From positions 62,001 through 126,000 of the forward strand of contig NZ_QEES01000005.1 of the NCBI RefSeq assembly GCF_003115775.1: a stretch of 64,000 nucleotides of DNA. The letters run 5' to 3'. This stretch comes from Cellulomonas sp. WB94. Lineage in GTDB: Bacteria > Actinomycetota > Actinomycetes > Actinomycetales > Cellulomonadaceae. The notes under the pieces were generated by a model. It made no database searches. It saw nothing but the letters and a program-made list of their open reading frames with translations, and was not told the origin of the DNA. Shown one piece after another: positions 1-64,000 of the stretch (its first letter is position 1; the number at the start of each line of letters is the position of its first letter). The position numbers and the translations under genes are program-made.

Positions 1-328
1 CCCGGGCGTTAAACATGCGGGTCGGCTGGGACGGCTGGTCGTACTTCTTGCCTTCCTCGTCCGGCAGGCGCCGGAACTTGATGCCCACCACGTGCGGGCG
101 GTCGCCGCCGCAGATGTTGGGGATGGCCACCATGCCCATGAACCGCTCAAAACCCGGGACCGGTTCGGTGACGAACCCCAGCTGGAACCGCTCGGCGGTA
201 TCGCGGGAGATACCCCTTCCCGCCAGGTACTCCACCGCCGGCGCGCTCCCCGGAAGGGCCGCCTGGAAGGTCCGGGTCGCCGTCTCCAACGATTTCTGCG
301 ACTCGACGTCGAGCGGCTTGCTCGTCAT
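1..328 (-). CDS. Phage DnaG-type primase, catalytic part (cut by window edge)
   Basis: The frame opens at ATG 328 and runs off the left edge, so about 109 residues are visible. The stretch YLAGRGISRDTAERF, followed by a hydrophobic LGFV and later VGIKFRR, is typical of the start of the DnaG RNA-polymerase/Toprim core. Primases make the RNA primers for lagging-strand synthesis. The zinc-binding domain that normally precedes this core is absent here and is encoded by a separate gene at 824-1207, with an HNH endonuclease gene between. The start overlaps the HNH stop (ATGA). Confidence 0.75.
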   Translation of the reverse strand, partial: MTSKPLDVESQKSLETATRTFQAALPGSAPAVEYLAGRGISRDTAERFQLGFVTEPVPGFERFMGMVAIPNICGGDRPHVVGIKFRRLPDEEGKKYDQPSQPTRMFNAR

Positions 329-843
329 GCCGACACCCAGGTCTTGTGGCGGACGATCTTGTAGACGCACGGGGCGCTCACGCCGAAGAGCTCCGCGAGC
401 TGCTTGTACGTCCAGACGCCTTTCGCGTACTCCGCGCGCATCCACCGGACGTCTTCGGCTGTCAACCGGACGTTCGGGTTGCGCTCACCCACCTGATCCG
501 TGCCGTGTCCCGTGCGGTGCGACTGGTTCTCCGCCGCCGTACCCCACACCAGGTTGCTCAGCCGGTTGTCGGAGCGGTCACCGTTCAGGTGGCACGCCTC
601 CCAGTCGTCGTCGGGCGGCGGGCCCGCGAAGGCGAACAGGACAAGCCGGTGCACCCGCCAGTACGTCCTCTGCCCGGCAACCGAGAGGACGACCGAGCGA
701 TAGCCGTCGTATGTGGGCGCGGTCGCCAACCGCCGCACCTGCGTGTCATCGACGCTCACGATCAGGCCCCAGTCGCTGACCCAGTGCGTCTCGTCGGACG
801 GCACGGGGCGCCAGTGGGGGTCGCTAGCGAACTGTGCGCGCAT
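325..843 (-). CDS. HNH endonuclease (homing type) inside the primase locus
   Basis: 172 residues. A NUMOD4-like N-terminal part (DETHWVSDWGLIVSVDD) precedes an HNH_3-type core (VHRLVLFAFAG, then EACHLNGDRSDNRLSNLVWG), and a helix-turn-helix follows at the C-terminus (YKQLAELFGVSAPCVYKIV). This is the usual layout of free-standing phage HNH homing endonucleases, which nick DNA and promote their own spread. It sits between the zinc-finger gene and the catalytic gene of the primase, overlapping both, which suggests invasion of an originally continuous dnaG-like gene. The ATG at 843 was chosen because the G/C-rich extension further upstream has no homologous character. Confidence 0.8.
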   Translation of the reverse strand: MRAQFASDPHWRPVPSDETHWVSDWGLIVSVDDTQVRRLATAPTYDGYRSVVLSVAGQRTYWRVHRLVLFAFAGPPPDDDWEACHLNGDRSDNRLSNLVWGTAAENQSHRTGHGTDQVGERNPNVRLTAEDVRWMRAEYAKGVWTYKQLAELFGVSAPCVYKIVRHKTWVSA

Positions 844-1207
844 GGGTTCCCCCTCCCGAACGTCGGTAGCGGGGCAGATAGCCGGGGCCGCTAATCGCGG
901 CACCGGCGGGCGTCGTAGCGGCGGTCTCCCCTGTGATCGCGGCGACACGCTGCTGGGCCTCGCGGAAGTCACAGCTCTCCTTCAACATCACCAGGTCCCA
1001 CACGTCTCCGTGGGCCGGGCACGCATGGCAGGTGAAGTAGCAGTCGTCCAGGTTGACCGTGCAGGACGGCCTGGACTCGTCGTGGATAGGGCAGAGGATC
1101 GGCTGCCAGCCGGCGTGGTTGGGCACGTAGTGCACGCCGTACAGGTCCAGGACGGGCCCGATGGGCGGCTTGGCACCGTCCCTGTGTCGCAGTGCGTCGC
1201 GCCTCAT
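824..1207 (-). CDS. Phage primase zinc-binding (CHC2) domain protein
   Basis: 127 residues starting at an ATG that overlaps the WhiB stop. It contains the CHC2 zinc finger of DnaG primases: CPIHDESRPSCTV followed by CYFTCHACPAHGDVWDLV, with the ligands in Cx2H and later CxxC. Full-length DnaG carries this domain at its N-terminus for template recognition; here it is a separate polypeptide. The catalytic part lies at 1-328, downstream in the same leftward operon. A TGTTGTAGCG repeat lies at the WhiB/CHC2 junction. Confidence 0.8.
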   Translation of the reverse strand: MRRDALRHRDGAKPPIGPVLDLYGVHYVPNHAGWQPILCPIHDESRPSCTVNLDDCYFTCHACPAHGDVWDLVMLKESCDFREAQQRVAAITGETAATTPAGAAISGPGYLPRYRRSGGGTHARTVR

Positions 1208-1509
1208 CGTGACGCTACAACACGTTCCAGAAGAAACGGGCCCTGGTTGTACCGCGCCCGGGGGCCGAACCCGCCGCGCACGCCCTGCCGTTCGTCGCGG
1301 GGCACGCCCTCCTCCTCGTTCAGGGCGGAGGCCAGGCACTCGTACTGGACGGGGCACGACTCGCAGAACACCCGGGCCCGGTCGTAGTGAGCCTTGAGCG
1401 CCGACGACGACATGTTGTCCGGCGTGTCGAACGGCTCCGGTCCGATCGACCGGCACACGGCCAGCTCGCGCCAGTCGGCGCCCGTCGACATGTCCACCTG
1501 CACGCTCAC
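1204..1509 (-). CDS. Phage WhiB-family transcription factor
   Basis: 101 residues with the WhiB signature: a first Cys in AVCRS, then VFCESCPVQYECLASAL (CxxCx5C) for a [4Fe-4S] cluster, and a GVRGGFGP turn in place of the usual G[VI]WGG. WhiB proteins are restricted to actinobacteria and their phages and bind region 4 of the housekeeping sigma factor. A phage copy may redirect host transcription or act in superinfection exclusion, as described for mycobacteriophage TM4 WhiB; the role here is inferred. The GTG start at 1509 overlaps the preceding stop (GTGA). Confidence 0.85.
   Translation of the reverse strand: MSVQVDMSTGADWRELAVCRSIGPEPFDTPDNMSSSALKAHYDRARVFCESCPVQYECLASALNEEEGVPRDERQGVRGGFGPRARYNQGPFLLERVVASR
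1213..1222 (-). repeat. Stoperator-like site a
   Basis: TGTTGTAGCG on the minus strand at the WhiB/primase-finger junction, preceded by AACG. Confidence 0.5.
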
Positions 1510-1976
1510 GCGCCCACCTCCGTGCCGTACCCGGCGCGACGCAGCATCATCACGGCGTCGGCCAGGTGCATCCGGATGGGTGCGTCGGACAGCCAGGTGG
1601 GCAGGCGGTTGGACTTGCCTCGGCCCATCACCAGCTCAACCACCGTGCCGATCGTCATGTGCGCCCACCACAGCCCGGCGAAGCGGGCACCGATCGCCTT
1701 CCGCTTGGTCACCAGGATCCCCACGTCCGCCCCGGCGTTGACCCGCTCCGTCTCCGTCTCCCCCAGCAGCCACGCGGCGACCTGCCCGTCGGACGCCTGC
1801 TCCGCAGCGTGCCCGCCCTTGCACTCCCAGCAGACTCCGATGCACCCGATGATGTCGCCCTTGTCGCGCACGCCGGCCTGGTTGCGCAGCTCCGCACCGG
1901 GGAACCCGTTGGCCCTCAGATACCGAATGGTGTCGCTCGTGAAACGAGTGCCCACGTCCTTGCTGCGGTTGGTCAT
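1506..1976 (-). CDS. PD-(D/E)XK nuclease, resolvase-like
   Basis: 156 residues. The sequence GVRDKGDIIGCIGVCWECKGG has the spacing of a PD-(D/E)XK core: an acidic residue in GDI, then ECK as the E-x-K metal-binding pair. It resembles small phage proteins annotated as Holliday-junction-resolvase or VRR-NUC-like nucleases. Its position among primase, exonuclease and ATPase genes suits a role in phage recombination or resolution of branched DNA. Start and stop overlap both neighbours by four bases, so the genes are translationally coupled. Exact substrate is not evident. Confidence 0.65.
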   Translation of the reverse strand: MTNRSKDVGTRFTSDTIRYLRANGFPGAELRNQAGVRDKGDIIGCIGVCWECKGGHAAEQASDGQVAAWLLGETETERVNAGADVGILVTKRKAIGARFAGLWWAHMTIGTVVELVMGRGKSNRLPTWLSDAPIRMHLADAVMMLRRAGYGTEVGA

Positions 1977-2446
1977 CAGGCCACATCCTTCCGGTAGGCG
2001 TGAGCGACCAAGGTTGACACGTAACCCTGCGTCACCCCGAACCGCGCCGCTACAACACGTTGCAGTTCGCCACCCGCCACGGCGCGCCGGATCTCTCGAA
2101 CCTCGTCGTCGGTGAGGCGCGTCTGCGGCAGGCGCGCGCCTGTGGCTTGCCGTCCCCGATCGGTCATGTCGCGCATGTTGTCGGCGTGCAACCCCAGCTC
2201 GAGGTGGTCAGGGTTGCAGCACGGGCGGTTATCGCACTTGTGGCGCACGAACATGCCTTCGGGGATCGGCCCGTTGACCGACTCCCAGGCTGCCCTGTGG
2301 GCGGTCATCTGGTGCCCGTTCCAGTTGAGCTTGCCGTACCCGGTGGAGATGCGACCGGCCTGCCACACGAGGCACCCGTTGGCGTCGGGCCGCACGTTGG
2401 CGGCCAGCTTGTCCGCCAGGCCGATGTCCTTCGGACGGTTGGTCAC
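1976..2446 (-). CDS. HNH endonuclease
   Basis: 156 residues with an HNH_3 core: TAHRAAWESVNGPIPEG followed by FVRHKCDNRPCCNPDHLELG, whose paired Cys residues form a zinc site around the catalytic His. The C-terminus has a resolvase-like helix-turn-helix (RLTDDEVREIRRAVAGG...VTQGYVSTLV). It is one of three HNH-type genes in this 10-kb phage arm. One TGTTGTAGCG repeat (2048-2057) lies inside its coding sequence. The ATG at 2446 overlaps the upstream stop. Confidence 0.8.
   Translation of the reverse strand: MTNRPKDIGLADKLAANVRPDANGCLVWQAGRISTGYGKLNWNGHQMTAHRAAWESVNGPIPEGMFVRHKCDNRPCCNPDHLELGLHADNMRDMTDRGRQATGARLPQTRLTDDEVREIRRAVAGGELQRVVAARFGVTQGYVSTLVAHAYRKDVA
2048..2057 (-). repeat. Stoperator-like site b
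   Basis: TGTTGTAGCG on the minus strand inside the HNH gene, preceded by the same AACG as site a. Confidence 0.5.
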
Positions 2447-2655
2447 GCCGCGGCCTCCTTCGGTCCGATGACACCCAGCTGTGTCAGCGCGGTGAGCAGC
2501 GCCCGGCGGGAGATGACCGCGTTCGGGTTGTGCGTGGCGCCGTACTTCTTCACGTTCACCAGCACGGTCACGTCGTCGTCACCGTCCACGCCGATCAGCA
2601 CCCCACCCGCGTACCCGTTGAAGATGTCCGGGATTTCCGCGTACTGGCCGCTCAC
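2443..2655 (-). CDS. Hypothetical phage protein, 70 aa
   Basis: Small acidic protein starting at a GTG that overlaps the upstream stop (GTGA). No recognised domain. The middle (VLIGVDGDDDVTVLVNV) looks like a short beta-rich segment and the C-terminus (SRRALLTALTQLGVI) is helical. The start/stop chaining with both neighbours is the main evidence that it is translated. Confidence 0.5.
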   Translation of the reverse strand: MSGQYAEIPDIFNGYAGGVLIGVDGDDDVTVLVNVKKYGATHNPNAVISRRALLTALTQLGVIGPKEAAA

Positions 2656-2756
2656 CAGTCGCCCTCGTCGTCGTCGCCGGACCATCCCCACAGGAGGCCG
2701 AACGTGAGGATGAGGATGAACACCATGCCGCCCACGAACACGGTCAGGTCGCTCAC
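2652..2756 (-). CDS. Very short phage membrane peptide, 34 aa
   Basis: GTG start at 2756 overlaps the upstream stop, and its own stop overlaps the next start, so it fits exactly into the operon chain. It consists almost entirely of one membrane span (VFVGGMVFILILTFGLLWGW) with an acidic tail (SGDDDEGDW). No family recognised. A single-span peptide in a phage early operon could act on the host envelope or in exclusion; that is speculation. Confidence 0.5.
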   Translation of the reverse strand: MSDLTVFVGGMVFILILTFGLLWGWSGDDDEGDW

Positions 2757-2992
2757 GACGCACCTCCCAGAGGGTTGGGGACGATCAGCTTGAAGTCGTC
2801 GTCGTGCTCGCATGGCCGGGTCAGCCAGCACCGCGGGCACACCGGGCCGTCCGGCCGGGTGGCCGGCGGGTCGTTCGCGTGGTCGTCGTGCACCAGCTCG
2901 TCGTCCTGGAACCGCACCAGGTCGCCGGGCAGGATCCGCCGGTCACACTCAGCGCACAGGCCCGCGAACCGGGCCTCGAACGGGGCGCTCAC
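2753..2992 (-). CDS. Small zinc-finger phage protein
   Basis: 79 residues with two Cys pairs: LCAECDRRILPGD (CxxC) and VCPRCWLTRPCEHDD (CxxC, Cx5 and His), the pattern of a two-part zinc ribbon. The N-terminal part resembles the PARP-type or HNH-adjacent CxxC motifs common in actinophage small proteins. Start and stop overlap both neighbours. The function is unknown. Confidence 0.55.
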   Translation of the reverse strand: MSAPFEARFAGLCAECDRRILPGDLVRFQDDELVHDDHANDPPATRPDGPVCPRCWLTRPCEHDDDFKLIVPNPLGGAS

Positions 2993-3558
2993 GGCTGCAC
3001 CTCATCCGCGACGGTCACGCCGAGGGCGGGGTACTTCCTGGCGAGCGCACGAGCCGCATGCAGGTATCGGCGCTCGTTCAGCGGGGCATTGTCGTCCAAC
3101 CACTCGCTCAGGAATCGGCCGACCTCGACATCGGTCACCGCCTCCCGCGTGACCCGCAGACCAGCGGCGGGGATGTCCAGTGCGGACGGGTCGTGGTGAT
3201 GGTAGTGGTGCCAGGCACACCCGGCCTCGAACGCCTTCTCCACGAGCTCGTCTTTCGAATCGAACATCCAGTCCTCTGGCACGCCCGTCAGATACTGCGG
3301 CTCCTGCTCGCAGTCGCCGCAGATGGCTGTTGGCACCCCGTTGTCCTCTGTGCCGACCTCGACGTGCTGATCGACTCGCCCGCAGTATGAGCAGCGATCT
3401 ACACCGCTCGCTCCCGCGGGGACGTCTGGGCGGGATGCCTGCCATGCCAGGACGGCGTTGACGATCTGCGGCACGTCGTGAACCTCGTCGAGAGGCTCCT
3501 CCCACGCGTCGGTCACATCGCGGATCACTCGCGCCAGTTCGATCCGGTCGGCGGTCAC
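2989..3558 (-). CDS. Hypothetical phage protein with zinc ribbon
   Basis: 189 residues from a GTG overlapping the upstream stop. A central zinc ribbon is visible (CSYCGRVDQHVEVG...ICGDCEQEP). The C-terminal half is helical, with a His-rich patch (AWHHYHHHD). No function can be assigned. The upstream in-frame extension is G/C-shadow sequence without homologous character, so the GTG at 3558 is preferred. Confidence 0.5.
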   Translation of the reverse strand: MTADRIELARVIRDVTDAWEEPLDEVHDVPQIVNAVLAWQASRPDVPAGASGVDRCSYCGRVDQHVEVGTEDNGVPTAICGDCEQEPQYLTGVPEDWMFDSKDELVEKAFEAGCAWHHYHHHDPSALDIPAAGLRVTREAVTDVEVGRFLSEWLDDNAPLNERRYLHAARALARKYPALGVTVADEVQP

Positions 3559-4583
3559 GCTGCACCGTCCTGTCGGTCGTCGAACTGGGCCACCAGCTCG
3601 GGGTGGGACAGGAACTCGGCCAGCGTGAAGCACTGCCAGGCCGCCGAGATGACGTGCAGGCTGCCCGTCTCCGGGTCCACGTCCTCACCACCCCAGAACG
3701 CGGTCAGGTGCCGCAGCGCGGCGTCGTAGGACAGCGAGAACTCATAGCCGTTGCGCCAGTTGTCCTTGCCGTTCACCCGCGCGTACTTCTGCGCGCCGCG
3801 CCCGTAGTGCTTGGCCAGCAAGTTCAGCGGTCCGGTCGGGATCAGGCTGAACTGGGCCGGCTTCTTGCCCTTCTGCCCACCCGTGCTCGAGGTGACCCGC
3901 ACTTCGTCAGAGACGACGTACTCGCCGTCCAGGTCGACCCCGAACTCTGCGGCCACGTCCTCGAGCCTGTGCAGCTCACCGCTGTACGCTGCAACACCAG
4001 GATCAAGCACGGCGTGCCGCATGGACGGCAACTCCTCCGGGGTCAGGTAGTGGACCCGCTGCGGCGGTCGCATGAACCGGTCTTCGTCCGCCGCCTGCCG
4101 CAGCGCGTCCGCCGCAGTCGCCAGTGTGCGGCCATCCTCGAACTCGAAGACGAACCCGACCCGCAGCCCCAGTGCGGCAGCCAGGGCCATCTCCGCTTGC
4201 GCGCCGGCCGAGTTCTCCCACCCGGACAGCACGCAGATGGCGTCGGCGTGCTGCGCGATCCACGACAGGTCGTCGTTGAGTGCGTCCCGCAGGTTGAACC
4301 GGTTCTCGCCGTCGTTCAGGTCCTCGAACCCGGTCATGCCTTCACCGGTGAACCCGTGGGCGATGTCCCGCTCCGCCGGGTTGAACACCGCGAACCCGGC
4401 CGCCCGCAGGCGGGCCGTGGCGTCGTTGAACGCCGGGAAGTTGAACCCGGGGATGCCCCGCATGGGGCCGGCCACGTACACGTGCATCTTCGTCGTCTCG
4501 TCCTCCACGAACACGGGCGCCAGTTGCTCCGGCGTCGGCTCGTGAATCACCTCGATGCGACTGCCCCGCTGCTGACCACTCAC
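3555..4583 (-). CDS. DUF4406-DUF5664 fusion: predicted nucleotide-metabolism enzyme
   Basis: 342 residues from a GTG overlapping the upstream stop. Residues about 35-140 match DUF4406, relatives of nucleoside 2-deoxyribosyltransferases (HVYVAGPMRGIPGFNFPAF at the start, then SGWENSAGAQAEMALA). The C-terminal half matches DUF5664, known in phages as a dATP/dGTP diphosphohydrolase-like domain (IPTGPLNLLAKHYGRGAQKY, then NWRNGYEFSLSYDAALRHL). Together they suggest manipulation of the purine deoxynucleotide pool during replication. The domain matches come from motif recognition; the reaction is inferred. One TGTTGCAGCG repeat lies inside the gene at 3987-3996. Confidence 0.65.
   Translation of the reverse strand: MSGQQRGSRIEVIHEPTPEQLAPVFVEDETTKMHVYVAGPMRGIPGFNFPAFNDATARLRAAGFAVFNPAERDIAHGFTGEGMTGFEDLNDGENRFNLRDALNDDLSWIAQHADAICVLSGWENSAGAQAEMALAAALGLRVGFVFEFEDGRTLATAADALRQAADEDRFMRPPQRVHYLTPEELPSMRHAVLDPGVAAYSGELHRLEDVAAEFGVDLDGEYVVSDEVRVTSSTGGQKGKKPAQFSLIPTGPLNLLAKHYGRGAQKYARVNGKDNWRNGYEFSLSYDAALRHLTAFWGGEDVDPETGSLHVISAAWQCFTLAEFLSHPELVAQFDDRQDGAA
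3987..3996 (-). repeat. Stoperator-like site c
   Basis: TGTTGCAGCG on the minus strand, followed by TACAGC, as at site f. Confidence 0.5.
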
Positions 4584-5421
4584 GACTGCCACCACTTCTC
4601 CTCGGGCGCCGGCGCCGCCGGCGTGGACCCTGGAACCCACTTCTCGAACCGGCTGTGCGCCGGGTCGGCCCGCAACCGGAGGAAAATCTGCGCGGACGCC
4701 GACTGCTTGCCGTTGCGGTGCTTCACCACCGACACCTTGAACTCGCCGGACTCCCCAACGCCACCGACAGGATCACCTCCGGCGTCTGCGCGGCCTTCCC
4801 CAAGATGAACTTGCGGGCAGGCGGGTCGTCCGGGTGCCCGGCCGCCTCCGACATGTGGTGCAGCACGAACACGGCCGCGCCCGTCTCACGGGCGATCGTC
4901 TTCGCCTCCAACAGGACCGCCTTGTAGATGGCCGTCTCGTTGTCGCCGTCCCCCAACACGTCCATCAGGTTGTCGATGACGATCACCTGCGGGAACGAGT
5001 CGGTCAGCTCCACCCACGCTTCGATCTCCTCGTAGATGGTGTCCAACGTCGGGTTCGGGTCGAAGCAGAACCGGATCTTGCTGGACTCCAACGCCGCCGC
5101 GTAGTACGCGTCCCCGGCACCCGCCAAGCCTTCCGACACCTCCGACACGGCGTCGCCGGTGCGGATGGCGGCCAGCCGGGTGACCGCCGTGTGCGGCGCC
5201 ATGTCCGCGGAGTGGTACAGGGCGGGGATGTTCATCTGGTCGACCCACCACAACGCCAGCCCCGACTTCCCGGCGCCAGGCTGGCCGGCGATCAGGCACA
5301 CCTGCCCCCGGCGGGGCCGGCACCGGAAGTAGCCTCGGTAGAGGTCTTCCAGTCCCGGCACCTCGGGCAGGGGCCGCCCGGTCTCGACGGCCCGGCCCAG
5401 CGAACGACTGGCGGTCAGCAC
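4580..5421 (-). pseudogene. Phage RecA/DnaB-type replicative ATPase with an apparent frameshift
   Basis: From GTG 5421 the protein shows Walker A GQPGAGKSG, a Walker B-like strand VIVIDNLMDVLGDGD and a sensor segment FVLHHMSEAAG. This is the single-domain ATPase fold of phage RepA/DnaB-like helicases. After LGKAAQTPEVILSV the frame leaves the family and stops within about 12 residues. The adjacent frame continues the family sequence (GESGEFKVSVVKHRNGKQSA) and ends in EEKWWQS at 4580, overlapping the next start. One base is missing near 4765. Either the helicase is truncated or the base was lost in assembly; the intact downstream frame favours a recent event. Confidence 0.7.
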
Positions 5422-5425
5422 GTGC

Positions 5426-5953
5426 TCAGGACCCCATCACCGCGTTGTAGACGGCCCGCGTGGTCAGCACGTCGCCCATGGCGGTGTGCTCAGCCGGGTG
5501 TTCGATACCCAGCTCGTCGGCCACGCGGGACAGCCCGTCCACGTCCTCACCGGTCGCCCCGGCGTACAAGGTTTCGACGCACCGCGTGTGGTAGTTCCAC
5601 CGCGGGGTGAACCCGTACTGGCGGAGCAGCCGTTCCAGACGCCGCATGTCGAAGTCGACGACGGCGCCGACCGGGCGCATCTTGGCGCCCGTCCGGTCGT
5701 CGGGCCGGGTGATGTCGTCGATGAGTGCGGCCGCCAGCACGGCCGGTAGTGCCTCGTCCGGGTTGTACCGGGCGTCGTGGTCGACCCGGAACTTCTCGGG
5801 CAGGTGCGCCACCTTGGTGACGTCGTGCTCGAGCTGGAACTGGATCTGCGTCTCCTGACCGTCCGAGTCGCGCCGGATGGCCGCGAACTCCCAGATGTGG
5901 TCGTCCTCGTCCAGGCCGGTCGTCTCGGTGTCCAGGAACACCAGGGCGCTCAC
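5426..5953 (-). CDS. DnaQ-like 3'-5' exonuclease
   Basis: 175 residues from a GTG overlapping the upstream stop. It carries the exonuclease motifs of the DnaQ/DEDD fold: FLDTETTGLDE (Exo I, catalytic D and E), a middle DFDMRRLERLL (Exo II region, N/D) and EHTAMGDVLTT (Exo III, H and D of the DEDDh type). It lies directly upstream of the helicase-like ATPase in the leftward operon, which fits proofreading or end processing during phage replication. About the usual length for single-domain members. Confidence 0.85.
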   Translation of the reverse strand: MSALVFLDTETTGLDEDDHIWEFAAIRRDSDGQETQIQFQLEHDVTKVAHLPEKFRVDHDARYNPDEALPAVLAAALIDDITRPDDRTGAKMRPVGAVVDFDMRRLERLLRQYGFTPRWNYHTRCVETLYAGATGEDVDGLSRVADELGIEHPAEHTAMGDVLTTRAVYNAVMGS

Positions 5954-6402
5954 AGGGTCACCGTGACCTTGCCGGAGCGGAGGATCGCACGCGCGATCAC
6001 GTCCGGGTCCTGGACGTCGATCAGCCTGGCCAGCGCCTTCACCTGCGCCTCGTCGACCGGCGGGTGGACCTTCCGGTGCTCGGCCAGGGCGATCAGCGCG
6101 CGGGCGTCCGCCATCAGCGAGTCGTACGTGTCGGAGTCCCACAGCAGGAAGGAACGCGTCGCGCCCCTCGTCCCATCACCGCTCGACACCGGAGGCAGGT
6201 CGGCCTTGTCGATGACGATGGCGTCGTCCGGCACCAGCCGCACACCCAGTTCCGACTGCACGGCGTCCAGGAGCCCGGTGCGGTTGAACGACCCGCAGAT
6301 GGTTGTCCGCTCACCCCGGAGGGAGACGCCCACCGTGCGGCCGTTCTCGTCCGTGAGGGTCAAGGGCGTCCGCAGGAACGAGGACTTGATGACGGTGCTC
6401 AT
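5950..6402 (-). CDS. Hypothetical phage protein
   Basis: 150 residues from an ATG at 6402 that overlaps the preceding stop. No recognised domain. It is a mixed alpha/beta protein with an early beta-rich half (SSFLRTPLTLTDENGRTVGV) and a helical C-terminus (RALIALAEHRKVHPP). It sits between the proline/glutamine-rich protein and the exonuclease, so a replication-associated role is possible but unsupported. Confidence 0.5.
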   Translation of the reverse strand: MSTVIKSSFLRTPLTLTDENGRTVGVSLRGERTTICGSFNRTGLLDAVQSELGVRLVPDDAIVIDKADLPPVSSGDGTRGATRSFLLWDSDTYDSLMADARALIALAEHRKVHPPVDEAQVKALARLIDVQDPDVIARAILRSGKVTVTL

Positions 6403-7055
6403 CGCTTGTTCAGCCACTGGTCAGGGGCCAGCTGGGACGGGTCCACCGGCGGGTTGCCCTGCTTCTTCCACAGCGGGCACGCCTTGTGGGCCGGGTCCAG
6501 CCACATCGTGTAGGTGCCGCTGTTGTCCCGCTTCATGCGGGTGGCCTTCACCATGGGCCCACGCGCGCACATGGGTGCGGCCGGGTCGTTGTACACGAAC
6601 GTGTTCCCGTACCGGTCCGTCTCCGTGAACGGAGCGCCCGGCTGCTGCTGCGGGACGGGGGCCGGCTGGTAGCCGCCGGCCGCCTGCGCCTGGTACCCGG
6701 GCTGCGGCTGCGTCGCGCCCCACCCGTTGTTGTTCACGTCCGGGCCGGGCACGATCTGCGGGGGCGCCTGCGGGTACGCGGCCTGCTGGACCTGCGGCTG
6801 CGAGATCGGGGGCTGCGGGTACGCGGGATCCGGGACCACCACGGTGGCGGTCGGCCGCAGGCCCTGGTCGGCGGCGTACACGCCGTGCATCTCCCGGGCG
6901 ATCTGCGCCACCTTCGCCAGGATCCCCGTGGAGGCCAGCGCGTCCAGACGCTGCAGCATGTCGTGCGGAGTCTCGGCCCGCACCACCAGCAGCGGCGCGT
7001 CGAACCCGCCGTCACCCTTGAACGATGCCGTCAGCACGGCCTGCTCGTCGCTCAC
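6399..7055 (-). CDS. Phage protein with P/Q-rich linker (unknown function)
   Basis: 218 residues. A helical N-terminal domain (residues 1-70) is joined by a low-complexity proline/glutamine/glycine linker (about 75-135, e.g. QQAAYPQAPPQIVPGP) to a C-terminal domain with two Cys-containing motifs (PMCARGPMVKATRMK and HKACPLWKKQ). A flexible linker between two small domains is seen in phage single-strand-binding or replication accessory proteins, but no specific family is recognised. The start overlaps the upstream frame region near 7052. Confidence 0.5.
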   Translation of the reverse strand: MSDEQAVLTASFKGDGGFDAPLLVVRAETPHDMLQRLDALASTGILAKVAQIAREMHGVYAADQGLRPTATVVVPDPAYPQPPISQPQVQQAAYPQAPPQIVPGPDVNNNGWGATQPQPGYQAQAAGGYQPAPVPQQQPGAPFTETDRYGNTFVYNDPAAPMCARGPMVKATRMKRDNSGTYTMWLDPAHKACPLWKKQGNPPVDPSQLAPDQWLNKR

Positions 7056-7423
7056 TTGCTCTCCTCGCTTGTTGCGTACACGATCACCCGCGGCGCTACA
7101 ACAGCCACGCCGTCGAGAAGGCCGTCCGGGTCGGTGGCGAACGGGAACGCCACCGTCACCGTGCCGAACGGTTCACCGGGGGTGACCTCCGCGACCACCC
7201 CTTCCACCAGCACGGTGTCGCCGCGCTTCACGTCGCCCTCCGCCGCGTGGGCCTGACCGATCAAGGCCAGGGCGATGCCGACGGACAGCGTGATCAGCTG
7301 GTCGGTGGCTCCGCCGTCACGAACCGGCGGCACCCAGCGGGTTTCCCCGTCGGGCAGGTCGATCAGCCTGTTCCCCCACTCGTGCCTGATGAGGCCCGCG
7401 ATCTTGTCGGACATGCTGTCCAT
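7052..7423 (-). CDS. Hypothetical phage protein
   Basis: 123 residues (alternative start MSDK at 7414). The C-terminal half looks like an OB-like or beta-barrel segment (KRGDTVLVEGVVAEVTPGEPF, then VTVAFPFATDPDG). No family recognised. A TGTTGTAGCG repeat lies near its 3' end (7094-7103). It is followed immediately by the next gene of the chain. Confidence 0.45.
   Translation of the reverse strand: MDSMSDKIAGLIRHEWGNRLIDLPDGETRWVPPVRDGGATDQLITLSVGIALALIGQAHAAEGDVKRGDTVLVEGVVAEVTPGEPFGTVTVAFPFATDPDGLLDGVAVVAPRVIVYATSEESK
7094..7103 (-). repeat. Stoperator-like site d
   Basis: TGTTGTAGCG on the minus strand near the 3' end of the 7052-7423 gene. Confidence 0.5.
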
Positions 7424-7424
7424 G

Positions 7425-7877
7425 TCAGTTCCCCTCTGCTGCCCGCTGGCGGGCGGGCGAGCGGCGGTTGCGCCGCTGCTCCGAGTAGGTTGCCCACCGG
7501 CAGTTGCCGGGGGCGTACGGACCGTCGTTGTCGATCCGGTCCAAGGTGAGCCCGAGCGGCCGAGGGCCCATGTCCTCCACGAACGCCCAGAAGTCCTGGT
7601 CCCAGCGGTCGCACACGGTGATGCCGCGGCCGCCGTAGTTGGCGTAGGCCGAATTAGTGGGCGACTTGCACCGCCGACGCATGGTCAACCACGTCTGGTA
7701 GAGCGGGTGCAGGGTGTGGCCATCCCTGTAGGCGGGCGCATCGACCCCTCGGTGAGGCGTCTCCGCCCAGCGCGTCCGCATCGCGCACGACCGACTGCAG
7801 AACCGCCTCCGACGGCTGGGGCGGTCCACGGTGAACGTGCGACCGCAGTCCCCACATACGCGGCAAGGGCTGGTCAC
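7425..7877 (-). CDS. HNH-type endonuclease
   Basis: 150 residues from GTG 7877. An N-terminal zinc ribbon ([11 protein letters not shown], then [10 protein letters not shown]) precedes the widespread phage motif [14 protein letters not shown], then [20 protein letters not shown], which is annotated as HNH-related. The Asp/Asn/His-like and Cys residues in the last block are the expected metal-binding part. Third HNH-type gene of the phage arm. It follows the zinc-ribbon gene with a one-base gap. Confidence 0.7.
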
Positions 7878-7878
7878 G

Positions 7879-8049
7879 TCACGCCCCGACGTTCTCGAAG
7901 AACCGGCCGGTGGCCGGGTTGATGGTGATGTGGCACTTCTTGCACCGCACCCACCCGACCGGGCACTTCGTCTTGCAGTGCGGCTCCGCGCACTCGGACA
8001 GGATCGTGTGGCACGACGGGCAGGAGAACAGTCGCCGGTGCGCGTTCAC
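7879..8049 (-). CDS. Small zinc-ribbon phage protein
   Basis: 56 residues from a GTG (8049) overlapping the upstream stop. Eight Cys/His residues in pairs ([29 protein letters not shown]) indicate two zinc knuckles. No named family. Such small zinc proteins are common in actinophage early operons. Confidence 0.55.
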
Positions 8050-8513
8050 CGCGGCACCCCTGCGCTGTCCGCTGCAACACCAGGTTCGGCCGCGGGGCGG
8101 CGGACCATCACGTAGTAGCCGGTGCCGTAGTAGCCGCTTCCGTCGTCGCCTTCGAACGTGGCCAGGTTGATCCGCTTGTCGCCGGCCAGCACAAAGATGC
8201 GGTAGGCGGTGAAGTAGTCGGCGCCGTCGCCCACCTCGAACTCGACGGCCGTGATGATGTTGTCCACGTCGTTCAGCTCGGTCAGGTCGTAGTCGCCCCC
8301 GCCGCATGAACACCCGCCCTCGTTGCCCACCAGGCGGAGCAGTGTGCCGTCGTCGAGCAGCAGGTGATCCTCCGCCACCTTCGACACGGAGTGCCCGAGC
8401 AGCAGCGCCTCGATCGCCGCCTCCGCGCCGTGGTCGTAGGCGACATCGAAGTCGCCCGAACTGCTGTACGGGTTGGTTGCGTCGATCCGCCCGCTGTACG
8501 CTACAACACTCAT
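8046..8513 (-). CDS. Hypothetical phage protein, 155 aa
   Basis: The ATG at 8513 overlaps the nuclease stop (ATGA). The protein is rich in Asp, Gly and Tyr, with a GGCSCGGGDYDLTELN segment. It resembles uncharacterised actinophage proteins (DUF7448-like, low confidence). Two TGTTGYAGCG repeats fall at its ends: one at the start codon (8499-8508) and one near its 3' end (8070-8079). Confidence 0.5.
   Translation of the reverse strand: MSVVAYSGRIDATNPYSSSGDFDVAYDHGAEAAIEALLLGHSVSKVAEDHLLLDDGTLLRLVGNEGGCSCGGGDYDLTELNDVDNIITAVEFEVGDGADYFTAYRIFVLAGDKRINLATFEGDDGSGYYGTGYYVMVRRPAAEPGVAADSAGVPR
8070..8079 (-). repeat. Stoperator-like site e
   Basis: TGTTGCAGCG on the minus strand near a stop/start overlap, flanked like site c (CTGG before, GACAGCG after). 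Confidence 0.5.
8499..8508 (-). repeat. Stoperator-like site f
   Basis: TGTTGTAGCG on the minus strand immediately after an ATGA start/stop overlap, followed by TACAGCG. Confidence 0.5.
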
Positions 8514-9396
8514 GCCGCTGACGTCCCTTCCTGGTTGCCCTGCCACTGCTCCCAGGGGCGGGGGATCTCGTCGGCCCGGGCACCCGACTGCACGTAGCAG
8601 AACTCGCTCACCGAGCAGTACGAGCAAATCTGCCCCGGGTTGGGCAGGTACAGGCCGGTGTCCCGGGAGAACCGGAACGTCTCGTACTCCCACTCCAACC
8701 GCTCGTGCGTGAACGGGGCCATCGGGAACACCTCAGTGGTGGACCCGGTGCGGGCCATCCAGAACGTGCCCCACGCGACAGGCTCACCGAACGCCTGCTC
8801 GAGCCCCACCTTGTACACGCCCAGCTGATCGGGGCGGACGGGTCGGCACCCGACTTCAAGTCGACCACCACCAGCGCGTCGTCCGCCCGCCGGCGGAACA
8901 CCCGGTCGACGAACGCCTTGATGGTGGTGCCGGACACCTGAATGTCCAGCTCGATCTCCACCGCCGGCCGCAGCTCACCCTCAGCGTCGGGGAACTCGGC
9001 CAGGTCCCACGGCACGGTGCGCACAAAGTCGCGCCACCGCTGCACCATGACGGGGCCGTGGTGCAGCCACCACGCCTTGTTCTCCTTGTCGGGCCACGCG
9101 TTCGACTTGCGGCCGGATGCCCGGAACTCCGACTCGGGGAGCCCTGACTTCTCGACGGCTTCGTCGATGCCCAGCTGCAGCGCCTCCGCAAAGGTGAGCA
9201 CCTTCACGTCCGCGCCGTGCGCGGCCAGGTCTTCCAGTTCGGTCACCTTGTGCACGGCGGACCCGCCGATCAGGTTCCAGGCTGGGTTCTCCGGGACGCG
9301 GAACATCTTGGTGAGCCGGTACGCCTCACCGCAGCGGGTGAAGCTGCTGCGCTGCGAGTAGGACAGGCCGCGGGGCGGCCGGCCGACGAACGTCAC
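8510..9396 (-). pseudogene. Cas4/RecB-like Fe-S nuclease with an apparent frameshift
   Basis: Starts at a GTG (9396) overlapping the upstream stop. The N-terminal part has SSFTRCGEAYRL (first cluster Cys) and a nuclease core ending in ALVVVDLKSGADPS (D-x-K of PD-(D/E)XK). The frame then breaks near 8831, in a run of four G on the plus strand. The next frame continues with LGVYKVGLEQAFG and ends with QICSYCSVSEFCYVQ, the CxxCx5C part of the Cas4/AddB-type [4Fe-4S] site. The two halves together make a normal 5'-3' exonuclease of about 295 residues. One base appears to be missing. Confidence 0.75.
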
Positions 9397-9680
9397 TTGA
9401 TCACCCGGTAGAACATCACCGCGTCCAGGTCCACCGGGTCCGGCTCGTCGCCGTCGTCGTCGTACTCGGCGTACGCGAACGCGGAGTTGAACGACCTCCA
9501 TCCGTCGGCGTGAGCGGCACGGATCGCCTCGTCAGCGATCGACGTGACCGCCTCACCGAGCTGCACGTCCAGCTCCCACTGCTCCGGGGTGAACACCAGC
9601 ACCCCGACCTGCACTTGTTCATCAGGCATTGTCGACGGGAAGACGCCCACCGGGACCGGGGTGATTGTCATGCTGGTCAT
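9393..9680 (-). CDS. Hypothetical phage protein, 95 aa
   Basis: Acidic protein starting at an ATG (9680) that overlaps the preceding small zinc-motif frame. An alternative start lies three codons further on. No recognised domain; the C-terminus (YDDDGDEPDPVDLDAVMFY) is strongly acidic. It is the third frame of the early operon. Confidence 0.5.
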   Translation of the reverse strand: MTSMTITPVPVGVFPSTMPDEQVQVGVLVFTPEQWELDVQLGEAVTSIADEAIRAAHADGWRSFNSAFAYAEYDDDGDEPDPVDLDAVMFYRVIK

Positions 9681-9757
9681 CGCTTGCACCTCCGAAACGG
9701 CTTCTCCTGGGTACATGTTACAGCGTACCACGCCGCGGTGCCGCACCTGCGACACAT
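9677..9757 (-). CDS. Candidate 26-aa zinc-motif peptide
   Basis: From ATG 9757 a 26-residue peptide contains four Cys (MCRRCG at the start, VTC, and a final RRCKR) and its stop overlaps the next ATG. A GGGGA stretch lies about 10 bases upstream. The frame is open further upstream, but that extension passes through the promoter at 9834-9862, so the short form is preferred. Translation is plausible but unproven. Confidence 0.35.
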   Translation of the reverse strand: MCRRCGTAAWYAVTCTQEKPFRRCKR

Positions 9758-9833
9758 CGGCGTGTCGTCCCCGACGCTGATGTACGTGGGGCCGCGGTGG
9801 CGCGGTGGGATCGTGCAAAAGGCCGGTACACCT

Positions 9834-9862
9834 GGTCTAGTCCCGGCGCGTACCGCTGTCAA
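9834..9862 (-). promoter_or_regulatory. Leftward phage promoter
   Basis: On the minus strand a consensus -35 TTGACA (9857-9862) and a -10 TAGACC (9834-9839) are separated by exactly 17 bases. Transcription would start near 9827 and run into the early operon. It is the best sigma-70-type match seen in the phage arm. Confidence 0.55.
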
Positions 9863-9972
9863 CTGGGCCGTTCGGGTGATCGCTGTGCCTCGGCTGTGAG
9901 GGTCCAGGGCGAACCGGACGAACCGGACGGGGCGCGCTCTCGCGCGCGTCACATCGCTAGTAACAAAGCAAT

Positions 9973-9995
9973 GGCGAGCGCTTGATGCGCTCGCC
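9973..9995 (-). terminator. Hairpin terminator after the HTH gene
   Basis: Perfect 9-bp stem GGCGAGCGC / GCGCTCGCC around a 5-base loop. Read leftward it is followed by ATTGCTTTGTT, a weak T-rich tail. It lies downstream of the HTH gene and upstream of the promoter at 9834-9862, so it can insulate two leftward units. Confidence 0.55.
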
Positions 9996-10088
9996 TATTG
10001 TCATGATTGCTTGGTACAAACAGTGTACCCAGGCTCCATGAACGGTCTGCCCTTCGGGCGCCTCACCGGCGTGTCGGGCGTGTCGCGG

Positions 10089-10529
10089 TCAGGCGTCCAC
10101 GTCCACCGGGTTGCGGGTGATGTCCCGGTACATCCTGTGATCGCCCGGGCGACGGGGAACCGTCCACCAGCCCTCGATCGTGTCTGGGTCGTAGTGGAAC
10201 ACGGCGTCGGCAGCGTCCAGCTTCTCGAGCACGGCGTCCAGTCGACGCTTCGCGCCCGCCGGCAGAACCTCCCCCGCCTCCTGCCGCGTCCACCACTGGA
10301 TCGCGCGCACGGGCAGCATCTGCCGGTGCTCCGGGGCGATCCGCCACGGGTACCCGGTGCGGGCTCGGGATGGCGTGTCGACACCGTTGCGTCGGGCCCA
10401 GGCGGAGATGGCTTGCGGCGTCACCGTGATGTAGTCCTCGCGGGCCAGGGCCTCCACGATCTCCTTGTGGGTGTGGCCGGCGCGAAGCATCTGGCGGACC
10501 TTGAAGTCCGGGATCAGCTTCTTGGGCAT
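10089..10529 (-). CDS. Phage helix-turn-helix DNA-binding protein
   Basis: 146 residues starting at ATG 10529, preceded by GGAGGAGAG. An N-terminal HTH is visible (VRQMLRAGHTHKEIVEAL, then VTPQAISAWARRNG). The C-terminal segment VFHYDPDTIEGWWTVPRR is typical of a family widespread in actinophages and usually annotated only as HTH protein. It is the first gene of the leftward arm, with its own promoter region carrying a near-match (TGGTGTAGCG, 10625-10634) to the phage repeat. It could be the regulator that reads those repeats; that is a hypothesis. Confidence 0.6.
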   Translation of the reverse strand: MPKKLIPDFKVRQMLRAGHTHKEIVEALAREDYITVTPQAISAWARRNGVDTPSRARTGYPWRIAPEHRQMLPVRAIQWWTRQEAGEVLPAGAKRRLDAVLEKLDAADAVFHYDPDTIEGWWTVPRRPGDHRMYRDITRNPVDVDA

Positions 10530-10624
10530 CCTTCTCTCCTCCTCCCGAGCGCGGTGCCCGCCCCAGGGCACTGGTTCTGTTGTCGCCATGATACTTGATG
10601 TGCGTTGCGCGCGTCCAGTCACAG

Positions 10625-10634
10625 CGCTACACCA
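10625..10634 (-). repeat. Stoperator-like site g (one mismatch)
   Basis: TGGTGTAGCG on the minus strand, upstream of a possible TGGACG-N18-TATCAT promoter for the HTH gene. An operator position would fit a repressor site. Confidence 0.4.
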
Positions 10635-10678
10635 CGTAGATCGTAGGTCCAGCGGCATGGAACCCCGCTAGACTGCAG

Positions 10679-11110
10679 GTGGCGGTCCGCACCAAACTAC
10701 TGGCCATGACCGACGACGGCTCCGCACAGCAGGTTCCCGGCACGCTCCTGGCCCGGATGGGCATCGAGGTGCTCGAGGTCAGCGCCGAGCGCGCGGTGGC
10801 CACGATGCCGGTCGAGGGCAACACCCAGCCGCACGGGCTGCTGCACGGCGGGGCCTCCGCGGTCCTCGCGGAGACGCTGGGCTCGCTCGCCGCCACCGCT
10901 CACGCCGGGCCCGGGCGCATCGCGGTCGGGATCGAGCTCAACATCACGCACCATCGCTCGGCGCGCGCCGGCATCGTCACGGGGGTCGCGACGGCCGCGC
11001 ACCGGGGTGGGTCGCTCGCGTCCTACGAGATCGTCGTCGAGGACTCCGAGGCGCGACGGCTCGCGACCGCGCGGCTGACCTGCATGCTGATCGCCGCCCC
11101 CCGCACCTGA
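10679..11110 (+). CDS. PaaI-type hotdog thioesterase
   Basis: 143 residues if read from GTG 10679 (internal ATG at 10706). The hotdog signature is clear: PHGLLHGGASAVLAETLGS followed by ITHHRSARAGIVTGVA and a beta strand RLTCMLI. Members hydrolyse acyl- or aryl-CoA thioesters, often in phenylacetate or menaquinone side paths; the substrate is not shown. A -10-like TAGACT (10669-10674) ends four bases before the GTG, which suggests leaderless expression. It is the first gene after the phage arm. Its last 88 bases overlap the convergent GNAT gene. Confidence 0.8.
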   Translation: MAVRTKLLAMTDDGSAQQVPGTLLARMGIEVLEVSAERAVATMPVEGNTQPHGLLHGGASAVLAETLGSLAATAHAGPGRIAVGIELNITHHRSARAGIVTGVATAAHRGGSLASYEIVVEDSEARRLATARLTCMLIAAPRT

Positions 11111-11733
11111 TCCGCGCTCGACCCGCGGACCATCCGGACGTCCGCGGGGTCCAGCTGGCTCGCGGCGCGGACCTGCCGACGGCGTGCGATGAGGTCCTCG
11201 ATCGCGCGTCCCCCGCGTCGGGCGCCGAGGCCGGAGGCCGCCTCACCCGCGAGCCGACGCTGAAGCGATGCGGTGCTGACGACCCGGTGCGTCGCGGCGG
11301 GTGCGAATCCCATGCGGGCGAAGAACCGCAGCATCCCGCGGGCACCGGGCAGCGGCGACGCGTACACGTCGGTCGCACCGCCCTCCTCCGCGACGTCCAC
11401 GGCACCCGCCAGGAGCGCGTGCCCGACGCCGCGACGCCGGTCGTCCCGCGCCACGTAGACGGCCTCGACCGCGAGGCTCACGAGGTCGCTGAAGACGCTG
11501 GGCCCGACGAGGCGCGCGAGCAGCAGGCCGGCGGGCGCGCTGTCGACCGTCGCGACGAGGACGACGCCGCCGGGTGCGGCGAGCAGGGCACCGATCTGGT
11601 GCCGCAGGCTCTCGCTGTCGTTCGAGCAAAGCTGGGCCCCGACGGTGGACTCGGCGCGCGCCTCGAGACACAGCCGGACCAGCGAGGTGAGGTCGTCCGG
11701 CTCGGCCGCACGCACCTGAACGCTTGAACGCAC
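11023..11733 (-). CDS. GNAT-family N-acetyltransferase
   Basis: 236 residues. N-terminal VRAAEPDDLTSLVRLC and motif A VEAVYVARDDRRRGVGHALL (R-x-x-G-x-G/A acetyl-CoA loop) identify the GNAT fold; GMLRFFARMGFAPA is the usual motif B region. Residues beyond about 165 form an Arg-rich tail without a family match, and its end overlaps the thioesterase gene tail to tail. Substrate unknown. Convergent overlap of this size is uncommon, so the true stop could be affected by an indel. Confidence 0.75.
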   Translation of the reverse strand: MRSSVQVRAAEPDDLTSLVRLCLEARAESTVGAQLCSNDSESLRHQIGALLAAPGGVVLVATVDSAPAGLLLARLVGPSVFSDLVSLAVEAVYVARDDRRRGVGHALLAGAVDVAEEGGATDVYASPLPGARGMLRFFARMGFAPAATHRVVSTASLQRRLAGEAASGLGARRGGRAIEDLIARRRQVRAASQLDPADVRMVRGSSADQVRGAAISMQVSRAVASRRASESSTTIS

Positions 11734-11997
11734 GTCGGACCTCCTTCGTCGTGGAATGCCCGGCAGAACGGGCTCACCCGTCCGCCGCGTGGCCGCAGTC
11801 CCCCGCCTCCGACGCCCGTCGCATCATGGCAAACTCCGACCCCCCGTGCCTAGTCCACAAACCGGGTCAAGATCCGACACGGCCGCGTCACCGCCCGAAA
11901 CGCCGACGACACATACGGCTCCTACTGTCCGTGAGACCCGCCGAGACGCGCTGTGATCTGCCACAGCGAACGATCGGCCACCGAACGGAGGTCCCCC

Positions 11998-13392
11998 GTG
12001 CGTGGTGCGTCAGCGCTGGGCCGAGCACTGAACGGTTGGCGGGGACGACTCGCTGTCGTGACGCTCGCCGCGCTTGCCCTCCCTCTCCTCACCGCCGGAC
12101 CAGCGGTCGCCGACGGCCCGTGCCTCCCGGACGCCGCCACGGGCTGTGTCGAGGGCTCGATCCGGTCGTCCGCGGGTCAGCCTCTTGCGGCCGTCGGCAT
12201 CACCGTCGACGGCGCCGCGGGCAGCGTCAGCACGACGACGGGCGCCGACGGCACCTGGAGCGCTCCCGTGACGGCGGACGGCAAGTACACCGTCACGCTC
12301 GACGTCGCGACCCTCCCGCCGGGGCAGGCGCTGTCCGACACGTCGACGAACCCGCGCACCACGCAGGTCCGCCTCGCCTCCTCCACGAACGTGCGGTTCG
12401 CCCTCGTCAGCGGGATGGGATCCGCGGGCCCCGGGAGCACGGCGTCCGCCACCCCCGGCGCCTCCGACGGCGGCGACGTCGCGAGCGAGGCCGGGAGCGG
12501 GAGCGGCTTCAACGGGGCCCGGGTCGCGCAGCAGGCAGCGAGCGGGCTGGTCTTCGGCCTGCTGCTCGCGCTGGCCTCCATCGGTCTGTCACTCATCTAC
12601 GGCACGACCGGCCTGAGCAACTTCGCCCATGGCGAGCAGGTCACCCTCGGCGCGATCCTCGCCTACGTGTTCTGCCAGCTCGTCGGGCTGCCGCTGATCG
12701 TCGCGGCAGTGGTCGCCGTGGCCCTGTCGGCCGCGAGCGGGTGGGCGCAGGACGCCTGGCTGTGGCACCCGCTCCGCCGGCGCCGCGTCGGCACGACCCA
12801 GCAGATGATCGTCACGATCGGCCTGTCGATGGCCCTGCAGTACGGGTTCCAGTTCTTCTTCGGCGGCGACAAGCTGCGCATCATCACCACCGCACCCGAC
12901 GTCGTGACGATGGGTCCGGTGACGCTGACGCGGATGACCATCATCTCGGTCGTCATCGCGATCATCACGCTCGCCGCAGTGTCGTACTTCCTGCTCGCGA
13001 CACGGGTCGGGCGGGCCACCCGGGCCGTCTCCGACAGCCCCGCGCTGGCGGCCGCGTCGGGCATCAGCGTCGAGAAGATCGTCCGCATCGTGTGGACGCT
13101 CGGGGCGGGCCTCGCCGGGCTCGGCGGCGTGCTCATGGGGCTCTACCTCAACGCGACGAGCTGGAACATGGGCGGCGCGATGCTGCTCCTGATGTTCTCG
13201 GCCGTGACCCTCGGCGGGCTCGGCGCGGCGTTCGGTGCCCTCGCCGGCTCGCTCGTGATCGGCCTGGTCGTCGAGATGTCGAGCCTCGTGATCCCCAACG
13301 ACATGCGCTACGCGGGCGCACTTCTCATCCTCATCCTGGTGCTGCTGTTCCGGCCCCAGGGCATCCTCGGCCGCGCCGAGCGCATCGGCTAA
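11998..13392 (+). CDS. livH: LivH-type branched-chain amino acid permease with N-terminal ectodomain
   Basis: 464 residues from GTG 11998, with SD ACGGAGG seven bases upstream. Residues 1-40 are a signal peptide (LAVVTLAALALPLLTAGPAVA). Residues about 40-140 form a beta-rich carboxypeptidase-regulatory/Cna-B-like domain (GSIRSSAGQPLAAVGITVDG, TYT-like strands), then a Gly/Ser linker. From about 180 the standard LivH core follows, with eight or so spans and motifs IYGTTGLSNFAHGEQVTLGA and GLGAAFGALAGSLVIGLV. LivH usually has about 290-310 residues and no ectodomain. It begins the livHMGF operon. Confidence 0.88.
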   Translation: MRGASALGRALNGWRGRLAVVTLAALALPLLTAGPAVADGPCLPDAATGCVEGSIRSSAGQPLAAVGITVDGAAGSVSTTTGADGTWSAPVTADGKYTVTLDVATLPPGQALSDTSTNPRTTQVRLASSTNVRFALVSGMGSAGPGSTASATPGASDGGDVASEAGSGSGFNGARVAQQAASGLVFGLLLALASIGLSLIYGTTGLSNFAHGEQVTLGAILAYVFCQLVGLPLIVAAVVAVALSAASGWAQDAWLWHPLRRRRVGTTQQMIVTIGLSMALQYGFQFFFGGDKLRIITTAPDVVTMGPVTLTRMTIISVVIAIITLAAVSYFLLATRVGRATRAVSDSPALAAASGISVEKIVRIVWTLGAGLAGLGGVLMGLYLNATSWNMGGAMLLLMFSAVTLGGLGAAFGALAGSLVIGLVVEMSSLVIPNDMRYAGALLILILVLLFRPQGILGRAERIG

Positions 13393-13404
13393 CGGAGGTC
13401 TCCC

Positions 13405-14391
13405 ATGGACTGGACACGCATCCTCACCAACGTCGCCGGCGAGATCATCGCCCCGACGACGGCGGCCTACGCGCTGGCCGCGATCGGGCTCAACATCCAC
13501 TTCGGCCTGACCGGGCTCCTCAACATGGGGCAGGCCGGGTTCATGCTGCTCGGCGCGTACGGCTTCGCCATCGCGACGATCGCCGGCTGGCCCATCTGGG
13601 CGGCCGCGCTCGTCGCGATCGCGGCCGCGGCCGTGTTCGCCCTCGTGCTCGGCATCCCCACCCTCAAGCTGCGCGGTGACTACCTCGCGATCGTCACGAT
13701 CGCCGCCGCGGAGATCGTCCGGCTGATCGGTCGCTCGACCGCCCTGACCTCCCTCACGGGTGCGTCGTCCGGCCTGCGCGGCGACAGCTACAAGGCCACG
13801 TTCCAGGCGCTGTCCCCGCTGCCCGACGGCACGACCGACATCGGGCCGTTCAGCTACTCGAACAACTTCTCCAACAGCTGGTGGATCCGGATCGTCGCGT
13901 GGGCCGTCGTCGCGCTGGCGTGCCTCTTCGTGTTCCTGCTCCTCCGGAGCCCCTGGGGACGCGTCCTCAAGGGCATCCGGGAGGACGAGGACGCGGTCCG
14001 ATCGCTCGGAAAGAGCGTCTACGCGTACAAGATGCAGTCGCTCGTGCTCGGCGGCGTCATCGGCGCCCTCGCCGGCATCGTCTACGTGCTGCCGCGAGCT
14101 GTCCAGCCCGACTCGATGGGCCGCCCGATGACGTTCTTCGTGTGGACCATCCTGCTGCTCGGCGGTGCGGCCACCGTGTTCGGTCCGGTGCTCGGCTCGA
14201 TCGTGTTCTGGGCCGGCCTCATGCTCATCAAGTCGCTCATGCGCGACGGGATCCCGGACACGGTGATGTCGACCGGGCAGATCGAGCAGCTCGGCTGGGT
14301 GATCGTGGGCGTCACGCTCATGCTCCTCGTCATCTTCAGGCCGCAAGGAGTCCTCGGCGACAAGAAGGAGCTGGCGATCAATGTCCGCTGA
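13405..14391 (+). CDS. livM: LivM-type branched-chain amino acid permease
   Basis: 328 residues, starting 13 bases after livH with SD GGAGG. Multi-span permease with the family motifs GLTGLLNMGQAGFMLLGAY near the N-terminus and GIREDEDAVRSLGKSVYAYK in the cytoplasmic loop that contacts the ATPases. With LivH it forms the transmembrane channel. An insert (residues 110-160) before SYSNNFSNSWWI is longer than in Escherichia LivM but usual for actinobacteria. Its end overlaps the livG start. Confidence 0.9.
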   Translation: MDWTRILTNVAGEIIAPTTAAYALAAIGLNIHFGLTGLLNMGQAGFMLLGAYGFAIATIAGWPIWAAALVAIAAAAVFALVLGIPTLKLRGDYLAIVTIAAAEIVRLIGRSTALTSLTGASSGLRGDSYKATFQALSPLPDGTTDIGPFSYSNNFSNSWWIRIVAWAVVALACLFVFLLLRSPWGRVLKGIREDEDAVRSLGKSVYAYKMQSLVLGGVIGALAGIVYVLPRAVQPDSMGRPMTFFVWTILLLGGAATVFGPVLGSIVFWAGLMLIKSLMRDGIPDTVMSTGQIEQLGWVIVGVTLMLLVIFRPQGVLGDKKELAINVR

Positions 14392-15298
14392 GCAGACCGG
14401 CCAGGACTTCCGCACGACAGCCGCGCGCGACCTCCAGCACGTCCACCGCAAGCCCGGAGCGGTCAAGCCCGACCCGATCCTCGTGGCCGACGACGTGACC
14501 CGGCACTTCGGGGGGATCGCCGCCGTCGACGTCGCCCACCTCGAGGTGCAGCGCAACGCCATCACCGCCCTCATCGGCCCGAACGGCGCCGGGAAGACGA
14601 CCCTGTTCAACCTCATGACCGGGTTCGACCGGCCGAGCAGCGGGCGGTGGACGTTCGAGGGCACCCCGCTCGCCGGAGTGAGCGCCGCCCGGGTCGCGCG
14701 GTCCGGGATGGTCCGCACCTTCCAGCTGACCAAGGCCCTCAACCGCATGACCGTCATCGAGAACATGCGGCTCGGTGCGACGCACCAGCCCGGAGAGAAC
14801 CTCTTCGCGGCCCTCGTGCCGAGCCTGTGGCGGCCCCGCGAGCGGGAGATCACCGCGCAGGCCGAGGAGCTGCTGGTCCGGTTCAAGCTCGAGACGAAGC
14901 GCGACGACTTCGCGGGAAGCCTCTCGGGCGGCCAGCGCAAGCTGCTCGAGATGGCGCGCGCACTGATGAGCAAGCCGACGATGATCATGCTCGACGAGCC
15001 GATGGCGGGGGTGAACCCGGCCCTCACACAGTCGCTCCTCGGACACATCCAGGCGCTACGCGACGAGGGCACCACGGTCCTCTTCGTCGAGCACGACATG
15101 CACATGGTCCGGCACATCTCCGACTGGGTCGTCGTGATGGCCGAGGGCCGCATCGTGGCCGAGGGGCCACCCGAGTCCGTGATGAAGGACCCCGCCGTCA
15201 TCGACGCCTACCTCGGCGCCCACCACGACACCGATCTCGGCGACGACTCGTTGCTCGAGGACGACGTCCCCCCGCGCGCCCGAGAGGGGCAGTCATGA
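14381..15298 (+). CDS. livG: LivG-type ABC ATPase
   Basis: 305 residues. The ATP-binding cassette is complete: Walker A GPNGAGKTT, Q-loop region FQLTKALN, signature LSGGQRKLLEMARAL, Walker B IMLDEPMAGV and switch His in VLFVEHDMHMV. A 30-residue N-terminal extension and a short acidic C-terminal tail exceed the usual 255 residues. It overlaps livM by 11 bases and livF by four, so the operon is translationally coupled. Confidence 0.9.
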   Translation: MSAEQTGQDFRTTAARDLQHVHRKPGAVKPDPILVADDVTRHFGGIAAVDVAHLEVQRNAITALIGPNGAGKTTLFNLMTGFDRPSSGRWTFEGTPLAGVSAARVARSGMVRTFQLTKALNRMTVIENMRLGATHQPGENLFAALVPSLWRPREREITAQAEELLVRFKLETKRDDFAGSLSGGQRKLLEMARALMSKPTMIMLDEPMAGVNPALTQSLLGHIQALRDEGTTVLFVEHDMHMVRHISDWVVVMAEGRIVAEGPPESVMKDPAVIDAYLGAHHDTDLGDDSLLEDDVPPRAREGQS

Positions 15299-16110
15299 CC
15301 GCCGTCCCGCCGTCCAGCGCCGCTGCGACCACCGCACCCGACACGCACCGGGGTGCGCCCGCCGGCGAGCCGCTGCTGATCGCCGAGAACCTCGTCGCCG
15401 GCTACCTGCCGGGGGTCGACATCCTCAACGGGTGCGACCTCGTCGTGCACCCCGGCGAGCTCGTCGGGGTCATCGGCCCCAACGGAGCCGGCAAGTCGAC
15501 CCTCCTCAAGGCCCTCTTCGGGCTCGTGACGGTCCGGTCGGGCCGCGTGACTCTGTCCGGCGAGGACATCACCAACCACCGCGCCGACGCGCTCGTGCGT
15601 CGCGGGGTCGGGTTCGTCCCGCAGAACAACAACGTCTTCCCCTCGCTCACGATCGAGGAGAACCTGCAGATGGGCGTGTACCAGGCGCCGCGCACATTCA
15701 CGGAGCGCTTCGAGTTCATCGTCGACCTCTTCCCCGTGCTCGGGGACCGGCGCAAGCAGCGTGCCGGCTCCCTCTCGGGCGGCGAACGGCAGATGGTCGC
15801 CATGGCGCGCGCGCTCATGATGAACCCGTCCGTCCTGCTCCTCGACGAGCCGTCCGCCGGCCTCTCCCCCGTCCGCCAGGACGAGACGTTCATCCGGACC
15901 CGGAAGATCAACAAGGCTGGGGTCTCGATCGTCATCGTCGAGCAGAACGCGCGCCGTGCCCTGCAGATCTGTGACCGGGGCTACGTGCTGGACCAGGGGC
16001 GCAACGCCTACTCGGGCCCCGGCCGCGAGCTCATGAACGACCCGAAGGTCATCGAGCTGTACCTCGGCACCCTCGCGGCCGACGTCGACAAGGACGCCGC
16101 AGCCAGCTGA
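15295..16110 (+). CDS. livF: LivF-type ABC ATPase
   Basis: 271 residues from an ATG overlapping the livG stop. Walker A GPNGAGKSTLLK, signature LSGGERQMVAMARAL, Walker B LLLDEPSAGLSP and switch His region VIVEQNARRALQ mark the second ATPase of the LIV transporter. It is the last gene of the livHMGF operon and is followed by two inverted repeats (16146-16191 and 16257-16308). Confidence 0.9.
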   Translation: MTAVPPSSAAATTAPDTHRGAPAGEPLLIAENLVAGYLPGVDILNGCDLVVHPGELVGVIGPNGAGKSTLLKALFGLVTVRSGRVTLSGEDITNHRADALVRRGVGFVPQNNNVFPSLTIEENLQMGVYQAPRTFTERFEFIVDLFPVLGDRRKQRAGSLSGGERQMVAMARALMMNPSVLLLDEPSAGLSPVRQDETFIRTRKINKAGVSIVIVEQNARRALQICDRGYVLDQGRNAYSGPGRELMNDPKVIELYLGTLAADVDKDAAAS

Positions 16111-16145
16111 TCGACTTCACCGGCTGGCGTGCCTCCACTACCCAG

Positions 16146-16191
16146 GGCGCGTCAGCCGGTCACGCGCGCCCACACAGGCTGACGCGCGCCG
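16146..16191 (+). terminator. Inverted repeat after livF
   Basis: GGCGCGTCAGCC (16146-16157) faces GGCTGACGCGCGCC (16178-16191), a stem of about 11 bp. No T-tract follows, so it is a weak terminator or mRNA 3'-end structure. Confidence 0.4.
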
Positions 16192-16256
16192 CTGCCGACC
16201 TCGAACCGTCCTGCACGGCCCCATCACCGCTGCCCCGCCACCGCGGACGTGCACCC

Positions 16257-16308
16257 ACGACGACGGGGCCCGGTCGGGGATCACTCCCCCACCGGGCCCC
16301 GTCGTCGT
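16257..16308. terminator. Large bidirectional hairpin between livF and livK
   Basis: A perfect 18-bp stem (ACGACGACGGGGCCCGGT against its complement at 16291-16308) closes a 16-base loop that can itself pair (GGGGA/TCCCC). It lies between the convergent livF and livK genes, 26 bases from the livK stop, so it can end transcription from both sides. Confidence 0.7.
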
Positions 16309-16333
16309 GCTCAGGCCCTGCGACTGCGGTCGA

Positions 16334-17599
16334 TCAGCTCTCGCCGAAGACCGACTTCATGAACTTGTAGGAGTTGTCGTCCTGGTACTGGTAGACGCCG
16401 ATGTACGCCGACGACGGGTCGTTCTTGGCGTTGAACGGACCGACGCCCGCCTGACCCTTGTAGGTGATCCCCTTGCCGGAGTCGAGCAGCGCGACGCAGT
16501 CCTTGAAGGACGTGCACTCGTCACCACCGTCGGCGCCAGAGACCGCCGCCATGTTCTTCTGGATCGTCGCCCCGTCCGTGCCCTTCCCGGCCACGGCTGC
16601 GAGTGCGGCCAGGATGGTCGCGTCGTACGACTCGGCCGCGTACGAGTAGTCCGTCAGCGTCGAGTCGATGCTCTTGAGGCGACCCTGGAACTCCTCGGTC
16701 GGGAAGGCGCCGGGGATCGTCCCCTGCGCATTCTTGAGCGTGCCGGCCGGGAAGTCCTTCGAGTAGTTCGACGTGTTGCCGTCGACCAGGTAGAGCTTCG
16801 AGGCGTCGAACCCGGCAGCCACGAGGTCGGGGATGATCTGCTTCGTCTGGTCGAACGCGACGATGGCGATCGCGTCAGGCTGGGTCGCGAGGACCGACGT
16901 CACGTCGTTCTTGAAGTCGCTCGCCGCCGGGTCGAACTCCTGGCCCGCCTTGCCGTACGTGACTTCGACCCCGCTCTCCTCGACGGTCTTGACGATGACG
17001 TCGCGCAGCGACGTCCCGTAGTCGTCGTTGAACACGAGGATGCCGAGCTTCTTGACCTGGTCCGACACGATCAGCGAGCCCAGTGCGGCGCCCTGGACCG
17101 TGTCCGGCGGTGCGGTGCGGAAGTAGAACGGCGAGTAGCCGGAGAGCTTGGTGGCCGTGTTCGCACCCGAGATCTGGACGATCTTGGCGGCGGTCACGTC
17201 GTCGATCACGTTGAGCGTGACCGTCGAGGACGCCGCACCGATGATGGCCTGGACCTTCTTGGAGATCAGGTCCGTCACCGACTGGGTCGCGACCTCGGCG
17301 TGGTCACCGTCGGAGGAGTCGGCGTGCTCGACCGTGACGTCCGACCCGAGCACCCCACCGGCGTCGTTGATGTCCTTGATCGCGAGGTTGACGCCCGCGA
17401 TCTCGGGCGGGCCGAGGAAGGCCAGCGAACCAGTCTGCGGCAGCAGGGTGCCGACGACCAGGCCACCGGCACTGGCGGGAGCGCTGCTGGCGCTCGCGGT
17501 GCTGCCCGGGGTTGCTGACGATGAGGCACAGGCAGCGAGGGTCAGAGCGAGGGCGCCGATCAGGGCGGCGCTACGGGCCGCGTACGTCGTACGAGTCAT
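16334..17599 (-). CDS. livK: Branched-chain amino acid-binding lipoprotein (LivK-type)
   Basis: 421 residues from ATG 17599, with AGGGGAGT upstream. A lipoprotein signal peptide (ALIGALALTLAACAS, lipobox Cys) and a Ser/Ala/Thr-rich tether precede a type I periplasmic binding fold: VGTLLPQTGSLAFLGPPEIAG, then VQAIIGAASSTVTLNVIDD and LYLVDGNTSNYS. It would deliver substrate to LivHM at the outer face of the membrane. It is convergent with livHMGF rather than inside the operon, so the two can be regulated separately. Substrate range (Leu/Ile/Val or other amides) cannot be read from sequence. Confidence 0.9.
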   Translation of the reverse strand: MTRTTYAARSAALIGALALTLAACASSSATPGSTASASSAPASAGGLVVGTLLPQTGSLAFLGPPEIAGVNLAIKDINDAGGVLGSDVTVEHADSSDGDHAEVATQSVTDLISKKVQAIIGAASSTVTLNVIDDVTAAKIVQISGANTATKLSGYSPFYFRTAPPDTVQGAALGSLIVSDQVKKLGILVFNDDYGTSLRDVIVKTVEESGVEVTYGKAGQEFDPAASDFKNDVTSVLATQPDAIAIVAFDQTKQIIPDLVAAGFDASKLYLVDGNTSNYSKDFPAGTLKNAQGTIPGAFPTEEFQGRLKSIDSTLTDYSYAAESYDATILAALAAVAGKGTDGATIQKNMAAVSGADGGDECTSFKDCVALLDSGKGITYKGQAGVGPFNAKNDPSSAYIGVYQYQDDNSYKFMKSVFGES

Positions 17600-17804
17600 G
17601 TGCGGGTACTCCCCTTTGTCCGAGTGCAGCGAACCGGGGGCCGTCGAAGGCCCCTGGGGCTTTCGACGGAAACTACGCACACCATGTGTCGGCGACGTGA
17701 CGATCATTGGTCGGTCTGAGGTCGTTGCCGAACCGTGACCAGAGCCCGCAGAGCCCACGGCGCCCGCCATGGACGAGCATCGGGCGACTCGCGCCCGACG
17801 GCGA

Positions 17805-18506
17805 TCAGCTCGCCGCGCCGCCGACCTGCTCGATGACGGCGTCAGCAACCTCACGCATCGTCAGGCGACGGTCCATCGACGTCTTCTGGATCCAGCGGAA
17901 CGACTCCGGCTCTGTCAGGCCCATCTTCGTCATGAGCAGGCCCTTGGCGCGGTCGACGCGCTTGCGGGTCTCGAAGCGCTCCGCGAGGTCCGCGACCTCC
18001 GACTCGAGGGCCGTGATCTGCGCGTAGCGCGAGATCGCGATCTCGACGGCAGGCAGCAGGTCCGCCGGGCTGAAAGGCTTGACGACGTAGGCCATCGCGC
18101 CGGCGTCGCGCGCACGCTCCACGAGCTCCTTCTGCGAGAAGGCCGTCAGCAGGACGACCGGCGCGAGGTGGAGCTTGCCGATCCGCTCGGCTGCCGTGAT
18201 CCCGTCGAGGATCGGCATCTTGACGTCCATCACGACGACGTCCGGCTTGAGCTCGATCGCCAGCTTCACGGCCGTCTCACCGTCGCCGGCCTCGCCGACC
18301 ACGTCGAAGCCCGCCTCGCGCAGCGACTCGACGACGTCCATGCGGATGAGCGCCTCGTCCTCCGCGACGACCGCACGGCGCGCGGGGCGCGAGGGGGCGT
18401 CAGCGGCGGGCAGCTCGACCGCAGGCGCCTGCGGGGGCGTCGTCAGGTCGAAGGGGCTGTTCGCCGACTCGGCGGGGGTGGTCGGCGTCGCGTCGTTGGT
18501 GCTCAC
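17805..18506 (-). CDS. pdtaR: ANTAR-domain response regulator, PdtaR-like
   Basis: 233 residues from GTG 18506. A receiver domain (AVVAEDEALIRMDVVESL; phospho-acceptor in VVVMDVKMP; Lys in YVVKPF) is followed by a coiled coil and an ANTAR RNA-binding domain (RKRVDRAKGLLMTKMGLTEPESF). PdtaR acts as a transcription antiterminator under PdtaS. A 55-residue low-complexity N-terminal tail precedes the receiver. A -10-like TACGCT lies seven bases before the GTG, consistent with leaderless translation; an ATG at 18548 is the alternative. No cognate kinase gene is nearby. Confidence 0.85.
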   Translation of the reverse strand: MSTNDATPTTPAESANSPFDLTTPPQAPAVELPAADAPSRPARRAVVAEDEALIRMDVVESLREAGFDVVGEAGDGETAVKLAIELKPDVVVMDVKMPILDGITAAERIGKLHLAPVVLLTAFSQKELVERARDAGAMAYVVKPFSPADLLPAVEIAISRYAQITALESEVADLAERFETRKRVDRAKGLLMTKMGLTEPESFRWIQKTSMDRRLTMREVADAVIEQVGGAAS

Positions 18507-18594
18507 AGGTAGCAGCGTAATGCCGGAGCGCGCGGCTTCCGTGCTCATCGGGCTGTGAGCGTCAGCACGCCGCCCCGCGGTACCCTGCTGCACG

Positions 18595-18668
18595 GCCCCG
18601 ATAGCCCAATCGGCAGAGGCGTTCGGCTCAAACCCGATCCAGTGTGGGTTCGAATCCCACTCGGGGCA
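18595..18668 (+). tRNA. tRNA with CAA anticodon (Leu by anticodon); island integration site
   Basis: 74-nt cloverleaf: acceptor GCCCCGA/TCGGGGC, 3-bp D stem, anticodon loop CTCAAAC (anticodon CAA, reading UUG), a 5-nt variable loop and T arm GTGGG-TTCGAAT-CCCAC, discriminator A. The anticodon stem has one T-T mismatch at its outer end. Leucine tRNAs normally have a long variable arm; this one does not, so its charging should be checked. Its 3' 25 bases are repeated at 28660 and 46031, marking it as the attachment site of the islands to its right. Confidence 0.8.
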
Positions 18669-18670
18669 CC
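18646..18670. repeat. Attachment site copy 1 (tRNA 3' end)
   Basis: The T-arm and acceptor end, starting GGTTCGAATCCCACTCGGGG and ending CACC, is the left copy of a 24-25-bp direct repeat shared with 28660-28684 and 46031-46054. It lies directly before an integrase gene. Confidence 0.85.
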
Positions 18671-18707
18671 CTTCTGACCTGCGGAAACGCACGCTTGGTC
18701 CCCACAG

Positions 18708-18725
18708 GGGGACAAATCTGTCCCC
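18708..18725. repeat. GTCCCC inverted repeat near the left attachment site
   Basis: GGGGACA-AATC-TGTCCCC, just before the integrase start. A similar dyad occurs near the other end of island 1 (28543-28557). It may be an arm-type integrase or excisionase site, or autoregulatory for int. Confidence 0.4.
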
Positions 18726-18730
18726 ATGAG

Positions 18731-19948
18731 ATGCACCATGGTGACGTGGCGAGCATCGAAAAGCGCGTTCGCGGGGACGGCACAGTGGCCTTCCGCGTCG
18801 TCTGGCGAGACCCCACGCAGCCCGGTCGGCAGTCGCTGACCTTCGACGATCGGCGCCAGGCAGAGCAGACGATCAAGCTGCTCGACGCCAACGGGCAGCG
18901 GCTCACGCTCGCCGTCGAAGTGGCCAACGCGATCCGCCAGGGCGGCCCGACGGTCGAGGACGCCGTCCGCGAGCACATCGAGCTCCTCAATCGCGTCGGC
19001 GAGGACACCCGCACGGGGTACCGACTGCGGGCACGGGACCACATCACCCCGTACCTCGGCGCGCTGCCGGTCAAGGCGCTCACGTGGCAGCAGGTGACCC
19101 TGTGGATCCGCGAGCTCCAGACCAAGGGGCTATCGCACAAGACGATCGCCAACGTCCACGGGCTGCTCTCGGCAGCCATGAACACGGCCGTCCGACTCGG
19201 CTACCGGCCCGACAACCCGTGCGCCGCCGTGCGGCTCCCCGGCAACCAGCGGGCCGGCGACGACATGGTGGTGCTCGAGCCGGAAGACCTCGACCTCATC
19301 CTGGACAACCTGATCGAGCACTACCGGCCGTTCATCATCACCCTCGTCGGGACCGGCATGCGCTTCGGAGAGGCGACCGCGCTGCACGTCGAGGACCTCT
19401 CGCTCGACGCCCACCCGCCGACCATCCGCATCAACAAGGCGTGGAAGCAGGACGGGGACCGTCAGCCGTTCATCGGGGCGCCGAAGTCGGCTCGGTCGCG
19501 GCGGACGATCTCGCTGTCCCCCGACCTTGCGGAGATGCTTCGGGACGTCACTGCCGGCCGGCGCGGGACCGACCTGGTGTTCGTTAACGTCGCCGGTCGG
19601 CCGATCCGCAACAACACGTTCTGGGCGACGCACTGGACGCCGGCGATCACCAAGGCACAGAACCCGGTGGACTCGAACGGTGAGCCCGACCCTGACGCGC
19701 GGCGCCTGTCGAAGCGGCCGCGGATCCACGACCTGCGCCACACCCATGCGAGTTGGATGCTCGCCGAGGGGATGGACATGTTCACTCTGTCCCGACGGCT
19801 GGGGCACGAGACCTACGCGACGACGGACTCGCGGTACAGCCACCTCATGCCGGCACAGCAACTTGTCGCGGCGAACGTCGCGGCGGCCGCGCTGAGTCGG
19901 CTCCGCGCGCGCGATCGGGCTACTGGCCCACGGCCCGAATCGCGGTAG
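18731..19948 (+). CDS. Tyrosine-recombinase integrase of island 1
   Basis: 405 residues from ATG 18731. An N-terminal arm-binding beta region (ASIEKRVRGDGTVAFRVVW) and a SAM-like core-binding domain (VEDAVREHIELLNRVGEDTRTGYRL) precede the catalytic domain. Active-site residues are seen in GTGMRFGEATAL (Arg I), HDLRHTHASWML (HxxR) and LGHETYATTDSRYSHL (His/Tyr). Full length, and 62 bases from the tRNA it presumably uses. It overlaps the convergent SIR2 gene by 29 bases at the 3' end. Confidence 0.9.
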   Translation: MHHGDVASIEKRVRGDGTVAFRVVWRDPTQPGRQSLTFDDRRQAEQTIKLLDANGQRLTLAVEVANAIRQGGPTVEDAVREHIELLNRVGEDTRTGYRLRARDHITPYLGALPVKALTWQQVTLWIRELQTKGLSHKTIANVHGLLSAAMNTAVRLGYRPDNPCAAVRLPGNQRAGDDMVVLEPEDLDLILDNLIEHYRPFIITLVGTGMRFGEATALHVEDLSLDAHPPTIRINKAWKQDGDRQPFIGAPKSARSRRTISLSPDLAEMLRDVTAGRRGTDLVFVNVAGRPIRNNTFWATHWTPAITKAQNPVDSNGEPDPDARRLSKRPRIHDLRHTHASWMLAEGMDMFTLSRRLGHETYATTDSRYSHLMPAQQLVAANVAAAALSRLRARDRATGPRPESR

Positions 19949-22900
19949 CAACCGGACCTCGCGCCGAGAATCCGACCGTGAAATAGACGGGAAGGTCGGG
20001 TCGCAAGACCAGCCCGGAATATCGAGAACTGTGGCAGAAGAAGTCGGGCATCCCGACGGACCCGACGAACGCAAAGCCCGACGCCACTCTCAGAACACGG
20101 CCCAGCAACTCAACTGGTCCATTCGTTGGCTCCGGACGGAAACCAACCCGTGCACGATCCTCGAACGCGAAATTCCGCGACGCGGCCCTGCGCCAGACCT
20201 CCTGAGCCTCATCGAGTTGCCCGCTCATCACTAGCATGCCACCAAGCGTTGCGATAAATCGGGGGTCATGCTCGCCGCGCAATCTTGCAAGATGCAATAC
20301 GGCAAGAGATTCGTCGTATGAGCCGGTGCTTTGGAATCGCGTCACCGCAAACGCCCAGGCCAGGTTCGGATCGTCGGGATGATCTTGAAGACCAAGCCTC
20401 AAGACACTCTCGGCCTCCCCGAACGCGCCCGTCAACCGCAACGCATTTCCGAGCAGATAGCGAACGACGGCGCTCGTGGGGGCTGAAGCGAGAGCGCTAC
20501 GAAGGGCATCCAACCGACGAGACTCATCTCCGAGAAACTTCTCGATCTTCGAAGAAACGAGATAGATGCCCTCGCGGTTCCGCACTACGGCTAGAGCATC
20601 GCTAACGACGTTTTGAGCCTTCGCGACGTAGTCAATCGCCTCCGCATCCGTACTAGCCTGCTTGGCCCAGTCAAGATAGAGCTCAGCGAGCGACTGGAAA
20701 CTATACTCATCTCTAGGAGAGCGCCTAATCGCCCCCCGGAACGCATCCTCGCTCTGAGCTAGACGGCGTCGACCCATTTCTCTGCTGGTGGCTTCCATGG
20801 CTGCGTCGTGAAGGATTACGCCTCGAGTGTGCTGCAGAATTCGCGCGTTCGGCGCCAAGCGTATTGCCGAGTCAATTTGACCGAGAGCCAACTCGATCCG
20901 CCCTTCTCGCCTGAGCATTCGCGCGTAATGCTGAAGCACGTACGCGTTCCCGGGATCCTTTCGACAGGCGTCTTCGAAGAATCGAGTCTTGGCTTCGAGG
21001 GTCTGGAGACTGTCGACTGCATCGTCATCTCGGGTAAACGCTTCAAACGCTTTGGCATCCAGTCCGTACGTAAGGTTGATGCCAGAAATCGCGGCGAGAA
21101 GGAGTCGCTCCCGCTCGAGGCGGTCAATGCACCTGTCCCATACAATGTCTGCAATTACTTGGTGACGCGCCCTCAGGGCCTCGATGCCACGCGCCGCATC
21201 GACGGTCTCCCACGCAAGTATTCCATCAAGGCTATGTCCCAGAATTTCGTAAAGTCGCGAAGTGGAGTGCCCGAGCGCTTCCGCGCAAAGCATGTCGCGC
21301 ACCAATGCGCGCGACCGCGAGAATGCGCAGACCAGCGCATAGAGCTCTTGGGCGGCGGGGTCGGCGATATTCCTGAACTCATCCTCGATAATCGCGTCGA
21401 AGGCCTTTCCTTCCGTGACCTCTCTCATGGTCACGAGAAGCTCCTGCTGATTTCGCTGCTTAATTGCTGCGATTCGGAGTTCGATTGATAGCGCACTCAG
21501 CGAACCGAGTTCGCCAAGGGTCTCCAGCCGCTCAAGAAGTCGAGTGATCTCGTCATCTGAAAGTGGCTCTAGCAAATACTCGAATGGCTTGATCGAAGGT
21601 CGACGTTCACGCCACTCATTTAGCCGGTCACCGAGGAGCAGAAAGGCTGGAACCCGAATATTCCGGAGCAGTTCAGTAATCTCATCGAGGGCGTCGATGT
21701 GATCAGAAGCATTGTCGACGACGAAGACCACAGGACCGTCGTAAGAACGTGCCGCAAACTCGACATCACCGGACGTTGGTGCCATGCCCGGCTTTAGGTA
21801 GAAGGTTCTTCCGATTCGATTGCGCGCAAACCAGGCCCCCACCGCCATAAGGAGAGTCGTGGTTCCATAGCCAGCAGGGCCCAGCACGACTTCGCAAGTA
21901 ACTCGCGGCTTCGGATCTGTCGCGAAATCGAGCAGTCGGTCAACGAGACGCTGTTCGAGGTCGCGTTCGAAGCCGATCCCTTGGCCGAGAAGCGACCATG
22001 TGGGGCGATCCCCCCTTAGGAAGGCTCGCGTGTTCGGCGCACTGGCAAAATCGGCTTGATTCACATAGTCCCACGAATTGAGCAATCGCGAGACGGCCGC
22101 GGGCGACGTAGCGAACGCTTCATGCAGGTCAGTCGGAATGTGCGAGCGAAGTTCATCGAGCCTATAAGGCTCCACGCGTATCGATCCCAGGACGAGCTCA
22201 ACCGTCGATCGAAACTGGCCGAGGTCGCCGTCGAGTGTCGTTACGCCTTGCGAGGCCAACAATTCTCGTTCGAGTACGGGCGTCTCGGGGGCAATTCGAT
22301 AGGACGGCGGCGGGTCTTTGGGCGAGAATTCAGCCCGGACCTCTTGGGTAATCATCTGCCAATTGGGATCTCGATGGCTATAGCCGAAATACAGGATCGG
22401 CGATTCTGCGAATGAGAGTCGGAAGTGATCAAAGAGCATCTGTCGCCGGACACGAAATCGCGCGTAGTCCGACTGGGTGATTAGGATAGCGTCGCGCGCA
22501 GTTGACGAGGCCAGGCTGCCGTGCAGATGAAAGATGGGAACTTCGAATCGGGGATCCCACGACGTCACCTCGGAGTTGGTCGCAACAGTGACCGGCGTTT
22601 GTGTGGGATTAGCAGACCGCTGATAGGCGCGCTCGATGGCGTTGTCGTAGTTCGTTGTGAAAATGGCTTTCCAGGTCAGCGAGGTTAGCCATTGAAGGTC
22701 TTGACTCGGCTCAAGGCTAGCGAGTTCACGCTCGACATGTGCGATCAGTTTGGCGCGACCATGCCGATTCTCCACAACTTGCGCGATCATGGCGAGATCG
22801 AGCGAATCACCGGCGTCGACTTTGAAGTGCGACGCGAGCGACGCAGCCAGACCTTCTCCAGTCGGAGCATGCGCTCCTGAAGGCGTGCGCATCTCGTGCC

Positions 22901-22982
22901 CCGCACCCGCGCCAATGAAGAGGACGCCTTTGCCGGACTCCAGAGCGGTCGCCAAACCAAGAGGGAGGTCCATGTGCGGCAC
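19920..22982 (-). CDS. SIR2-STAND-TPR protein, Avs5-like antiphage candidate
   Basis: 1020 residues. Residues 1-280 are a SIR2-type NADase domain: GVLFIGAGAG, FTTNYDNAIERAY, FHLHGSLASS and ILYFGYSHRDPNW. Residues about 320-560 are a STAND-type P-loop NTPase with GPAGYGTTTLL as Walker A (about 366; the usual Lys is Thr) and VVFVVDNASD as Walker B (about 417). The remainder is a TPR-like array (ALGQIDSAIRLAPNARILQHTRGVIL). Known relatives sense phage proteins and deplete NAD+. G+C is visibly lower than in neighbours, indicating transfer. It is convergent with the integrase. The function is inferred from architecture. Confidence 0.8.
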   Translation of the reverse strand: MPHMDLPLGLATALESGKGVLFIGAGAGHEMRTPSGAHAPTGEGLAASLASHFKVDAGDSLDLAMIAQVVENRHGRAKLIAHVERELASLEPSQDLQWLTSLTWKAIFTTNYDNAIERAYQRSANPTQTPVTVATNSEVTSWDPRFEVPIFHLHGSLASSTARDAILITQSDYARFRVRRQMLFDHFRLSFAESPILYFGYSHRDPNWQMITQEVRAEFSPKDPPPSYRIAPETPVLERELLASQGVTTLDGDLGQFRSTVELVLGSIRVEPYRLDELRSHIPTDLHEAFATSPAAVSRLLNSWDYVNQADFASAPNTRAFLRGDRPTWSLLGQGIGFERDLEQRLVDRLLDFATDPKPRVTCEVVLGPAGYGTTTLLMAVGAWFARNRIGRTFYLKPGMAPTSGDVEFAARSYDGPVVFVVDNASDHIDALDEITELLRNIRVPAFLLLGDRLNEWRERRPSIKPFEYLLEPLSDDEITRLLERLETLGELGSLSALSIELRIAAIKQRNQQELLVTMREVTEGKAFDAIIEDEFRNIADPAAQELYALVCAFSRSRALVRDMLCAEALGHSTSRLYEILGHSLDGILAWETVDAARGIEALRARHQVIADIVWDRCIDRLERERLLLAAISGINLTYGLDAKAFEAFTRDDDAVDSLQTLEAKTRFFEDACRKDPGNAYVLQHYARMLRREGRIELALGQIDSAIRLAPNARILQHTRGVILHDAAMEATSREMGRRRLAQSEDAFRGAIRRSPRDEYSFQSLAELYLDWAKQASTDAEAIDYVAKAQNVVSDALAVVRNREGIYLVSSKIEKFLGDESRRLDALRSALASAPTSAVVRYLLGNALRLTGAFGEAESVLRLGLQDHPDDPNLAWAFAVTRFQSTGSYDESLAVLHLARLRGEHDPRFIATLGGMLVMSGQLDEAQEVWRRAASRNFAFEDRARVGFRPEPTNGPVELLGRVLRVASGFAFVGSVGMPDFFCHSSRYSGLVLRPDLPVYFTVGFSARGPVATAIRAVGQ

Positions 22983-23378
22983 AGCCTTTCTATGCGCGGG
23001 TGAGTTACACCGTAGTGGGACCAGCCCAACTTCGGTTCAAGTCCGGGATCAGCGACCTCGGCAGTTCGACCTGCGCGCATCAGCGGGCGGCGAGCCCGTG
23101 GGCGGTCCGGACGCGCGCCGATGTCCCCATCATGTCCGCGTCAGCGTGACCTCAACTGTGTTGTGGACGATCCGCGGCGATGCGCCTGCGCGGAACCATG
23201 GGGTGAGATGGCCGAGGTGCGTCTGGACTTTCGCCACCCCTGACCAAGGTGCTGCGGGCACTGCCCATCGCCTGCCGAGCCCCGCTCCGACGAGGTGCAA
23301 GAGGAGTCTGGCCGACCGTCATCGCATCCGATGCCCCGAACGCCGGTTGAAACTCGCGGCAAACGCTACGGTCGGCGC
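22983..23378. other. Intergenic region between SIR2-STAND and HIRAN genes
   Basis: 396 bases without a convincing gene, between divergently transcribed units, so it should hold both promoters. A TPsiC-like stem-loop (CGGTTCAAGTCCG, 23033-23045) is present without the rest of a tRNA. Confidence 0.4.
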
Positions 23379-24338
23379 ATGGGTCCCCTGGGTTGGCTCT
23401 TGTACTTCGGCGCAGTCGTCGTTGCCGGAGCACTCATTGCTCAAGTGCCCTTCGTGGGGCGTCCCCTTGCGGTGCTCATCGTTGTGGCAGCAGTCTGGTT
23501 CTACCGGCACTACAAGAAGCCCACGCCTGCCGCACGTCCGACCCCGTCCTCCGGGCGATCGAGCGGCGCCACCGCGAACCCAGCCCCGACCGAGTCCGTG
23601 CTCGCAAGTACCAACAGGTCGGTTCGGCTCTTCTCTCAAGGCCGGCAGAGCGTCGCTGGCGAGTACTACAGGGCCAACGACCTCGCCCGGGTCGTCGGGC
23701 GGCGTCGCACGGGGACGGTAGGCGACTGGGACGGCGGGCTGCGTGAGACCGCCCTGCTCGAGCGGGAACCGCGCAACAAGCACGACCCAAACGCCGTCAG
23801 AGTGCGCATGGCGGTCGGCGAGCAGTGGCTCACCGTCGGGTATCTCCCCCGCGACGACGCCGCGAGGTGGCAGCCGACGCTCAGAGAGCTTGAGAGCACG
23901 GGCTTGGTCGCGAGTTGCCTGGCGTGCATCTACCAGGCCGGCCGCGGGGACGGTCACCAGGTCGTCCTGCGCCTTTCAGAACCGGAGAGAGCAGTTCCCG
24001 GCAACAGTGCGCCCGTCGGTGCCATCCTTCTCGAGGCGGAGCGAGAGTGCGCAGTGACAGGTGAGCAGCACTTCCAGGACGCCCTCTTGGAGCGCGGAGG
24101 CTGGATCGGTCCGGTGTGGGCGACCCTGCACCCTGGCATCGTGCCCACTGGCAATCAGTCGGGCGCACCCACGGTCGAAGCGCACATCGACGGCAAGGTG
24201 GTCGGGACCATGACCGCAGCGCAGGGCGCGCGTTACGGCGCACTGCTGAATCGGGGCACGGTCATTGCTTGCGAAGCCGAGATCTTCGCTGGCCCGCGCT
24301 ACCGCGAGGTTCGACTCTCCCTCCCGAAGGTCGATTGA
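23379..24338 (+). CDS. Membrane-anchored HIRAN-domain protein
   Basis: 319 residues from ATG 23379. The N-terminus has two hydrophobic spans (WLLYFGAVVVAGALIAQVPF and LAVLIVVAAVWFY), followed by a basic/Ser linker. Residues about 90-190 match HIRAN (GEYYRANDLARVVG, then EREPRNKHDPNAVRVRM and LTVGYLPRDDAARW), a domain that binds ssDNA ends in SWI/SNF and nuclease proteins. The C-terminal third is unassigned. Diverges from the SIR2-STAND gene in the mobile island, so a role in defence is possible but unproven. Confidence 0.65.
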   Translation: MGPLGWLLYFGAVVVAGALIAQVPFVGRPLAVLIVVAAVWFYRHYKKPTPAARPTPSSGRSSGATANPAPTESVLASTNRSVRLFSQGRQSVAGEYYRANDLARVVGRRRTGTVGDWDGGLRETALLEREPRNKHDPNAVRVRMAVGEQWLTVGYLPRDDAARWQPTLRELESTGLVASCLACIYQAGRGDGHQVVLRLSEPERAVPGNSAPVGAILLEAERECAVTGEQHFQDALLERGGWIGPVWATLHPGIVPTGNQSGAPTVEAHIDGKVVGTMTAAQGARYGALLNRGTVIACEAEIFAGPRYREVRLSLPKVD

Positions 24339-24392
24339 CGGCCCCGGCAGACACACCACCGTGCGTGCACGACCCGCCTTGCACTCCGAGCG

Positions 24393-24668
24393 TCAGGGTG
24401 CGTAGTGGGAGCGGCATGCCGCGATCCGGACTTCGTCGTTGACGACCTTGTAGACGAGCCGGTGCTCGTCGGTGATGCGGCGGGACCAGTACCCGTGAAG
24501 CCCGTGTTTGAGCGCTTCGGGCTTGCCGATGCCCTCGTGTGGGGTGCCCTGACCCGCGCCCCTGGCGATGTCCTTGAGCAGCTCGTTGATCCGCTTGAGG
24601 GTCCGGCGGTCCTGGACTTGCCAGTACAGGTAGTCCGACCACGCGTCGGCGTCCCAGACGAACCTCAC
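24393..24668 (-). CDS. yoeB: YoeB-family toxin (ribosome-dependent mRNA interferase)
   Basis: 91 residues. The sequence follows YoeB closely: VWDADAWSDYLYWQVQDRRT, KRINELLKDIARG, EGIGKPEALKHGLHGYWSRR and ITDEHRLVYKV, ending CRSHYAP. The catalytic Glu, Arg and terminal His/Tyr of the family are present. YoeB cleaves mRNA at the ribosome A site when freed from YefM. GTG start overlaps the antitoxin stop (GTGA), the usual coupled layout. Confidence 0.92.
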   Translation of the reverse strand: MRFVWDADAWSDYLYWQVQDRRTLKRINELLKDIARGAGQGTPHEGIGKPEALKHGLHGYWSRRITDEHRLVYKVVNDEVRIAACRSHYAP

Positions 24669-24916
24669 TCGACGAGCTCTCGCTCCACGCCCTGACCGGA
24701 CTCGAGGCGCTCGATCGAGTTCAGCAGCCGGCGGGCGTTGACCGGGTTCTGCAGCAGGTACGCCGTCTCCTTCAGGGACTCGTAGTCCGCGAGAGAGACG
24801 ATCACGACCGGGTCATGGCCCGCACGCGTGATGACGACCTCTTCGCGGTCGTTCACGACGGCGTCCAGAGTCTCCGCGTAGCGGGCTCGAGACTGCGAGT
24901 ACGTCATGGTCTTCAC
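24665..24916 (-). CDS. yefM: YefM-family antitoxin
   Basis: 83 residues from GTG 24916, with GGGGAGG seven bases upstream (alternative ATG 24907). A Phd/YefM DNA-binding fold (MTYSQSRARYAETLDAVVND, then EVVITRAGHDPVVIVSLADYESL) is followed by a toxin-wrapping tail (LLNSIERLESGQG). It neutralises YoeB and represses the operon. A TGTACA-containing dyad lies 19 bases upstream. Confidence 0.92.
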   Translation of the reverse strand: MKTMTYSQSRARYAETLDAVVNDREEVVITRAGHDPVVIVSLADYESLKETAYLLQNPVNARRLLNSIERLESGQGVERELVE

Positions 24917-24934
24917 CGCACACCTCCCCACGTT

Positions 24935-24950
24935 GTACAGAAAACTGTAC
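24935..24950. promoter_or_regulatory. YefM operator
   Basis: Perfect inverted repeat GTACAG-AAAA-CTGTAC containing the TGTACA core known for YefM-YoeB operators. Location just upstream of the antitoxin SD implies autoregulation. Confidence 0.65.
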
Positions 24951-25087
24951 GTTGATTGCGCGGGTTCGCCAAGGGGCTCCGGCAGGCAGATTTGCCTCGC
25001 CGACCCGGTGGCGGTGGCCATCATCGCCTCGCTGACCTGCCGCGTCGCGGCCGTCATCGCCGCGGCTATCGATCAAGAGGGGCCCAA

Positions 25088-25190
25088 CCCGGTGTTGCGC
25101 CCTCCCCCAACACCCCTACGGGTGAGGCGTCGCTGAGGACTGGCGGCCGCGGGCTGCGCATGTTGCGCCGATCCGCGCCTACCTGCTCCT
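25088..25190. other. Candidate oriT region
   Basis: Upstream of the relaxase are clustered hairpins: GGTGTTG (25091-25097) with CAACACC (25108-25114), overlapped by CACCC-CTAC-GGGTG (25111-25124). Dyads near a MobF gene are typical of transfer origins. No nic-site consensus is recognised, so this is a location-based guess. The rest of 24951-25224 holds nothing else evident. Confidence 0.35.
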
Positions 25191-25224
25191 GACGGTGTCG
25201 ACAGGTCGGGAGGTGATGGCGGTG

Positions 25225-28128
25225 ATGTCGATGCACAAGCTGGTCGCAGGTGACGGGTACGCCTACCTGACCCGGCAGGTCGCCGCGGGCGATGCCGGTC
25301 TGGAACCTGGCGCGTCGCTCACCGCGTACTACGAGACCACCGGCAACCCGCCCGGCCGGTGGTGCGGGGAGGGCCTGGACGCCCTGGGCATCGAGCCCGC
25401 CCACCGGGTTCGGGCAGTTGACCGGGTGACCGAGGAGGCGATGGCCGCGGTGTTCCGCGACGGACACGACCCCATCACCGGCGAACCCCTCGGTCGGGGC
25501 TTCCAGGGTGAGAGGCCGGTGGTGGGGTTCGATCTGACGTTCACGGCGCTGAAGTCCGTCTCGGTGCTGTGGGGGCTGGGCGACGACCCGACCCGGGCGG
25601 CCGTGTACGCCGCCCACCGGGCGGCCCTGGACCAGGCGTTGGCGTTCGTCGAGCACACCGTGGTCCGCACCCGGGTCGGTGACGGCGGCTGCCGGCAGGT
25701 CACCACCCGCGGGATGATCGCCGCGGCGTTCGACCACTGGGATACCCGGGCCGGCGACCCGAACCTCCACACACATGTCGTGCTCGCCAACAAGGTCCAG
25801 GGCCCCGACGGGTTGTGGCGGTCCCTGGACGGCAAGGCCATCTACGCCGCGGCGGTCACCGTCTCCGAGCTGTACGACACTCTCCTGGCCGACGAGCTCG
25901 CCCGGCGCCTGCCCGTCGGATTCTCCCGGCGTGAGCGCGGGCCGCGACGCAACCCCGCGTTCGAGGTCGACGGCATCGGCGACGACGTCCTGGCCCTGTT
26001 CTCCGCCCGCGCCGAGCAGATCCACGACGCCGAGGTCGACTGGACGGCCACCTTCGCAGCCGAGCACGGGCGGGAGCCGACCCGCATCGAGACGACCCGC
26101 GCCCGTCAGCACCTGGCCCGGGTCACCCGCCCACCCAAGGTGATCCGGCCGCTGCGGGACCTGCGGGCGGACTGGGCGAACCGGGCCTGGGCCCTGACCG
26201 GAATGGAACCGGTCGACCTCGCCGCCCGGGCCCTGGCCGGCACCTACGGGCGGGCCCTGCATGCGCACGACGTCGGGCCCGAGGTCCGCGCCGCCATGGT
26301 CGCGCAGGTCGTCGAGGAGGTCTCGACCAGGCGGTCGATCTGGACGACCTGGAACCTCGGCGCCGCCGCGCTGCGGGCATCGAAGCCGCTGCGGATGGCC
26401 TCCCCCACCGAACGCCTGCGCCTGCTGAACGACCTGACCGTCTCGGCCGAGGCGGCGTGCGTGCACCTGGACGACACCCGCGACCCCGACCGGCGCCGCA
26501 TGGGTGAGTCCCTGTTCACGTCCACCGAGCTCCTCGCCGCCGAGAAGACCCTCATCGACGCCGCCACCACCCCCGCGCACCTGCCCCGCCAGCTGGGCGA
26601 CCTGGCCAGCGCCTCGGTACGGACCCGGGTGGCCCTGGACACCCTCGTCGGCGACCAACGCATCGCCGCCGAAGCGATCTTGACCTCACCGCACCTGCTC
26701 GACGCCCTCGTCGGACCCGCCGGGTCGGGCAAGACCACCACCCTCGCCGCGGTCGCCGTCACGTGGCGGTCCACCTGCGGACCCGTCCTCGGATTGGCGC
26801 CGTCGGCGACCGCCGCGCACACCCTGCAACGCTCCCTGGGGGTGGCGTGTGACACGACCGCGAAGTGGCTGCACGAGTCCGTCGGACCCGGCGCCCACAC
26901 CCGCGCCGCCACCTACGCCCAAGCCGTCGAGGCCGAAGCCAGTGCCACGGACGTCCTAGCGATCCGCGACGCCCGCGCAGCCCAGGCGCGGGCACGCTCC
27001 GAGCAGGACCGGTGGCGCCTGACCCCGGGCCAGCTCGTCATCATCGACGAGGCGTCCCTGGCCGACACCCGCACCCTGGCCGCGCTCGTCGCCCAGGCCT
27101 CCGCCGCCGACGCCCGCGTGCTCCTGGTCGGGGACCACCTGCAACGCGGATCGGTCGACGCCGGTGGGGCGTTCGCGATGCTCGCCCGCCGCGGACCCAC
27201 CGCCGAACTCACCTCCCTGTGGCGGTTCACCCACCCCTGGGAAGCCCGCGCCAGCCTCGAGCTACGCCGCGCCCACCCCAGCGTCCTGGACACCTACGAC
27301 GCCCACGGCGCCCTCACCGGCGGCACCCACGACCAGATGCTCACCACCGCCCTGACCGCCTGGACCGACGCCCGCGACCACGGGCACACCGCCGTCCTGC
27401 AGGCCGCCGACAACCACACCGTCCGCGACCTCAACAACGCCGCCCGCACCGCCGGCATCCGCGCCGGCACCGTCACCCGCCACGGCGTCGAGCTGCACGA
27501 CGGGCTCACCGCCGGCGTCGGCGACCGCATCGTCACCCGCAACAACCACCGCCACCTACACACCCCCGACGGGTTCGTCCGCAACGGCACCCTGTGGGAC
27601 GTCGCCGCCATCGACCCCGACGGATCACTCCACGTCCAACCCGCAGAGATAGGTCGCCGCCGCGACGCCCGGGCCACGGTCCGGTTGCCCGCCGCCTACG
27701 TCGCCGACCACGTCGAGCTCGGGTATGCCACCACCACCGCCCGCACCCAAGGCATCACCGTCGACCAGACCCACACCATCGCCGCCCCCGGCATGGCCCG
27801 CGAAGACCTCTACGTCGCCATGTCCCGCGGCCGAGACCTCAACCACACCTACGTCATCACCGAACCGGCCGCCGACGAGTGCCTGCCCGGCACTGCTCAG
27901 CCGTCGCCGTCGGCACTCGACGTTCTGCGCGGCATCCTCGCCACCTCCCACGCCGAGCTCAGCGCCACCGAGACCTGGGAGACCTACCACCCCAACCAGC
28001 CACCACCCATCCCGCCCCTCCACCCGCGCGGCGACCTCAGCAGGCCGAGCTCGCTCCAGGCCGCACCGTCGGCGCTCGCGTCACCGAGCCGGTACGACGT
28101 CCCGGTCATCGAACGGAGCTGGCCGTGA
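25225..28128 (+). CDS. MobF-family relaxase-helicase (TrwC/TraA type)
   Basis: 967 residues from ATG 25225 (GGGAGG 11 bases upstream; ATG 25216 possible). N-terminal TrwC relaxase: an early Tyr pair in GDGYAYLTRQ and ASLTAYYETTG, and the metal-binding DPNLHTHVVLANKVQ (HxH plus upstream His). The C-terminal half is a RecD-like helicase with Walker A LVGPAGSGKTTTLAA, DEAS box VIIDEASLADT and a late UvrD/Viral helicase motif GYATTTARTQGITVDQTH. It nicks oriT and unwinds the transferred strand. Its presence makes island 1 mobilisable or conjugative, although no coupling protein or type IV secretion gene is in the window. Confidence 0.9.
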   Translation: MSMHKLVAGDGYAYLTRQVAAGDAGLEPGASLTAYYETTGNPPGRWCGEGLDALGIEPAHRVRAVDRVTEEAMAAVFRDGHDPITGEPLGRGFQGERPVVGFDLTFTALKSVSVLWGLGDDPTRAAVYAAHRAALDQALAFVEHTVVRTRVGDGGCRQVTTRGMIAAAFDHWDTRAGDPNLHTHVVLANKVQGPDGLWRSLDGKAIYAAAVTVSELYDTLLADELARRLPVGFSRRERGPRRNPAFEVDGIGDDVLALFSARAEQIHDAEVDWTATFAAEHGREPTRIETTRARQHLARVTRPPKVIRPLRDLRADWANRAWALTGMEPVDLAARALAGTYGRALHAHDVGPEVRAAMVAQVVEEVSTRRSIWTTWNLGAAALRASKPLRMASPTERLRLLNDLTVSAEAACVHLDDTRDPDRRRMGESLFTSTELLAAEKTLIDAATTPAHLPRQLGDLASASVRTRVALDTLVGDQRIAAEAILTSPHLLDALVGPAGSGKTTTLAAVAVTWRSTCGPVLGLAPSATAAHTLQRSLGVACDTTAKWLHESVGPGAHTRAATYAQAVEAEASATDVLAIRDARAAQARARSEQDRWRLTPGQLVIIDEASLADTRTLAALVAQASAADARVLLVGDHLQRGSVDAGGAFAMLARRGPTAELTSLWRFTHPWEARASLELRRAHPSVLDTYDAHGALTGGTHDQMLTTALTAWTDARDHGHTAVLQAADNHTVRDLNNAARTAGIRAGTVTRHGVELHDGLTAGVGDRIVTRNNHRHLHTPDGFVRNGTLWDVAAIDPDGSLHVQPAEIGRRRDARATVRLPAAYVADHVELGYATTTARTQGITVDQTHTIAAPGMAREDLYVAMSRGRDLNHTYVITEPAADECLPGTAQPSPSALDVLRGILATSHAELSATETWETYHPNQPPPIPPLHPRGDLSRPSSLQAAPSALASPSRYDVPVIERSWP

Positions 28129-28201
28129 CAGCACTCGCCGTCCGGCCGCTGCCGGCCTCGCAACCCTGCCAAGACGGACCCAGCACCGAGAGGACTGAAG
28201 G

Positions 28202-28528
28202 ATGACCGACCCGACTCCCGCCCATGTCCCCGAGCGCACCTTCAGCCCCGAGGACGTCGCCCAGATTCTCGGCACCTCCGCCTGGTGGGTCCGCGAACAG
28301 GCTCGCTCCGGCCGCGCCGCGCACCTTCGCGTCGGCAAGGGCCGCATCCGGTTCACCGCCACTCAGGTCGCCACCCTCGTCGAACGCGCCACGGTCCGCG
28401 AGGACACCACCCGCACGGAGCGCCAACCTGAGCAAACCGACGCGTCCGTCCTCGGCGCGACGGTCCGCTCCCTCGGCGCCCACCGGTCCCACCACTCCCC
28501 CGCGTCAGCATCTCGCGAGGCCACCTGA
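28202..28528 (+). CDS. Excisionase/MerR-like HTH protein
   Basis: 108 residues from ATG 28202, with a purine-rich SD (AGGACTGAAGG). A winged HTH_17 domain (TFSPEDVAQILGTSAWWVREQA, then LRVGKGRIRFTATQVATLV) is typical of Xis proteins of actinobacterial integrative elements. The C-terminal tail is low complexity. It is the last gene before the attachment repeat at 28660, so a role in excision of island 1 fits. Confidence 0.75.
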   Translation: MTDPTPAHVPERTFSPEDVAQILGTSAWWVREQARSGRAAHLRVGKGRIRFTATQVATLVERATVREDTTRTERQPEQTDASVLGATVRSLGAHRSHHSPASASREAT

Positions 28529-28906
28529 CGGCCCGAAATGGCGTCCCCGGTGGGGACACGACCGCCCCAGCGGTCACAAGAGGTCCCAAGGGGTCCGAGC
28601 GTTCGCGCAGATCAACGACCTGCGCGTCCAACGCATGGACGCATATCTCAGCATTTGGAGGGTTCGAATCCCACTCGGGGCACCATCGCAACGCTCTGAC
28701 CTGCGGAGACGCTGCAGTGCCAGACGTGCGTGGAATAAGGCCTGGTGCGGATCCCCCGCTGGAGTGCGTTGCAACGAGCCCCTCGATGCCTCGCGCGCTG
28801 GCGGCTCGACGCTGTCGAGGAACCATCTGGCGAGGCTCCGCTCACCGTCCACTTCCGTCTCCGTTGCCGCTCAGCGGAACGCGACTCCGGGCGCGCCCAC
28901 GCAACG
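28529..28906. other. Island 1/island 2 junction
   Basis: No gene seen. It contains the palindrome GTCCCC-GGT-GGGGAC (28543-28557), the second attachment repeat (28660-28684) and a TCTGACCTGC block 10 bases beyond it (28695-28704). Confidence 0.6.
28660..28684. repeat. Attachment site copy 2
   Basis: Direct repeat of the last 25 bases of the tRNA gene (G plus GGTTCGAATCCCACTCGGGG plus CACC). It closes island 1 and opens island 2. Confidence 0.85.
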
Positions 28907-29538
28907 TCACCCGATGGCGGCGGCTCGCATCCAGGCCTGCGCGGCAATCTGGACCGGATCCCAGGGTGAGCCGAGCGACAGCCGAGCGGCGGCGTATAGG
29001 ACAGGTCGAGGTCGTTGAGCCCGTCGACCGTCATGGTGTTGAACAGGGCAGCGGCGAACACGTCGACGCGCTTGGCGATCTCGGCCCCGCGCTTGCCGAC
29101 CAGCTCGGCCCCCAGCAGCAGTCCCGACCTGGTGTCTCCGGTGACTCGGAGGTCGATCGTGGTTGCTCCGGGGCAGTAGGCCTTGTGGTCGTCTGCCCTG
29201 CTCGCGAAGGTCCGTGGGGCCCAGCCCCGCCCTCCAGCGGCCGCTTCCCGGTCGCGAAGCCCGGTGCGTGCGGCGACGAGGTCGAAGACCTTGACGACCT
29301 GGGTGCCGAGGCTTCCTTGGAACCGCTTGTCTCCGCCGAGAGCGTTCTCTGCGGCGACCCGGCCCTGCTTGTGCGCAGTGGTGCCCAACGGGAGCCAGGT
29401 CTGACCCAGCAGGCGGTGGTGGGTGATCGCGCAGTCCCCCGCCGCGTACACGTCTGGCAGGTTCGTGGCCCTGCGCGTGTCCACCTGGACCGCGCCCTTC
29501 ACGCCAAGGCGCGCTCCGGCGCTCTCGGCCAGCTCGGG

Positions 29539-31273
29539 CCTGACTCGTGCCACGTTCGGTCCTCGAGGGTGGGCGCGGGTCGCTGACCTGCTGTTTCGTT
29601 GTGCGCTCGGGTGCGATGTGGTCACTAAGAACCTCGTCGTGCAAGCCTTCGGGGGTGGTCTCGCGGTTCGTGCGCAAGGTCCGCACCGCTTCGGGAGCGG
29701 TCGCGGTCCAGATCGTCACGCGCCGGGGCCGGCAGGTCGAACAGGTCGAGCACGTCGGGTCAGCGCATAGCGATGCCGAGCTCGCGTTGCTGCTGGCCGT
29801 AGCGCGTGAGCGGCTGTCCCCAGGCCAAGACGCCCTGGACCTCGGGGACCTGTTGGTGGTCCCGGCGCGGATGGACGACGTCGCGGACTGGACCGCCGAA
29901 CCGGAACTGCTCCTGCAGCCGGCGACGCCGGCGGCCGGTGGGCGTCCTGCGGCCGTCGCCGCAGGTGGGCGGGTCGTGGGGACCTCCGCGGACCTGTTGT
30001 GGAAGGTCCTGACCAGCGAATACACCCGGCTGGGGTTCGACGTCCTGGGCGATGACGGGTTCCGGGCGATGGTCCTGGCACGGATCGTGGAGCCGACCTC
30101 CAAGGCCGAGGTCGTCCGCGTCCTGGACGAACTCGACGCACCGGCGGTCAGCCTGCGCACGTTGTTCCGGTCGCTGGCCCGGTGCCAGGCCCCGGACTAC
30201 CGCGACACGTTGGCCAGGGCCGCGTGGGCGCACTCGGTCCGCACCACCGGGACATCGGTCCTGATCTTGTACGACGTGACGACGCTGCACTTCGAGCGGC
30301 CGGACGAGGACGAGCTGCGCAGGGTCGGGATGAGCAAGGAGCACCGCGTGGACCCCCAGGTTCAGGTCGGGCTGCTGGTCGACCCGGGCGGGTTCCCGCT
30401 CGAGGTGCACCTGTTCGAGGGCAGCAAGGCCGAGACGACCACTCTGATCCCCGTACTGACCGCGTTCGGCAAGCGGCACGACGTCACGGACCTGGTCGTC
30501 GTCGCCGACGCCGGGATGCTCTCGGCGGGCAACCTGAACGCCCTGGAGGACGCCGGGTTCTGCTTCATCGTCGGCTCGCGGATCACCCGGGCCCCCTACG
30601 ACCTGGCCGATCACTTCGAACGGCACGGCAACTACTTCACCGACGGGCAGGTCCTGGAATCGACCCGGGACATGGGCACCGGCAAGGCGGCCCGGGCCCG
30701 GCGGGTGGTCTACCAGTGGAAGTTCGCCCGCGAGCAGCACGACAACAAGGCCATCAACGCGATGATCGACCGGGCCGAGAAGATCGCCGACGGCCGCGCC
30801 CCGTTGAAGAAGGCCCGGTTCCTCAAGATCACCGGAGCCACCAAGGAACTCGACCAGGCCACCATCGACCGGGCCCGCCAGTTGGCGGGCCTCAAGGGCT
30901 ACGTCACCAACCTGCCGACCGCCACGATGGACGGCGCGGCGGTCATCGCGGCCTACCACGACCTATGGCACGTCGAGCAGTCGTTCCGCATGACCAAGTC
31001 CGACCTACGAGCCCGGCCCGTGTTCCACCACCAACGCGACGCCATCGAAGCCCACCTGACGGTGGTGTTCGCCGCCCTGGCCGTCGCCCGCCATCTGCAA
31101 GACCTCACCGGCATGAGCATCAAGAAGATCGTCCAGGCCCTGCGCACCGCACGCTCAGCAACCATCGAGATCAACGGCCAACGCCTCACCCTCGACCCCG
31201 ACCTCACCGAGACCGCCCGCGCCATCCTCAACCGACTCGAAACCGGTCACTAAGGCAAGTGGCACGAGTCGGG
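29539..31273 (+). mobile_element. IS1634-type insertion sequence
   Basis: 1735 bp with terminal inverted repeats CCTGACTCGTGCCAC (left) and CCCGACTCGTGCCAC (right, complement), 14 of 15 matching. It is flanked by the 5-bp target duplication TCGGG (29534-29538 and 31274-31278). It splits the disulfide reductase-like gene. Confidence 0.88.
29616..31253 (+). CDS. IS1634-family transposase (IS4 superfamily)
   Basis: 545 residues from ATG 29616; a GTG start near 29655 in front of FVRKVRTASGAVAVQIV is equally possible. DDE transposase with SVLILYDVTTLHFE (first Asp), LVVVADAGMLSAGNL (second Asp) and a late AYHDLWHVEQSFRMTKSDL (YREK-type block with Glu). Ends 20 bases inside the right inverted repeat. 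Intact, so the element may be active. Confidence 0.85.
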   Translation: MWSLRTSSCKPSGVVSRFVRKVRTASGAVAVQIVTRRGRQVEQVEHVGSAHSDAELALLLAVARERLSPGQDALDLGDLLVVPARMDDVADWTAEPELLLQPATPAAGGRPAAVAAGGRVVGTSADLLWKVLTSEYTRLGFDVLGDDGFRAMVLARIVEPTSKAEVVRVLDELDAPAVSLRTLFRSLARCQAPDYRDTLARAAWAHSVRTTGTSVLILYDVTTLHFERPDEDELRRVGMSKEHRVDPQVQVGLLVDPGGFPLEVHLFEGSKAETTTLIPVLTAFGKRHDVTDLVVVADAGMLSAGNLNALEDAGFCFIVGSRITRAPYDLADHFERHGNYFTDGQVLESTRDMGTGKAARARRVVYQWKFAREQHDNKAINAMIDRAEKIADGRAPLKKARFLKITGATKELDQATIDRARQLAGLKGYVTNLPTATMDGAAVIAAYHDLWHVEQSFRMTKSDLRARPVFHHQRDAIEAHLTVVFAALAVARHLQDLTGMSIKKIVQALRTARSATIEINGQRLTLDPDLTETARAILNRLETGH

Positions 31274-32118
31274 TCGGGGTCGGGGCGGACTCCGACCACG
31301 ACCGGGACGATGTCGACCGTGCGGGACACGCTGCTGCCGTCGGCGCACTCCGCACGGACCACCAGGGCCGGGCCAGGCGCTGGGGTGCGCGTGATGCTCA
31401 ACACGGTGGTGGCGGTGAGCACCTCGACGCCGTGAGGCTCGAGCTCGGCGCGGACGAGCTGGCCGAGCTCAGGGTCGAGCGTCGGCAGCACCTCGGGCAG
31501 GGCTTCGATCTGGGTGACGGCGCATCCTCGGATGGTCAGGGCTTCGGCCATCTCCAGGCCGATGTAGCCGGCGCCGACCACGACGGCGGTGGCCGCGCTG
31601 CGCCGGTGCAAGGTGTCCATCACCGCGTGGACTTCGCCCAGCGTGTGCAGGGTGTGGACCCCGTCGGCACCTCCGAGCGCATCTGGGCCGGTGAGTCCCG
31701 CAATGGGCGGCACGACGCTCACGGCGCCGGCGCCGATCACCAGGGCAACGTACGCCAGGAGCTCGGCGCGGCCGCCCGGCCGAAGAGCTCGACGGTGTGC
31801 TCGGTGGCCGCGATGGCGGTAGCTCGCGTGCGGGTGCGCAGCTGGAGCCCGGCGCCCTCGAGGTCGGTGCGGGTGCGGTGAGCGAGGCTGTGCCAGTCGG
31901 GGACATCACCAGAGACGTAATAGGGAAGACCGCAGATGGAGAAGTTGGGGTAGTCGTCGGCCAGGACGACGGTGACCTCACACGACGGGTCGAGCTCGCG
32001 GCTCGCAGCGCGGCGCTGATCCCCGTGTCACTGCCGCCGATGGCGATCAGATGCATGTGGCTCCTTCGCCGCCGGGAGTCGGTCAGACAGCCCAGGTGGG
32101 CCGCAGCTGGGGCGCGGG

Positions 32119-32552
32119 TTGGAGAAGGTCGACGACGCCGTCTACATCAAGGTGCCGACGACCGAAGAGGGCCTGGCTGCGATGCAGGTTCTCAAGCGTC
32201 AGGGCGTGGGTGTCACGGCCGCGGCGGTCTACACCAAGGTGCAGGGCTTCATGGCGATCACCGTCGGCGCCGACTTCATCGCGCCGTACGTCAACCGGAT
32301 CGCCAACCTCGACGTCGACCCCCACGAGCTGATCAGTGCGATCGCGGATATGATCTCCCGGACCGGGGCGAGCACGAAGATCGTCGCGGCGAGCTGCAAG
32401 AACATCGCCCAGGTCAACGACGCCCTCCTGGCCGGTGCGCACACAGTAACGGTGCGTCCTGATCTGCTCCACGAAGCCTTCGGTGCAGCGTCAGCGACTT
32501 CGCCGACGACTGGGCGGCTGTCTACGGCGACACGAGCATCACAGCCTTGTGA
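32119..32552 (+). pseudogene. Remnant of a transaldolase-like (FSA/TalC) aldolase
   Basis: The fragment starts within the barrel (VYIKVPTTEEGLAAMQVLK) and continues FIAPYVNRIANLDVDPHELISAI and STKIVAASCKNIAQVNDALLAG, all typical of fructose-6-phosphate aldolase/small transaldolases. The first third, with earlier barrel strands, is missing. One base shift near 32490 moves the C-terminal DWAAVYGDTSITAL into another frame. The catalytic Lys segment (IKVP) survives, but the product cannot fold normally. The frame also runs on into the HAD gene downstream, which is coincidental read-through. Confidence 0.7.
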
Positions 32553-32655
32553 GACCACAACCCGCGCCAAAAGTGACGGCCCCCCTCAGGCGGGGCCGTC
32601 ACTCCGAGCCCCGGTCTGGCCGCTTGGCACAACGACCGGAACGGAGCCCGATGCG

Positions 32656-33552
32656 ATGATCTCCATGATCGCGCTGGACCTCGATGGCACGCTCCTGGGC
32701 CAGGACCACCAGACTGTTCCGGCCTCGGCCATCGAAGTTCTAGCCGAGTTGGCAGGCGAGGGAGTGCACGTGGTACCCGCCACAGGGCGGACACGAGGCC
32801 TCATGGCGCACGAGCTCGGCCAACTGCCGTTCGTCAACTACCTGGTGTCCTCGAACGGCGCGAGTGTGTTCGACCGGTCTGCTTCTCGTCCGGTCGTGCC
32901 GGCAGAGACACTCCCCGTACCTCGGGCGCGTCAGATCTACGCGGTGCTCGAGCCGTACGACGTCTCGTTCGAGCTCTACCAGGACGGGGCGGCCTACCTC
33001 GAGCGCAGCCGCCTCCAGGTCTTCCGACGAAGCTTCGCACCCGGGTTCGCCGCGCACCTCCTGGCCCACACCCACCTGGTGGACAGCATGCTCCCCCTGC
33101 TCGCCCGTGGGGGCACAGAGAAGTTCAACATCAGCGGTGTGGCACCAGACGAGCGGCGCGCGATCGTCGCGCGCCTGCTGGAAATCCCGGAGCTGGCCCT
33201 GACGTCCTCCCTCAGCGGCAACGTCGAGGTCATGGCGGCAGGAGTATCAAAGGCAAGAGCCCTTAGACGGCTCGCGGGCGTGCTCGGGGTCCAAGCAAGC
33301 GACATCGTGGCGTTTGGCGACTCGGACAACGACATCAGCATGCTGAAGTGGGCCGGGCGGTCCTACGCAATGGCCAACGGCACCCAGGAAGCCCGGTCCG
33401 CGGCCCGACACGTCGCCCCCTCCAACGCCGACGACGGCATCGCGGTCACCCTGCGGGACCTTCTGGCGAACCACCGTCCCGACCTCGACCGGCCCGCAAC
33501 GCTCAATCCATACTGCAGCCCCCTGTCTCGTGCTGGGTCTGATGGAGGCTGA
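32656..33552 (+). CDS. Cof-type HAD-superfamily sugar phosphatase
   Basis: 298 residues from ATG 32656 (second Met three codons on). Motif I ALDLDGTLLG, motif II region VVPATGRTRGL, a C2 cap, Lys in AGVSKARALRRLAGV and motif IV FGDSDNDISML define the Cof/YkrA group, which dephosphorylates sugar phosphates and FMN-like compounds. Placed between aldolase debris and the Lsr-like operon, it probably belonged to the same sugar-phosphate path. The 3' end forms one arm of an inverted repeat (33523-33568). Confidence 0.8.
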   Translation: MISMIALDLDGTLLGQDHQTVPASAIEVLAELAGEGVHVVPATGRTRGLMAHELGQLPFVNYLVSSNGASVFDRSASRPVVPAETLPVPRARQIYAVLEPYDVSFELYQDGAAYLERSRLQVFRRSFAPGFAAHLLAHTHLVDSMLPLLARGGTEKFNISGVAPDERRAIVARLLEIPELALTSSLSGNVEVMAAGVSKARALRRLAGVLGVQASDIVAFGDSDNDISMLKWAGRSYAMANGTQEARSAARHVAPSNADDGIAVTLRDLLANHRPDLDRPATLNPYCSPLSRAGSDGG

Positions 33553-33568
33553 AGTCGGCACGAGACAG
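33523..33568. terminator. Inverted repeat at the end of the HAD gene
   Basis: CTGTCTCGTGC (33523-33533) and GCACGAGACAG (33558-33568) form a perfect 11-bp stem around 24 bases spanning the stop codon. No T-run follows. Terminator or the scar of a lost element. Confidence 0.4.
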
Positions 33569-33705
33569 TCGCCGTTCGGGCTGATACCCGGATCAGCGGA
33601 CCGAACGAGGCGCGGCCGCGGCCCGATACCTGCACCTGTGCCCACATGACCCTGCACCCCCGCGAAGCTCGACCGGGGACTTCCGCAGCGCCCCGCTACC
33701 CTTAG

Positions 33706-35378
33706 CCTCGAGATTTCACCCCGGTGGCGTGCCGTGGACGTGAAAAGTGCTCCTGACCTGGGATGATGTGGATTGTCGAGGTCCAGATCAGCCAGTTCGA
33801 GGAGCACCTTCCAGGTGAAGAAGGTTACCGGGTTCTATCCCCGTCCCCGCGTCGACACGAAGACCAGCACAGCAGTCGGTCAGGCTGGCGGGGTGCTGCT
33901 GACCGGCACGGTGCGCGCCTCGGGCCTGGACGCGGCGTTGAGCGAGGCGTTGTCGCGATGGCGGTCGCCGTTCGCGGTGCACGACCCGGCCAAGGTCCTG
34001 GTGGACCTGGCGCTGACGTTGGCTCTGGGCGGGGACACCTGCTCGGATCTGGCCGTCGTGCGGGCCGAGCCGGCTCTGTTCGGGCCGGTCGCCTCCGATC
34101 CGACCGCCTCGCGCGTGATCGCGGCGTTGGCCAAGGACGTGACGCGGGTGCTGCCCGCGATCGCCCGGGCCCGCGCGGCCGCCCGGGCCCGGGTCTGGAA
34201 GCTCGCCGGGGTGAACGCACCCGACCACGACGCCAGCGCATCGAGCCCGCTGGTGATCGACGTGGACGCGACGTTGGTGACCGCGCACTCGGACAAGGAG
34301 CAAGCTCGCGCGACGTTCAAGCGGGGGTATGGGTTTCACCCGTTGTGCGCGTTCGTCGACCACGGTCCGGCCGGCACCGGTGAACCCCTGACGATCAAGC
34401 TGCGTCCCGGCAACGCCGGGTCGAACACCGCCGCCGATCACATCGAGGTGCTGCGCGCCGCCCTCGCCCAGCTGCCAGGGCACCGGCCCGGGACCCGTCC
34501 CGGGCGCAAGGTCCTGGTCCGGATCGACGGAGCCGGATCGACCCACAAGGTCATCGAGTGGATCACCGGGCAGCGACTGTCGTACTCGGTCGGCTTCACC
34601 CTGCCGGACAACACCCCCGACCTGCTGAAGCTGATCCCGGCCAAGGTGTGGGCCCCGGCGTTGGACGCCCACGACGCCGTGCGCGACGGGGCGTGGGTCG
34701 CCGAGATCACGCACCTGATGGACCTGACCGGCTGGCCGCCCGGGATGCGGGTCATCGTGCGCAAGGAACGACCCCACCCCGGCGCACAGCTGCGGTTCGA
34801 GGACGTCGACGGCATGCGGATCACCGCCTTCGCGACCAACACAACCCGCGGCCAGCTCGCCGATCTGGAGCTACGCCACCGCCGCCGGGCACGCTGCGAG
34901 GACCGCATCCGCCTGGCCAAGGACACCGGCCTGGGGAACCTGCCCCTGGCCTCCTTCGCCGCCAACCGGATCTGGTGCGCAGTGGTGGCCATGGCCGCCG
35001 AGATCACCGCCTGGATGCAACTGCTCGCCCTGCACGACCACGACGCCCGCCGCTGGGAACCCAAGAAGCTCCGCTACCGGCTCTTCACCATCCCCGCCAC
35101 CGTGGCCCGCACCGGCCGGCGCGTCGTGCTGCACCTATCCACCCGATCGCCCTTCACCCCACTCGCCCTGAACGGCCTCGCCAGGCTCGGCGCCCTCGCG
35201 CCCGGCTGACCCCGGCGCCCCCGTCCCGACGACCCCGAGCACGACACCCGGCCAGTGGAACCGGCGCCCACCCGCACGACAGCGGGCCCTGCGTCACATC
35301 CTCAGACCAAAATCGCCCTCGAACGCGAACACCGAGCCGCGCACAACCCGCACGACCGGGCCCGATGAAAGATCGAGG
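33706..35378 (+). mobile_element. IS1380-type insertion sequence
   Basis: 1673 bp bounded by imperfect inverted ends (CCTCGAGATTTCA at left; CCTCGATCTTTCA as complement at right) and a 4-bp target duplication TTAG (33702-33705 and 35379-35382). It lies between the HAD gene and the Lsr-like operon and interrupts no recognisable gene. Confidence 0.82.
33815..35209 (+). CDS. IS1380-family transposase
   Basis: 464 residues from GTG 33815 (GAGGAG ten bases upstream), beginning KKVTGFYPRPRVDTK as usual in the family. DDE residues are in SPLVIDVDATLVTAHSDKE, GRKVLVRIDGAGST and the late RARCEDRIRLAKDTGLGNLP (Glu). Full length; no frameshift seen. Confidence 0.85.
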   Translation: MKKVTGFYPRPRVDTKTSTAVGQAGGVLLTGTVRASGLDAALSEALSRWRSPFAVHDPAKVLVDLALTLALGGDTCSDLAVVRAEPALFGPVASDPTASRVIAALAKDVTRVLPAIARARAAARARVWKLAGVNAPDHDASASSPLVIDVDATLVTAHSDKEQARATFKRGYGFHPLCAFVDHGPAGTGEPLTIKLRPGNAGSNTAADHIEVLRAALAQLPGHRPGTRPGRKVLVRIDGAGSTHKVIEWITGQRLSYSVGFTLPDNTPDLLKLIPAKVWAPALDAHDAVRDGAWVAEITHLMDLTGWPPGMRVIVRKERPHPGAQLRFEDVDGMRITAFATNTTRGQLADLELRHRRRARCEDRIRLAKDTGLGNLPLASFAANRIWCAVVAMAAEITAWMQLLALHDHDARRWEPKKLRYRLFTIPATVARTGRRVVLHLSTRSPFTPLALNGLARLGALAPG

Positions 35379-35929
35379 TTAGGGGTCCGCGAGATGGGTA
35401 TAACACCGGGCGGCTGCAACGATTCGTTCGATCCCGATCGCTGAAGACCTCCTGGAATCGCTGACGCCGTCTGGCTCGGCTCTCGCCGCAGCGCTGTGGT
35501 CTGGCGACGGTGTGCAGCCTTCCCACCGGGCCAGAGGGCTCAGTCGCCGTGCGGCCGATAGCTGTCGCGGGCACCGTCGCAACCAACGGACGGCAAGGCA
35601 TTCGCGTGATTCCAGGAATCTTGCGACTCACGGAGCGCCTGTTTCGCCATTCGCGAGCCTCGTCCAGCTTCGACACGAGCCTCGGTCGCTGGCGTCTCGA
35701 CGATTCCCCACGGGGAACGCATCCCACAATAGGCGTGGCCACGGAACGATTCGGACAGCCCTGGCCGAAGCGACGGCCTTCTGATTCTCCGGCTCCCTGC
35801 CAACGGCCGGAGGTCAGGGGGCTGTCCGGCCGTCGATGCCGAGGCCGCACTAGACGGGTCGAGGTCGATCCGTTGTCCTGGCGAGTCATCCCTAGCGACT
35901 ATGCAGGTCAGCGCGCTGGCGGAGACGGG

Positions 35930-35943
35930 TGAGCAAATGCTCA
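35930..35943. promoter_or_regulatory. Candidate operator of the Lsr-like operon
   Basis: Perfect palindrome TGAGCA-AA-TGCTCA, 16 bases before the -35 of the operon promoter. A dyad of this kind would suit the SorC-family regulator encoded at 40891; assignment by position only. Confidence 0.4.
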
Positions 35944-35959
35944 GCCTGTGAGCGGATCC

Positions 35960-35988
35960 TTGCCCACACGACACAGCAGGGGTAGGTT
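35960..35988 (+). promoter_or_regulatory. Promoter of the Lsr-like operon
   Basis: TTGCCC (35960-35965) and TAGGTT (35983-35988) with a 17-base spacer, about 70 bases before the first start codon. Confidence 0.45.
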
Positions 35989-36059
35989 CGGCACGTCGGT
36001 CGAGGACGACCGGCCCGCACAACGATGTTCGGGGAATATTCGAGAGGCTGGCCGACACA

Positions 36060-37604
36060 ATGTCGAATGAGCCACATGTGGCAGGCGTGACGTCGGAGTC
36101 GACGCCCCGACTGCGGATCTCAGGAATCAGCAAGCACTTTGAAGCGGTGCGTGCACTGAACGACGTGTCGTTCGATTTCGCGGCTGGCGAGATTCACGCC
36201 CTCGTTGGCGAGAACGGGGCGGGCAAGTCCACGCTCGTGGGTGTCATCACAGGCCTCCTCACACCCGACGCTGGAGCGGTCGAGCTCGACGGGAAGTCGG
36301 TGCGCTTCCGCAACCCGCTGGAGGCTCGGGCGTCGGGTGTGACTGCCGTGTTCCAGGACCCCAATCTCTTCCCGCACCTGTCGGTGGCGGAAAACATCTT
36401 CACCGGGAACTATCCGCGTTCGGGTGCCCTCGTCGACCGCAAGGCCATGACGCGCGACGCTCAGGCAAAGCTGTCCGACCTTGGATTCGATCTCGACGTG
36501 GACCAGCTGGTAGCAGGGCTGACCGTCGCGGAGACCCAGTTCGTCGAGATCGCTCGGGCCGTTGACACGGGACTCAAGGTCCTGATCCTTGACGAGCCAA
36601 CCAGCGCGCTGACGCCCAGCGAGGCCGAGAAGCTCTACGCCGTCGCCCGCAGGCTCAAAGCCCTCGGCACTACGGTCGTGTGGATCTCACACCGCATGGA
36701 AGAGGTTCGCTTTCTCGCGGACACGATCACTGTCCTACGCGACGGCGGTCACGTGCAGACGTCGCCTGCCTCCGAGCTCGACGACAGCACGATGATCCGC
36801 CTCATGGTCGGCCGTTCCGTGGTGCTCGACCGGGTGGCCCGAACGGAGCCCGTCGGCCCGCCGCGGCTTGCCGTCGAGCACCTGAGCCTCGCAGGCGTCT
36901 TCGACGACATCAGCTTCCAAGTGGCCGAAGGTGAGATTGTCGGTGTCGCCGGGCTCGTCGGGGCGGGACGTTCCGAGATCGCGCAGGGCATCTTCGGACT
37001 CAGCCCGCGGATGACAGGGATCGTGCGGATCGGTGACAAGCAGGTCAAGCCCCGCAGCCCTGCGGAGATGGCCGAGCACGGCGTGGTCTACCTGCCGGAA
37101 GACCGGGACGCCGAGGGGATCATCTCGAGCCTGAGCATCGCAGCAAACATCGCCTTGCCAAGCACCCACCGGCTCAGCCGGTTCGGCTTCATGCAGTCCC
37201 GCCAGGAGCGCGAGCTCGCGTCACAACAGAGCGCCGCGCTCAGCATCAAGGGCCGCGTGCAGGACCCCGTCAGCTCGCTGTCCGGCGGCAATCGGCAGAA
37301 AGTCGCCCTTGCGCGTTGGCTCGCGACCGACCCGCGCGTTCTCTTGCTCGATGAGCCGACTCATGGCATTGACGTCGGGACCAAGGCTCAGGTCCACGAC
37401 ATCATGCGCGCCCTTGCCCGTGAACGCCGCATGGCGATCTTGATGATCTCGTCCGACCTGCCCGAGATTCTGGCGGTCAGCGACCGCGTGCTGGTGATCG
37501 CGCGCGGCCGGCTCGCAGCCGACATCCCCATCGCGGAGGCGACCCAGGAACGCATCCTCGCGGCCGCCACCGGCGCGTCAAACAGGAAGGACGCCGTCGC
37601 ATGA
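36060..37604 (+). CDS. Sugar/AI-2-type ABC transporter ATPase (RbsA/LsrA-like, two cassettes)
   Basis: 514 residues with two ATP-binding cassettes. The first has Walker A GENGAGKSTLV, a degenerate signature (GLTVAETQFVEIARA) and Walker B LILDEPTSAL. The second has GLVGAGRSEIAQ in place of Walker A, signature LSGGNRQKVALARWL and LLLDEPTHGIDVG. This asymmetry is normal for the carbohydrate-uptake type 2 family. First gene of a seven-gene operon. The stop overlaps the next ATG. Confidence 0.88.
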   Translation: MSNEPHVAGVTSESTPRLRISGISKHFEAVRALNDVSFDFAAGEIHALVGENGAGKSTLVGVITGLLTPDAGAVELDGKSVRFRNPLEARASGVTAVFQDPNLFPHLSVAENIFTGNYPRSGALVDRKAMTRDAQAKLSDLGFDLDVDQLVAGLTVAETQFVEIARAVDTGLKVLILDEPTSALTPSEAEKLYAVARRLKALGTTVVWISHRMEEVRFLADTITVLRDGGHVQTSPASELDDSTMIRLMVGRSVVLDRVARTEPVGPPRLAVEHLSLAGVFDDISFQVAEGEIVGVAGLVGAGRSEIAQGIFGLSPRMTGIVRIGDKQVKPRSPAEMAEHGVVYLPEDRDAEGIISSLSIAANIALPSTHRLSRFGFMQSRQERELASQQSAALSIKGRVQDPVSSLSGGNRQKVALARWLATDPRVLLLDEPTHGIDVGTKAQVHDIMRALARERRMAILMISSDLPEILAVSDRVLVIARGRLAADIPIAEATQERILAAATGASNRKDAVA

Positions 37605-38644
37605 CCGCCGATGTCGAGACTGTGTTAGGAAGCTTGAAGGAGCGACTGAACTTGTCCGGGGGCGCCGCCGCACTTCGCATCCGATTCGTGGGCGTGCTCG
37701 CGTTCCAAGTTCTCCTCATGGTCCTGTTCACAGCACTCGTTCCCCGCTTCATCGGCTGGGGGAACCTGCAAAGCATCCTTTTCACCGCAGCGATCCTCGC
37801 GATGGCCGCGGTGGGCCAGTCGCTGGTCGTCTTGACGGGCAACTTGGACCTGTCCGTCGGATCCATCATGGGACTGACCGCGTACGTCGTGTACGACCTG
37901 GCCAACAAGGCGCCCGTGCTCAAGCCGCTGGTTGTCGTCGTTGCGGTCGTCTTCGGGGTCGCCCTCGGCGCGATCAACGGGTACCTGGTGGCAGTCCTCG
38001 AGATCCCATCGATCGTCGCGACGCTAGGGACACTGTCGGTCTACCGCGGCTTCGTGTCCTTCTACGCTCACGCCACAGAGGTCACGAGCGGCCAGTTGCC
38101 CCAGTGGACGCGACACCTGGCAAGCGCCAACTGGCTCGGAACCTCCTCGTACGTATGGATCGCAGTCGCGCTCGTCGTCCTCGTCGGCTACGCCCTCCGA
38201 ACGCTGCCCTGGGGTCGCGAGATCTACGCATACGGCTCGAACCCCCGTGCCGCCTATTTCTACGGCCTCAGCTCCTCCCGCATCGTCATCAGCGCCTACA
38301 TCGGAGCAGGGGTAATCGCTGCATTCGTCGGGCTCCTCCTCGGGGCCCAGGTAGGCAACATCAACTCACTGCTCGCCTACGGCATCGAGATGCAGGTCCT
38401 CGCCGCGGTCGTCATCGGAGGCGTCAGCATCTGGGGCGGTTCCGGCAGCGTGTATGGCGCCGCGGTTGGCGCGATCGTCCTTGCGACTATCAACAACGGG
38501 CTCGTTCTCCTGGGCGTCCAGGAGTTCTACCGACTGCTGTTTCAGGGCGTTGCGATCATCGCAGCGGTCGCAGTCGATGCCGTTGTCCAGAGACGAATCC
38601 AGAGTGCGACCAACAGACGCAAGATCATGGAGGTGGCAGCATGA
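37601..38644 (+). CDS. Sugar/AI-2-type ABC permease 1 (LsrC-like)
   Basis: 347 residues, eight to ten hydrophobic spans. Family landmarks of the ribose/Lsr permeases: GQSLVVLTGNLDLSVGSIMGL, INGYLVAVLEIPSIVATLGTLSVYRG and GGVSIWGGSGSVYGAAVGAIV. It starts four bases inside the ATPase gene and its stop overlaps permease 2. Two distinct permease genes, rather than one forming a homodimer, match the lsr and rhamnose systems. Confidence 0.87.
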   Translation: MTADVETVLGSLKERLNLSGGAAALRIRFVGVLAFQVLLMVLFTALVPRFIGWGNLQSILFTAAILAMAAVGQSLVVLTGNLDLSVGSIMGLTAYVVYDLANKAPVLKPLVVVVAVVFGVALGAINGYLVAVLEIPSIVATLGTLSVYRGFVSFYAHATEVTSGQLPQWTRHLASANWLGTSSYVWIAVALVVLVGYALRTLPWGREIYAYGSNPRAAYFYGLSSSRIVISAYIGAGVIAAFVGLLLGAQVGNINSLLAYGIEMQVLAAVVIGGVSIWGGSGSVYGAAVGAIVLATINNGLVLLGVQEFYRLLFQGVAIIAAVAVDAVVQRRIQSATNRRKIMEVAA

Positions 38645-39621
38645 CCAAGTTTCTTCGCAACTACACCTCCGAACTCATCCTCGTGGCGCTCATCGTTCTC
38701 GCCGCCATTTGGTCGAGTACCCTGTCGCCGTATTTCCTCGACACCATCAATCTCCTCAATTCGGCGCAATTCTTTGTGATCTTCGCCTTGATGGCCTTCG
38801 GGTTGTTCCCCATCATCGTCCAAGGGGAGATAGACATCTCACTGGCATCGACCTTGGCCGTCGGGAGCGTCACCTTCGGCCTGTTGTCGGTCCACGGACT
38901 TCCGCTCCTCGTCGCGTTGCCCATCGTCTTGGCGGTCACCGCCGCCCTCGGGGCAATCAACGGGGTGCTGGTCGCCTACGCCGGTCTACCCTCTCTCGCA
39001 GTGACGCTCGGAACGCTCGGCGCGTACCGCGGGCTCGCTTATCTGCTCGCCGGAGATGCCGGCGTCACCGGCATCTCACCGGACTACCTCCTGCTCGGGA
39101 GCTCCTGGATCGGCATCGTGCCGTCGTCCGTAGTGCTGGCGCTGGTCATTGCGGTAGTGCTCGCGGTCGTCATGGGAACCACATCCTTCGGTCGGTACAG
39201 CTACGCGCTCGGGAGCAGCCCGGCCGCATCTCGGATGGCAGCTGTGCCGGTCAACCGCACCCGCGTGGTGGCCTACGCGCTCGCCGGCGGACTGTCGGGC
39301 CTCGCTGGCTTGGTGTGGGTGAGCCAGTACCAGTCAGCACGCGGAGACAACGCGGACGGCTCAATCCTGTTCGTCCTGACCGCGGTGGTACTCGGCGGAG
39401 TGTCGCTCAAAGGTGGACGCGGGAGGGCGATCGGAGTGCTCCTGTCGGTGTTGCTCCTCGGCACCATCCAGACCGGAATGAAGCTCGCCAATGTTCCGGG
39501 GACCAGCCAGACACTGGTCATCGGTGCGCTCCTGATCGGGAGCATCGGTCTACCGCGCGCGGTCCAGCTGATCCGCCAGCGGTTCGGGTCAGCACACCTG
39601 GCCGCAACCGTTCGCAGCTAG
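38641..39621 (+). CDS. Sugar/AI-2-type ABC permease 2 (LsrD-like)
   Basis: 326 residues from the ATG overlapping permease 1. Landmarks FPIIVQGEIDISLASTLAVGS, INGVLVAYAGLPSLAVTLGTL and LGGVSLKGGRGRAIGVLLSVL show the same fold with a separate sequence, so the two permeases probably form a heterodimer. Confidence 0.86.
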   Translation: MTKFLRNYTSELILVALIVLAAIWSSTLSPYFLDTINLLNSAQFFVIFALMAFGLFPIIVQGEIDISLASTLAVGSVTFGLLSVHGLPLLVALPIVLAVTAALGAINGVLVAYAGLPSLAVTLGTLGAYRGLAYLLAGDAGVTGISPDYLLLGSSWIGIVPSSVVLALVIAVVLAVVMGTTSFGRYSYALGSSPAASRMAAVPVNRTRVVAYALAGGLSGLAGLVWVSQYQSARGDNADGSILFVLTAVVLGGVSLKGGRGRAIGVLLSVLLLGTIQTGMKLANVPGTSQTLVIGALLIGSIGLPRAVQLIRQRFGSAHLAATVRS

Positions 39622-39726
39622 AGCGCCAGAGACGCACGCCTGGGCGAACCCGCATCTGGGTGAGGCACCGGGCGCGAAACGACGAAGCTGCATCCGCAGC
39701 TCGACGACACAAGAGAGGTGAACCTG

Positions 39727-40794
39727 ATGAGTCGAATTCAGCGATCCCGGCGAATCGCCGGCGTCACGGCGGCGTTCGCAACCGCCATCGTCCTCCTGAC
39801 CGCCTGCTCGACGCAGGCGCCCGGAACGACGACCGGCAACGCGACGGCCGCGGCCGGTGGGTCGTCGGCGGGCACGACCAAGATCTTCATGGCTCCGAAA
39901 TTCACAGGCCTCGCCTACTTCGAAGTTGCCCGCAAGGGCGGCGAGCAGGCGGCGAAGGACCTGGGCATCAACTTCCAGTACATCGGGTCGGACAAGGCAG
40001 AAGCGAGTGAACAGATCGCTACACTCACCAACGCGATTCCTCAGCACCCGAACGCGCTAGTCGTCAGCGCCATCGATGGCGATGCCGTCGCACCGGCACT
40101 CAAGCAGGCGCGCGCTGCTGGTATCAAGGTCGTGACGTACGACGCAGATGCCGCCGTTGCCGCGCGGGACATCTTCGTCAACCAGCTCACGTACGAGCTG
40201 GCCGCAAAGACGATGCTCGATGCCGCGCTGCTCAACTCTCCAAGCGGAGGCCTGGTGGCGTTCATCTCGGCTTCTCCCTCTGCCCCTAACCACGCGGCTC
40301 ACGTCAAGTTCATGAAGCAGTTCATGGACACGGACCCGAAGTACAAGTCGCTGACCTACGTGGACACGGTCCAGTTCGCTGGCGACGACGCGACCAAGAG
40401 CCAGGAGATCGCCCGGAACTTGATGCAGGCTCACCCCGACCTCAAGGTGATCATCTCGTCCTCGGCAGTCTCAGCCCCCGCCGCGGAGCAGGCCATCATT
40501 GACGCAGGCAAGGGTGGTCAGGTCTTCGCGACCGGCGTTGCGCTGCCTAGCTCGGTCCGCGACTTCATCAAGGGCGGCAATTCGAAGGCGTTCATGATGT
40601 GGGACCCTGCCGAGCTCGGTTACATCGCGACCGTCGCGGCGAATGAACTTGTCACCGGCAAGATCACCGGCAAGGAGGGCGACATCGTCGACGCAGGCAC
40701 AGCCGGGAAGTATACGGTGGGCAAGGACGGCGAGGTCGACTACAACAAGCCCCTCATCTTCACGGCAGACAACATCGACAAGTACCAGTTCTGA
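39727..40794 (+). CDS. Substrate-binding lipoprotein (LsrB/RhaS-like)
   Basis: 355 residues from ATG 39727, eight bases after AGAGG. Signal peptide with lipobox AIVLLTACST, a Thr/Gly-rich tether, then a periplasmic-binding fold (FTGLAYFEVARKGGEQAAKDL, ALVVSAIDGDAVAPALKQA, IKVVTYDADA). The opening resembles LsrB and rhamnose-binding RhaS more than ribose-binding RbsB. Ligand not provable from sequence. Followed by a 60-base structured spacer before the regulator gene. Confidence 0.82.
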   Translation: MSRIQRSRRIAGVTAAFATAIVLLTACSTQAPGTTTGNATAAAGGSSAGTTKIFMAPKFTGLAYFEVARKGGEQAAKDLGINFQYIGSDKAEASEQIATLTNAIPQHPNALVVSAIDGDAVAPALKQARAAGIKVVTYDADAAVAARDIFVNQLTYELAAKTMLDAALLNSPSGGLVAFISASPSAPNHAAHVKFMKQFMDTDPKYKSLTYVDTVQFAGDDATKSQEIARNLMQAHPDLKVIISSSAVSAPAAEQAIIDAGKGGQVFATGVALPSSVRDFIKGGNSKAFMMWDPAELGYIATVAANELVTGKITGKEGDIVDAGTAGKYTVGKDGEVDYNKPLIFTADNIDKYQF

Positions 40795-40802
40795 GGCTTC
40801 TC

Positions 40803-40853
40803 CTCCTGGTCGATCTCCCAGCGTGCGAAGCGCGCCTGGAGGTCGGCCGGGAG
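40803..40853 (+). terminator. Imperfect hairpin between binding protein and regulator genes
   Basis: CTCCTGG...CCGGGAG and GCGTGC/GCGCGC arms form a long imperfect stem with a GAAG loop. No T-run follows, so attenuation or mRNA processing is more likely than full termination. It may lower expression of the downstream regulator, aldolase and kinase relative to the transporter. Confidence 0.35.
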
Positions 40854-40890
40854 GACCATGCAGGCGACGAGACCCGGTTTGGAGGAATTG

Positions 40891-41859
40891 ATGGTGAGCA
40901 ACGCCCCGCTCAGCATGTCGGGGGCCGAACAGGACCGGCAGGCGATCCTGGTGCGCGCGGCGTGGCTCTATTACAAGGACCATCTCACCCAGGCCGAAAT
41001 CGCTGAGCGGCTGTTTGTTTCCCGCGCGACCGTCGGACGTTTGCTCGACGCTGCGCGCGACCAGGGCATCGTTCGTTTCGAGATCAGCGCAGACCACCTC
41101 GCGGCCTTCGAGCTGAGTGTCCAGATCCGTGATCGCTATGGGCTGACCGACGCAATCGTGGTTCCGCGCGGCGCTAGCACCGAGACCTCTCGACGAACCA
41201 ACGAACGAGTCGCCGCAGCGGCGGCTGAGTACATCAAACGATTCCTCAAGCCAGGTGCCGTGATCGGTGTCGGCTGGGGCGACACGGTCACCCGGGTCTT
41301 GCTCGGGCTCTCCCGCGACTCACTCGAGGGAGTCACGATCGCGACGGTCGCTGGCGGAATCAACGTCTACACACGCCAGGTCAGCGCCTTGAGCACCAAC
41401 GGCGTCAACGAGCACCTGCGACTCATCCCCGCGCCACTGATCGCGTCCTCGGCGAGCATCGCAATCGCCCTGCGTCAGGATGCCTCCGTCACGAGCGTTC
41501 TCGAACTCGCTGAGGGCGCCGTCGCGACACTCACCGGGATTGGGTCCAGCAAGGCCGCAGCCAGCTCGGTCCGCTCCGGTCTGTTCAACCAAGACCAGGT
41601 TGACGAGTTCCGTGCTTTGGGCGCGGTCGGCGACATGCTCGGGGAGTGGTTCGATTCCGCCGGGACCGCGCTCGTCGGCGCGGCGTCGGATCGAAAGATT
41701 GGCATGAGCATCAACCAGTTGCGGGAGATGCCCAACGTCATTGGCGTCGCTGGCGGCCTGGACAAGCTCGCGGCCATCGCCGGCGCTCTCAGGGGCGGCT
41801 ATCTGGACGTGCTTGTCACGGACGAGGCCGTCGCCGAGTTGCTTCTCGGCGGCGGCTGA
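40891..41859 (+). CDS. SorC-family transcriptional regulator (LsrR-like)
   Basis: 322 residues from ATG 40891 (SD GGAGGA; GTG 40894 also possible). N-terminal HTH (LTQAEIAERLFVSRATVGRLLDAA) and a sugar-phosphate-binding C-terminal domain (AVIGVGWGDTVTRVL, IGSSKAAASSVRSGL, VGDMLGEWFDSAG) define SorC/DeoR-type regulators. LsrR-type members release DNA on binding a phosphorylated substrate. Located inside the operon it probably controls. Confidence 0.87.
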   Translation: MVSNAPLSMSGAEQDRQAILVRAAWLYYKDHLTQAEIAERLFVSRATVGRLLDAARDQGIVRFEISADHLAAFELSVQIRDRYGLTDAIVVPRGASTETSRRTNERVAAAAAEYIKRFLKPGAVIGVGWGDTVTRVLLGLSRDSLEGVTIATVAGGINVYTRQVSALSTNGVNEHLRLIPAPLIASSASIAIALRQDASVTSVLELAEGAVATLTGIGSSKAAASSVRSGLFNQDQVDEFRALGAVGDMLGEWFDSAGTALVGAASDRKIGMSINQLREMPNVIGVAGGLDKLAAIAGALRGGYLDVLVTDEAVAELLLGGG

Positions 41860-41911
41860 ACACCCCTGACCCTGCCGTCAGCCCACACGAAGAAACCTTC
41901 TGGAGGATCAC

Positions 41912-42703
41912 ATGTCCGGTGCCGCGGTTCGTCTCGGCCGGTTACTCAACAAGGAGTCACGACGCTCGTTCATGGTTGCCTTCGACCGGACGCTCGCGAT
42001 GGGTCCCGAGCCATACGCCGAGGACAGCGGAGCAACGATCACCGCCATCGCGGCCAACGGCGCCGACGCCATCCTGCTCAGCCCCGGGCTGGTCAAGCAG
42101 CACGGCCACCTGCTCGCGTACCGAAATGCGCCTGCCATCGTCTGCCGCATCGACTTCCCCTTCCTTGGACCCGCGGACCGCGGAACCGGGGAGGCGTTCC
42201 GCCTCATCGCGTCCGTCGAAGAGGCGGCTGCATTGGGAGCCGACGCCGTCGTGATGTTCCACACTCTCGGGTACCGGGAGAAGGGCCCGTGGGCTGACAA
42301 CCTCGCGTCGATCGGCAAGGTTGCCCAGGAGGCGCGTCGCGTCGGCCTTCCGCTTATCGTGGAGGCGGTGCCGTGGGGCGCTGAGGCAGAAGACCCGCGC
42401 GAACCTCGCCTGGTCGCGGAGGCCGCCAGGATCGCCGCTGAACTTGGTGCGGACGCGGTCAAGACCGAGTACGTGGGGTCAATCGATGACATGCGCATGG
42501 TCGTCGACAGCTGCCCCGTACCCGTCTTCGTTCTCGGCGGACCACGTGTGGGCGTGCCTGAATTGCTCAGATACACGGCCGACTCGCTCGAGGCAGGCGC
42601 GTCGGGGGTGATCTACGGCCGCAACGTTTGGCAGCGCGAGGACTGTGCTGCGGTCTCGGCCGCGCTCGCCGGCGTCGTTCATGGTCCCAGGGGCGACGCG
42701 TAG
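41912..42703 (+). CDS. LsrF/DhnA-type class I aldolase
   Basis: 263 residues, preceded by GGAGG. DeoC/LacD/FbaB-type barrel: MVAFDRTLAMGPEP, DAILLSPGLVKQHG, PLIVEAVPWGAEAED, and the Schiff-base Lys in ADAVKTEYVGSID, ending in a phosphate-binding GASGVIYGRNVWQ. LsrF acts on phospho-DPD from AI-2; related enzymes cleave sugar phosphates. Placement between a SorC regulator and a FGGY kinase is lsr-like. The stop overlaps the kinase GTG by one base. Confidence 0.83.
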   Translation: MSGAAVRLGRLLNKESRRSFMVAFDRTLAMGPEPYAEDSGATITAIAANGADAILLSPGLVKQHGHLLAYRNAPAIVCRIDFPFLGPADRGTGEAFRLIASVEEAAALGADAVVMFHTLGYREKGPWADNLASIGKVAQEARRVGLPLIVEAVPWGAEAEDPREPRLVAEAARIAAELGADAVKTEYVGSIDDMRMVVDSCPVPVFVLGGPRVGVPELLRYTADSLEAGASGVIYGRNVWQREDCAAVSAALAGVVHGPRGDA

Positions 42704-44133
42704 TGGGACATCCTTTTCTCGTGGGCCTTGACGTAGGCGGCTCGTACGTCAAGGCAACCGCGTTCGACCTCGACGGCAGTGTCGCGGTCACGCGCGGCAA
42801 AGCCGTTCCAGTACTCCATCCGGCGCCCGGCCACAATGAGCGCGATGCTCGAGTCATCTGGCACGCGGTCGCCGAGGTAGTGCACCAGGTCATGGACGCT
42901 CTACCTGCGGACAGGCGCGTCGAAGCCGTCGGTATCACAGGTCACGGCAACGGTCTCTACCTCGTCGACCACAAGGGGCGACCGACTCGAAATGCCGTGA
43001 TGGCGTCGGACACGCGTGCAGCGGACCAGGTTCGGAGATGGATCGACAGGGGCGTCCAGGACCGGCTCGCGCCGCTGACGTGGAACCGACTGTGGCCAGG
43101 TCAGCCCGGTCCCGTGCTCGCCTGGCTGCGCGAGAACGAGCCCGACGCCGTCACGGATGCGTCTTACGCGCTGCAGTGCAAAGACTTCGTCCGTGCGCAA
43201 CTCGTCGGGCAGATCTCCACGGAACTGACAGACCTGAGCTGCAGCGGCCTGTACGACAACTCACGCGACGAGCTGAGCGCGGAAGTGTTCAAGGCGCTCG
43301 ACATCCCCGACCTGAAGCACCTCGTCCCAGCACCTGTGTCCTCGGCAGACGTCGTCGGGCACGTCACTCGAGAGGCCGCCGAGCTTACGGGGATTCCCTA
43401 CGGGACGCCGGTCGTTGCAGGCGTGGTGGACAACGTCGCGCTGCACTTCGGTTCAGACGTGTTGGACGGCTCGGCCATCTGCGTCGCTGCCGGCACGTGG
43501 AGTGTGAACCAGTTGCTCGTCTCCCGCGAGGAGATGTTGCGCAGGTCGTGGAGTGGCCCTGATGTTCCGTTCGCTGCTTGCTCGAACGTGCTGCCGGGTA
43601 CTGCGCTACTGATCGAAGCGAGCCCGACGTCCGCGAGCACGCTTGCCTGGGCGCTTGAGCAGGTTCTCAGAGGTGTGGGGCACGAGGCCGAGGCGGCGGG
43701 GACCGACGTCTTCGAGTTCGCTCTGCGTCGCGTCGCAGCGCTCCCGCCGCAACGCGACGAACCCCTGTTCGTCCCTTACCTCGATGGGAGCAGGGACAAC
43801 CCCGCGGCGCGCGGCGGCTGGGTCAACGTCTCGTCGTGGAATGACGAGGGCGCGCTGCTCGGCGCCGTCGTCGAGGGCGTCTGCATGGAGCACCGCCGAC
43901 ACATCGAGCGGTTGTCGCCCACGTCAGCGGGACTGCCCCTACGCCTCTCCGGAGGCGCAGCCAAGAGCGCGACCTGGGCGCAGCGATTCGCAGACGTGAC
44001 GGCTCGGGCAGTCGAGGTCTCCGGGTCCCAAGAACTTGGCGTGGTCGGAGCCGCCGCCGTCGCAGGAGTAGGCGTGGGTGTACTGAAGGACTTTGCGTCG
44101 GCGGTGGCCCCTCTTCTGGTGACGTCCCGCTGA
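42703..44133 (+). pseudogene. FGGY-family sugar kinase, C-terminus cut off by IS256
   Basis: Starts at GTG 42703 (AGGGG ten bases upstream). FGGY landmarks: FLVGLDVGGSYVKATAFDL (phosphate 1), VGITGHGNGLYL, GVVDNVALHFGSDVL, VSSWNDEGALLGAVVEG and RLSGGAAKSATWAQRFAD (adenosine). Native sequence ends at 44117 (ASAVAPLL); the last four codons and stop come from the IS. The lost tail (EPGRVVFTPDADSV...) survives beyond the IS at 45537-45675. Original length would be about 517 residues. All catalytic parts remain, so partial activity is possible. LsrK-like by context. Confidence 0.82.
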
Positions 44134-45528
44134 GTGGTGGAGTTTCTCGACACCGTGCGGGTCAGTGCTCAGATCATGCCGTGAGGAGTTCGGTGTGGTC
44201 CACCTCCTGGGTCGTCAGGGTCATGGTGGCGAGTTGGGCCATGGAGTTCTCGGATAGGTAGCGGCGGTCGGTGGCGGCCCATTCGTCGTGGGCCTCGACC
44301 AGGACGGCGCCGGCCAGGCGCAGCAGGGCGGCGGGGTTGGGGAAGACCCCCACGACGTCGGTGCGGCGTTTGACCTCCTTGTTCAGTCGTTCCAGGGGGT
44401 TGGTCGACCAGATCTTCTTCCAGTGGCTGGCGGGGAACGCGGTGAAGGCGAGCAGGTCCTCGCGGGCGTCGGTGAGCATGTGCCCGACCTTCGGGTGGGA
44501 GCGGGTCAGCATGGTCGCGATGACTTCGAACTGCTCGGCGACGTGGGCGGCGTCGGGTTGGGCGAAGATCGTGCGGATCGCGGCGGCGACCATCTCGGCG
44601 TTCGTCTTGGACACCGCGTCGAGGACGTTGCGGGTGAAGTGGACCCGGCAGCGTTGCCAGGACGAGCCGAGCAGGACCGAGGCGATCGCGGTCTTCAGGC
44701 CCTCGTGGGCGTCGGAGATGACCAGCGCCACACCGCCCAGCCCGCGGGCCTTGAGCGAGCGCAGGAAGCTGGTCCAGAAGGCGCCGTTCTCGGAGTCTCC
44801 GACGTCGAAGCCGAGGACCTCACGGTGCCCGTCGGCGCGGACCCCGGTGGCGATGACCACGGCCTGGGACACCACCCGGCGCCCGACCCTGGCCTTGCAG
44901 TACGTCGCGTCCAGGAACACGTAGGGGAACCCCGCGTCGGCCAGGGACCGGTCACGGAACGCCGAGACCTCCTCGTCCAGGCCCGCGCAGATCCGGGAGA
45001 CCTCACTCTTGGAGATCCCGGTGTCGGCCCCCAGGGCCCTGACCAGGTCGTCGACCTTCCTGGTGCTGACCCCGTGCAGGTAGGCCTCCATCACGACCGC
45101 GAACAGTGCCTGGTCGACCCGGCGGCGCCGCTCGAGCAAGGACGGGAAGAACGACCCGGTGCGCAGCTTGGGGATCCGCAGGTCCAGGTCCCCGGCCGTG
45201 GTCGTCAACACCCGGTCCCGCGACCCGTTGCGCAACGCCGTGCGGGCCTGCGTGCGCTGCCAGGGGCCGGCGCCGATCACCGCGGTCGCCTCGGCGTCGA
45301 TCAGCTCTTGATACAGGTGCTCGGTCGCGGTCCGGATCCGGTCGCTGACGTCGGTGTCCTTCAATGCGGCGAGCAGGTCGAGCAGGGCAGACTGGTCCAT
45401 AGCCATCGTGCGATGTCCTTCCGTGAGTTCCCTAGTCCGGTCTCACCGACCATCGCACGATGGCCTTCTCCGTCGTGGTCACCACGACGAAGAAGATCGA
45501 GAACTACACCACCTCACGGGACGCCACC
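44118..45528 (-). mobile_element. IS256-type insertion sequence
   Basis: 1411 bp with related ends GGTGACGTCCCG (left) and GGTGGCGTCCCG (right, complement), similarity continuing through TGA..GTGGTG..AG. An exact 8-bp target duplication CCTCTTCT occurs at 44110-44117 and 45529-45536, the size expected for IS256. Joining the flanks restores the kinase frame. Confidence 0.9.
44174..45406 (-). CDS. IS256-family transposase
   Basis: 410 residues. Mutator-type DDE protein: GDLDLRIPKLRTGSFFPSLL, first Asp in YVFLDATYCKARVG, second in ALVISDAHEGLKTAI, and HWKKIWSTNPLERLNKEVKRR near the catalytic Glu. Full length, on the strand opposite to the interrupted kinase. Apparently intact. Confidence 0.92.
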   Translation of the reverse strand: MAMDQSALLDLLAALKDTDVSDRIRTATEHLYQELIDAEATAVIGAGPWQRTQARTALRNGSRDRVLTTTAGDLDLRIPKLRTGSFFPSLLERRRRVDQALFAVVMEAYLHGVSTRKVDDLVRALGADTGISKSEVSRICAGLDEEVSAFRDRSLADAGFPYVFLDATYCKARVGRRVVSQAVVIATGVRADGHREVLGFDVGDSENGAFWTSFLRSLKARGLGGVALVISDAHEGLKTAIASVLLGSSWQRCRVHFTRNVLDAVSKTNAEMVAAAIRTIFAQPDAAHVAEQFEVIATMLTRSHPKVGHMLTDAREDLLAFTAFPASHWKKIWSTNPLERLNKEVKRRTDVVGVFPNPAALLRLAGAVLVEAHDEWAATDRRYLSENSMAQLATMTLTTQEVDHTELLTA

Positions 45529-45536
45529 CCTCTTCT

Positions 45537-45675
45537 CGAACCCGGACGGGTTGTCTTCACGCCTGATGCTGACTCGGTAGACCACTACGAGGTGCGGTAC
45601 GCGCGATACGTCGCAACAGCGGACTGGATGGAACAGATGCCCGCTGCACAGGAGTCCAAGCAAGACACCCGCTAA
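45537..45675 (+). pseudogene. Displaced C-terminus of the FGGY kinase
   Basis: Continuing the kinase frame across the IS256 target duplication gives EPGRVVFTPDADSVDHYEVR, then YARYVATADWM, the usual tail of FGGY kinases, and a stop at 45675. It has no start codon of its own. Confidence 0.8.
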
Positions 45676-45679
45676 GACG

Positions 45680-45873
45680 CGACTGCTTGAAGACGCGAGA
45701 ACGCACGCCTGACCACGGAAGGCACCGATTTCGATGTCGGTCGATGTCTCAGGACCTGTCTGCGCTCGGTGCCGTCCCATGAGGCGGTGTAGTTCCCGCT
45801 CTTGTTCGTAGCCGACGCGGTAGCGACCCGAGCCCAGTCGCTCGACACCGCCGAAGCCGGAGCGTCTGCGCAT
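45680..45873 (-). pseudogene. Integrase N-terminal remnant
   Basis: From ATG 45873 the sequence RRRSGFGGVERLGSGRYRVG is the arm-binding start of an actinobacterial tyrosine recombinase; QTGPETSTDIEIGAF resembles the following AP2-like strand. The core-binding and catalytic domains are absent. It lies about 160 bases left of attachment copy 3, so it probably belonged to island 2. Confidence 0.6.
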
Positions 45874-46281
45874 GCCCCACCTCCGCCCAGCGTCGTGGAA
45901 TAACGTGGAATAGGACGCCATACGCGTCGTTCATCACCATGCCACAAGGTTCCAGGCGTATCACCAGTTCAGAGGCATAATCCGGGAACGCGAAGGCGCC
46001 CGGTTCAGCACCCCCACGGCACGGAAAGACGGTTCGAATCCCACTCGGGGCACCATTCAACTGCTCTGACCTGCAGGTTTGCTGTGGCTGATGAGCCAAC
46101 CAGCGTCGGAAACTCGACCCGGTCACCGCTTACTCACCGAAAACCATCCCGGCTGACCACGGATGCTCGGGCGGTGTGGGCGCCCGGCGAGGCGAAGTCC
46201 GGGCACTGTGGCACCGCCGCCGCGCGGCGAGGCTGCCTCGCACCGAGCTTGGGGACTGGGATCACACGCAGCAGAGCGTGG
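45874..46281. other. Island 2/island 3 junction
   Basis: No gene seen. Contains attachment copy 3 (46031-46054) and a TCTGACCTGC block (46065-46074) 10 bases after it, the same spacing as at copy 2. Confidence 0.6.
46031..46054. repeat. Attachment site copy 3
   Basis: 24-bp direct repeat of the tRNA 3' end (GGTTCGAATCCCACTCGGGG plus CACC). It closes island 2 and opens the copper island. Confidence 0.85.
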
Positions 46282-47209
46282 TCATCCGTGCGTCGTGCCC
46301 TGCGGGCCGAGCCTGTCCAAGACGCGCGTGAAGTCCGGGGCCTCGAGGTTCTTCACGACGTAGTAGTTCTCGGTGATGGCCTCGGAGGCGTGGCCGAGCT
46401 GCGCGGCTGCGCCCTTGGAGGTGAACTCGCGCTCGATGATCGTGGCGACCGTCTTGCGGAAGGCGTGGGGCGTGACCCAGTCCAGGCCCGCCTCGTCTCG
46501 AATGGCCCGCCACTGTCGGCGCACGTTGTGGGCCGAGACCCAGGTCCCGTTGCGCGTCGCAAACACCGCATCGAGGCCGTTCGCCGGAGCCTTCGCTCGC
46601 CGGCGGCGCAGAACGTCGACGGCGAAGCCGGGCAGGAACAGTGTCCGCAGGCCGGCCGCCGATTTCGTAGAGTCCTGGCGGACGATGCCCGCGTCCTTGA
46701 GCTGCACCAACGTTCCCGTCACCGTGAGTGTCGGCCGTGGACCGTCCAGGTCCACGTCGCACCATCGGATCGCCAGGACCTCGTTGATCCGCAGACCCGT
46801 CCCCAGGGCGACGTCGATAATGTCGGCCAGATCGCCGTTCGGCCGCGGGCCGAGCGGCCGGCGGCCATCGGCGCCTTCTCCCGCCCTCCAGGCGCGGACT
46901 GCCACCCGTACCGCTTCGAGCTCGGCCTGGTCGAGCGCGCGGATGGTCCTCTTCGTCGTGCGCAGGCGGCCGACATTGCGGACCGGGTTGATCGCGATCG
47001 CGTCGTGGCGAACCGCCAACCCCATGATCTGACCGAGCACCTGCTTGACGGACTGTGCCTGTGCAGGGCTCCTAGCGGCGTAGGCCTTGAGGAAGCGGTC
47101 CGTCACCGACACCGACAGCTCCCGCACACGCAGCTCCCCTCAACGCCGGGACGATCGAGTGGTTGATGATGCCGCGGTAGCGGTCAAGGGTCTGCGGCTT
47201 GACGCGCAT
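46282..47209 (-). pseudogene. Tyrosine-recombinase integrase, truncated and frameshifted
   Basis: The catalytic domain is complete (GTGLRINEVLAIRW, HAFRKTVATIIERE, LGHASEAITENYYVV). The core-binding start VKPQTLDRYRGIINHSIVPAL (ATG 47209) lies in another frame; one base is lost in a G run near 47140. No arm-binding domain precedes it. A full enzyme would have about 400 residues. It faces attachment copy 3 and is probably the former integrase of the copper island. Confidence 0.75.
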
Positions 47210-47340
47210 CTCACCTCGAGCTCCGCGGGGGCACCCACCGTCGATCACCGTGGAATCCCGGTCGCGTCGTGGCGAGCCTGCGCCACGGTCAGACTGGCCG
47301 CCATGCGGGTGGCTGCCCTCGCTGGCCTGAGGTCTCGCCG

Positions 47341-48501
47341 TCAGGGAGGAGTTGCCCGTCGGTGCTCGCGATACCGGCCCGTTGAGTGCGTGGGGAAGTG
47401 GATCCGGAAGGTAGCGCCAGTTCCTGGGCCCTTGCTCGAGGCGGTCAGGGTTCCACCATGGGCTTGGACAATCGCACGCGCGATGGTCAGGCCGATGCCG
47501 CTGCCCGCCGTGGTGCGAGTTCGGGACGTGTCGGCACGGTAGAACCTCTCGAAGAGCCGTTCGGCGTTCGAAGGGTCGAAGCCTTCGCCCGTGTCGATGA
47601 CCTTCAGCGTGGCGCCGGTGGGCTCTGCGTCGACGACCACGCGCACCGTGCCACCGGCGGGTGTGTGGCGCAGGGCGTTATCGAGCAGGTTCGCGAGGGT
47701 TTCTGCGAGGCGTTGGCGGTCGACCAGGACGATCGGCGCTCTTCCGGCGACCTTGATGTCCAGCCGCCTTCCAGCGGCGGTGTAGCGGGCGCGGGCCGCT
47801 GCTACTGCTTCTGTAGCGAGCGCCGCGAGGTCGACGGGTTGGGGGTGCAGGTCGAGCTGGCGTTCTTCGGCTCGTGAGACGGCGCCCATGTCGGCCACGA
47901 GGTGCTGGAGTCGTAGCGTCTGCTCTCTCAACGTGGCCATCGTGGCATCGTCGGCGGGCAAGACGCCGTCCACGACGGCCTCGACTGTCGCGTCGAGCGA
48001 TGCCAGTGGCGTGCGCAGCTCGTGGGCGAGGTCACCGATCAGGCGACGGCGCGTGGTCTCGGTCTCGGCCAGGCGGGCGGCCATCGCGTTGAAGGAGTCG
48101 GCGAGCTGGGTGAACTCAGGGCCGATCGCTGGCGCCTCGACACGGGCATCCAAGTTTCCTCGGGCGATCCGGTCGGCTGCCACCGCGACGGCGGCCACAG
48201 ATCCTGCCAGGCGTCGAGCCACGATCCACGTGACCACGGCCGCGGTCAGAGTGGCGACCGGCATGGCGACGCCCAGCGAGACGAAGACGGCATTGGCGAA
48301 CGCCTCGTTGACGTGGGTCTGCACGCCCGGTTCGATCCCGGATCCCATGGCCATCCGCAGGTGCGACTGAAAGATCGCAGGCGCGATGACCAGTGCGACG
48401 CCGAGGAGGGTCGCGCCGCCAGAGAGCACGACGAGCGCGAGGGACGCCGCGAGGCGCCACACGAAGCCGAGGGGGGCGCGCCTGCGACGTGGGGTCTTCA
48501 T
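47341..48501 (-). CDS. Sensor histidine kinase of the copper island
   Basis: 386 residues from the ATG overlapping the regulator stop. Two membrane spans (LAASLALVVLSGGATLLGVA and ANAVFVSLGVAMPVATLTAA) flank a short Met/His-containing loop (QSHLRMAMGSGIEPGVQTHV). HAMP, HisKA (LIGDLAHELRTPLASLDATV, phospho-His) and HATPase (LLDNALRHTPAGGTV, DTGEGFDPS, GSGIGLTIARAI) follow. Met and His in the sensor loop suggest copper sensing. It forms a CusS/CopS-like pair with the regulator upstream. Confidence 0.88.
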   Translation of the reverse strand: MKTPRRRRAPLGFVWRLAASLALVVLSGGATLLGVALVIAPAIFQSHLRMAMGSGIEPGVQTHVNEAFANAVFVSLGVAMPVATLTAAVVTWIVARRLAGSVAAVAVAADRIARGNLDARVEAPAIGPEFTQLADSFNAMAARLAETETTRRRLIGDLAHELRTPLASLDATVEAVVDGVLPADDATMATLREQTLRLQHLVADMGAVSRAEERQLDLHPQPVDLAALATEAVAAARARYTAAGRRLDIKVAGRAPIVLVDRQRLAETLANLLDNALRHTPAGGTVRVVVDAEPTGATLKVIDTGEGFDPSNAERLFERFYRADTSRTRTTAGSGIGLTIARAIVQAHGGTLTASSKGPGTGATFRIHFPTHSTGRYREHRRATPP

Positions 48502-49256
48502 CCGAGTCCGATCCGGTAGCCGACGCCGCGCACCGTGCGGACGTACCGAGGTGCGGCGACGTCGTCGCCCAGCTTGTGGCGGACGTGTCCGAGGTGGATG
48601 TCCACGATTCGATCCTCGCCGAACCAGTTCGGTCCCCAGACCCGCTCGATCAGTCGGGCTCGACTGAACGCCATGCCGGGACGGGAGGACAGGGCCTCCA
48701 AGAGATCGAACTCGATGGGCGTCAGAGCAACCAGCTGGTCGCCAAGCCACACCTCGCGGGCCTCGGGGTCGATCGCCAGGTCTCCGAATCGGCGCAGCGG
48801 TTCAGCGTCTGCGGGCGCGGCTGTCCCTGCGACGGCGGTCGCGGTCCGGGGCCGGCGCATCATCGAGCGGATCCTGGCGACGAGCACCCGCGCGGAGAAG
48901 GGTTTGGACATGTAGTCGTCGGCCCCGACTGACAGCCCGACAAGGGTGTCGATCTCCTCGGTGCGCGCGGTGAGCATGATGACGTACGCGTCACTGAACG
49001 TGCGCAGCTGACGGCAGACCTCGATCCCGTCGATCCCCGGCATCATCCAGTCGAGCACGACGACGTCCGGCGTGAACTCGCGCGCGAGGCGGAGCGCTTC
49101 ATTCCCCTCGGCGGCGGTGGCGACGTCGAAGCCTTCGCGCTCGAGATACGCAGCCACTACGCGGACCAACGCAGGCTCGTCATCGACCACCAGCGCCCTG
49201 ACGCGCGGCACCGGCGAGGGGCCCGCGTCAGACGTGGACCCCTCACGTGTCGCCAT
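48498..49256 (-). CDS. OmpR-family response regulator of the copper island
   Basis: 252 residues. Receiver domain with VVDDEPALVRVVAAYL, phospho-Asp in VVVLDWMMPG, Lys in YMSKPF, then a winged-helix effector (LTPIEFDLLEALSSRPGMAFSR, DIHLGHVRHKLG, VRTVRGVGYRIG). OmpR-type regulators bind tandem half-sites 10-11 bp apart. Six such direct repeats precede copper genes in this window, making this protein their likely reader. It has a 17-residue N-terminal tail. Cotranscribed with the kinase (ATGA). Confidence 0.88.
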   Translation of the reverse strand: MATREGSTSDAGPSPVPRVRALVVDDEPALVRVVAAYLEREGFDVATAAEGNEALRLAREFTPDVVVLDWMMPGIDGIEVCRQLRTFSDAYVIMLTARTEEIDTLVGLSVGADDYMSKPFSARVLVARIRSMMRRPRTATAVAGTAAPADAEPLRRFGDLAIDPEAREVWLGDQLVALTPIEFDLLEALSSRPGMAFSRARLIERVWGPNWFGEDRIVDIHLGHVRHKLGDDVAAPRYVRTVRGVGYRIGLG

Positions 49257-49358
49257 GCTCGAAGCCTCTCCCGCATCGTCGAATCTCTAGCCGCGAGTGC
49301 AGCGCTCCCCGGGACCCTCGCCTTGCCCTACCTGGCTCAACAGCACTGGGCGACGACG

Positions 49359-50015
49359 TCAGGAGACGGTCAGCTCGGTAGACATCCCTGCGCCGTAGTG
49401 ACCTGGAAGGTTGCAGACCAGTTCATAGCGCCCGGGCGCCAGAGTGAGCGTGACCCAACCTGAGGAACCCGGCCGGATACCGTCGCCAGCACCTGCGGCA
49501 CCGCTCGCGGAAGCCTCTCCGAGGCTGGCCTCCTCGTCTATCTTGGAGTCGGCACCGATCGGGCGCGTGCCCGCCCTCTGGTTGTCACCCAGCGGGAGGA
49601 TGACCAGCTCGTGCTCGATGTTGCCGAAGTTCGTGGCCACGAAGGACACGCTCCCCGCGGGCACGGTTATTCGGTCAACGCTCAGCCGCATGACACCGCC
49701 GCCCATGTGGTTGCGGCCGCCCATCATGGGGCCGCCCATCATGGGGCCGCCCATCGTGGGGCCGCCCATCATGGGTCCCCCCATGCTGGTCAGGGATACA
49801 TTCACGACAGCTCCTGGCAGATCCGGAACTGCCTGAGATGTGCCGGAGAGGAAACCGGAACCGGCAGCGCCGAGCCGGGTCCTGGTGGTGGCCGCGGCGC
49901 CAGGACCGAAGGCACCGGCCCACGCCGAGGCCGCCAGCACGGAGCCGAGCAAGACCGCGACCGCGACGGTCAGTGCCGCGATCAGCCAGCCCCGCCTGAC
50001 CGTCGTCGCCATCAT
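49359..50015 (-). CDS. Plastocyanin-like cupredoxin with Met/Gly repeats
   Basis: 218 residues. Signal/anchor span LIAALTVAVAVLLGSVLAA, then a Met-rich repeat (residues about 75-105; MGGPMMGGP units), then a cupredoxin domain. The type 1 copper ligands are visible: His in GNIEHELVILP, and Cys, His and Met in LVCNLPGHYGAGM. Extracytoplasmic copper binding or electron transfer is expected, and the Met repeat would bind Cu(I). Its start overlaps the SHOCT gene, with a regulator box further upstream. Confidence 0.8.
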   Translation of the reverse strand: MMATTVRRGWLIAALTVAVAVLLGSVLAASAWAGAFGPGAAATTRTRLGAAGSGFLSGTSQAVPDLPGAVVNVSLTSMGGPMMGGPTMGGPMMGGPMMGGRNHMGGGVMRLSVDRITVPAGSVSFVATNFGNIEHELVILPLGDNQRAGTRPIGADSKIDEEASLGEASASGAAGAGDGIRPGSSGWVTLTLAPGRYELVCNLPGHYGAGMSTELTVS

Positions 50016-50284
50016 CGGCTACCACGGGCGGCGATCAGCGCCGCGCGCTGCGCCTGGTAGGTCGCGAGGTCGATCTCACCGGCGGCGAACCTACGGTCGA
50101 GAATGTCCAGCGGCGAGTCCTTGCCCGACACCTCGTGCGGCGGTGTCGTCGTCGCACCCGAGTGCGAGCTCGACGGGAGCAGCCGGACCAGCAGCCAGAT
50201 GATCGCTGCGATCAAGATGATCCAGAACAGCCCCATGAAGATCCACGCGCCGCCACCCATGCCGCCTCCATACCAACCCATCAT
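50012..50284 (-). CDS. Small membrane protein with SHOCT domain
   Basis: 90 residues from ATG 50284 (or 50281). A Gly/Met/Trp-rich start (MMGWYGGGMGGGA), one membrane span (WIFMGLFWIILIAAIIWLLV) and a C-terminal SHOCT motif (PLDILDRRFAAGEIDLATYQ). Such proteins commonly accompany copper-resistance genes in actinobacteria; the role is unknown. First gene of the unit with the cupredoxin. Confidence 0.75.
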   Translation of the reverse strand: MMGWYGGGMGGGAWIFMGLFWIILIAAIIWLLVRLLPSSSHSGATTTPPHEVSGKDSPLDILDRRFAAGEIDLATYQAQRAALIAARGSR

Positions 50285-50363
50285 GTCCGTCTCCTTCGCT
50301 CGTGTACGTGACTTCGGTATGCCACCAGCGTCTCGCCTCGATACGAGGAAGCCCCCGAGGAAC

Positions 50364-50381
50364 GATGAAGTTCCCGCAAAG
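50364..50381 (-). promoter_or_regulatory. Response-regulator box 1 (SHOCT/cupredoxin unit)
   Basis: On the gene strand CTTTGCGGGAACTTCATC: half-sites CTTTG and CTTCA 11 bases apart, 79 bases before the start codon. The weakest of the six copies, 12 of 18 matches to the box at 57269. Confidence 0.45.
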
Positions 50382-50531
50382 ATCGGGCGGCACTCGGGCG
50401 CCATCGTGCCGATGTCAACGCGCTCGCCGAACTACGTGAGCGCTGAGTCAGTGCGGGTGGCGGTGCCGCGCGTCGGGGTAGTGCTCGTGCGGGTGCTCGG
50501 CGTCGTGGGTGTGCCGGCATCACGCGCCGCC

Positions 50532-51734
50532 TCAGTTCTCCTGGACTGCTCGGGCGAGCGCGTCCGCCGACGCGGTCACGTCACTCTCCGTCGTCCACCT
50601 GCCCAGCGTGAGCCGCAGGGCGGAGAGCCCGCGCTCGCGACTCATGCCCATCGCGCTGAGCACCGGGGACGGCTCGTAGTCCCCCGAGTGGCACGCTGAC
50701 CCGGTCGATGCGGCCACCGCAGTGCACGACTCGAGGACGACGTGGCCCTCGACGCCGTGGATGCTGACATTGAGGGTCTGCGGCAGTCGCGGTGCCCGTG
50801 CGCCGTTCAGCTCGACCTGACCCGGGAGGCGCATCTCCAGCTCGTGCTCGAGCTGGTCTCGCAGCGCCTCAAGACGGATGGGCGAGCCTGCTGCCAGCTC
50901 GGCACGAGCCAGGTCGGCCGCGGTGCCGAGCGCGACGGCGCCGGCGACGTTCTCAGTCCCGGCCCGTCGGCCGCTCTCCTGCCCGCCGCCACCGACGAGA
51001 GGCTCGAGGTCGACGCCGGACCGCACGTACAGGGCAGCGATGCCCTTGGGCGCGTACATCTTGTGCCCGACGACCGTCAGCAGGTCGACGCCGAGCAGCG
51101 CGACATCGACGGGGATCTTGCCCACGCTCTGAGCGGCGTCGGTGTGGAACATCGCACCGTGATCATGCGCGACTCGTGCGAGCTCGGCGATGGGCTGGAT
51201 GACACCGGTCTCGTTGTTGGCATGCATGACGGAGACCAGGACGGTCTCCGGACGCATCGCGGCCGCGAGCTCGGCCGGGTCGACCAGGCCGTCGTGATCG
51301 ACGCCGATCACCGTGATCTCGGCACCGTGGTGGCGTTCTGCATAGCCGCACGCGGACAGCACCGCCGGATGCTCCGTCGACTGGGTGATGACGTGCGGGC
51401 GGGTGACCCCGGACCGGCGGGCAGCGGCCACCGTGCCCCGGATGGCCGTGGCGTCTGCCTCGGACCCGCTGCCCATGGGCACCACCTCGTCGGCACGCGC
51501 GTCGATGAGCGCGGCGATCCGCGCCCGTGCCGTGTCGAGAGCCGCGTGCGGCACCCGGCCGTAGCCGTGGGCGCTCGAGGGGTTGCCGAAATGCGTCGTC
51601 AGGTACGGCAGCATCGCCTCGACCACACGGGGGTCCACCGGGGTCGTGGCGTTGTGGTCCAGGTAGATCGGGCCCCCGCGCAGGCCCTCCGGCAGCTGCG
51701 GCGCAGTGGTCGCCCGGCTGGGCGATGCGGTCAT
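50532..51734 (-). CDS. Cysteine desulfurase-like PLP enzyme (IscS/NifS family)
   Basis: 400 residues from the ATG overlapping the TusA stop. Class V aminotransferase fold: IYLDHNATTPVDPRVVEAML, HTDAAQSVGKIPVDV, PLP Lys in VVGHKMYAPKG, and catalytic loop TGSACHSGDYEPSPVL with the persulfide-forming Cys. It would mobilise sulfur from cysteine to TusA. Last gene of a sulfur-transfer operon (ArsR-rhodanese, DsrE, SQR, TusA, desulfurase). Confidence 0.87.
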   Translation of the reverse strand: MTASPSRATTAPQLPEGLRGGPIYLDHNATTPVDPRVVEAMLPYLTTHFGNPSSAHGYGRVPHAALDTARARIAALIDARADEVVPMGSGSEADATAIRGTVAAARRSGVTRPHVITQSTEHPAVLSACGYAERHHGAEITVIGVDHDGLVDPAELAAAMRPETVLVSVMHANNETGVIQPIAELARVAHDHGAMFHTDAAQSVGKIPVDVALLGVDLLTVVGHKMYAPKGIAALYVRSGVDLEPLVGGGGQESGRRAGTENVAGAVALGTAADLARAELAAGSPIRLEALRDQLEHELEMRLPGQVELNGARAPRLPQTLNVSIHGVEGHVVLESCTAVAASTGSACHSGDYEPSPVLSAMGMSRERGLSALRLTLGRWTTESDVTASADALARAVQEN

Positions 51735-52024
51735 CGGACGACCTTCCATGGTGCGTCGGTGCGGGTGGGAAGTGGGGTTGCGGTGATCTGGACTGCATAC
51801 GTCGGCCTGCCTGGACCCGGCACGGCTCCGAGGTAGGTATGTCCGGTCAGCCGGCACCAGGCGGGCAGGTCGATCGGTGCCACAGGGTCCGTCGTCGTCA
51901 GGTGGATGACGGCCTCGTCCGGGAGTCCAGCAGCAAAGTCACGCAACAGCAAGAGCAGCCGTGCGCACCCGAGGGCTCCGCCGTCGAGCTGGTGCACGCC
52001 CTGCTCGCCGGGCGTGCTGCTCAT
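51731..52024 (-). CDS. TusA-family sulfur carrier
   Basis: 97 residues from ATG 52024 (GGGG five bases upstream). TusA fold: HQLDGGALGCARLLLLLRDF (active Cys; the usual CPxP is GCARLL) and LTTTDPVAPIDLPAWCRLTG. It would pass persulfide sulfur between the desulfurase, DsrE and rhodanese proteins of the same operon. The loss of the CP motif proline is a deviation from canonical TusA. Confidence 0.75.
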   Translation of the reverse strand: MSSTPGEQGVHQLDGGALGCARLLLLLRDFAAGLPDEAVIHLTTTDPVAPIDLPAWCRLTGHTYLGAVPGPGRPTYAVQITATPLPTRTDAPWKVVR

Positions 52025-52043
52025 GTCGTCCCCGGGCACGCGG

Positions 52044-53204
52044 TCACAGCCATCGGCGCATCACCTCCTGCTCGAAGGCGACCTTGCCCAGGTGCCACCG
52101 GCGGGCCGGCGGGCGGACCCGGATCGAGGGAGACGGTTCGGCGTAGAAGTCGCCCGACCCGTACCCGGCGCGTCCGTCGCCGACCTCGATGAAGCACCCG
52201 CCGCGCGCGTCGAACCGTGCTGTGGACGGCCTGCCCGTGATGCTCGAGACGATCGCGTCGGCAACCACTTTGCCCTGGCTGTGCGCGAAGATGCCCGCCC
52301 GCGGCAGCGGCTTGCCGATGCCCAAGAGCATCTGCACGTTGTCTCCGATGGCGTAGACGTTCTCATACCCGGTCCACAGCGTCTCGCGATCGACCTCGAT
52401 CCACCCGCCCGGGCCGGCGAGAGCCGAGCGCGCGATCACGGCCGGTGCAGCGATCGGAGGCATGTACGCCAGCAGGTCGAACGCCTCTGTCTGGCCGTCA
52501 TAGAACACCGCCTGACCAGTGTCGGCCGACGCGATCTGGTGGTTGGGCCGGTACGAGATCCCCCTGGCTGCCAAGAGACCCTTGACCGCTTCGGCGACGT
52601 TCGCTCCAGCGACACCCATCGGCATCGGTTCCGCCGCGTGCACCGCGACCTCGACGCGGTCCCGGACGCCGCGGCTGCGCAGATGCGCGTCGATGAGGAA
52701 GGCAGCCTCGTACGGAGCCGCCGGGCAGCGATAGACGGGACCCGCGGTCACCACCAGGATCCGACCGTGGTCGATCGCGTCGAGCTCGATCCCGAGCCTG
52801 CGCGCGCCTGGCAGCGTGGCAAACGTCTCCCCCGCCTCGACCATGCCAGGAATGATCTGCGGCACCTGCTCGGCTCCAAGTGCAATCACCAGATGGTCCG
52901 CCGTCAGCTCGCGCCCGTCGACAGTGGCGGTGCGAGAACGGGGCTCAATCGACTCGATGTCGCCGATGACGACCTCGATGCCGCGCCGCGTCAGCCCCTG
53001 CAGCGGGCGGGTGACCTGCCGTGGGGTGCGCTTACCAGTCATGACCCACAGGTAGGACGCAGCGAAGCTGAAGGTCGGGTCACGATCGACCAGCACGACA
53101 CGGTGGCGACGATCCAGCTTGCGTCGCAGCCGGTTCGCCGTGACAACCCCGCCGATGCCACCGCCCAGCACCAGGATCGTCTGCCCAGTCGGTGCGCCGG
53201 CCAT
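52044..53204 (-). CDS. Sulfide:quinone oxidoreductase-like flavoprotein
   Basis: 386 residues from the ATG overlapping the DsrE stop. FAD-binding ILVLGGGIGGVVTANRLRRK, the SQR landmark TFSFAASYLWVMTGKR, a Cys in VYRCPAAPYEAAFLID and a second FAD motif YAIGDNVQML. A further Cys lies in RGGCFIEVG. Type unclear (membrane SQR or FCSD-like), but the cysteine pattern fits sulfide or persulfide oxidation at the membrane. Confidence 0.82.
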   Translation of the reverse strand: MAGAPTGQTILVLGGGIGGVVTANRLRRKLDRRHRVVLVDRDPTFSFAASYLWVMTGKRTPRQVTRPLQGLTRRGIEVVIGDIESIEPRSRTATVDGRELTADHLVIALGAEQVPQIIPGMVEAGETFATLPGARRLGIELDAIDHGRILVVTAGPVYRCPAAPYEAAFLIDAHLRSRGVRDRVEVAVHAAEPMPMGVAGANVAEAVKGLLAARGISYRPNHQIASADTGQAVFYDGQTEAFDLLAYMPPIAAPAVIARSALAGPGGWIEVDRETLWTGYENVYAIGDNVQMLLGIGKPLPRAGIFAHSQGKVVADAIVSSITGRPSTARFDARGGCFIEVGDGRAGYGSGDFYAEPSPSIRVRPPARRWHLGKVAFEQEVMRRWL

Positions 53205-53554
53205 CAGAACACCAGCACCTTGTCTGCCGCCAGGGTCAGGGTCGCGAGATCCTCCATCGTGGACCGGCTGGCGTGCTCCATCAGCAGGTCCTCGCTGATG
53301 CCGCGGGCATCCATGCAGGTACCGCAGCACAGGATCTGCCCGCCGTTGCGCGGCACGATCGAGATCATGCGGTCGAGCCTGTAGTAGCCGTCCGGAGTCT
53401 TCTGGTTCTTCATCGCGACGGTGACGCCGTCGCCCATCAGGAAGACCCGCACCGTCACCTCATCGCGCTTGGCCAACGCCGCAGCCAGGCGCACCGCGTT
53501 GTAGGTGACGTCGGCACCGTAGGCCGCACCATTGATGATCATCAGAACGTTCAC
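53204..53554 (-). CDS. DsrE-family sulfur-relay protein
   Basis: 116 residues from GTG 53554 (AGGAGAG five bases upstream). DsrE/F fold: VLMIINGAAYGADVTYNAVRLAAAL, VRVFLMGDGVTVAMKNQKT, and a Cys cluster ILCCGTCMDARG as the persulfide site. Coupled to the SQR gene by a four-base overlap. Confidence 0.82.
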   Translation of the reverse strand: MNVLMIINGAAYGADVTYNAVRLAAALAKRDEVTVRVFLMGDGVTVAMKNQKTPDGYYRLDRMISIVPRNGGQILCCGTCMDARGISEDLLMEHASRSTMEDLATLTLAADKVLVF

Positions 53555-53639
53555 AGGTCTCTCCTGGTGGTGGGGTGGGCAACTGTGGAATCTGTGGGGT
53601 GGGAACCTCGGCGTCGGCGACCGGCACACGGCAGCGCGG

Positions 53640-54312
53640 TCACGAAGCCGCGCCGATCTCGATGGGCTGGCCCGCCCGTCGCCACTCGTCGACACCGGCG
53701 TCCAGGCGTTGCGCCGGGACGCCGACGGCACGCAGCCGGCGAACCGCAGCTGCGGACAGCACGCAGTACGGACCACGGCAGCACGCGACGACCGTCGACC
53801 CTTCCGGAAGCTCGGAGATCCGTCCGGCGAGGTCTGCCAGCGGCATGCTCAACGCACCGGCGATGTGCCCCGCCGCATACTCCTCCGGCGGACGCACGTC
53901 GACCACGACGACGTCACCGTGCGTGCGGCGCTCGAGCAGCTGGGCGATGTCGAGGGGCTCCACGCCGTCGACCTCGCCGAAGAAGGCCTCCGCGAGGTAT
54001 CGCACCTCGGCGATACGCGACTCGGCGACCTGCCGCAACGACCGGTAGGCATCAAGGACGGTGGGGTCGGCCACCCGATACACCACGCGCTGCGCGTCAC
54101 GCGAGGAGGTCACCAACCCCGCGTTCCGCAGAACCTGCAGGTGGCGAGACGTGTTCGCGACCGTCATCGACGTCTGCGCGGCGATCGACTCCACCGAGCG
54201 CGGTCCCTGCGCGAGCAGATCGACGACCTCGAGCCGCTTCGGGCTGGCGAACGCTGACGCCACGCGCGCGAACTGCTCGAACACCGCGTCCTTGAACTCC
54301 CTGCCCTCCACG
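53640..54312 (-). CDS. ArsR-type regulator fused to a rhodanese domain
   Basis: About 223 residues from GTG 54312 (GGTGG upstream); a TTG start at 54335 is possible. Winged-helix ArsR part (ASPKRLEVVDLLAQGPRSVE, then MTVANTSRHLQVLRNAGLV) and a C-terminal rhodanese (VVVDVRPPEEYAAGHIAGAL, active loop ACCRGPYCVLSAAA). Such fusions are thought to sense persulfides or sulfite through the rhodanese Cys and to repress the adjacent sulfur genes. First gene of the operon running left to 50532. An A/T-rich promoter segment with TATAGT lies around 54346-54351. Confidence 0.85.
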
Positions 54313-54396
54313 CCACCACCCGATCTCGTATTCAATGGATCAATAGACTATACGAATCGAGCGGATTCGGTAGGACGCCTCGACCGGTCGACACGG

Positions 54397-54591
54397 CTAG
54401 GGGTGCCGCCGAACAGGGGCGGCCAGGGTGGAGTGCACCGGCCCGAATTCGGTCACCAGGTGGAACAGGTTGTGCGCCAGGTGCGCCGCAACGTCCAGCG
54501 CGGAGCCGAACAGGACGGGGCGCAGGCGACCCTGCGCTGGTCGACACCGGCACCATCCAGGTGCCACGTAATGGCTCTGACGGACGAGCAC
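54397..54591 (-). pseudogene. Possible remnant of a membrane protein gene
   Basis: A 64-residue frame ends with ALDVAAHLAHNLFHLVTEFG, which looks like the last span of a multi-span membrane protein. No complete gene surrounds it. It could be debris between the DUF3105 and ArsR-rhodanese genes, or a fortuitous frame. Confidence 0.25.
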
Positions 54592-54612
54592 GCCGACTGC
54601 TGCCCTGCAGCG

Positions 54613-55251
54613 TCAGCTGGCGCCGACACCACCGGAGCACGCCGCGCCGGGCTCCGGCGTCTGGGGGCCATTCGCGTACTTCGCGACGAACGCCGGCAGC
54701 CGAGGATCGGATGCGCTGCTCATGGTCAGCTGCAAGCCCCACGCGCTCGCCACCACCGGTGAGCTCAGCCCCGGGAACGGACTGAGCAGGCCGTACGAGT
54801 TCTTGCCGACGACGCCGGCAAGGATCGCCACCTGGTCCGCGGGCAGGTCGGGGCTGTACGTCACCCAGACCGCGCCATGCTCGAGGGAGTGCACGGCCTG
54901 CTCGTTCTTCACCGGCGTCGTGTAGACGCCGCAGTTCGTCAGGGTCTCCGCGTGGTCGCCGCCCACGGGCGGCGTCTGGGGGTAGGTCACGGCCCCCACC
55001 ACGTGGTCGCGCGCCAGGTTCGGGTACTCGGTCACGCCCGCGATGGGCGCGCTCGCGGCTGCAGCGAGCTCTGAGTTGCGTGCCTGCTGCCGGACGAGCA
55101 CGGCCGCCGTGACACCGCCCAGCACCAGGACGAGGACGACCACTACGGCCGTGACTAGCGCCGTCCTGCGTCGTTCCTGACGCTTCTGCTCGGTGCGCAT
55201 GGCGTTCACCAGGACTGCACGATCAGTTGCCTGCTTCGCGCGCTTGCTCAC
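54613..55251 (-). CDS. DUF3105 membrane-anchored protein
   Basis: 212 residues from GTG 55251 (GAGGAG five bases upstream). A basic N-terminus, one span (ALVTAVVVVLVLVLGGVTAA), then a DUF3105 domain with conserved HVVGAVTYPQTPPVGGDHAE, NCGVYTTPVKNEQAVHSLEHGAVWVTY and a C-terminal Cys. The His-rich motifs look metal-binding. DUF3105 proteins often sit beside multicopper oxidases in actinobacteria, as here. A regulator box lies 150 bases upstream. Confidence 0.8.
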   Translation of the reverse strand: MSKRAKQATDRAVLVNAMRTEQKRQERRRTALVTAVVVVLVLVLGGVTAAVLVRQQARNSELAAAASAPIAGVTEYPNLARDHVVGAVTYPQTPPVGGDHAETLTNCGVYTTPVKNEQAVHSLEHGAVWVTYSPDLPADQVAILAGVVGKNSYGLLSPFPGLSSPVVASAWGLQLTMSSASDPRLPAFVAKYANGPQTPEPGAACSGGVGAS

Positions 55252-55566
55252 GTGACTCCTCAGATTTCGGACGGTGCGCCTCAGCGACCGCACACGAGAC
55301 GACCTATCAAGGCGAGACTCGCTTCGCCCCTGCCCGGCGCCGACACACGCGTAGGCACCGACCACACTCCACCCCCAGTGTGAAGTCTCGAGCCGGAGCC
55401 GATGAAGATCCGATCAAGACCCCGTGAGCTCGGTCGCGACGGAGTCGGCCGACGCGCCTGGATCGATGACTCACGCTTGGAGGCCTGACGACCATCGCGT
55501 CCATTGACTGTGTCGAGCACGAGTCGTTGTAGCGGAGCGTTGTCGTCCCGAGCGGCGCTGTAGGGC
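55252..55566. other. Region between DUF3105 and multicopper oxidase genes
   Basis: 315 bases without a gene. Holds the leftward regulator box at 55401-55418. No clear terminator for the oxidase gene was found. Confidence 0.5.
55401..55418 (-). promoter_or_regulatory. Response-regulator box 2 (DUF3105 gene)
   Basis: On the gene strand CTTGATCGGATCTTCATC: half-sites CTTGA and CTTCA, 11-bp period, about 150 bases before the start codon. Confidence 0.6.
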
Positions 55567-57186
55567 TCATGCGACGTACGACAGGACGGTCATCATGCCG
55601 AGCTCGGCGTGGTAGGTGTTGTGGCAGTGCAGGGCCCACTGACCCGGGTTGTCGGCCTGCAGGTCGACGGCGACCGTTCCCATCGGCAGCACGTTGATGG
55701 TGTCCTTGCGGATCCCCGGGCGACCGTTCGCGCCCACGAGTGCGAACGTGTGCCCGTGGAGGTGCATGGGGTGGAACATCATGGAGGCGTTGGTCATGAC
55801 CAGCCGGACGCGCTCGTCGGCACGGACCTGCAGAGCATCGTGGTCGCCGAATGGCGCGCCGTTGATGAACCACTGCCGCCCGCCGTCGACCATCTGCAGG
55901 TTGAGCTCGAGCTCGCTGTCGGGTGCCCGTGACTCGAGCGCCGCTGCCGCTGTCGGGGTGAGGTCGGCGTAGGCGAGGAGGCGACCCTCGAGCTCGGCCG
56001 GCCGGGCGTCTGCGGGCGGTGTGGGACCGGACGCGGTTCGCAGGACGGCCGCTGCTGGTGCAGCGGCTTTGCCCTCCGGCACCGCCACGATGGGGAAGGC
56101 TCCGTCGCCGGCCGTGATCACGACGTCGTAGCGCTCGCCCATGCCGAGGATCAGCGTGTCGACCTCGAGGGGGTCCACGGGGAAGCCATCGGTGTGGGTC
56201 ACGGTCAGGCGGTGACCTCCGACGGCGAACCGGTAGGCGGTGTCGCTGCCGGCGTTGATGATCCGCAGCCGGATCCGCCGACCCGGTGAGGCGCTGATGA
56301 CGAAGGGATCTTGCGGGGGTCTGCCGTTGATGAGATGGACCGGATAGGCGACGTCGCCGGTGTCCGCACCGAGTGGCCGATCTGCCGACGGCATGCTGTC
56401 CGACATGGACATCGAGCCCGTGTCCGACCCACCCATCGCCATGCCGTCCATCGCCATACCCGCCATCGACGAGCCCGACATCGTCATGCCGTCTCGCTTC
56501 ATCCGCGCGAGGATCTGGTCCGGGGAGTCGCCCCAGCCGTCGGTCCAGTCGTCCAGCACCAGGACGACCTCCTCGTCGTAGCGTCCCGGCTCGTTGGGAT
56601 CCTCGACGATGAGGGGGGCCTGGAGTCCGGTGTCGAGCTGGACCCCGACATGGGGGTGGAACCAGTAGGTCCCTGGGTGGGGAGCCACGAACGTGTAGTC
56701 GAAGGTGTCGCCGGCCGCGACCGCGTCCTGGGTGATCCCCGGGACGCCGTCCATGTCGTTGCGCAGAGAAATCCCGTGCCAGTGGACGCTGGTGGGCGCC
56801 GGCAGACCGTTGCTCAGACGGATCCGGAGTTCGTCCCCAGCCTGCACCCGCAATTCCGGGCCTGGCACTGTGCCGTCGAAGGCCCACGTCTGCACCGTCC
56901 TGCCCGCGAGGTCGATCGTGGTCGGAGCAGCCCGAAGCTCACGCCGAACGATGTTCCCCGTCGAGTGCCGAGCAGCCTCGGTCGCGGCAACGATCGCGTC
57001 GGCTGGGCCGACAGGTCTCGACGCACCGAGGAGTCGCACCCCGGCGAACGCACCAGCTCCCACGACGACGACGCCCGCGGCTCCGAGCTGCAGGAATCGG
57101 CGGCGATCGAGCCCCCTGGCCGAGCGGATCACAGACGGTCGGGACGTCGAGGCCAAGTCGGACTCCAAAGAACGGAAGGAACGCAT
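55567..57186 (-). CDS. Multicopper oxidase (CopA/CueO type)
   Basis: 539 residues. Twin-arginine signal (LDRRRFLQLGAAGVVVVGAG) for folded export. All four copper motifs are present: VHWHGISLRND, TYWFHPHVGVQ, FHPMHLHGHTF and LHCHNTYHAELGMM (type 1 Met). Residues about 232-260 form a Met-rich insert (GMAMDGMAMGG), as in Cu(I)-oxidising enzymes. It would oxidise Cu(I) to less toxic Cu(II) outside the membrane. A regulator box lies 82 bases before the start. Confidence 0.93.
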   Translation of the reverse strand: MRSFRSLESDLASTSRPSVIRSARGLDRRRFLQLGAAGVVVVGAGAFAGVRLLGASRPVGPADAIVAATEAARHSTGNIVRRELRAAPTTIDLAGRTVQTWAFDGTVPGPELRVQAGDELRIRLSNGLPAPTSVHWHGISLRNDMDGVPGITQDAVAAGDTFDYTFVAPHPGTYWFHPHVGVQLDTGLQAPLIVEDPNEPGRYDEEVVLVLDDWTDGWGDSPDQILARMKRDGMTMSGSSMAGMAMDGMAMGGSDTGSMSMSDSMPSADRPLGADTGDVAYPVHLINGRPPQDPFVISASPGRRIRLRIINAGSDTAYRFAVGGHRLTVTHTDGFPVDPLEVDTLILGMGERYDVVITAGDGAFPIVAVPEGKAAAPAAAVLRTASGPTPPADARPAELEGRLLAYADLTPTAAAALESRAPDSELELNLQMVDGGRQWFINGAPFGDHDALQVRADERVRLVMTNASMMFHPMHLHGHTFALVGANGRPGIRKDTINVLPMGTVAVDLQADNPGQWALHCHNTYHAELGMMTVLSYVA

Positions 57187-57268
57187 CGGAACGCAGCACG
57201 GGCCGTGGGCTGGCGCTGTGCGGCTCCGTGAAACCTACGCAGCCGGGACTAAGGTCCTACGAAGCATC

Positions 57269-57286
57269 CATGAAGATTCGCTGAAG
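57269..57286 (-). promoter_or_regulatory. Response-regulator box 3 (multicopper oxidase)
   Basis: On the gene strand CTTCAGCGAATCTTCATG: two CTTCA half-sites 11 bases apart, 82 bases before the start codon. Confidence 0.65.
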
Positions 57287-57417
57287 GCTCCGACCCTGAG
57301 TCGGAGCCGGCCCCGACTGGCGCGGCGCCGACGCGGGCGAGCGCACCCGTGCCCCAACCGGCGCTGTCGCGACACGCCCGAGACCGGCGCAAGAGCATGC
57401 CGGCAGGCACTGAGCTA

Positions 57418-57435
57418 CTTCGCCGAATCTTCATC
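57418..57435 (+). promoter_or_regulatory. Response-regulator box 4 (divergent membrane protein gene)
   Basis: CTTCGCCGAATCTTCATC on the plus strand, 61 bases before GTG 57497. It faces away from box 3. Confidence 0.6.
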
Positions 57436-57496
57436 CGTTCTCAAGCGGATGGGCACGATCCTGCAGCAACCATCGAATGTGAGAACAGACGACACG

Positions 57497-57904
57497 GTGA
57501 CACCCCCGGCCCAGGGCGCCTCGTTGGCTGACGAAGGACACCCCGAAGGCGACCAGCCCCCACGGCGCCGCACGGCATGGACCTTCTTCACAGGAGCCGT
57601 CGGCGGTGTCGTCGGGCTGGCCCCTCACGTCCTGCACCACATCGGACCGCTCATCGGCACCGCACTGGTCGCCGGTGCTGGAGGCACGGCGCTGTTCGGC
57701 GCCCTGGGTCTCCTCGCGTCCGTGCCGATGCTCATCAAGCTCAGACGAAGATTCTCCAACTGGTGGGCCCCGGCGATCGCCCTGGGCGTCTTCACGGCGA
57801 TGTTCCTGATCTCCGCCTTCCTCATCGGCCCCCTCATCAGCTCGCCTGCAGGATCCGGCCCGGACGTCTCTCCGGTCGACCACGTCTCGCATCACGCGCC
57901 GTGA
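57497..57904 (+). CDS. Small multi-span membrane protein of the copper island
   Basis: 135 residues from GTG 57497; ATG 57449 is in frame but would leave only 13 bases after the regulator box. Three to four spans with LAPHVLHHIGPLIGTALVAG, TALFGALGLLASVPMLIKL and LGVFTAMFLISAFLIGPLI, a His-rich first loop, and a His-containing tail (VDHVSHHAP). No named family is recognised. The paired His and the regulator box support a metal-related role. Confidence 0.6.
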   Translation: MTPPAQGASLADEGHPEGDQPPRRRTAWTFFTGAVGGVVGLAPHVLHHIGPLIGTALVAGAGGTALFGALGLLASVPMLIKLRRRFSNWWAPAIALGVFTAMFLISAFLIGPLISSPAGSGPDVSPVDHVSHHAP

Positions 57905-57949
57905 GGATTGCCTGCGGCAGAGCCGGACACCACCGTTCGACATTTGACG

Positions 57950-58428
57950 GAACCGGAATCTTCGCACCAGGCCGCGCCAGCAGGAGGTCCCCCACCTGCA
58001 CGTCAGCCGTCGGGACCTCGACGGGCTCGTCGCCGTGCAGGACGAGGGCCGTCGGCGGGGCGAGCTCGAGCAACGTCCGCACCGCGTCGTTGGCCCCACC
58101 GCGGGCGCGCATCTCGAACCAGTGCCCGAGCAGCACGAATGCGGTCAGCACTGTCGCCGCCTCGTAGAAGACCTCGCCACCGCCCGTGAGCGTCACGCCC
58201 AGGCTGTAGACCCACCCGGCGCCCACGCCGACGGCGACGGCGACAGCGACGGCGACGAGCACCATCATGTCGAGCGTCCGTGCGCGCAGCGCCCGGTAGG
58301 CACCCTCGAAGAAGATCCACGCCGAGTAGAAGGTCACCGGCAGCGACAACACCAGCGCGAACACGTCGTCGCGCAGACCGAACGGCGCGGCCACTTTGAA
58401 CCCGAGCACCTTCCGGCCGATCGGCGAC
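57950..58428 (-). pseudogene. Internal fragment of a copper P-type ATPase (CopB-like)
   Basis: The frame shows only the second to fourth spans and the start of the actuator domain: FGLRDDVFALVLSLPVTFYS, LDMMVLVAVAVAVAVGVGAG, GGEVFYEAATVLTAFVLLGH, then LLLARPGAKIPV, where homology stops. The N-terminus, phosphorylation domain (DKTG), ATP-binding domain and C-terminal spans are missing. A stop precedes the fragment. The full-length ATPase is the next pump gene. Confidence 0.75.
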
Positions 58429-58479
58429 TACAGGTCACCAACTCGACACTGCCGTGCGAGTCCAGGATCCCGTCCGAGC

Positions 58480-58761
58480 TCAGCTGCGGACAAGTCGTGT
58501 GATCGCGTCGGTGGCTTCCTTGAGCTTGGCGTCTCGCGCTGCTTGGTCGAGCTCGCCGTCAGCGGCAAAGCAGTGGTTCATGTGGTCAGCGAGCAGCTCC
58601 AGGGCCACGGACTGCAGGGCCCTGGAGGCCGCTGCGATCTGGGTGAGGACGTCAATGCAGTACTGGTCGTCCTCGACCATCCGTGCGATCCCTCTGACCT
58701 GACCCTCGATGCGGTGCAGTCGGTTGAGGTGTGCGCCCTTGGTCGCGCTGTACCCGGCCAT
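58480..58761 (-). CDS. csoR: CsoR-family copper-sensing repressor
   Basis: 93 residues. DUF156/CsoR helix bundle: HLNRLHRIEGQVRGIARMVE, the copper-ligand Cys in DDQYCIDVLTQI and the His/Cys pair in LADHMNHCF, i.e. the C-H-C set. CsoR leaves DNA on binding Cu(I). A matching palindrome is at 61928-61942 before the HMA gene. Its gene lies just downstream of the ATPase gene and may be cotranscribed. Confidence 0.9.
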   Translation of the reverse strand: MAGYSATKGAHLNRLHRIEGQVRGIARMVEDDQYCIDVLTQIAAASRALQSVALELLADHMNHCFAADGELDQAARDAKLKEATDAITRLVRS

Positions 58762-58819
58762 CTCCTTCTCCTGTCGCGTGATGGTGGGTGATGGCCGGGC
58801 CGGCGGTCAGCGCGGCGAC

Positions 58820-59002
58820 CTAGTGGGTGTGGGTGTGCTCACCACTCGCCAGGTACTTCCCAGGGTCGGCGGTGAAGTCCGCGTGGCAGCCGCGGGAGCA
58901 GAAGTAGTAGGTGGTGCCCTGGTGCTCGACGCTGGCGGCGGCGTGGGCAGGTTCGACGCTCATCCCGCAGACGGGATCGGTGAGGGTGGTGTGAGCGGAC
59001 AT
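58820..59002 (-). CDS. Possible internally initiated YHS-domain peptide
   Basis: Within the ATPase frame, GGAGG (59008-59012) stands six bases before ATG 59002. It would give a 60-residue metal-binding peptide ([19 protein letters not shown]) ending in HTHTH. It may be a fused former gene with its start signals kept. Confidence 0.35.
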
Positions 59003-61581
59003 GGTTTCCTCCGATTGATCATCTGTTCCGATTTCGACCACCGGTTCGGTGACCGAGACTGTGACGTCCGCAGTGATGGCGGGCGGGGTGAACCGGCGCA
59101 GCCTGTTGGCGTTGGTCACGACGGACAGGGACGACAGTGCCATCGCGGCCGCGGCGATCATCGGGCTCAACCTCAGGCCGAAGGCGGGATACAGCGCGCC
59201 CGCGGCGATGGGGATGCCCAGCCCGTTGTAGACGAAGGCGAAGACGAGGTTCTGGCGGATGTTGGTCATGGTGGCCCTGGACAGGTCAAGCGCCGTGACC
59301 AACCCCGACAACGCGCCGGAGATCAGCGTGATGTCCGAGGACTCGATGGCCACGTCGGTGCCGGTGCCGATGGCGAACCCGACATCAGCCTGTGCCAACG
59401 CAGGTGCATCGTTGATTCCGTCACCCACCATGGCCACGACGCGCCCCTCAGCCTGCAGGTGCTCGACCTCACGCGCCTTGTGCTCGGGCATGACCTCGGC
59501 GACGACCCGGCGAATACCGACCTGCCGGGCAATCGCGGCCGCGGTGGTGCGGTTGTCTCCGGTCATCATCACGACGTGAACACCACGAAGCTGGAGCGCA
59601 ACCACGGCGGCTGCCGCGCCGTCCTTGACGGTGTCGGCCACGGCGATCACGCCGGCCGGACGGTCGTCGATCGCCACCAGCATCGGGGTCTTGCCGTAGG
59701 CGGCCAGACGGACCTGGTCCGGCAGCAGGATCGCGGTGTCGATCCCTGACCCCATCAGGAGCCGTGCGTTGCCCACCAGGACATGGTGGCCGCGCAGTCG
59801 TGCACCTACGCCCTGGCCGGTGACGGAGTCGAACTCGGACACGTCGTCCAGCGGCAGACCGCGCTCCTGGGCACCGGCGACGATCGCCGCGGCCAGGGGG
59901 TGCGCGGAGAAGCGCTCGACCGAGGCGACCAGCTGCAACACGTCGTCCGCCGCAAAGCCGGGGGCGGGCAGGACGTCGGTCAGGACCGGGCGTCCCTGGG
60001 TGATCGTGCCGGTCTTGTCCACCACGACCGTGTTGAGCTTGTGCGCCGTCTCGAGCGCCTCCGCGGAGCGGATCAAGATGCCCGCCGTCGCCCCCTTCCC
60101 GGTACCCACGGTGATCGACAGCGGCGTGGCAAGCCCCAACGCACACGGGCACGCGATGATCAGGACCGAGACTGCCGCGACCAGCGCGAAGACGAGGGCA
60201 GGCGGGGGGCCGACCAACGCCCAGACCACGAACGTCCAGATCGCGATGCCCATGACCGCAGGGACGAAGTAGCCCGATGCCTTGTCGGCGAGGCGCTGAA
60301 TCGGTGCCTTCGAGCCCTGCGCCTGACGCACCAGGTCGATGATCTGAGCCAGCAGCGTGTCCGAGCCCACCTTGGTCGCCACGTAGCGGAACGTGCCCGT
60401 CTGGTTGATGGTCGCGCCGATGACCACGTCGCCGGCCGACTTCGTCACCGGGATCGACTCACCGGTCACCATGGACTCGTCTACGGCTGAGCGGCCCTCG
60501 AGGATCTCGCCGTCGACCGGGAGCTTCTCCCCCGGCCGCACGACCACGACGTCCCCGACCACGACCTCGTCGATCCCGATGTCCACCTCGGTGCCGGATC
60601 GCACGACGCGCGCAGTCCGCGGCGCCAGGCCGATCAAGGTCCGGATCGCTTCGCCGGTCCCGGCCTTGGCTTTCGTCTCGAACAGGCGACCGAGCAGGAT
60701 CAGGGTGATGATCACGCCGACGGCCTCGTAGTACACCTCGCGGGTCTCGACGGGCAGCACACCGGGAAGGGCAGTCACCACCACGGAGTACCCGAACGCG
60801 GCAATGGTGCCCAGCGTGATCAGGGAGTTCATGTCAGCGGTGCGATGCGACATGGCCTGCCACCCGGTGCGGTGGATCGGCCAGCCCGTGTAGAACATCA
60901 CCGGAGCGATCAGGGCGAGCTGGACCCAACGGTTCATCAGGACCGACGGCACCCAGTCGGCCCCGAACAGCGACACGGCCATGACGGCGACCAGGACGGC
61001 GCGGTCAGGACCGCGCCCCACACGACCCGGCGCCGCAGGTCGGCGATCTCGGCATTGCGCTCGGCCGCCTCGTCGTCCTGCGGCTCGGCGAGAGAGCTCG
61101 GCCGGCGCGGCACAGCAACGGTCACGGTGGTCTCGACATCGTCGCCAGCGGGTAGCGACCTCACACTGCTGCCCGCAGGGACGACGTGGGCCTCGGCTGG
61201 CGCGACGCCATCGACGACCTGCAGACGCCCTCGAACCATGTTCATGCCGCACGCGAACTCGAAGGAGCCCACCCGATCAGGCACCAGGTCCACCGCCGTG
61301 GTCGCGTAGGCCGGCAGCAGCTGGTTGACCCGGAAGTCGGGCATGACCACCCGGGACGTGCAGTCGCCCGACTCCTGACGGTCGAACTCCATCCGTACCG
61401 GTACACCGCGCACGACCTGGATCACGTCCGGGCTGTAGCCACCCTGGACCTTGATCTTGACGACCTGGACTCCTTGGTCGACCTGGGCCACGCGCGCCTT
61501 CTTGGGGCCGAAGAAGAACCAGCCCAGTCCGCCCGTCAGGACCACAGCCGCCACAACGATGACGATCTCGCTGCCGCTCAT
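58820..61581 (-). pseudogene. copA: Cu(I) P-type ATPase with N-terminal cupredoxin and C-terminal YHS domains, frameshifted
   Basis: From ATG 61581: one span (IVIVVAAVVLTGGLGWFFFG), a cupredoxin domain (YSPDVIQVVRGVPVRMEF, then [14 protein letters not shown]) and [13 protein letters not shown]. One base is lost near 61000, within the first ATPase span. The next frame carries the complete pump: [15 protein letters not shown] (copper site), [35 protein letters not shown]. It ends with a YHS domain ([29 protein letters not shown]). The pump alone could start near 60985. An SD-ATG (59002) could also yield the YHS part separately. Confidence 0.85.
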
Positions 61582-61599
61582 CAGATCACGCCTCCACAG

Positions 61600-61899
61600 T
61601 CATGTTGATACGCGCGGACTGGCCCAGGTCGGGGAGCAGCGCTGGGGGGGTGGTTCATGGGTGCAGCTCAGCGCCCACCGATCCGGCCCCGCCACCACGA
61701 ACCCGGCACGCCTGACCGCCGCTCGAACCTCGACCGCACCGAGGACCGTGATGCTCGTCAGGGTCACGGGCGATAGCCCGCCCTTGACGAGGTCGACGGC
61801 GACGCCTGTCACGCCGTCCAGCGCGCGCAGCTCCTCAAGCACCTCGGCCAGGCACGACCCACAGGTCAGCCCCTCGACGACGAATGTCGCGACAGTCAC
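61600..61899 (-). CDS. HMA-domain copper chaperone-like protein
   Basis: 99 residues from GTG 61899 (AGAGG eight bases upstream). Heavy-metal-associated fold VATFVVEGLTCGSCLAEVLE with the CxxC copper pair (CGSC), then VTGVAVDLVKGGLSPVTLTS and VRAAVRRAGFVV. The last 25 residues are unlike the family. It would deliver Cu(I) to the ATPase just downstream. Preceded by both a CsoR-type operator and a regulator box. Confidence 0.85.
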   Translation of the reverse strand: MTVATFVVEGLTCGSCLAEVLEELRALDGVTGVAVDLVKGGLSPVTLTSITVLGAVEVRAAVRRAGFVVAGPDRWALSCTHEPPPQRCSPTWASPRVST

Positions 61900-61927
61900 G
61901 TGCCCACCTCTCCACACGCCCCCCGGG

Positions 61928-61942
61928 TACCCCCGGGGGGTA
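61928..61942. promoter_or_regulatory. CsoR-type operator
   Basis: TACCCCCGGGGGGTA, a G/C-run palindrome of the kind bound by CsoR, 29 bases before the HMA start codon. Confidence 0.65.
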
Positions 61943-61985
61943 TGTCCAATCTACTCCCGGGGATGTGGCGTTTCGAGGCAGCAAC

Positions 61986-62003
61986 CATGAAGATCCGATC
62001 AAG
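61986..62003 (-). promoter_or_regulatory. Response-regulator box 5 (HMA/ATPase operon)
   Basis: On the gene strand CTTGATCGGATCTTCATG, nearly identical to the box before the DUF3105 gene; 86 bases before the HMA start. Confidence 0.65.
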
Positions 62004-62296
62004 GATCGGCGCGCCCTCCGGTTCACTCACGGATCGAGCGGCTGAACGCCCGGCCCGCGCGCCACAGCCCGTCGCCGGCGACTCCTTCCCGACGCCGGTC
62101 GGCGCCCGGTTTTCCTGATGGGGCTCACATGCTCAGCGCAAGCTCGGGATCGACGGCGGTAGGACAGCCACGCTCGAACCGCATGCGCTCGACAACTGAC
62201 ACCACATGCCATGGGTCCGCATCGACGGCGGCCCGCTGACCTCGGTCCGGGGGGACATCGCACGCTCTGGTCCCGAGCTCATGCCTGGGAGCGAAC

Positions 62297-62314
62297 CTTC
62301 AGCGAATCTCCATC
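62297..62314 (+). promoter_or_regulatory. Response-regulator box 6 (His-rich peptide gene)
   Basis: CTTCAGCGAATCTCCATC on the plus strand, 150 bases before the start codon; first half-site and linker identical to the oxidase box. Confidence 0.6.
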
Positions 62315-62464
62315 GACGCTGAGCAGGACGTATATGTCCGTGCAGTTGCATGACCGGTAACCGGAGGAATCTCCGGTGCGCGGCCGCGGCCGACTTGGGG
62401 CGCATAGCCCCGTCGGGTGGACGTTGCCGCGGTCGTCGTCGACACATCACGGGACGGGTAGATC

Positions 62465-62794
62465 ATGAAGCACAGCGGCGCGGGCCACCTCAAGGGGATG
62501 GCACTGATAGCGGGCGGGGCCTTCGTTGTCCTCCTCCTGCTCGGCAAGCCGGCCGGCGAAGCCTTCAGCTACGCCCTGGCTCTCGCATGCCCGCTGATGA
62601 TGGTCGGCATGATGTTTGGCGGGCACGGTGGGCACGGTGGCAGCGAGGACAACGCCGGACATGACGGTCATGCAGGTCACGGTGGCGCAAGGGGTAGCGA
62701 GACAGATCTCGGCGCGCGGCAGGCTGTCCCGGGAGACACCGGGATCATCGACGCCCCCGCGACGAGCGATCGCGCCCAGGGCCACCACCACTAG
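62465..62794 (+). CDS. Membrane peptide with His/Gly-rich tail (DUF2933-like)
   Basis: 109 residues from ATG 62465. Two hydrophobic spans (MALIAGGAFVVLLLLGK and YALALACPLMMVGMMFGG) and a tail with repeated HGG/GHGG units (GGHGGHGGSEDNAGHDGHAG) ending GHHH. This is the look of small copper-island proteins such as DUF2933 members. The His-rich tail would bind metal; side unknown. Confidence 0.65.
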   Translation: MKHSGAGHLKGMALIAGGAFVVLLLLGKPAGEAFSYALALACPLMMVGMMFGGHGGHGGSEDNAGHDGHAGHGGARGSETDLGARQAVPGDTGIIDAPATSDRAQGHHH

Positions 62795-63029
62795 CCGCTC
62801 TGGCTCGTGACGTCGGCGACGCCTGCGTGGAGACGCTCAGGCGTTTCCACAGCGGCTGGTCGACTCATTCGACGACGCCTAGCGGCCTCGGTGTCGGAGC
62901 CGTGCGCTGGCTACCGCTGCATCTTCATTGAAGAACCATCGATCCTGTGGACGAACCTTCATTTCACCCGGCGACGATGTAGCGGGTTCGGACCTGTGCG
63001 ACCGCATCAGACCCCGCCGTATACCCCCG

Positions 63030-63842
63030 ATGATCGGAGACCTTGTGCGTCCGGTGCTGTTCTCGATCTTTGGCCTTGACTTCTCGTCCTACGGCGCAAG
63101 CAAGGCTATTGCCGCGCTTGTCGCGGCGTACCTGCTCGGCCGCGCTTTCGAGCGAGTCGGACTCCGCCGTGACTCGGCCCACTCGCTCGTGCTGTGGGCC
63201 ACCGTGTGGGGCTTTGTGGGCGCGAAGATCTACTACCTCCTCGAGCACATCGACACCCTCAGCCTGCATCATTTTGGTGGGATGGGATTCACCTGGTATG
63301 GCGGCCTCATCGGCGGTGTCATCGCCGCTCTCGTCATCATCCGACGCCACCATCTTCCGCTCGGAGTTGTCGCCGGCGCCACGGCCATTCCGCTGACTCT
63401 TGCCTACGGCATCGGGCGCATCGGCTGCCTGCTCTCCGGCGACGGCACCTACGGCAAGCCGACCTCGCTGCCCTGGGCCATGACGTTCTCCAGCGGAGTT
63501 GTCCCCACGACCGTCCCCGTTCACCCCACTCCCCTGTACGAGGCCTTGGCGTCGCTCGTGATCGCCGCCGTGCTGTGGGCGCTTGCCCGACGGTGGAACC
63601 CTCCGACCATCTTCGGCGCCTACCTGATCCTCAGCGGGATCTCACGGTTCCTTGTCGAGATGCTGCGCATCAATGAACCTGCGCTCTTCGGCTTGACCCA
63701 GCCTCAGCTGTGGTCGATCGTCTCGATCGCGGCCGGCGCTCTACTGATCGCCCGCACGAACCGCTCGATCGGCGCTCGGACGACAGTCGCGGCGGGCACT
63801 GAGCCCCTGATCACCGAGAGCTCGTCAGCCTCCCGCGGATGA
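63030..63842 (+). CDS. lgt: Prolipoprotein diacylglyceryl transferase (Lgt) family protein
   Basis: 270 residues from ATG 63030. Seven-span Lgt fold with WATVWGFVGAKIYYLLEHI, MGFTWYGGLIGGVIAALV, YGIGRIGCLLSGDGTYGK (Lgt signature Arg/Gly) and VHPTPLYEALASLVIAAVLW. It transfers diacylglycerol to lipobox Cys. An accessory copy in a copper island may serve island lipoproteins. Upstream TATACCCCC and CTTCATTGAAG resemble half operators. Confidence 0.8.
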   Translation: MIGDLVRPVLFSIFGLDFSSYGASKAIAALVAAYLLGRAFERVGLRRDSAHSLVLWATVWGFVGAKIYYLLEHIDTLSLHHFGGMGFTWYGGLIGGVIAALVIIRRHHLPLGVVAGATAIPLTLAYGIGRIGCLLSGDGTYGKPTSLPWAMTFSSGVVPTTVPVHPTPLYEALASLVIAAVLWALARRWNPPTIFGAYLILSGISRFLVEMLRINEPALFGLTQPQLWSIVSIAAGALLIARTNRSIGARTTVAAGTEPLITESSSASRG

Positions 63843-63889
63843 CTGGCCCCTCGGGTCTGCGCATGGCCTTCCGGGGCGGCTGCAGGTGT

Positions 63890-64000
63890 GGTCCGAGGTA
63901 CGGAGACCACGGGCAGGCGGGCGAGTCAGGCGTCTCGGCGATCAGGTTGGTGGCCTCGGTCCCGTCGTTGGTCACGCCGCCGGAGTCGACGTAGGCCAGG
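63890..64000 (-). pseudogene. ISL3-type transposase C-terminal fragment (window edge)
   Basis: The minus frame entering at the right edge reads LAYVDSGGVTNDGTEATNLI, close to the ISL3 transposase C-terminus (usually GxSNGGTEAxNLI). After that the family sequence is lost. Probably a degraded IS end or junction. Confidence 0.4.

Follow-up and report, generated by a model that had tools for sequence, protein, structure and literature searches.

In Cellulomonas sp. WB94, an 18-bp element that recurs through a copper gene island is, judged by its sequence, the CopR box of Corynebacterium glutamicum, TGAAGATTTnnTGAAGATTT, and the kind of system is therefore already known. What is new here is a predicted CsoR-type operator that lies between the box at 61986 and the copper-pump operon. 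The near-fixed distance between box and operator suggests that the pumps answer to two copper signals. All positions are those of the window, the whole stretch of 64,000 nucleotides that was analysed.

The CopR box and its regulator

The C. glutamicum CopR box, according to the accessible text of its description, was proven by gel shift and mutation. The exact published motif stands just upstream of a CopR homolog in 11 of 12 Actinomycetes loci, selected by title among the matches listed (at least 80); the twelfth, locus L078, is truncated on that side. The first-pass annotation had proposed a scan of related genomes as a check, and in 150 genomes of the family the box does track the CopR-type regulator, which is found in 31 of the 32 genomes with a box (Fisher p = 1e-21). 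Eleven of the 42 genomes with the regulator have no box at up to one mismatch, and six of these 11 carry a box with two to three mismatches upstream of copR. Copper-cluster genes lie within 1.3 kb of the box in 24 of 29 box loci, and the remaining 5 have no copper-cluster homolog. The earlier reading of the element as part of a copper regulon under an OmpR-family regulator, with an 11-bp direct-repeat geometry, was thus borne out computationally; the known identity of the box had been missed.

Direct repeats are frequent among OmpR-family sites, as far as the accessible literature goes, and the repeat could be the site of another regulator of that family, such as the MtrA or PhoP type, and not be specific to copper. 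The best-scoring NCBIfam models on the window regulator are indeed MtrA, CseB, and others, none of which reaches its cut-off, and no CopRS model of NCBIfam is passed by the window proteins. Such an identity is nevertheless very improbable, since the MtrA site given in the available part of its description is a different 8-bp repeat and the box occurs together with CopR-type regulators and copper genes. An insertion sequence or repeat artefact was also considered and ruled out because the sites occupy different intergenic regions and accompany the regulator.

Sequence, number, and geometry of the sites

The consensus ATGAAGATYCGMTGAAG matches ten sites at up to two mismatches in the whole genome (3,868,980 bp), and all ten are within copper islands. 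Eight of them are on contig C5 (five inside the window and three just past it) and two on contig C2, so the five sites beyond the window were missing from the earlier list. At up to three mismatches, there are 18 genome sites versus 2 for the reversed pattern. All six positions named by the first-pass annotation do hold the element. Its own 18-mer, at up to three mismatches, recovers four of the six (55401, 57269, 57418, and 62297) against 0.00 expected from 100 dinucleotide shuffles, and the site at 61986 differs from the one at 55401 in the last base only. With a scoring matrix trained on 94 sites from other genomes of the family, five of the six score far above chance, but the one at 50364 is at noise level.

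The box is a 9-bp tandem repeat with a 2-bp linker, and its second half-site is often kept only as TGAAG. The 11-bp register described earlier holds, but the half-site CTTCA is loose: the first half reads CTTGA at 55401 and 61986, CTTCG at 57418, and CTTTG at 50364. In 44 sites, half-sites are common only at offsets 0 and +11, the next best being -22 and -3 (11% each), so that two half-sites, and not an extended series, make up the element. A longer array with 11-bp spacing was considered as the general form; it is present at the multicopper oxidase site but rare across the 44. There, two weaker repeats follow the box on the gene side, at 57259 (score 14.2) and 57248 (5.9), and locus L209 of genome G013 shows the same series (32.7, 12.2, and 5.9). 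Within the window, each box faces the next gene, as had been noted, but in relatives copR and some ATPase genes lie on the opposite side of it.

Boxes and genes of the window

The earlier gene calls were confirmed by Pfam, with the exception of a small membrane protein that matches no family and a SHOCT protein that falls under the curated cut-off. The best box (57269–57286, reverse strand; score 32.7, matrix match at 57270) faces the gene of a CopO-like multicopper oxidase (55567–57186, reverse strand), which has three Cu-oxidase domains and is the sole genome match at E<=1e-20. Another (55401–55418, reverse strand; 28.1, match at 55402) faces the gene of a membrane-anchored DUF3105 protein (54613–55251, reverse strand; likely start GTG at 55251; Pfam E 6e-45). 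DUF3105 homologs are also faced by boxes in G013 (L209, protein 88% identical) and G118 (L129, 43%), and a link between DUF3105 and copper was not found in the papers searched for both terms. The small membrane protein (57497–57904, forward strand) has homologs in L210 and L211 and matched no family in Pfam or NCBIfam; its box (57418–57435, forward strand) has two mismatches and scores 21.3. The box at 62297–62314 (forward strand; 26.8) faces the gene of a His-rich small membrane protein (62465–62794, forward strand; Pfam DUF2933, 25.3 bits), downstream of which lies a gene for prolipoprotein diacylglyceryl transferase, Lgt (62928–63842, forward strand, probably with a later start; Pfam LGT).

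The degenerate site at 50364–50381 (reverse strand), CTTTGCGGGAACTTCATC, scores 5.7 and ranks twelfth in the window, and shuffles match its five mismatches in 87 of 2000 cases. It lies upstream of an operon of four genes on the reverse strand, namely SHOCT (50012–50284; likely start ATG at 50284; Pfam 23.4 bits, cut-off 27), cupredoxin (49359–50015; SoxE/copper-bind in Pfam), copR, and copS. SHOCT homologs hold the same place in relatives. The surroundings of the site are identical in G013 over 47 of 47 bp. In all eight window-type SHOCT–copRS operons, the best match upstream of SHOCT has the same orientation and lies 70–86 bp from the SHOCT match, and it has three mismatches or fewer in four of the eight. 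These eight comprise the window, the genome's own copy on C7, and six operons from four other genomes, with two near-copy pairs among them. The copies in C7 and G047 have no box match at up to three mismatches. A ninth locus, L213, which is not of the window type, has a match with five mismatches at 94 bp.

The sulfur-transfer operon was said to lack a clear copy of the box, and the matrix indeed finds no site above noise there. The same had been said of the two-component genes; directly upstream of copR the best match does have five mismatches, but copR follows the SHOCT and cupredoxin genes that are headed by the site at 50364.

A predicted CsoR operator beside the pump box

The sixth box (61986–62003, reverse strand; 28.1, match at 61987) belongs to the copper-pump operon, which runs on the reverse strand from 61899 to 58480. 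Its genes encode an HMA copper-chaperone-like protein (61600–61899; likely start GTG at 61899; Pfam HMA), a cupredoxin-like domain (60937–61581; Pfam Cupredoxin_1), a P1B-type copper ATPase with a C-terminal YHS domain (58820–61252; TIGR01511, 600 bits), and, as the last gene, the copper-sensing repressor CsoR (58480–58761). The N-terminal part of the ATPase is in the other frame, at 60937–61581. CsoR matches Pfam Trns_repr_metal, its best solved relative is CsoR 4adz (98.8 bits), and a Cys and a His-x3-Cys align with that protein; these positions are presumably the copper ligands.

The first-pass annotation had listed the box at 61986 and overlooked what adjoins it. Between this box and the operon lies the predicted operator TACCCCCGGGGGGTA (61928–61942), 44 bp from the box (61987–62003). 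It has the TAC-X9-GTA inverted repeat with G-tracts of the Streptomyces lividans CsoR operators. The match is perfect and is the only one in the window at up to two mismatches, with 0.11 expected.

The arrangement recurs in other genomes. Eight CsoR-type operators lie within 300 bp of 51 boxes, seven of them at 44–47 bp. A strict search of 221 genomes gave 18 box–operator pairs, with gaps of 42–50 bp in 15 and 57–58 bp in 3 (a gap range set after the first examples had been seen), and 0 in backward controls. All 18 have a P1B-type ATPase downstream. The pairs stem from 14 genomes in four genera and are therefore not independent, and the 18-pair and 51-box sets share at least four sites. At locus L132, the operator-side gene resembles, by eye, an FtsX-type permease, not an ATPase. 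In Rhodococcus RHA1, the nearest operator is 85 bp from the box, and ATPase genes of the CopB type present on C5 have boxes, with no operator up to 300 bp away. Given the close kinship of several pairs, such as L228/L235, L230/L232, and L242/L243, the spacing could be inherited sequence and not functional geometry. This is unlikely, since the gaps cluster at 42–50 bp despite both orientations of the box relative to the operator and different ATPase classes, and the DNA between box and operator differs among pairs.

Four candidate regulators

Pfam domains confirm the OmpR-type regulator and kinase previously placed at 47341–49256, which are encoded by adjacent, overlapping reading frames. The CopR-like regulator (48498–49256, reverse strand) has Response_reg and Trans_reg_C domains, and the CopS-like kinase (47341–48501, reverse strand), whose ATG at 48501 overlaps the copR stop, has HAMP, HisKA, and HATPase_c. 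The extracytoplasmic loop of CopS is about 31 aa by eye, which fits the small loop (about 30 aa) of actinobacterial CopRS. The loop motifs F-x-x-H and H-x-x-E/Q-A-F/Y, with two conserved His, are present in all eight kinases recovered (15 were sought, and none of the eight is from Corynebacterium). The window regulator is about 50% identical, and the C5 regulator 53–54%, to Corynebacterium and Rothia regulators encoded next to perfect CopR boxes, a comparison set that does not include C. glutamicum CopR itself.

The in-window pair, named earlier as the regulator, is a plausible candidate, but this genome encodes four CopRS-like pairs, of which two others, on C5 and C2, adjoin clearer boxes. 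The boxes may conceivably serve only the C5 and/or C2 pairs outside the window, with the in-window pair controlling something else, a reading that is possible though doubtful. Of the 40 cases in the C5/C2 clade, 28 have a box immediately before copR, versus none of the 9 in the window clade (counts manually corrected); those boxes always have the C. glutamicum orientation, and shuffles average 0 of 51. However, two genomes, G053 (91% complete) and G177 (88% complete), have window-clade regulators alone at E<=1e-60, yet each has a box on the regulator's contig. Window-type operons also begin at SHOCT, where the box position is conserved. G013 has a block nearly identical to that of the window, in which the multicopper oxidase gene has a perfect box, but it also has a C5-type regulator. 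In a tree of 48 regulators with no outgroup, midpoint rooting separates Corynebacterium and Rothia, and the regulator of RHA1, a genome with boxes, groups with the window clade (support 95/87).

Proposed mechanism and known systems

A CopRS-controlled copper regulon with two-input pump promoters is probably what these sites represent. The model builds on the sites, the operator, the spacing, the co-occurrence, and the gene order, from which we infer binding, activation, copper response, AND logic, and the assignment of regulators to sites among the four pairs. CopS-like kinases would sense excess copper outside the membrane, and the phosphorylated OmpR-family regulator (CopR-P) would bind tandem TGAAGAT-like half-sites 11 bp apart. 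CopR-P would then activate its own operon and the genes of the multicopper oxidase, DUF3105, cupredoxin/SHOCT, and small membrane proteins, which would form an extracytoplasmic copper defence. Many operons for copper-exporting P1B-ATPases, 61899–58480 among them, are preceded by both a box and, about 45 bp closer to the gene, a predicted CsoR operator; such promoters are proposed to require both CopR-P and cytoplasmic Cu(I), which would release CsoR. That this fixed geometry serves mostly cytoplasmic copper exporters, with the oxidase and other extracytoplasmic genes having the box alone, is somewhat favoured.

As far as the accessible text of the published accounts goes, CopRS of C. glutamicum (cg3285/cg3284) is alike in its OmpR-type regulator and kinase, tandem repeat, 11-bp register, and multicopper oxidase and P-type ATPase targets (predicted here), and perhaps in its autoregulation. 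In the C2 copy, the spacing from the box to the downstream copR nearly equals the published one, and the orientation agrees as well. In these accounts, C. glutamicum is reported with a single site and the proposed target of CsoR is a separate ATPase, CtpV, whereas here there are multiple sites and paralogous pairs, and box and operator share one promoter region. The S. lividans CsoR/copZA system, in the available portion of its description, likewise has G-tract operators before copper ATPase operons and csoR but is described with CsoR alone; what is added here is a CopR box at about 45 bp. CusRS of E. coli and CopRS of Pseudomonas are, in similarly partial sources, comparable two-component systems for extracytoplasmic copper; the window regulator is far under the Gram-negative heavy-metal model TIGR01387 (144 versus a cut-off of 279 bits). 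CopR and CsoR acting on one promoter was not seen in the titles and abstract openings of the literature matches listed.

Significance

These sites would widen the single-site Corynebacterium system into a copper regulon whose several sites can be predicted across many actinobacteria, and searching genomes for box and operator takes no experiments. Unstudied families (DUF3105, small membrane proteins, and His-rich peptides) would join the copper regulon. The model is testable and joins periplasmic and cytoplasmic copper signals at one promoter. If the two-input reading is true, the cell would pump copper only when both compartments report an excess, or would grade its pumping by both.

The copper box and its distribution

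Read as its reverse complement, the 18-bp element of the window is, by sequence, the C. glutamicum CopR box TGAAGATTTgaTGAAGATTT. Gel shift and mutation have shown that phosphorylated CopR binds this box in C. glutamicum (PMC3140484; PMC3353115). The exact published motif, scanned in named genomes, occurred in at least 114 stretches, and 12 Actinomycetes loci were chosen by title among the 80 matches listed. In 11 of the 12, again among the matches listed, the motif lies directly upstream of a CopR homolog; in the twelfth, L078, the sequence ends at the motif's copR side. The remaining 68 of those listed, mostly from other phyla, are expected to be chance matches.

Each box is made up of TGAAG half-sites paired at 11 bp, the register already described in the first-pass annotation. 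That annotation counted six boxes, of which five are strong, intergenic copies spanning 55401-62314, while the sixth, at 50364, is weak and by score indistinguishable from noise. It was also right that the sulfur-transfer run (50532-54335; cysteine desulfurase, TusA-like, FAD/NAD(P) oxidoreductase, DsrE-like, and ArsR-rhodanese fusion) lacks a CopR box. Genome-wide, the 10 closest matches (two mismatches or fewer) all fall inside copper islands, with five in the window, three just past its right end, and two on contig C2; at three mismatches or fewer, there are 18 sites versus 2 for the pattern read backwards. One box with two mismatches (L002:13086), past the copS of contig C5, faces a gene whose product is weakly similar (34%) to an M15-type peptidase. 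A box faces the DUF3105 gene in the window, in G013 (protein 88% identical), and in G118 (43%), and on C5 or C2 boxes are also found at SHOCT and glutaredoxin-CcdA units. For most targets, and for box 57418 of the window, the evidence comes from one or few genomes.

In the family, a box with at most one mismatch occurs in 32 of 150 genomes (backward pattern, 0 of 150) and CopR-type regulators (E<=1e-70) in 42 of 150. All but one of the box genomes (31/32) also encode such a regulator, the exception being G113, which is 72% complete; the co-occurrence gives a Fisher p of 1e-21 with kinship among genomes ignored. Among the 11 regulator genomes without a box at this threshold, 6 have one with two to three mismatches upstream of copR. 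In 24 of 29 box loci outside the own genome, near-copies included, homologs of copper-cluster genes are found no more than 1.3 kb from the box.

A predicted CsoR-type operator beside the pump box

The palindrome TACCCCCGGGGGGTA precedes the HMA-cupredoxin-ATPase-CsoR run and lies 44 bp from box 61986 on the gene side; it is the sole one of its kind in the window at two mismatches or fewer (0.11 expected). This predicted operator has in common with the CsoR operators of S. lividans the form TAC-X9-GTA, as published (PMC3902906). After similar pairs had been seen in relatives, a count of TACCC-N5-GGGTA no farther than 300 bp from any of 51 distinct boxes gave eight predicted operators, seven at a gap of 44-47 bp and one, in Rhodococcus RHA1, at 85. 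A scan of 221 family genomes for box and operator as a pair, 30-60 bp apart, found 18 pairs from 14 genomes and 4 genera: 9 genomes hold the 10 pairs with the box in one orientation, and 7 genomes hold the 8 with the box the other way round. The backward control in the same genomes gave 0 matches. Of the gaps, five are 46 bp, three are 45, two each are 42, 44, and 58, and one each is 47, 49, 50, and 57; these spacings derive from related genera, and at least four sites are common to this set and the 51-box count. A P1B-type ATPase homolog lies downstream of the operator in 18/18 pairs. In L132, the operator-side gene has an FtsX-type permease likeness, judged by eye. The CopB-type ATPase genes on C5 have boxes and no operator within 300 bp.

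Which CopRS pair may act

The genome has four CopRS-like pairs: on C5 (just right of the window), on C2, on C7, and in the window itself (copR 48498..49256 and copS 47341..48501, both on the minus strand). The C2 pair is 90% identical to the C5 pair and the window pair about 60%, and the window pair is 75% identical to that of C7. In the C5/C2 clade, a box (three mismatches or fewer) lies upstream of 28/40 regulators, in the same orientation in 28/28; at this threshold, the window clade has an upstream box at 0/9 regulators. SHOCT is often the first gene of window-clade operons, and the best box match upstream of it is conserved in place and orientation in 8/8, with three mismatches or fewer in 4/8. 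G053 and G177, both incomplete, have window-clade regulators only, with boxes adjoining them; in the five-genome box search that included them, the backward pattern gave two matches, in G325. In the regulator tree, RHA1, a box carrier, groups with the window clade. The conserved site upstream of SHOCT, the boxes of G053 and G177, and the place of RHA1 lead us to think that the window pair can act on the window boxes, perhaps jointly with its paralogs.

The copper island

The blocks 47337-50413 and 54612-57325 have 86-92% DNA identity to contig C2 of G013 (L209), and G013 belongs to a different genus in the family; this suggests a shared or transferred copper island. The sulfur-transfer run is missing from the corresponding place in G013. 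A Mutator-type transposase to the left of the island (44174-45406) is possibly a sign of mobility. At 58820-61581, the copper ATPase body and its cupredoxin-like N-terminal part are in different, overlapping frames, either through sequencing error or a real break; in L210 and L211, the cupredoxin-like and ATPase matches abut without overlap. At 57837-58409 there is a fragment of a second P1B-type ATPase, apparently a remnant; it resembles the beginning of the intact C2 ATPase (L001:11489-13864).

Proposed mechanism

The mechanism given here is the most likely one, and all its regulatory steps are inferred. The CopS-like kinases, which have a short outside loop with two conserved histidines in 8/8 of those recovered, would sense copper outside the cell. 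Phosphorylated CopR would then bind the half-site pair and activate transcription. At pump promoters, CsoR, whose gene is located in the same run as the pump, would hold the core promoter until intracellular Cu(I) increases.
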